Shown here piece by piece: positions 1 to 21,942 of a DNA stretch of 21,942 bases. Source of the DNA: a virus; the IMG/VR virus record IMGVR_UViG_3300028666_000111, positions 1 to 21,942 of that record; one strand, written 5' to 3'. Position numbers and translations under genes: made by a program. The notes beneath the pieces were generated by a model, which searched no databases, was not told the origin of the DNA, and was given only the letters and a program-made list of their open reading frames with translations. Each line of letters opens with the position of its first letter. The first letter of the stretch is position 1.

Positions 1-3000
1 TGATGATGAGGGTCTCGCTGGCGGCTATCGGAGCAAGATTCACAGTCTGAAGCGTGAGGCCGACATTTGGATAGGTGCCAGGAGAATACACGTTGTAGAA
101 ACACGTGATGTTGGGGTCATTCACTGAGAAAATGGCCGAGGTGGGCACGGCAGTGAAACCACGATTGGCAATGCCGTAGGTGAAATTCTCGGTATTGGAA
201 CCACCAGCCGTGATGTAGGTAAATGTGATTGGAAGAGCGGCAACGAGAGTGGCGACCGAGGACTGGCTCACCTGACCAATTTGGGTGTCCTGAATCTGAA
301 GCGCGTTGAAATCTTGACCGCCGACATTACCGGCGTAGTTGGTAACGCCATAACTCGCAAAAGAAGCGGATTGTGTCCATGTCGAGGTTCCCTCGCTTTT
401 GTTGATGGCTCGAATCCATAGAAATACGCTTGTGAATGATGGAACCGAATATGATATAACGATGTTTTGGTTGGCTGGAAGAGTCTGATTAGGATTGATC
501 GCCTGTCCATCAGATGGCGTGGCACTGTTGATATACCACTCGTAGAATGCAATGTCGTTGTCCGTAGAAGCTGTCCATGATCCTGTAACCGCTCCCATGA
601 TGTAGGAGACGCCGTTGGTGTAGTAGGCAGGCGGGACAATCGGGATCATTCCTTTCTGTGCGTATCCAATCTGAACGCTGGTTGGGGCCGTGGCCCTGGT
701 GAATACACTCTTGCTCGGAACCAAATAAGGAGAACCGACACCAGTCACAGTGCTGCTCACGATTCCATATGGACTATAAGCCTGAAGTGCCACAACGTAG
801 GTTTGGCCAGGAGTCAAATCGTTAACGGTAGCCCTGGTCGAATAACCCGAGTTGACAATCGTATTGGATGTCATCAGCGTCGAGCTGGTGGTGAGACCGT
901 ACTGAAGTTCTTGGCCAACCGCTCCGGCGGGAAGTGCCGGAATCGTGAACGTGAAGTCGATCAACACTGATCCGTCATTGGCGTTGTAGTAGCCAGACGA
1001 GTACAGAGATGGAGCGGTGGAGTTGCCAGGAGGAGTGAGATTGGCCCCGGTCGGGAAGGTCGGGACTGTTACCGTCACCGTGTTGCTAAGCGAAGAGGTC
1101 TCCTCGTTGTTGGCCTCGGTCAACACGTAGTAGCTGTACTGGAATCCAACAGAGACATTGAGGTCGGCATAGCCAGTATTTACGGATTCGTAGCCAATCA
1201 AAGAAGTTGCCGCTCCTGACGTGCGCCAAATCTGGTACTGAAGAACATCTAGGCTAGTCGATGGAATCCAGCTCAGGTTGACGATAGGGCCGCCGGGCGT
1301 GTTGGCAGTCAGACTGGACGGTGCTAGTGGAAGGGGATTGGGTAGGACGTAGGGCAGCCACGGCGAACCAGTTGGGACGACTGCCCCGACTAGGTTCTGA
1401 GTCAGATTCTGAATCTGGAAGTAGCGAGTTCCGGTCGTAGCGTTGTAAGCCCCGGTTTTGTCCAGAACGTGAAATAGCGACGGGTCGCTGAACGAGTTCA
1501 GATCAGCGTTGTAGTACATCCAGCCTGAGACGTTCGAAGTATGAGTGGCCGCTGTCGTGCCGAGTTGGCCGCGAAGCACTGAGACGGCATAGAGGCTGTT
1601 TGGCAGACCCGTGATGGTCCCGACCGACATTAGCTCGTTCTCAACGAGTAGCAGTAGTGTGTCGGCGCTCTGGTCAATAGCCGCCTGAGACACCATCGTC
1701 GGCATGTCCCAACTGACGCTATTGAAGTAGGCAGTGGAACTAGAACTGGTGATTCCCGACGCCATCACGCCTAAGGCTGGGTAGAAGTCTTGGTCGAGAA
1801 CCTCGTAGAATGGAGTGCCCGAACCACTGGCGAAGAACACCTTGGTGTTCGACACCGTGGCGGTCGGCCGATTGTAGAAGACCCCGATCTGTTGGAGATC
1901 ACCGTAGCCGTCTGGCAGCTCCCAGAACCGAATCTGATTCGAATCCACGCCCGGCACAGTGGGGAAGTTGAAGGTGGTGGATAAACCCGACGAGAAGACT
2001 CCGCCTTTGCTGACCGCATTCAACGTGAACCCGACACTGCCGGTCACGTCATTGAAGTAGTTGTAGAAGGTTCCAAGAGTGTTATCTAGCTCGACGTAGC
2101 TGGAACCACCTTCATTCCCCGATATCACGTAGTAGCCCAGATTGGTCGAGGGCGTGGGATTCCACGTGAGGCTCAAGTACTGATAGAACAGGTTCGAACC
2201 AGATAGAAGTCCGGTGACCAAAACCCCGGTGAAGTTGGTCGGCGGCAGGATCGGGGTCGGATTGCCCGAGTTGGGCGGGTTCGTCACGAGGTTGTAGTTC
2301 TGCTCGACCAGCGCGAAGATGCCCGTGTTGAACTGGAGGGCCGTGACATCGATGATTCCAGGGGCCGACTCCGTAGTAGACAGACACTGATAGATCGCCG
2401 CGTTGGTGAAGATCGTTCCACCGCCCGTCGTAGACAGAATGAAGGGTGAGCCTTTGTAAAGACCTGTCGGGAATCCGCTAGCCAGCGCCAGCACGGTCGT
2501 CCCGCTGGTCGGATTCGTTGTGACCGGAATAGTCTGGATTTGCGAATTGCGAATTAGCGCGATCTCGTCTGAGCCGGTGACTGATCCGCTCCCATCGAGG
2601 TAGAGGGCGGGTATGATGGCCGATAGCGTGTAGTTGTAGCCAGCACCGATCACCACGGGTCTATCCAGCACGATGTTCTTTCGCCCAGTATCAAAGGTAA
2701 CGATACGGCCACCTTGGTTTTGGTTGTTGCGGAAGTTGTCGTAGACGTTGAATACGTCACCGGGACGGATGAAGAGACCTTCCAGTCCAACCTGGAACGA
2801 GATCGCTTCAGTCAAGGTCTGTTCTGCCGTCAGAATCCACTGGCCGAGTCTCGTGGCCTGACCAATCGAGGTGCAAGCGAAGGCGGCGGCCTGCTTCTCG
2901 ATGTAGCCGTATCGCAGGAATCCGGCTGTGTCTTGAACGTAGGCGGTGTTCTGTCTGTAGAAGTTGTTCGGGTCATTGTAGCGGACCAGAGCTACTGTGG

Positions 3001-4549
3001 ACCTCGTATTCCGCGCCGAATCAGTGTAGTTGAACTGCCCTTTGATGACATTCGCGTTGGTATAAGCGTAGATCGGGGTCTTGTCGGCGGTCTGCGACGT
3101 GTAGATCGAGCCGTTCTGGTAATAGACCATTCCACGGAAGACCGAGGCGAGATTCAGGAGAACGTTGTAGGCGTCATCGGCACTGGTGATGTTGACGTTA
3201 CAGGTGAATCGGGGCTCCTGGCCGCCGTTGTTCTGGCCGTTGTCCACGAACGTGTCGCAGTACTGGGCGATCTGGTATAGACTCCATTTGTCAACGAGTG
3301 CGGGCTGGATGTAGCTGCCCAGACCGTAGCGCGGATTGGTCAGGATGTCGTAGAATATCCAAGCGGGGTTGTTGGTCCAAACCCCAGTCTTGAAGTCGCC
3401 AGTCCACACATTTGGGTAGATCGCGGGCGTGCAGGTCGTGTTGACACCGGAGAAATAGGCCGTGGTAAGGCCGTCGCCAGGCGGCACTCCGATGGGCGGC
3501 GTGCTGACTCCGAACACAAACTGCGGGGCGGGCGTCCCATTGTTCACGAATGACACGGTCGTATTCGGGGCGAAATAGGCTCCTGTTACCGACTGCCCCA
3601 CGTAGATGCCATTCATCGTGGAGTAGCCCTGCTGCTGCATCCCAATGTTCTGGGACGCGCCGGTTCCGTTAGCCGAGATGTTCACTACTCCGGTGAACGT
3701 GGGATTGCTGTAGTTAGTCGGTGTATAGCCGTTCGGAACGCTGATCTGAAGACCATTGATCAGATAAGCGCGATTCGGGATGGTGGAGAACTGATCGGCG
3801 GCAATGAAGGTGCCGACCAAAGCCGTGTTTGGGTAGTTGAACGAGCTGGCCGAGACGACGCCGATTGAGTTGACGAAGATCGTATTCTGGGTGTAGGTTG
3901 ACAGAATGTCTACGTCGGTCTTGTAGATTTTAACCACCCACTGGTAGAACGAAGCCGGCGGATTGGTCTTCGGCAGCGTATAGATCGTCGTGAACAGATA
4001 TGGGCTCGTGCATTTGCCATTGATCGTGATCTGATCCAGGTTCTCGAACGCACTACCATTCAACGAGATGTCAACGTTGTACTTGACAACGAACCCATTC
4101 ACATTCCCGTTAGTGTCCTCGGTGTAGAGGGCCGGGACATTCATCGTCACTTTGATCGAGTCGGCGTCCGGGTAGCTAGTCGTGTTGAAGGTGGCTGTGA
4201 CCACCTTGACGTTGCCTGCTCCGGGCGGGGGATTGGTGATCTGCGTGTTCGAGGTGAGCGGGATGATGTTCTCGACGTTCTCGAATCCCGACATCGGAGA
4301 TTGCCCGGTCGTCCCGAGGGCGTAGAACACAGCATAGCCCTGACCCGACACGTTGAAGTTGTACGATCCGTCGTTGGGATTGCGGACCTGCACATTGTCG
4401 TACAGGATCGAAGTCAACGGATCGTACCCATACGGGCCGGGCTGCTGGACAAAGCCTTGCAGCGGGCCTTCGCCCAGGACATCTACGATTCGAATGTAGC
4501 TTCTTGAGACTAGGCTGTTGGCCGCTTCGACTGGGGTTGTGCTAGCCAT
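1..4549 (-). CDS. J: Tail tip / host specificity protein J-like, partial at left edge
   Basis: Central tail-tip protein that forms the tip of the tail and normally ends in the receptor-binding part. The frame starts at ATG 4549, overlapping the stop of the preceding gene as TAATG, and I read it through to the window edge without a stop (1516 codons), so the C-terminus is missing. Residues 16-28 read RSYIRIVDVLGEG, the signature start of the lambda J / TipJ family, and NNPAWIFYDILTNPRYG near residue 393 is another family hallmark. The regions after it (DDAYNVLLNLASVFRG; a long stretch near residues 440-560) also fit. Four fibronectin type III-like segments can be seen at about 768-866, 1072-1163, 1180-1265 and 1305-1395. 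About 90 residues (roughly 277-368) are inserted before the YPNVW segment compared with lambda J as I remember it. There is no clear Shine-Dalgarno sequence, so translation is probably coupled to gene I. Already longer than lambda J (1132 residues). Confidence 0.95.
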   Translation of the reverse strand, partial: MASTTPVEAANSLVSRSYIRIVDVLGEGPLQGFVQQPGPYGYDPLTSILYDNVQVRNPNDGSYNFNVSGQGYAVFYALGTTGQSPMSGFENVENIIPLTSNTQITNPPPGAGNVKVVTATFNTTSYPDADSIKVTMNVPALYTEDTNGNVNGFVVKYNVDISLNGSAFENLDQITINGKCTSPYLFTTIYTLPKTNPPASFYQWVVKIYKTDVDILSTYTQNTIFVNSIGVVSASSFNYPNTALVGTFIAADQFSTIPNRAYLINGLQISVPNGYTPTNYSNPTFTGVVNISANGTGASQNIGMQQQGYSTMNGIYVGQSVTGAYFAPNTTVSFVNNGTPAPQFVFGVSTPPIGVPPGDGLTTAYFSGVNTTCTPAIYPNVWTGDFKTGVWTNNPAWIFYDILTNPRYGLGSYIQPALVDKWSLYQIAQYCDTFVDNGQNNGGQEPRFTCNVNITSADDAYNVLLNLASVFRGMVYYQNGSIYTSQTADKTPIYAYTNANVIKGQFNYTDSARNTRSTVALVRYNDPNNFYRQNTAYVQDTAGFLRYGYIEKQAAAFACTSIGQATRLGQWILTAEQTLTEAISFQVGLEGLFIRPGDVFNVYDNFRNNQNQGGRIVTFDTGRKNIVLDRPVVIGAGYNYTLSAIIPALYLDGSGSVTGSDEIALIRNSQIQTIPVTTNPTSGTTVLALASGFPTGLYKGSPFILSTTGGGTIFTNAAIYQCLSTTESAPGIIDVTALQFNTGIFALVEQNYNLVTNPPNSGNPTPILPPTNFTGVLVTGLLSGSNLFYQYLSLTWNPTPSTNLGYYVISGNEGGSSYVELDNTLGTFYNYFNDVTGSVGFTLNAVSKGGVFSSGLSTTFNFPTVPGVDSNQIRFWELPDGYGDLQQIGVFYNRPTATVSNTKVFFASGSGTPFYEVLDQDFYPALGVMASGITSSSSTAYFNSVSWDMPTMVSQAAIDQSADTLLLLVENELMSVGTITGLPNSLYAVSVLRGQLGTTAATHTSNVSGWMYYNADLNSFSDPSLFHVLDKTGAYNATTGTRYFQIQNLTQNLVGAVVPTGSPWLPYVLPNPLPLAPSSLTANTPGGPIVNLSWIPSTSLDVLQYQIWRTSGAATSLIGYESVNTGYADLNVSVGFQYSYYVLTEANNEETSSLSNTVTVTVPTFPTGANLTPPGNSTAPSLYSSGYYNANDGSVLIDFTFTIPALPAGAVGQELQYGLTTSSTLMTSNTIVNSGYSTRATVNDLTPGQTYVVALQAYSPYGIVSSTVTGVGSPYLVPSKSVFTRATAPTSVQIGYAQKGMIPIVPPAYYTNGVSYIMGAVTGSWTASTDNDIAFYEWYINSATPSDGQAINPNQTLPANQNIVISYSVPSFTSVFLWIRAINKSEGTSTWTQSASFASYGVTNYAGNVGGQDFNALQIQDTQIGQVSQSSVATLVAALPITFTYITAGGSNTENFTYGIANRGFTAVPTSAIFSVNDPNITCFYNVYSPGTYPNVGLTLQTVNLAPIAASETLII

Positions 4550-5223
4550 TATGGAGTCGCGTTGGTGTTCGAAGTGGTGCCACCAGCGGAGTACTGATAG
4601 CCGCCGCCGGGCAGCGGGATCGTATCGACTTTACCCAAAGTAGTGTTGGAGGTGGCTTGTGTGTCCACGCTGTCGAAGTTGATGCAAATCGGGATTGGGG
4701 TCACTAGACAGGTACCGTAGATCAGGGGGACCGGTCCACCCTGGTTGGCGGTGGCGGCATTGCCTTGGAAGTTGTAGGATTGAAGCTGGGCGACCTGTTT
4801 GGGAACTGGGGTCATTAGCTGTTCGATGCCGCCGAAGACCAATCCAGCGCCGAATGCAGCCAAAGAGGCAGTGATGAAGATCGGGGTTCCAGTAAAGACA
4901 GTTAGTGCTATCGCCGCGACGATCAATATGATTCCAGCAATGATCTTCCCCCAACCACTGTTCGCCCCTCTGATCGTGGGCATGATGAAGATGTCGTTCT
5001 GACCACTACGATTGGCCAGCTCGGTCCGGTCTAACAGTGAGTCCTTCTTCCCCACCGCGACCTTGTAGAACTTCTTCTGCCCATCCTTGGCCAGATACCG
5101 TTTGAAAGCCCCACCGGTGTTCACGTCAATCGCATGGACGGCCTCTGCGGGGCTGCTCACGAGCAGCTCCCACTTCTTGCCGAATAACTTGCCGAGTTTG
5201 CCTCCTAGATGAATTGTAGTCAT
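4549..5223 (-). CDS. I: Tail assembly protein I-like (224 aa)
   Basis: Lambda I-family tail-tip assembly protein, acting with J, K and L in building the tail tip. The N-terminal part (1-85) has the family pattern LGGKLGKLFGKKW followed by SSPAEAVHAI. Residues 92-110 and 113-132 are two hydrophobic, glycine-rich segments typical of this family. Residues 149-184 carry the usual C-terminal element with SYNFQGNAATANQGGPVPLIYG. The start at ATG 5223 is supported by AAGGA about 7 bases upstream. The gene follows K after 45 bp and its TAA overlaps the ATG of J by one base (TAATG). The last 40 residues are Gly/Ser/Thr-rich and probably flexible. Family assignment rests on motif recognition and on the exact lambda gene order around it. 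Confidence 0.9.
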   Translation of the reverse strand: MTTIHLGGKLGKLFGKKWELLVSSPAEAVHAIDVNTGGAFKRYLAKDGQKKFYKVAVGKKDSLLDRTELANRSGQNDIFIMPTIRGANSGWGKIIAGIILIVAAIALTVFTGTPIFITASLAAFGAGLVFGGIEQLMTPVPKQVAQLQSYNFQGNAATANQGGPVPLIYGTCLVTPIPICINFDSVDTQATSNTTLGKVDTIPLPGGGYQYSAGGTTSNTNATP

Positions 5224-5268
5224 TTGCCTGTCCTTTCCCTTGATCTCTCCGAACCTGTCTGGTTGGAG

Positions 5269-5279
5269 TTACACCGAAT
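5269..5279 (-). promoter_or_regulatory. Copy 1 of the conserved intergenic motif ATYYRGTGTAA
   Basis: Reads ATTCGGTGTAA on the coding strand; its last three bases are the stop codon of K. Followed by CTCC, as in the copy at 14155. A short inverted repeat, GAGGC-ACAAAA-GCCTC, lies just upstream at about 5283-5298, inside the end of K. The ATG of I is 45 bases downstream. The role is unknown; see the other three copies. Confidence 0.5.
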
Positions 5280-5994
5280 TGATGAGGCTTTTGTGCCTCA
5301 GAATACACTTGAGATGGCTCACCCACCGACCGTCGATCAAGTCGATGTGACTCAACGCGTTAAGAGGGTGGTGAAGCATTCGTTGGGGGCTGACAAACAC
5401 CGCCAAATGCTGTGGACACCGCTTCTTCAGGTCGAACAGCAGTCCGTCATGTAGCCTGATCTCGGTCTGCCCGACTTCGAACCGCACGAATCCCTCCTTT
5501 TCGAAGTTGTCCAAAATCGCGCTGGAATCAGTCGTGTCGAAGGTCTTATCGCGGTCGTAATCCCCCAGGTTCAGTCCCAATTCCTGTCGGTACCAGTGAC
5601 GACAGGTCGAATAGCAGTCTTCAAACCCCCAGATGAAGCGGCGACCCTGGTAAGAGACCCGATAACTGTCGGGCAAATGCTCTACCCAAGACTGGCTGGC
5701 CACATCGTACATGTAGAACGGCAAGCAGGCTTCCTCGGCTGTCTCTAGATCACTCTCGCTGAACACAGCGGGGCCATTCGGATGGGAATGGTAGCAAGCG
5801 ATCACATCTCCCTGTTTCAGACAGGATAGATGGTCATCAGCGGCGATCTCGAAGTTCGTGGTTGGGTCCTCTGCGATATTCACACAAGGGAATAGCCCAG
5901 GCCCACTGTCGTTGGCGTAGATCAGACCACAGACCTCTACAGTCGGGGTAGCCTTCGCCAGTTCAATGATCTGTTTCTTCAGTCCCGTGTGCAT
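5269..5994 (-). CDS. K: Tail assembly protein K-like: JAMM/Mov34 plus NlpC/P60 hydrolase (241 aa)
   Basis: Two-domain tail protein. The N-terminal JAB/MPN metalloprotease-like domain keeps the full JAMM motif: E20 in TVEVCGLIY, then H69-S-H71-P, seven residues, S79-x-x-D82. The C-terminal NlpC/P60 cysteine peptidase-like domain has D126-C127 in FEDCYSTCRHWYRQ as nucleophile and H196 in PQHLAVFV as catalytic His, followed by the RMLHH turn seen in lambda K. In the family this domain is thought to cut peptidoglycan or a tail component. I chose ATG 5994, four bases after the L stop, because the frame stays open to 6165 but those 57 extra residues overlap L and look like shadow sequence (basic, unrelated to K). 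No strong Shine-Dalgarno precedes 5994, which suggests coupling to L. All catalytic residues are present, so both domains may be active. Confidence 0.92.
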   Translation of the reverse strand: MHTGLKKQIIELAKATPTVEVCGLIYANDSGPGLFPCVNIAEDPTTNFEIAADDHLSCLKQGDVIACYHSHPNGPAVFSESDLETAEEACLPFYMYDVASQSWVEHLPDSYRVSYQGRRFIWGFEDCYSTCRHWYRQELGLNLGDYDRDKTFDTTDSSAILDNFEKEGFVRFEVGQTEIRLHDGLLFDLKKRCPQHLAVFVSPQRMLHHPLNALSHIDLIDGRWVSHLKCILRHKSLINSV

Positions 5995-5998
5995 CAGA

Positions 5999-6910
5999 CT
6001 ACTTCGACACCACGTACGGAGCCAGAGACACGCCGGGGAAGCCGCCGAAGCGTAGAGGTTGACCGGGGTACCGAATCTTGCAACCCGCAATGGACTTGGG
6101 GCAGGCATCCTGCACCCAGAGGGCCGGATTGTTGATTGGGCTGTTCTGGTTCCCCGTAGTACCATTGGTAGTACAGACGTACAAGACCTGGAGGTTCGAG
6201 ATCGTGGGGAGATTGGACGTGATGATCACATAGTCTCCCTGTGCATAGGTGGAACTGGAGTTGTAGACGCCCCGCGCGTTTAGAGTGTAGCCATAGCCGC
6301 CGGCACCAAAGACCATGTTGTTCTGGTCGGCCAATGGAGCCCCGCTATACCCGCATGTCGGTCCATCGCGGTAGTTGAACCAACACGTGTTGGCGTTGAT
6401 CTGGCGGCGAGGCAGCTTGACCGAGTCCACCTCGAACAGACTGCCCAACTCCCATTCCACCACTTGCTGGTTCTCACTAATCTTCCGGTTCACATACCAG
6501 ATTTCCTGGGGATAAGCCGCTGTCGGATCGGGTGTTCCCCAGGGATTCTTCCCATTGGGCCAGTTGATTGCGTCGATGAACCGAGCAAAGACCCTCTGTC
6601 GGATCACTCGTGCGCCGATCAGATTCCGGTTCTGTAGCAGAAGGTTGGACACGAACCCGTTGATGTTGGACGCCATCAGCGATGGGCGTGGAATCCTGCC
6701 AGTCCCATCGGCCGCCACGTTTCGGACCATGATTGGGAACGGGATGTAGGTGATTCCATTGAAGATGACCGGCTGGTAGGACGTGCTGGTGCCGTCGATG
6801 AAGGAGAAGGTCTCGGGCAGTCCGATGCTAGACCCATCTAGTGTCCACAGAGAGAGCAGGGTGGAAGGCGTGAAGGACAGCGCCTCGATCTGTACGAGTT
6901 GTTCGGGCAT
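5999..6910 (-). CDS. L: Minor tail protein L-like with iron-sulfur cysteines and an inserted module (303 aa)
   Basis: Lambda L-family tail-tip protein, which in lambda coordinates a 4Fe-4S cluster through four cysteines in its C-terminal domain. The N-terminal part (1-165) shows the L pattern, including LVQIEALSF, a conserved FNGITYIPFP stretch and VEWELGSLFEVDSVKLPRR. The four expected cysteines are C176, C186, C270 and C277; the last pair sits in ACPKSIAGCKIRYPG, close to the family consensus, and the protein ends in RFGGFPG plus a short tail. Lambda has 23 residues between Cys 2 and Cys 3, whereas here there are 84. The extra segment (about 212-268) has a YAQGDYVII ... VLYVC ... NNPALWVQ pattern resembling small carbohydrate-binding modules of the CBM5/12 type, and it adds a fifth Cys (C246). 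Starts at ATG 6910, nine bases after the M stop; no strong ribosome binding site. Confidence 0.92.
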   Translation of the reverse strand: MPEQLVQIEALSFTPSTLLSLWTLDGSSIGLPETFSFIDGTSTSYQPVIFNGITYIPFPIMVRNVAADGTGRIPRPSLMASNINGFVSNLLLQNRNLIGARVIRQRVFARFIDAINWPNGKNPWGTPDPTAAYPQEIWYVNRKISENQQVVEWELGSLFEVDSVKLPRRQINANTCWFNYRDGPTCGYSGAPLADQNNMVFGAGGYGYTLNARGVYNSSSTYAQGDYVIITSNLPTISNLQVLYVCTTNGTTGNQNSPINNPALWVQDACPKSIAGCKIRYPGQPLRFGGFPGVSLAPYVVSK

Positions 6911-6919
6911 TTGGTTAGA

Positions 6920-7675
6920 CTAGAAGTCGAAGACGCGCTTCACGGTGAAGGACACGTCGTTGATGTTCCAAGACTTGGTCACCACGCGGGGGCCAGAGGT
7001 CGAGATGAACTTCTGATTCGGCTGGTTGTCCAGCTCTGGAATGGGGATCATGATCGGGAAGCTGTAGACGCCAGCATTGAGTTGGACGAACGCCCGAATA
7101 GCCTTGGCCTCACGATTGCTGCGGTCGGTGAAGACTAGGTTGAACTGGTCTGTGTTGGGGTTGATTGAGGCAGCCTGCCGCTGCTCGTAGCCAGGCTCGA
7201 ATGCAGCTGCGATCACGTTCTGCTGGGTCTCAACAGAGGTCGTATAGCCGGGAACGAACAGGCATCCGGTGGACCAAGCCGGGGAGCAAAGGGTAGTGAT
7301 GATTCCAGCTGAGACGGTCGCTTGATTCTGCCCCCATCCCGCGTTGAGGTAGGTGATCGTCCCGCTGCCGCCAGCCGTGATCATTCCTGTGTAGTTCACC
7401 GTGGGATCGAACGAGCAACCTGAGATTGACACCATCGAGCCGCCTGCGAAGAACGGGCCTCCGGTATAGGTGTAGGTCAGAACGGTGGTATCGTTCCCAC
7501 GCGTGTAGCCGACCACATTGTACCGGTAAACGCCGCTGGGGCTCCATCCCTGGTTGTTGGGCTGGGTGGAGAAGTAGGTGTTGGGGTCGCCCGCCGACAC
7601 GCCGCCAACCACATCGTATTGTTGATAGGTGATGGAGCCGGACCACGGCGGGAAGAATAGTGAGGTATAAGCCAT
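6920..7675 (-). CDS. M: Minor tail protein M-like with long N-terminal extension (251 aa)
   Basis: The C-terminal 115 residues (about 137-251) match the lambda M family: a start like FVPGYTTSVETQQNVI, then GYEQRQAASINPNTD, where the family has a GYxQR...GIN signature, then a beta-rich stretch ending in FTVKRVFDF. In lambda, M joins the tip complex near the tape measure. Lambda M has only about 109 residues; here residues 1-136 are an additional Gly/Ser/Thr/Tyr-rich, beta-looking domain with W11, W44, W114 and W134 and Cys 87, 130 and 138. Its opening (ITYQQYDVV ... YFST) resembles the module inserted in L. The ATG is three bases after the stop of the tape measure gene, so translation is probably coupled. 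The position between tape measure and L supports the call. Confidence 0.88.
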   Translation of the reverse strand: MAYTSLFFPPWSGSITYQQYDVVGGVSAGDPNTYFSTQPNNQGWSPSGVYRYNVVGYTRGNDTTVLTYTYTGGPFFAGGSMVSISGCSFDPTVNYTGMITAGGSGTITYLNAGWGQNQATVSAGIITTLCSPAWSTGCLFVPGYTTSVETQQNVIAAAFEPGYEQRQAASINPNTDQFNLVFTDRSNREAKAIRAFVQLNAGVYSFPIMIPIPELDNQPNQKFISTSGPRVVTKSWNINDVSFTVKRVFDF

Positions 7676-7678
7676 GGA

Positions 7679-10600
7679 TTAGCCTGCGGCTCCTATGCCG
7701 GCGGTGGCACCGAACGGAGTGGTGCGGTTTGCCAGTGGGATGATTCCACCGGGACGCTGCTCATCGATCAGGACCTGTTTGACCGTGGCCTGAACCTGCT
7801 TGTTGAGTCGATCAGCGAAGTCCGCAGAACCGTAGGTGGACTGGGTGGTGGACTGGGAGGTTGGGCCTGTGCCGGGGTAGTTGTGGATTGTGATGGCAAC
7901 GCTTGCTGCCGAGCCGCCGATGGCATTGCTGCCCCCAACTGATCCAACTGGACCACCCACATCGAACGGCTGCGCGATGATCCCGCCATTGGCGCTGAAG
8001 TTCTGCACGTTGGCAGTAGCGCCCGGATCACCCTCGTTGATGATGGAGTAGCCGCCACGACCGTTGGATTGGAGATAGGCGTGGTAGCCGGGAGCCTGAC
8101 TGCTGAGCTGGGACTGCTGCTCGCTTCGAAGCGAAGCCGCATTGTTGAGTACTCCTTGGGGAGATAAAGTGTGATAGGTGGTCTGGAACAGCTTTTCGAC
8201 TAGGAACGCCAGGAATGAGATGGCCGATTGAGCACCGATCTGGCCGAAGTTGGGACCAGCACTGCCGCCCCCACCAGAGCCACCAAACCCCGCCCCAGAA
8301 GTGTCGCTCGTACTGGTCGGAGCGTCGCCGCCATAGAGACCCGGATCACTGTAGCCGGACATATCGGCGGGAGCCCCGTTAGTGTTGATGCTGGAGAAAT
8401 CGATTAGCCCACTGTAACCGCTTGAACCGTCTTGCGCGTAGCCAAAAATCGGGCCGCCACCGGCCCGAGCCTGAACAGCGCGGCTTGTGAGAGCCTGGAG
8501 ATTCTGGGGGCCGAGGCGAGTTACGGCAGACTTCTTGAGGATGAATGCGCCCGGTGCCACGTTGGCGCGGACATCGTCTTTCAGACCAGACCCACCTTGG
8601 ACCAGCCCGCCACCAGCGTAGTTCAAAGCCTTGAGCTTGTCATATCCGATGTTCCGAGCGGCGCTGGGGCTGACGTAGTACTCGCCGCCAGTCAACATGG
8701 CGGGAACCGTGCCGCCTTCAGCGAATAGGCCGGGGATCGCACCGAATAGCTGCTTGATCGCGCTGCTCCCGAACTCAGATGAGATGTTCCCGAAGATGCC
8801 AGCGGCGAACTGGCGGAACGCGTCTCCCTTCTTGGTGTTGATCTGGCCTTGAGCGAAGGCGTTGAAGAACTTGGCGGTCGTGTCTACGACGTTTGCGCCG
8901 ACCTGAGCGCCGATCTCATTGATGTTCGCGGCGGCGTCAGATGCGGTTCCGATGCCCCGATTGAGGCCACTGGCGAACTGATTGAAGTAGGAGGGTGTCT
9001 TGTCAGCAATGTATGCGGGGACACCATCGCTGCTGATGCCAGCCGCGCTGGCTGAACTCGAAGTCGAGGCAGACTTAGAAGATGGGAGGGGAACACCGCT
9101 GATATCGGTTGAGACAGTTGCGATTGGCTTCGTGCCGCCACCAACCCCAGTTTTGAGTGAGGTCGTATTGTCCGCGATCTGCTTTAAGATGTCGTTGCTA
9201 GTCTTGACCCCGGCAATGATGCCGGTTTCACCCGTGGAGATTTGTCCGCTAGCCTGTAGCCCCCTCAGCGTATCCGCGCTCGCCCCATTTTTGCTCAACA
9301 ATTGTGCGGCGGCTGCACGTGGGTCAAACTGGAGAGCCTTGAGTGAATCCAGTGTGCGGTTTCCCAACAGAACATTGTTAGTCGTTCCACTGGCGATGAG
9401 TTCATTAGCCGACCCAGTGAGACTGTTGATGTCAGCACCGACTGGCTTACCGAGCTTTCGGGAGTTCAACGCCGAGAGTGTTCCCAGCACAGACTGCTGT
9501 CTCAGACCATCTTCAACCTCAGCCGTACCCTGACCACGCGGCAGGCCGAGTTGATCTAGAATCCTGCTCTGCTCCAGACTACCATTGACCTGCCCAAGCC
9601 GGCCATACCGACCCACACCCGGACTGGTGCTGGCGGCAATCGCTTCGGAGAACTTGTTGATCGATCCCAGGTTGAACGTGCCGCTTTGGAGAAGCTGGCT
9701 TTTCTGCTGTGCCTGAGCCTCAACCTTTTGAATCTCAAGAAGCTGTTGGGCGAGGATGTTCTGTTGGGTCAGTTTCTGATCTGCCAGACGCCGCATGTTC
9801 TCAGCGTCACTGTGGGCGAGAGAAGTTTGATTGTCCAACGACTTGATCACAGCCTTTTGCTCGTTGGTAGCCTGGGAATTCTGTCGTTCAAACGTCTTGA
9901 GTGCAGTCGATAGCTCCCCCGCCTTGCTCTGATCGATGTCGTTGATCGACTTGGCGATTCCGTAAAAGTCAGGATTGTTGCCTCCTAGCTTACCACGAAT
10001 GCTATCAATGCTTGCTAGGTTCTTATCGGTCTGTCCAGATGTAGCAAATCCCTGAAGGATTGTGGCGAACTTGACCACCGTAGCTGAGGCAGAGCCACCA
10101 AGAGCATTATCGGCCACGGTCTGAGCACCCGCCTTACCAGAAATACTTTGATAGCCCCCTGATCTCTCTCGCTCGTCAGCGGCGGTATAGACTTGATCAC
10201 GTTCCCGCTGAGCCTGTTCTTGCGCGGATTGGAACCTGAAGTTCGACGCAAGGTCTTCTCCATTTTGGAAAATCGCACTGCGATTGGTCAACCCACCTAC
10301 GCGAATTCGACGCTGACCAAGAATGGTCGAAGCCGCTTCGGTCAGATTACGACTAGATTCAGATGAGAATTGATTGAAGCTGCTATTGGACTCTCTAGTG
10401 AATGATCTATCTTGAACAGACTTCTCATTGTTGAATGATCTCTGGAGTTCGGCGTTGCGCGCCAATAGGCTACGAGAGTTGGTCGCGTTTTCTGCCGCGC
10501 TTTGACGTTCGTCAATCAGGTCTTGGATATCCTGTTTTATCTTGTCTGGGTTCAGACCCGACCCAATGTCCTTCAAACCGGCGGCGGCGGTAGACAAATC

Positions 10601-13600
10601 GCGCAGAGACGCGATCTTTCTGAGGAACGTGGCTAGGTCTTCATAGTTTAGCTTGGACAGCGCCTTGATGTTCTCGTCTACCTGCGCGGCAGGAACTCCC
10701 GCTCCTTGAAAGGCTTTTCTCAGTGGCTCTAACGCCTGCACTCCTGGCGAACCCCCTGGGGCAAAACTCCCAAGCCCTGGCGTCTTAGCATAAACACTCA
10801 ACAGGGAGGCTGACGAATTAAGGGCTCCCGTATCTAAACTTTGTCCAGACAGAAGATTGGCAACTGAAGCAGCTGCCGAACTTATAGAGTCGCCAGCCAC
10901 GCTAGCACCGGCAATCCCCTTGAGTGGACCAAATCCAGATACTCCGAGTCTATGCTCTCTGAGCCCAGCAATAGCTTCGGTCGAGATTCCTATCTGAGAA
11001 TCCCTGGCGGCCTTGGCGGTTATCTGATTTTGGACATTGTTCAGTTTATCTGGATCGGAACCAGCCTCAACGTATTGAGCGCGTAGTTTCTCGTCCGAGA
11101 TGGAATTGAAGACATCAAGTCTTTGACCTTCTAGCTTTGCTATGGTCTGCGACGAGGCTCCAGTGGCCTTGGCTTGAGAGATTTTGTCAACGGCAGCACG
11201 ATAGTCATTATTCGTCTCGACAAGCCTTCTGTTCTTGCTATTGAGGTCTTCAACGCTTTTCGTGACATCGTCGAAAGACGCATGGAGTTTGGTAAGCGCA
11301 CCAACCAAAGCGCCAGCTACGGCTCCAATTGCCCCGCCAACTAGCGGACCGCCCAAGAGAGAACCGACGGCCAATCCGCTTCCCGCGAAATTAAGAGCAT
11401 TAGAGGCGGCTCCAACACCAATGCCTTGAGCGGTGCCACCAGGGGCTCCGAAAGCCGAGTCAAGCGCACCGCCGGCAAATGGCAGCGCGAAGGACGCGCC
11501 GAGCTGGAGGCCGACATTGCCGTTAAGGCGGCTGCGGAATCGAGAGAAGAAACCGGGTGTGTTGACTTCCGCTGCAATGGCCGCACTGGATGGTGCTGGA
11601 ATGCCCGACAACTCTGGCGGAATTGGTGCGAAGTTGTAGCCGGGAGTACCAACTCTAGCGTCTTCAGCGGCTTGAAGGCGGGCTCGATACGCCTCGTAGC
11701 GCCCTGACACATTGGAAAACTGACCATTAGGAAGACGCGCTTGGCCGCTCTCTCCATAAACGATTGGTGCGCCAGCTAGACTTGACAGATTGCGCTGGAC
11801 TACCGATTGAACAGGATTCAGCTCTGCCAATCCAGCTCTGATCTCGTTTGCTAATTGATTCTTGGTGACAAACGATGAACCGCCTTCACCTTCGAGCTGC
11901 GCGAATAGACGTTCCTGTTGAGCCTGTTTGGCGGCGGCCTCTTGCGCTCGGGTCTGATCATAGACTTGAGAGACGCCAGGAACTCTGCCGCCCAGTCCAG
12001 ATAGCTGTGCTTGTGCAAGATTGAAGTCTTCAGCGCGTTTCTGGTTGGCTAATGCGGTAGCCGCCACAGACGCCTCAAACGCCGACAGGGGTGGTCCGGC
12101 CTTCTGTGCAGAATTCGCCAGTTTCTCAAACACCTCGTTGATAGCATCCACGTTGAGATAAGCAGCACGAGCACTGGCCGCATCGTAAGATGAGGTTAGC
12201 GGAGTATGTGTCCGAATCGGATCAGTTCTGCTCAGTGCAAGGTCTAATGCAGAAGGCGGATCACCGGGAATATAGCCACCAGGAGCTATCGGGATAGACC
12301 CCGGCGGCAACCCATAGTGACTAATCATGTTCCGATTGAAGATCGCAGACCCGCCGTTAGCGAAGTTCGGTACAATGTACTCCGAGTCGTTTGCGACGAC
12401 CGATCCGACCCTGCCGTTCCCAAACGGGAAGCTGTTCAGGACCACTGGTCGCGCAGAAGAAGGTGCTCCACCCACACCAGATGCAATCGCCGCCGCCTCA
12501 CTACCAAGCGGGAGATAACCCCCGGCGAATCCACCTCTCTCTGCAATGATCTTGGTCACCCCGGCGATCTCAGCCGTGGCCGCACCTCTTGCCGCTGCCC
12601 CCGCAGCCAGATACGACTGGACCAAAGCAGCTTTGTCGGCTAGATTGGTCATTGCGGCCAACTGCTCTCTCAGTTCGATTCCGCCTAGCTTGTATAGGTT
12701 GACAATCTGAGCCTGTGTGGCCTCCTGCTGCTTTGCCGCCGTATTCAACCCAGTCTGACTCAAGATGTCGTTCTTGAGAGCGTTGAACGTTCGTATCGTG
12801 ATTGCGCCAAGAGCCCTAATGAGGATCGGCCCCAGCCCGAACACTACAGCATTGCCGAACCCCTCGATGAATCCCTTGGCAGCCTGTTCGCCACCGGTCT
12901 TCGCGTCAGCATTGGCGTGTTCCAGCGCAGCGGTGATGGGGTTGTTGGTCAGACCTGAGAGCGGCCCGCGAACCAGCGGCGACAAGACCTGATTGCCGAT
13001 GTTGGACCCAATCTGTTTGAATGCGGACTGGAAGTTCTGGATCAGTGAGGTCAGCTCGCGGTTCTGAACCTGCATTCTGACAGTAGCGTTATCGGTGCTA
13101 TTGGCAACCGCATTCTGAACCTGCACAAACGTGCCGTTCTGCTGGTTGAGAGTCGCGAACAGCCCCTTGAGAATGTCGAGTTGACGAGCCCCGCCCACGA
13201 TCTTGTCAATCCCGGCCTTGGCCGAATCCCCAGCCTGGTTATAGGTGGCGGCGAGATTCTGAATGATCTGGAGAGTCGGCAGGGCGTGACCAGCCACATC
13301 AGTCACCGCGACCCCGAACGCCTTGAGTTGATCCAGCGCCTTCTGGGGTTCAAGCCTCGTGAAGATCGTGTTCAGAGCCACGCCGATTGCGGCCCCATCA
13401 CGTTGAGTGGCCTGTTTGGCCGATGCAATCAATGCGATGAATTGATCTAGATTGACCCCGGCGTTCTGAGCGGTAGCCCCAAACCTCTCCATGGCTTCCG
13501 TGATATCCTTCGAGTTCACATTGAACTGCGAGGTCGCGGCCGATATCTTGTTCAGAATGTCATGGGTGTTGGACCCGCTTCTGGCGAAGATGTTCGTGGC

Positions 13601-14128
13601 AGCCGTCAACTGATCAACGGCCTCCTTCGCATCGATGTTGGCGATACGAGACAGGGTCAAAGCGTCCCTGGTACGTTTCAGACTCTCTTCCACCGACAGA
13701 CCTTGACGAACGAATGCTTGAGCGGCGGCGGTAGCGTTTGCGAACGAGGCGCTGGTGGATCGCGCCGCGTCGAACAGTCGATTTGAGTAGTCCGCAATCC
13801 CCGCTGAACTCAGTTTCAGTGTACTGTTGATGTCTCCAATGGCCTTATCCACCTCAAGAGTGGAGCTGACGATGTCCTTGAAGACCTTGATCGCACCGTA
13901 CAAGACACTGACTGAAGAGGTGAAGGAGATGACGCGCTGATTAGCTCGATCTAGATAGGAGGTGAACTGGGACACATCCTTAGAGAGGTCACCGAAGCCG
14001 CCGGCCGTCTCGATCTTCATCTTTAGGGTCGAAGATGGACCACGCTGCCATGCGCTGACCTTCCGATCTAGACTGCTGAAGTCTGGTTCGAATTCTACGC
14101 CTAGCTTGACTTGATTGATGTCTGCCAT
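7679..14128 (-). CDS. H: Tape measure protein (2149 aa)
   Basis: Sets tail length, threads through the tail tube and probably enters the cell envelope at DNA injection. Residues about 90-300 match the TP901-type tape measure core, helical with VDKAIGDINSTLKLS, SASFANATAAAQAFVRQG, TAATNIFARSG and AIGVALNTIFTRLEPQKALD. Residues about 872-946 form a Gly/Ala/Leu-rich stretch whose last part (916-945) could span a membrane. Residues 1150-1480 are largely coiled-coil, rich in Gln, Ser and Asn. Three copies of the G/S-E-Y-x-V-type cassette found in many large tape measures can be seen: SEYIVPNFANGG near 580, GGEYYVSPSAARNIGYDKL near 1810 and PGAFILKKSAVTRLGPQNL near 1855. The C-terminal 250 residues are Gly/Ser-rich. 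No peptidase or lysozyme domain is evident. Follows the 323-residue gene after 48 bp and precedes M by 3 bp. Confidence 0.96.
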   Translation of the reverse strand: MADINQVKLGVEFEPDFSSLDRKVSAWQRGPSSTLKMKIETAGGFGDLSKDVSQFTSYLDRANQRVISFTSSVSVLYGAIKVFKDIVSSTLEVDKAIGDINSTLKLSSAGIADYSNRLFDAARSTSASFANATAAAQAFVRQGLSVEESLKRTRDALTLSRIANIDAKEAVDQLTAATNIFARSGSNTHDILNKISAATSQFNVNSKDITEAMERFGATAQNAGVNLDQFIALIASAKQATQRDGAAIGVALNTIFTRLEPQKALDQLKAFGVAVTDVAGHALPTLQIIQNLAATYNQAGDSAKAGIDKIVGGARQLDILKGLFATLNQQNGTFVQVQNAVANSTDNATVRMQVQNRELTSLIQNFQSAFKQIGSNIGNQVLSPLVRGPLSGLTNNPITAALEHANADAKTGGEQAAKGFIEGFGNAVVFGLGPILIRALGAITIRTFNALKNDILSQTGLNTAAKQQEATQAQIVNLYKLGGIELREQLAAMTNLADKAALVQSYLAAGAAARGAATAEIAGVTKIIAERGGFAGGYLPLGSEAAAIASGVGGAPSSARPVVLNSFPFGNGRVGSVVANDSEYIVPNFANGGSAIFNRNMISHYGLPPGSIPIAPGGYIPGDPPSALDLALSRTDPIRTHTPLTSSYDAASARAAYLNVDAINEVFEKLANSAQKAGPPLSAFEASVAATALANQKRAEDFNLAQAQLSGLGGRVPGVSQVYDQTRAQEAAAKQAQQERLFAQLEGEGGSSFVTKNQLANEIRAGLAELNPVQSVVQRNLSSLAGAPIVYGESGQARLPNGQFSNVSGRYEAYRARLQAAEDARVGTPGYNFAPIPPELSGIPAPSSAAIAAEVNTPGFFSRFRSRLNGNVGLQLGASFALPFAGGALDSAFGAPGGTAQGIGVGAASNALNFAGSGLAVGSLLGGPLVGGAIGAVAGALVGALTKLHASFDDVTKSVEDLNSKNRRLVETNNDYRAAVDKISQAKATGASSQTIAKLEGQRLDVFNSISDEKLRAQYVEAGSDPDKLNNVQNQITAKAARDSQIGISTEAIAGLREHRLGVSGFGPLKGIAGASVAGDSISSAAASVANLLSGQSLDTGALNSSASLLSVYAKTPGLGSFAPGGSPGVQALEPLRKAFQGAGVPAAQVDENIKALSKLNYEDLATFLRKIASLRDLSTAAAGLKDIGSGLNPDKIKQDIQDLIDERQSAAENATNSRSLLARNAELQRSFNNEKSVQDRSFTRESNSSFNQFSSESSRNLTEAASTILGQRRIRVGGLTNRSAIFQNGEDLASNFRFQSAQEQAQRERDQVYTAADERERSGGYQSISGKAGAQTVADNALGGSASATVVKFATILQGFATSGQTDKNLASIDSIRGKLGGNNPDFYGIAKSINDIDQSKAGELSTALKTFERQNSQATNEQKAVIKSLDNQTSLAHSDAENMRRLADQKLTQQNILAQQLLEIQKVEAQAQQKSQLLQSGTFNLGSINKFSEAIAASTSPGVGRYGRLGQVNGSLEQSRILDQLGLPRGQGTAEVEDGLRQQSVLGTLSALNSRKLGKPVGADINSLTGSANELIASGTTNNVLLGNRTLDSLKALQFDPRAAAAQLLSKNGASADTLRGLQASGQISTGETGIIAGVKTSNDILKQIADNTTSLKTGVGGGTKPIATVSTDISGVPLPSSKSASTSSSASAAGISSDGVPAYIADKTPSYFNQFASGLNRGIGTASDAAANINEIGAQVGANVVDTTAKFFNAFAQGQINTKKGDAFRQFAAGIFGNISSEFGSSAIKQLFGAIPGLFAEGGTVPAMLTGGEYYVSPSAARNIGYDKLKALNYAGGGLVQGGSGLKDDVRANVAPGAFILKKSAVTRLGPQNLQALTSRAVQARAGGGPIFGYAQDGSSGYSGLIDFSSINTNGAPADMSGYSDPGLYGGDAPTSTSDTSGAGFGGSGGGGSAGPNFGQIGAQSAISFLAFLVEKLFQTTYHTLSPQGVLNNAASLRSEQQSQLSSQAPGYHAYLQSNGRGGYSIINEGDPGATANVQNFSANGGIIAQPFDVGGPVGSVGGSNAIGGSAASVAITIHNYPGTGPTSQSTTQSTYGSADFADRLNKQVQATVKQVLIDEQRPGGIIPLANRTTPFGATAGIGAAG

Positions 14129-14154
14129 TCCGTGAGCCCAATGCTCTAGAGGAG

Positions 14155-14165
14155 TTACACTGGAT
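14155..14165 (-). promoter_or_regulatory. Copy 2 of the conserved intergenic motif ATYYRGTGTAA
   Basis: Reads ATCCAGTGTAA and continues CTCC, giving ten bases identical to copy 1 (GTGTAACTCC). It lies in the 48-bp gap before the tape measure gene, 26 bases from its ATG. A small hairpin, CCACG-AAA-CGTGG, lies about 15 bases upstream, over the last codons of the preceding gene. Confidence 0.5.
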
Positions 14166-14176
14166 TCATCCCCGTT

Positions 14177-15148
14177 TTACCCACGTTTCGTGGCCCAGTC
14201 GATGACGTTGCCGCCACCTTTGACCATATCCTTGATAACGCTGGTCTGATTCCTAACCCCCAGCACCTGAGCATCTTCCTTCTTCATTCCAACCACCATT
14301 GCCCCCTCGTCATACCCACCCTGCTTCTCCAGTTCGGCCTTGCTCTGCTTGGCGGCACTCGAATAGTCTAACAGAAGGTCGGGATCATCCATGACGTTCT
14401 TGGGGAACTTCGACACGTCAGTCGTCTGATAGACGTTGCGGAACATGATCCCGTACGACAGGAGACGGACCTGATAGAAGGTGAGGTGGCAGATTGGCTT
14501 GCCGAAGAACTGACTCATGTTCTCCCCGGTCAAGCCGAAGTAGCTTTGGAAGAACGGCTGCATCGCAAGTCTCTTGAGATTCAGGTCGGAACAGCCTTCG
14601 ATGGCCGTGTTGTAGTCTTGGATGACCTGCTGGACCGCTTCGTTGGACAGGTACTCGAATTCTTCGTCTGTCCAGAGATTGACCTTCAAGTCCCTGTCTA
14701 GGAACAGGTTAGAGCAGATGTAGAAATCGCTCACTTCGTGGTCGGCATAGGACTCACAGGTGAGCCCAAGCAGCTGCTCCTTCTTCACCAAGAGGTCGGT
14801 CATTTTCTTCTCCTCGTCCTTCTGCTGTTTCAATAGTCCTTTGACCATGGACGGCATGGCCGAGTGCTTCTTCTTGCCCTCGATCAGACCATTGATCATC
14901 CGCCGAGTCGTCTCGATCTCCTTTTCCCTCTCGTCGGACCACAGCTTCTCTTGACGGAGTTGGACCATCCTCTCCTCGTTGGTAGCTATCCCTTGGCGTT
15001 TAGCCTCCTCGAAGTAGCCGTCACGAATCGAATCCTGATTGATCTGATCGGCATAGGACAAGTGCTTGATCCACGCTCGGTTACCCAGGATTACAGCGTG
15101 AGTCGCGCCGACCGTAATGTCGGCAAAGGCTTTCCTGAGGATGTCCAA
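14177..15148 (-). CDS. Putative tail assembly chaperone-position protein, second of pair (323 aa)
   Basis: A soluble, mostly helical protein with no domain I can name with certainty. Residues 50-130 look like a charged coiled coil (KLWSDEREKEIETTRRMING, then QQKDEEKKMTDLL). Residues 130-250 are a compact region with several Cys and aromatic residues (SDFYICSNLFLDRDLKVNLW; QPFFQSYFGLTGENMSQFFG), and the end is basic. It lies directly upstream of the tape measure, where lambda-like phages place the second (frameshifted) chaperone, T. I chose a TTG start at 15148: GGAGGT lies four bases upstream, and the next in-frame Met is residue 61. The frame is also open back to 15211, overlapping the end of the previous gene in the -1 frame, as in lambda G/GT, but I see no canonical slippery heptamer. 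The gene is clearly coding; the function is positional inference. Confidence 0.85.
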   Translation of the reverse strand: MDILRKAFADITVGATHAVILGNRAWIKHLSYADQINQDSIRDGYFEEAKRQGIATNEERMVQLRQEKLWSDEREKEIETTRRMINGLIEGKKKHSAMPSMVKGLLKQQKDEEKKMTDLLVKKEQLLGLTCESYADHEVSDFYICSNLFLDRDLKVNLWTDEEFEYLSNEAVQQVIQDYNTAIEGCSDLNLKRLAMQPFFQSYFGLTGENMSQFFGKPICHLTFYQVRLLSYGIMFRNVYQTTDVSKFPKNVMDDPDLLLDYSSAAKQSKAELEKQGGYDEGAMVVGMKKEDAQVLGVRNQTSVIKDMVKGGGNVIDWATKRG

Positions 15149-15152
15149 AGGA

Positions 15153-15158
15153 CCTCCG
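15153..15158 (-). promoter_or_regulatory. Ribosome binding site deciding the TTG start at 15148
   Basis: GGAGGT just after the previous stop, four bases before TTG 15148. It is the best Shine-Dalgarno in the window and supports TTG as the true start, since the next in-frame Met is 60 codons on. Confidence 0.65.
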
Positions 15159-15159
15159 A

Positions 15160-16011
15160 CTAGACTGAGGCGGCGACGGTAACCGTGGACGCTGGATCGC
15201 CAGTTTGTCCACTATCGGCCTCAACGGGAGCGGCTGGCGCGGGGGCTGCTTTCGCGGCGTCCTTCGCCTTCTGCCGAGCCTCCATCTCCTTCTTCAGCTC
15301 ATCATCAATCAGCCTAAACTGTTCGGGGCGATTCGCGCCCATGTTGAAGAAGTGGACGTAGGTCAGCAGCTTTTGGATGGCGGCGAGATAGAACTCGTCC
15401 TCACTCTCCTCCAGCTTCCAAGAGAACTCTTCCTTCTTCTCGAAAGTGTCTCCCTCGAAATAGGTCTGCCACTTGTCTCCGTGTTGGATGTAGACCAGAT
15501 TGAAGGCGAACCACTGTCCGAGTTGACTCTGGGCCTTGACTTCGGCCGTCTGTGAGAACACAGCCTCGTTGGCCGTATTCAGGTTGTTGATCTCGGCACG
15601 GACCCCGGCCAGCTCGATCTTGATCTTCTCGCGAGCCGCCTCGGGCTCATTGACGGATCGAACGAGATCGGATTCCAATTCGGCGTGGCGGGCGGCCAAC
15701 GTGGCGATCTGTTTACGCTCCTTCTCACTCAACACACCGTTGGTGAGGTCGAGGTGCTGGTTGACCAGGATAGACCGCTGGAGGAATCCATCCTTGATGA
15801 AGCGGTTGTACTCCTTGCCATAGAACAACTCGGCCTGCCGCAGCTCGCGGCGGGTGGGCTGTTTGAGACCCATCTTGGTGACGACGGGCTTCTTGACCTT
15901 TTGCGTTACCTTGGCCGGCTGGCCGTCGATGATCTTGTCTACTGTCTCGTCGTATTCCTTGACTACCTCCACGTCCCAGACGTGAAGGAATTTCGGTTGA
16001 ATGTCTGCCAT
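15160..16011 (-). CDS. Putative tail assembly chaperone-position protein, first of pair (283 aa)
   Basis: Unnamed structural or assembly protein. The region QPTRRELRQAELFYGKEYNR (51-70) followed by FIKDGFLQRSILVNQHL resembles a motif I recall from proteins of large tailed phages annotated as tail assembly chaperones. Residues 95-160 form a charged coiled coil. Residues 163-225 are aromatic and acidic (FAFNLVYIQHGDKWQTYFEG). From about 240 to the end the chain is a Lys/Ala helix followed by an Ala/Pro/Val tail that looks disordered. The ATG at 16011 is strongly supported by two tandem AAGGAC elements just upstream, which suggests high expression. It precedes the 323-residue gene by 11 bp and corresponds in position to lambda G. 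Function is inferred from position and a weak motif resemblance, not from a certain domain match. Confidence 0.85.
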   Translation of the reverse strand: MADIQPKFLHVWDVEVVKEYDETVDKIIDGQPAKVTQKVKKPVVTKMGLKQPTRRELRQAELFYGKEYNRFIKDGFLQRSILVNQHLDLTNGVLSEKERKQIATLAARHAELESDLVRSVNEPEAAREKIKIELAGVRAEINNLNTANEAVFSQTAEVKAQSQLGQWFAFNLVYIQHGDKWQTYFEGDTFEKKEEFSWKLEESEDEFYLAAIQKLLTYVHFFNMGANRPEQFRLIDDELKKEMEARQKAKDAAKAAPAPAAPVEADSGQTGDPASTVTVAASV

Positions 16012-16016
16012 GGTGT

Positions 16017-16028
16017 GTCCTTGTCCTT
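16017..16028 (-). promoter_or_regulatory. Double Shine-Dalgarno for the 283-residue gene
   Basis: AAGGAC occurs twice in tandem; the nearer copy is about six bases before ATG 16011. It fixes the start and suggests strong translation, unlike most genes here, which lack a clear site and are probably coupled. Confidence 0.65.
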
Positions 16029-16051
16029 GAGTTGGTTGCCGTGCCTTGAAA

Positions 16052-16067
16052 GTGTCTCTGTGTCTCT
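16052..16067 (-). repeat. Tandem 8-bp repeat AGAGACAC x2
   Basis: Two perfect adjacent copies at the end of the 112-residue gene and the start of the 54-bp gap before the 283-residue gene. This is the only gap above 40 bp that lacks the ATYYRGTGTAA motif. No function can be read from it. Confidence 0.6.
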
Positions 16068-16404
16068 AGCTCGTGTGGCGTTCGAGCAGGTCTATGAGGT
16101 CCGATACGTCTCTAATCATGTCATTTCCAGCCCTAAGCACGTTAGCCCGCATCACCGCGACCTTTTCCTCGGTAACGTAGTCCGCTAGGCTCACGTAGCT
16201 TTTATACTGCTCGGGAAGGGCTTCGTGCAGCTTAGACATTGCCTCATCGTGCTCGTCGAGGAGTGCTTCGAACTCATCCAGATAGACTCTCATCAATCGA
16301 TTGGTCCCCATCTGGAACTTCGCCTTGAGAAGATCGCGGTTTGACGGAAGCGTGAGTGTGCTGCCGTGCGGTTGCTGACATTGATTGTCTGATCCCTGTC
16401 CCAT
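16066..16404 (-). CDS. Hypothetical phage protein (112 aa)
   Basis: I do not recognise this gene. After a polar N-terminus of about 22 residues, rich in Gln, Ser and Thr, the rest is predicted helical and charged, with two amphipathic stretches (LMRVYLDEFEALLDEHDEAM at 37-56 and the C-terminal MIRDVSDLIDLLE). It has no membrane segment or signal peptide, and a single Cys (C9). It lies between the portal gene and the chaperone-position genes. A head-tail connector, scaffold or small adaptor is possible, but nothing in the sequence shows it. The ATG at 16404 lacks a clear Shine-Dalgarno; an internal Met at residue 32 is an alternative start. It follows an unusually long (109 bp), repeat-containing leader, so it may be separately controlled. 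Confidence 0.75.
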   Translation of the reverse strand: MGQGSDNQCQQPHGSTLTLPSNRDLLKAKFQMGTNRLMRVYLDEFEALLDEHDEAMSKLHEALPEQYKSYVSLADYVTEEKVAVMRANVLRAGNDMIRDVSDLIDLLERHTS

Positions 16405-16421
16405 TTGATGAATGCCTTGGT

Positions 16422-16463
16422 TGACCTGTTCCTTCTGACTCCTGACCTCGCTGACTCTGACCT
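16422..16463 (-). repeat. Cluster of TGACCT / CTGACT short repeats in leader
   Basis: On the plus strand TGACCT occurs at 16422 (one base uncertain), 16443 and 16458, and CTGACT at 16435 and 16451, forming an imperfect tandem repeat of about 16 bp. It lies in the untranslated leader of the 112-residue gene (AGGTCA and AGTCAG on the coding strand). Function unknown. Confidence 0.55.
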
Positions 16464-16475
16464 GTCCGCTACCTG

Positions 16476-16486
16476 TTACACTAGAT
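16476..16486 (-). promoter_or_regulatory. Copy 3 of the conserved intergenic motif ATYYRGTGTAA
   Basis: Reads ATCTAGTGTAA and continues CAGG. It lies in the 109-bp gap between the portal and the 112-residue gene, 71 bases before the latter's ATG. An inverted repeat, CTATTC-TC-GAATAG, at 16514-16527 covers the portal stop codon upstream of it. The element AGACAGGT or GGACAGGT follows both this copy and copy 1. Confidence 0.5.
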
Positions 16487-16513
16487 TTGTGCCGAGTTTC
16501 GCCTGATTATTCG

Positions 16514-18622
16514 CTATTCGAGAATAGGCTTGGTCCGGCTGAGACGAAGTAACGTGGCGTCCCACAGATCAACGTCGTAGTCCTCGCTGATTGAGTCGAT
16601 TTCTGCCTCGGTCTCAGCCGAGATCGCAGTGGGCTTCTCCATGGCCTTTGCGACAGACTTAGTCCACTTCTCACGAGGTTGAGTCGCCATGATGGAGCGG
16701 GCCAGAGCGGTCGCGACAGACTGCTGATTCTGATTCAACTCCTTGATCTTGAAGCGTTTCTTCAACTTCGAACCGATCTCTTCCATGAGACTTTCGCTAG
16801 CCTTGAGGTTCTCGACGTAAGCCCGGCCCGAAAAGGCTGTGCCGCGTTTCGTGCCGACCGGTGATATCTTCTTGGTAGACTGAGGGGTCTTCGTGCCCGG
16901 CGGCCGACCATTGAAGCCTCCACTTGGGCCAGCCCCGCCACCGCCCGGCGCTTGGCCGTCCTGTAGGCTTGCGCCCGTCAAAGGTAGATACAGGCCCTTC
17001 TCGCGATCCTTCTGGTATTGGAGCTGTCCAGCCTTCATCTCATCGGCGTCAGGCAGAACCTTAGTCTGAATGGCGTTAATGGTTTGTTCAGCTGTCAAGA
17101 TGCCGAACTGTGCAAGAGTCGTGTAGACACGAGCCCGGATCATGTCGTCGTCCAGATCGATCTTGCGGAACCCAATCTCGGGTACCGTGCGGAATCCCAT
17201 GTCGTCACAAATCTGAACGATCTCGGGCATGAGGAATTCCTTGAGAAAGACGTTCTGTCCCTCTTCTAGCCGTTGAATGAAGATTTTAGCTCGGACCTGA
17301 GCGTTGGCGAACTTCTCACCGTCTTCGCCGCCGCCGCCCCAGATTGACTGAAGACCCTCTTGAATGTCCTGATTGACGATCTGGTACTTCTCTGGACCAA
17401 GGATGTTCTCTAGCGGTGGGATTAGCCACTGTGCTTTGGTCGTGAAATCGGCCACAAGGACGCGGCCGACAGTCTGATTTGTGAAAAGGTTTTGGAGCCG
17501 GGCGATGTTGTTCGGATTGATGCCATTTCCACCGTTGTATTGGCTGGCGGTTTCGCCAGTCGTCACCAGCAAGATGGCGTGCTCAATCGTCTTGGCGATA
17601 GACTTGTCCATTTGCTTTAGGGCAAGCTTATACTCAAGATCGGGTAGGATCGGATAGCCCATCGGCACCGCCAGTGGCTCGTACGACTGCTTCTTGTAGA
17701 ACATGAACCGAAGCCGCTGCGGGTCCATCGGCAGGTATATCCCGAGTGGATACGCTGAGGTCACGTTGATCTGATCCTTGACAAACTGCGGCATGTCGTC
17801 ATAAACCTGCTGATCCTGCTCTGTCTGGGGCGTTCTCAGCCTCTCGATGTCATAGGTAGACAAGAGGCGCACGTAGGTGTAGGGAAACGACAGCCCGGTC
17901 GGCACGAAGACGTTGGCTGGATTCAGCAGGTAGTAGCGGATCGGAATTCGGTTGTTCTTTGATCCAAAAGACTGCTGGAAGTTCTTGTAGTAGGCAGGGC
18001 CGAACTTGCCGCTGAACTTGTAGAAGAAGACGTTGCCAGAGCGGTAGTATTCCCTCAGCCCATCCTGCTTCAGCTTATCGATGTCGATGATTTTGAACCA
18101 CTCTTGGAAGAACGTCTTCATCGAGGTGTTGTCCGTTTTGATGTAGAGTTCCTGATTGGAGAACTCGACGGCGACTTCGACTGCGTTGCGGAAGATCGGA
18201 ACACCGACGTAGGCGCGGGCGCAGAGTTCGATGGCATTCTTCATGCCTTGATACTGACGGCCGCCACCACCGCCCGCAGTAGCTAGGTTGTCCCCGAACG
18301 ATGCCCACGGAAGAGGAATCTGACTCAGGTTAGGGTAGCCCCATTCCCCCTCTCGTCCATAGCCGCCGCCCCCGCCGCCACCGCCTCGGTAGTTCGATGT
18401 GGAGGCTGGGACGGATTGACCAAAAGCGGTGCGTCGGACCTCAGTCGCGCCGTACTCAATGTCGGCAAAGGGAGTGGGGCGAATCGCCGGAGCTGCCGCC
18501 TGTTGATGGGTGACTGTTATAGCTGGGGCTACCAGAGCGGCTGCGTTAAGCGCGGGGGTGGCGGGCGTGGACTTGCGTCTATCCCAGTATTCGAGGTTCT
18601 TCTTCTGGTAGTGGCGGGCCAT
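16514..18622 (-). CDS. Portal protein (702 aa)
   Basis: Forms the dodecameric ring at one head vertex through which DNA enters and leaves. Recognised by a portal-like core at about 130-545: EYYRSGNVFFYKFSG (191-205), RYYLLNPANVFVP (229-241), a long helical stretch with NQDIQEGLQSIWGGGGEDGE (near 417-436) and the following QVRAKIFIQRLEEGQ stem-type helix, and a final part that turns to LAQFGILTAEQTINAI. Residues 1-130 are low-complexity, with a run of eight glycines at 80-87 and a second Gly-rich patch at 117-121. Residues about 550-575 are another Gly/Pro linker, leading to a separate C-terminal region (577-702), basic and helical and ending acidic, which may be an extension or fused domain of unknown role. 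Lies directly downstream of terL, the usual place. No Shine-Dalgarno sequence is obvious before ATG 18622. Confidence 0.9.
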   Translation of the reverse strand: MARHYQKKNLEYWDRRKSTPATPALNAAALVAPAITVTHQQAAAPAIRPTPFADIEYGATEVRRTAFGQSVPASTSNYRGGGGGGGGYGREGEWGYPNLSQIPLPWASFGDNLATAGGGGGRQYQGMKNAIELCARAYVGVPIFRNAVEVAVEFSNQELYIKTDNTSMKTFFQEWFKIIDIDKLKQDGLREYYRSGNVFFYKFSGKFGPAYYKNFQQSFGSKNNRIPIRYYLLNPANVFVPTGLSFPYTYVRLLSTYDIERLRTPQTEQDQQVYDDMPQFVKDQINVTSAYPLGIYLPMDPQRLRFMFYKKQSYEPLAVPMGYPILPDLEYKLALKQMDKSIAKTIEHAILLVTTGETASQYNGGNGINPNNIARLQNLFTNQTVGRVLVADFTTKAQWLIPPLENILGPEKYQIVNQDIQEGLQSIWGGGGEDGEKFANAQVRAKIFIQRLEEGQNVFLKEFLMPEIVQICDDMGFRTVPEIGFRKIDLDDDMIRARVYTTLAQFGILTAEQTINAIQTKVLPDADEMKAGQLQYQKDREKGLYLPLTGASLQDGQAPGGGGAGPSGGFNGRPPGTKTPQSTKKISPVGTKRGTAFSGRAYVENLKASESLMEEIGSKLKKRFKIKELNQNQQSVATALARSIMATQPREKWTKSVAKAMEKPTAISAETEAEIDSISEDYDVDLWDATLLRLSRTKPILE

Positions 18623-18634
18623 GACTGATCGTTT

Positions 18635-18645
18635 TTACACCAAAT
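18635..18645 (-). promoter_or_regulatory. Copy 4 of the conserved intergenic motif ATYYRGTGTAA
   Basis: Reads ATTTGGTGTAA and continues AAAC. It lies in the 57-bp gap between terL and the portal gene, only 12 bases before the portal ATG, where a Shine-Dalgarno would be expected and none is seen. One of the two AAAGCAGAT repeats overlaps its 5' side. Confidence 0.5.
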
Positions 18646-18673
18646 CTGCTTTGATTTTAGAATTATCTGCTTT
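18644..18673 (-). repeat. Two 9-bp direct repeats AAAGCAGAT, 21 bp apart
   Basis: The 9-mer occurs at 18665-18673 and 18644-18652, start to start 21 bp, i.e. two helical turns, in the terL-portal gap. This A/T-rich gap also holds GATAAT, one base off a sigma-70 -10 box, but I found no convincing -35 box. Could be a protein-binding site or chance. Confidence 0.5.
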
Positions 18674-18679
18674 TGTCCC

Positions 18680-21600
18680 CTAGAGCATCATATACGGGAA
18701 GTCCACCGGCCCCGTCTGTATCTCAACTTGTTGACTCTCAACGTACATCTTGACGGCCCAGTTGCAGAGAAGAAGGGCTGCATAGCTATCCTTGCGATTC
18801 TTCGTGGGACCACTTGTTCTTTTGGCACTTTGTGAAAGACCGAACTGAAGCGTACCACCCTCCGTGGCCTTGACCTGAATCATAGCACATTCTTTGCGGG
18901 TCAGGTCCAACAGTCGATCCTGGTAGTCGATGTAATTGTTCATATTCATGTCTTTAGGCAAGAACTGCTCATGAGTGGCCAATCGGGAGATATCGATGTT
19001 CATGGCGGCCGTAGCCGCATTAGAATGAGCGGCAATCTTCCCGGCGAACTTGATCCACCGATGATCAAATGAGGCTTGGAGGTATTCGTTGGCCCTCTTA
19101 ATGAATGCCGGCGTGAACGGTTGTTTGTGGAGAATTCTGCCGGCGCTCTGGTTGTAGCTCTTCTTGATCTGCTTAGGCACTTCACCATAGTCGTCTTTAC
19201 TGAAGTCCGCCTCGATTGAGGTCAGATTGATATGATCATCTTGGAATAGTTTCGACTGATTGCTGGAGTTAACGAACTCCAATTCATCACCCTGGGTCGC
19301 ATCAAGGATGATGTAGACGACATTGAAGCTCTTCAAAATGTGGTATAGGTAGAGTGTGTGATCCTGGAGGCGACCACCGGCCACAGCGTACGAATGTACG
19401 ACCATTCCGATCTCTTTTCCATCAGATTCACGCTTGATCAACTTCATCACACACATGGCGAAATGGTCTGATCCTTCGCTGCCAGACAGTGATTGATCAA
19501 TGCCGATGATGTACTTGGACCCCGGCTCACCTCTCATCTCCAGACACGGACCATCTTTCGTATCTTCAACGCTACAGTCCATGATCTTGGATGCTCTGAA
19601 ATATCCATCGGAATCGGACTCAAATTGTGCGCCATACTCTCGGTCGAACATCGACTGTGAGATGTCTCGTCGGGCCTCCTCGATTTCCTTGAGGTTTAGC
19701 AGACCCTCTGGGGCCGCGTCGTAGCTTAGACGAGATACGAAGTAGGTCACACCGGACTTGTTCATCTCTTCCTTCTTTTCCGGCTTCTCTATTAGTGACA
19801 CCCAGTCACAGTACCGCTTATACAAATGTTGAAACTTGAACGATGCAGAACTCAGGAAGATCACCTTCTTGTTGTCTTCGATCAGAGTGCGTTCGGCCTC
19901 GGTCATCACGCCCGCCGCAATCATCTTGTCTTCTCGCTCTTGGACTGTACGCTGCTCCTTGATTCGATTGTTGGCGGTCAGAAACGGGCGTAGAACCTCA
20001 CCGATGATCGTTTCGGGCAAGTAGGCGAATTCATCCACAATGAGGGTGTCGGCGCGGATACCACGGATTTTCGTTCCGTCTCCCAACGGGAGGCAGGTAA
20101 TGGTAGAGCCATTTGGTAGTTCCCACAACCACTCGTCGGTCGAACGCTTCATACCATCCGGCAGACAGTTTTTGAGCATAATCGCGTCGTCGTCTGCTAC
20201 GAACTTTTCGCACTGCTTTAAGATGCGGCGGCTAGCACGAAACGAGAAACTAACCACGACGATCTTGTTCTTCGGCTTGAAGATGGCCCAAATCAGACAG
20301 AATAGGGCGACCGACCAACTGTTGTGGTGGACGAAGCCTCTTGACCAATAGCACTCCTCTTTGTCTACTGTGATATCAACCGTGGTGGTTTTCGTTGGGA
20401 CAATCGACTTGATCGGGTCAAAAAAGTACGGTGATGATCTGACGGCATTAATCTTCGCCAAGTCAATCTCGTCAAATAGACCGAGCGCAATCATACGGTC
20501 TAGGTTTGGTCCACCGATAGAGCGATGGGGGATCATCCCCCCGTGCTTACGGAAGTGATAGCGTTTATACTTCTTCTTGAGATATCGACCCACCGGATAT
20601 GAAACTTGGCTGTTGCCGCTTTCGATACATAGACGGAGAGTGTCGGCTTTCCGTTTAAGGCGAAAACCTATGCGTTGCTGGAATTTTTCTACATCTTCTC
20701 GACCACCCATCGCAACACCCCGCGCCTCCTGCGTGTTGCACTTAATTCCCATGATTACAGCGGGTCCAGCCTTATGAACCACGCACATGCTAGAAACAAT
20801 ACCATAGCTCAATAGCAACCAATGCACTTGGTCAGACAGCTTACGAGATGACGAGGTGAACCCGACTTTGGTGATTGCTTTTGTTTTAAGCTGTTTGAAA
20901 CTGCAATAACCATCTGTATCAAATAAGCCACTTAAAAAGGCCGCAATACGTTCGCCCGATGACATCAAAACTCTTTGTGGTATCTCTTTTTGATGTGCTT
21001 TCTTTGTATAATCAAACCCCATATACTCCAAGAATCGAATCAGTGGACGACTACCAACATAGACATCGCTTGCCGACTGACCTTCTTTGTGAATGACGTT
21101 TACATGGCTGTCGGGTAGCAGTTTTGATAGATACGCATTACAAAAATCTATCATTTCCCGATCTGCGGAAGTGATCTTAACCTCTCTACCGCTTGTGATG
21201 CATCCATCTCCAAGGATCACCCCCATTAGATAGAACAAATCGTTAGAGTCTTCTGGCTGAACCATGGGTTTTTCGTGCGTCCGACATTCGTTTTTGTAAC
21301 CCGCAACCATATCTTGTGTGGACCTAGAAGACGCGCCAGTATGAATTGGTAGCGTCTCTAACCCGGTCAAGTCCTCTACGTTCTTAAATGAGAACTCTAG
21401 AGTCTCGGGGTCAAACACTTTGACTTTGTGACCCCGTTTGGCGGTGAAGCTATAACCGCGCTTGGAGGTAACCATAAATCCATCTTCCTCAGGATTGACC
21501 CATTTGTTGAGCACCTTTTGTTCGGCTTGATCAGCGTAGATCATATCGCCAATCTGTACGTCCTTGATTTTGACGAATCCATTCTGCGTGATTACCTCTG

Positions 21601-21865
21601 ACTCTTGGTCGATACACTTTGATACTCCACGCCCCCAAACACCCAGGTTATAATCGGTTCTCATCCACCCTTTGATGATCAACTCCTGCATCGGGAACAT
21701 TTTGATTCCTGCAATGAGGTCCATCATGAAGGCCGGATTGTGATAGAGGAATTCGGCCAACGTGGCTTTAGATTGCTCGTCTGTTAGCTCTCCTTGTAAC
21801 GCCATCATCTTAGCTTCAATGTCCTCAGTCGGGCGCGAGACATTATTGTTCTGGTCAATCCACAT
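18680..21865 (-). CDS. terL: Terminase large subunit interrupted by an intein (1061 aa precursor)
   Basis: DNA-packaging ATPase and nuclease. After removal of the intein (84-515) the mature protein would have 629 residues, normal for the family. The ATPase part has the Walker A loop GRGVSK|S split by the intein at K83/S516, Walker B LIVDEF (608-613, D611 and E612) and a coupling motif at FLSSAS (670-675). The nuclease part has an RNase H-like fold pattern: D790 in IIGIDQSLSGSE, D855 in YIILDATQGDE and D1026 in KNRKDSYAALLL. The loop GRGVSKS lacks the usual Gly before Lys, which may be a subfamily trait. ATG 21865 has only a weak GAAAG upstream; an in-frame stop lies at 21904-21902, so the start cannot lie farther upstream than that. 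The C-terminus is 57 bp before the portal gene. All catalytic residues I would expect are present. Confidence 0.97.
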   Translation of the reverse strand: MWIDQNNNVSRPTEDIEAKMMALQGELTDEQSKATLAEFLYHNPAFMMDLIAGIKMFPMQELIIKGWMRTDYNLGVWGRGVSKCIDQESEVITQNGFVKIKDVQIGDMIYADQAEQKVLNKWVNPEEDGFMVTSKRGYSFTAKRGHKVKVFDPETLEFSFKNVEDLTGLETLPIHTGASSRSTQDMVAGYKNECRTHEKPMVQPEDSNDLFYLMGVILGDGCITSGREVKITSADREMIDFCNAYLSKLLPDSHVNVIHKEGQSASDVYVGSRPLIRFLEYMGFDYTKKAHQKEIPQRVLMSSGERIAAFLSGLFDTDGYCSFKQLKTKAITKVGFTSSSRKLSDQVHWLLLSYGIVSSMCVVHKAGPAVIMGIKCNTQEARGVAMGGREDVEKFQQRIGFRLKRKADTLRLCIESGNSQVSYPVGRYLKKKYKRYHFRKHGGMIPHRSIGGPNLDRMIALGLFDEIDLAKINAVRSSPYFFDPIKSIVPTKTTTVDITVDKEECYWSRGFVHHNSWSVALFCLIWAIFKPKNKIVVVSFSFRASRRILKQCEKFVADDDAIMLKNCLPDGMKRSTDEWLWELPNGSTITCLPLGDGTKIRGIRADTLIVDEFAYLPETIIGEVLRPFLTANNRIKEQRTVQEREDKMIAAGVMTEAERTLIEDNKKVIFLSSASFKFQHLYKRYCDWVSLIEKPEKKEEMNKSGVTYFVSRLSYDAAPEGLLNLKEIEEARRDISQSMFDREYGAQFESDSDGYFRASKIMDCSVEDTKDGPCLEMRGEPGSKYIIGIDQSLSGSEGSDHFAMCVMKLIKRESDGKEIGMVVHSYAVAGGRLQDHTLYLYHILKSFNVVYIILDATQGDELEFVNSSNQSKLFQDDHINLTSIEADFSKDDYGEVPKQIKKSYNQSAGRILHKQPFTPAFIKRANEYLQASFDHRWIKFAGKIAAHSNAATAAMNIDISRLATHEQFLPKDMNMNNYIDYQDRLLDLTRKECAMIQVKATEGGTLQFGLSQSAKRTSGPTKNRKDSYAALLLCNWAVKMYVESQQVEIQTGPVDFPYMML
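20321..21616 (-). mobile_element. Intein with LAGLIDADG homing endonuclease inside terL (432 residues)
   Basis: In-frame protein-splicing element, precursor residues 84-515. It begins with Cys84 (CIDQESEVIT), has a block B with H146 in KRGHKVKV, and ends in the splicing motif FVHHN515 followed by Ser516 as the +1 nucleophile. Block F reads VDITVDKEECYWSRG. Two dodecapeptide motifs of a LAGLIDADG homing endonuclease are intact: YLMGVILGDG (212-221, acidic D220) and FLSGLFDTDG (310-319, acidic D318), separated by the usual distance and with the IPQRVL block before the second. Block B has Lys where Thr is usual (KRGH in place of TPDH), but its His is kept. Splicing would restore the P-loop, so an active TerL depends on excision. 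The endonuclease would cut intein-free terL alleles in co-infecting relatives. Confidence 0.95.
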
Positions 21866-21867
21866 GG

Positions 21868-21942
21868 CTAGTCTTTCAAATAGAGTCTGCCCGACTCGTA
21901 GCTAAACTGGAGATCGGTTTTCTTGACGCTTGAACCAGCCGC
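21868..21942 (-). CDS. Possible C-terminal end of an upstream gene, partial
   Basis: The minus-strand frame starting at the window edge is open for 24 codons and stops with TAG at 21870-21868, two bases before the terL ATG. The residues look like a plausible protein end (KKTDLQFSYESGRLYLKD), and the tight spacing suits this operon. A second frame, ending at TAG 21904-21902 with FKRQENRSPV, is also possible. Too short to assign a function; by position the small terminase subunit is one candidate, with no sequence support. Confidence 0.4.
   Translation of the reverse strand, partial: AAGSSVKKTDLQFSYESGRLYLKD

What the first reader, a model, noticed from the sequence alone, without database searches (positions are those of the whole stretch)
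5269..18645. An 11-bp motif, ATYYRGTGTAA, in four of five larger intergenic gaps, all in the same orientation
Copies at 18635-18645, 16476-16486, 14155-14165 and 5269-5279 all lie on the coding strand ahead of portal, the 112-residue gene, tape measure and I. Two share ten bases, GTGTAACTCC. By simple base counts fewer than 0.1 copies are expected in the whole window, though I built the pattern from the copies. Three are preceded by a small inverted repeat at the end of the upstream gene. Candidates: phage late promoter element, RNA processing or antitermination site, or translational operator.
Basis: partly seen in the sequence, partly recalled or inferred. Interest (0 to 1): 0.62.

Follow-up and report, generated by a model that had tools for sequence, protein, structure and literature searches.

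The report
Late-gene promoter element of uncultured phages
A short DNA signal, GTGTAA, that sits just ahead of virion genes in this virus of bacteria recurs at the same places across dozens of related phages never grown in culture, each carrying its own RNA-polymerase sigma factor, so it is most likely the switch that turns on their late genes.

Summary
ATYYRGTGTAA occurs exactly four times, at the stated places, all on the coding strand (shuffles: 0.03). Its core GTGTAA occurs nowhere else on either strand. One copy overlaps the stop codon of the K-like gene.

It is conserved. The nearest relative (L016; portal 62% identical) has it in seven gaps, including terminase/portal and K/I. That relative encodes a sigma-70-family factor upstream of its terminase; the window ends just short of that position.

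Relatives of this sigma gave 52 dereplicated loci, window included. In their gene gaps GTGTAA is the most enriched of all 6-mers (94 seen, 10.1 expected). In co-directional gaps RGTGTAW is 80 sense to 3 antisense. It is present in 35 of 36 gaps behind the terminase. The same method finds TATAAATA in T4 and not GTGTAA in four control phages.

There is no -35 element. The element often ends 8-10 nt before the start codon, the register of the -10 boxes of TTGAC/TATAAT promoters in the same phages. TTGAC promoters precede many replication genes; the element precedes mostly virion or unknown genes.

Best reading: a -10-only late promoter read by a phage sigma, working like T4's gp55/TATAAATA with another sequence. 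Sigma dependence is inferred.

The parts
18635..18645 (-). Element copy 1 (ATTTGGTGTAA) in the terminase/portal gap; 12 nt to the portal ATG
   Evidence: same gap has the element in L016 and in 35 of 36 sigma-phage loci
16476..16486 (-). Element copy 2 (ATCTAGTGTAA) between portal and the 112-aa gene; 71 nt to its ATG
14155..14165 (-). Element copy 3 (ATCCAGTGTAA) ahead of the tape measure gene; 26 nt to its ATG
   Evidence: the tape measure gene of the 203-kb relative G003 is also directly behind an element
5269..5279 (-). Element copy 4 (ATTCGGTGTAA) overlapping the K stop codon (GTG TAA); 45 nt to the I ATG
   Evidence: same position and same stop-codon overlap in L016
16012..16065 (-). The one larger gap without the element (112-aa gene / 283-aa gene)
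18680..21865 (-). Large terminase with an in-frame LAGLIDADG intein; no element ahead of it
   Evidence: phrog_2; Pfam intein/LAGLIDADG in the L016 homologue
16514..18622 (-). Portal protein (702 aa)
   Evidence: 62% identical to the L016 protein next to its terminase; no PHROG match, so the name rests on position and on distant relatives
16066..16404 (-). 112-aa protein of unknown function behind copy 2
7679..14128 (-). Long ORF (2149 aa) behind copy 3, taken as tape measure protein from size and position
   Evidence: not searched against family libraries
5269..6165 (-). K-like tail protein ORF; its stop codon lies inside copy 4
   Evidence: phrog_30
4549..5223 (-). I-like tail assembly protein behind copy 4
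   Evidence: phrog_32
21868..21942 (-). 3' end of the gene upstream of the terminase (AAGSSVKKTDLQFSYESGRLYLKD*); resembles by eye the C-terminus of the ERCC4-type nuclease at this place in L016. The sigma gene would lie about 2 kb further, beyond the contig end
   Evidence: L016 gene order and Pfam

Best explanation
The motif is the core of a phage late promoter, a -10-type element RGTGTA(A/T) in an A/T-rich context with no -35 box. It is most likely recognised by host core RNA polymerase programmed with a phage-encoded sigma-70-family factor. That factor is encoded in a conserved block (Zn-ribbon ORF, sigma, 383-aa gene, ERCC4 nuclease, terminase) just upstream of the virion genes. Copies ahead of portal, the 112-aa gene, tape measure and I would start separate, nested late transcripts. 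In relatives transcription probably begins at or within a few nucleotides of many start codons (leaderless or near-leaderless mRNAs); in this window the leaders would be longer. Shown: sequence, position, conservation, spacing and association with the sigma. Inferred: promoter activity, sigma recognition, timing, and presence of the sigma in this phage (off the contig).
For: (1) Same element in the nearest relative, in seven gaps including the orthologous terminase/portal and K/I gaps. (2) That relative encodes a sigma factor (Sigma70_r2 E=2.6e-5, above the Pfam cut-off; PHROG 1740 sigma). All 16 aligned homologues match Sigma70_r2, and the best PDB fold matches are sigma factors. (3) In 52 dereplicated loci, nearly all found through this sigma (window included), GTGTAA ranks first of all 6-mers in gaps: 94 seen, 10.1 expected, log10 p -56, 42 loci. 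Without the window and L016 it is still first, 85 to 9.7. (4) 80 sense to 3 antisense in co-directional gaps, 3.79 per kb versus 0.11 in genes. (5) Present in 35 of 36 gaps behind the terminase; shuffles give 1.5, antisense 0. (6) Spacing: 42 of 109 copies end 8-10 nt before the start codon, 8.6 expected if placed uniformly (p 6e-19). In G003 the -10 of TTGACW-TANNNT promoters ends 6 nt before the start (13 sites), so the element occupies the -10 register. (7) No -35 information. (8) Gene classes: TTGAC promoters precede ribonucleotide reductase, DnaB, DNA polymerase, clamp loader, nucleases, rIIA/B; the element precedes minor tail, tape measure, tail fibre, and portal by position. (9) Method control: T4 gives TATAAATA; T4, SPbeta, phiCDIF1296T and P-SSM2 do not give GTGTAA. 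(10) No multisubunit RNA polymerase found in ten records, while all ten have Sigma70_r2.
Against: No transcript 5' ends exist. The sigma gene is not on this contig. The window's own spacings (12, 26, 45, 71 nt) do not show the sharp 8-10 nt mode. A ribonucleotide reductase gene in G004 sits behind an element, and most element-led genes have no PHROG function, so 'late' is a tendency. Some sigma operons have an element rather than a TTGAC promoter as the nearest one upstream. Single-subunit RNA polymerase could not be excluded with a working control. Loci were gathered through the sigma, so sigma-motif coupling is shown only against a few control phages.
Confidence: 0.84

Rival explanations
1. 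Translational element: the sequence acts in the mRNA near the start codon, as an unusual ribosome-binding or operator site.
For: The 8-10 nt spacing from the element to the start codon resembles Shine-Dalgarno spacing, and Shine-Dalgarno-like sequences are rare at these genes.
Against: Distances range from 1 to over 100 nt. The -10 boxes of TTGAC promoters in the same genome have nearly the same register to start codons, which a promoter explains and a ribosome site does not. The element lies in gene gaps and is about 34-fold rarer inside genes, whose ends also precede start codons.
Confidence: 0.05
2. RNA processing or antitermination site in a long polycistronic late transcript.
For: Copies lie between genes of one operon, on one strand, some after small hairpins; T4 RegB and similar nucleases cut short motifs (general knowledge).
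Against: The hairpins are not above baseline. Fixed spacing to the start codon and the -10 register are unexplained. Copies also occur in divergent gaps, each pointing to its own gene.
Confidence: 0.05
3. Late promoter, but read by something other than the neighbouring sigma: a phage-encoded single-subunit polymerase, another phage sigma, or a host sigma with an activator.
For: Some relatives carry three or four Sigma70_r2 proteins (G008, G009). The single-subunit polymerase search had no working control. The terminase/portal gaps carry RACTTT repeats that could bind an activator.
Against: The block sigma is the factor shared by the loci, and seven of ten larger records show just one Sigma70_r2 match. 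No multisubunit polymerase found. A very distant clade with a divergent homologue of the same sigma has the similar element TNTGTGTAT.
Confidence: 0.06
4. Coincidence: a pattern built after the fact from chance matches.
For: The pattern was built from the copies.
Against: Blind 6-mer ranking on independent relatives gives the same core first, and the orthologous gap has it in 35 of 36 loci.
Confidence: 0.002

Closest known systems
T4 late promoters (TATAAATA) with gp55, gp33 and gp45
   Same: Short element at the -10 place, no conserved -35, just ahead of virion genes, many copies per genome, phage-encoded sigma-70-family factor. T4 late promoters show no conservation at the -35 site (PMC2988020), and the same script recovers TATAAATA.
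   Different: Element is RGTGTA(A/T); the sigma has a conserved Cys insert (CxxC...C...QCxECP) after region 2; homologues of gp33 and clamp dependence were not looked for; many relatives look near-leaderless.
ECF sigma factors (SigE, SigW, RpoE) and their promoters
   Same: Best PDB sequence and fold matches of the phage sigma include ECF region 2; an ECF region 2 has been solved with the DNA GTAAAA (entry 5or5).
   Different: From general knowledge ECF promoters have a conserved -35; none here. The phage protein has the Cys insert and only a weak region-4 signal (E 0.059).
phiKZ/AR9-type phage promoters read by phage multisubunit RNA polymerases
   Same: Phage-specific short promoter elements for temporal classes.
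   Different: No Rpb2-type subunit found in ten records.
Host sigma-70 promoters (TTGACA-17-TATAAT)
   Same: Nearly the same register to start codons in G003.
   Different: Different sequence, no -35, mostly a different gene class.

Membership tests
T4-type late promoter | TATAAATA consensus at -10 | tested here: not met
   Top gap element is GTGTAA/GTGTAT in these phages; TATAAATA is found in the T4 control
T4-type late promoter | No -35 element | tested here: met
   Information at most about 0.1 bit upstream of the immediate A/T-rich flank, 109 sites
T4-type late promoter | Phage-encoded sigma-70-family factor | tested here: met
   In L016 and relatives; the window is cut before the place
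T4-type late promoter | Located ahead of late (virion) genes and not replication genes | tested here: met
   with one exception (RNR in G004) and many genes of unknown function
T4-type late promoter | Coactivator gp33 and sliding clamp dependence | not tested
   The 383-aa gene next to the sigma is a candidate only by position
ECF-type promoter | Conserved -35 plus -10 | tested here: not met
Sigma-70 family (phage sigma protein) | Region 2 | tested here: met
   16 of 16 homologues match PF04542; fold matches
Sigma-70 family (phage sigma protein) | Region 4 | tested here: inconclusive
   Sigma70_r4_2 E=0.059, below cut-off
Functional promoter | Primary transcript 5' ends at the element | not testable with these tools
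   No RNA data

The most novel reading that the evidence does not exclude
A late-transcription system of a large group of phages without cultured members: one Cys-rich, ECF-like phage sigma reads a -10-only element RGTGTA(A/T) conserved across sigma proteins only about 30-50% identical, and starts leaderless or near-leaderless late mRNAs. A very distant marine clade keeps the same pairing with the variant TNTGTGTAT.
Probability: 0.6. Interest if true: 0.7.

Novelty: new variant of a known kind. Interest (0 to 1): 0.62.

Why it matters
Late promoters are known for few phage groups, nearly all cultured. Here a promoter code and its probable reader come from sequence alone, for phages on contigs up to 205 kb with no match in 50,697 phage records at the sensitivity used. 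If right, GTGTAW plus the sigma lets early and late genes be told apart in hundreds of uncultured phage contigs, points out virion genes of unknown function, and offers a simple sigma/-10 pair to test in vitro.

Tried and rejected
Similarity to known phages: none for portal, sigma or the whole window; only the terminase has distant SPbeta/C. difficile phage hits. The 323-aa gene gave no relatives. Portal alignment against bacterial genomes gave none; the sigma gave one Flavobacteriaceae MAG contig, too little to name a host. Hairpins upstream of the copies: at baseline. Shine-Dalgarno contrast between short- and long-spaced sites: trend only, p=0.11. Single-subunit polymerase search: its control did not ring, so it says nothing. 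Promoter of the sigma operon: mixed, 8 loci TTGAC, 22 nearest element-type (counting gaps several genes away, and loci with both), 21 unresolved. Avoidance of GTGTAA inside window genes: 1 seen, about 5.5 expected from synonymous shuffles, P=0.007; suggestive only. Literature: no paper with GTGTAA as a phage promoter in the held library, which lacks most subscription journals.

Full report
OBSERVATION. The pattern ATYYRGTGTAA matches the window exactly four times, at the claimed coordinates, all on the minus (coding) strand; shuffles give 0.03 on average, and allowing one mismatch adds none. The core GTGTAA occurs nowhere else on either strand. The five larger gaps total 313 nt and four hold a copy; the chance of all four GTGTAA falling in them is about 3.7e-9, about 1.5e-5 after multiplying by the number of 6-mers. 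One correction: at 5269-5279 the last three bases are the stop codon of the K-like gene.

WHAT THE WINDOW IS. The record is a 21.9-kb virus fragment. Its genes are an intein-bearing terminase, portal, a 112-aa gene, two unknown genes, a long tape-measure-like ORF, and lambda-like M, L, K, I and J-like tail genes. No phage in the annotated collection matches it at the DNA level.

CONSERVATION IN THE NEAREST RELATIVE. A terminase search found L016 (IMGVR_UViG_3300042090_001375; terminase 68%, portal 62% identical). It has GTGTAA in six head-side gaps on the coding strand, including the terminase/portal gap. On its oppositely oriented tail module it has one more between K and I, again overlapping the K stop codon (GSV* versus NSV*). 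Upstream of the L016 terminase lie a Zn-ribbon ORF, a sigma factor (Sigma70_r2 E=2.6e-5; PHROG 1740), a 383-aa gene and an ERCC4-type nuclease. The same block occurs in L017 and L019-L020. The first 75 nt of the window's coding strand look by eye like the end of that nuclease gene, so the sigma would lie just off the contig.

THE SIGMA AND ITS PHAGES. The sigma alignment found 324 relatives in IMG/VR, 80 of which were kept, some on contigs up to 205 kb. No isolate phage or plasmid matched by tblastn. All 16 aligned homologues match Sigma70_r2. They share a Cys insert, CxxC...C...QCxECP. The best structural matches are sigma factors, at modest significance: E 0.013, and TM 0.66 to a SigE N-terminal domain.

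BLIND MOTIF TEST. With a simple gene caller and no motif supplied, GTGTAA is the most enriched of all 6-mers in the gaps of 52 dereplicated loci (94 versus 10.1; 42 loci). The overlapping AGTGTA and the variant GTGTAT come next, followed by the sigma-70 hexamer CTTGAC. Dropping the window and L016 leaves 85 versus 9.7, still first. The same test on the T4 late region with 8-mers returns TATAAATA; SPbeta and phiCDIF1296T return Shine-Dalgarno sequences; P-SSM2 returns nothing strong; none returns GTGTAA. In co-directional gaps RGTGTAW is 80 sense and 3 antisense, 3.79 per kb against 0.11 in genes. In gaps of 10-150 nt behind the terminase GTGTAW is present in 35 of 36 loci, expectation 1.5.

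ANATOMY. There is no -35 element: positions from -50 to -5 carry at most about 0.1 bit. In 42 of 109 copies the element ends 8-10 nt before the start codon; uniform placement predicts 8.6. In the 203-kb relative G003, a second class of sites, TTGACW-TANNNT, has its -10 ending 6 nt before the start codon in 13 cases, and RGTGTAA ends 8 nt before it in 8 of 20. The two promoter classes share nearly one register, so the element is best read as a -10 box with transcription starting at or near the start codon. The window's own copies lie 12-71 nt from start codons and would mostly give ordinary leaders.

GENE CLASSES. In G003 the TTGAC class precedes ribonucleotide reductase (both subunits), DnaB, a dNMP kinase, a clamp loader, an endonuclease, rIIA and rIIB. 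The GTGTAA class precedes minor tail L, tape measure, tail fibre, an ATP-dependent protease, PhoH and many unknown genes. In G002 and G004 TTGAC precedes DNA polymerase, exonuclease, clamp loader and endonuclease, while the element precedes mostly unknown genes, the portal by position, PhoH, and one ribonucleotide reductase, an exception.

MECHANISM. Most likely host core polymerase with the phage sigma initiates late transcription at these elements. Steps shown: sequence, place, spacing, conservation, gene classes, association with the sigma. Steps inferred: promoter activity, recognition by this sigma, timing, and presence of the sigma in the window's own phage. No multisubunit polymerase was found in ten relatives.

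COMPARISON. It works like T4 late promoters: short -10 element, no -35 (PMC2988020), own sigma. It is not one of them by sequence, and the T4 coactivator and clamp parts were not tested. A distant marine clade (L005-L013) with a divergent homologue of the sigma (E about 1e-6) has TNTGTGTAT at the same kind of place, which suggests an old sigma-promoter pairing. I found no paper describing it in the held library; that search is incomplete.

Noticed in passing
L042, L067, L076, L079, L083, L086, L093-L096, L109: gap behind the terminase: Repeated RACTTT/AAAGTTAACTTT units upstream of the element: 48 copies in 2.3 kb of terminase/portal gaps versus 2.2 in shuffles, and rare in other gaps. Activator site, terminator or packaging signal are open.
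   Followed up: partly
L005-L013 (marine, contigs up to 125 kb): Very strong gap motif TNTGTGTAT (GTGTAT 58 seen, 1.9 expected, loci not dereplicated) with a divergent homologue of the same sigma at about 4513-5109; no isolate relatives.
   Followed up: partly
L019-L021: These phages carry the sigma block but show TTTRGTAATAAAT in two gaps, found nowhere else in the loci; a different element for a diverged sigma is possible.
   Followed up: partly
G003 about 155,891 (L121 about 5490): Palindrome TTACACTAGTGTAA carrying two divergent copies of the element in one 39-nt gap, each facing its own gene.
   Followed up: no
L016 5655-6335 and homologues: Sigma with a conserved Cys-rich insert between region 2 and the C-terminal helices, a possible zinc site.
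   Followed up: partly
L016 6404-7555 and homologues: 383-aa conserved gene next to the sigma with repeated helix-turn-helix-like segments and no Pfam or PHROG hit; coactivator or small terminase are guesses.
   Followed up: no
window 18680-21865: Terminase carries an in-frame intein with a LAGLIDADG-like domain; also in L016.
   Followed up: partly
window 14177-18622: No recognisable major capsid gene between portal and tail genes, unlike L016, where head genes follow portal and tail genes lie on the opposite strand.
   Followed up: no
G008, G009: Four and three Sigma70_r2 matches in one phage record.
   Followed up: no
window, all genes: GTGTAA is under-represented inside genes (1 versus about 5.5 in synonymous shuffles, P=0.007), as if the element were avoided.
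   Followed up: partly
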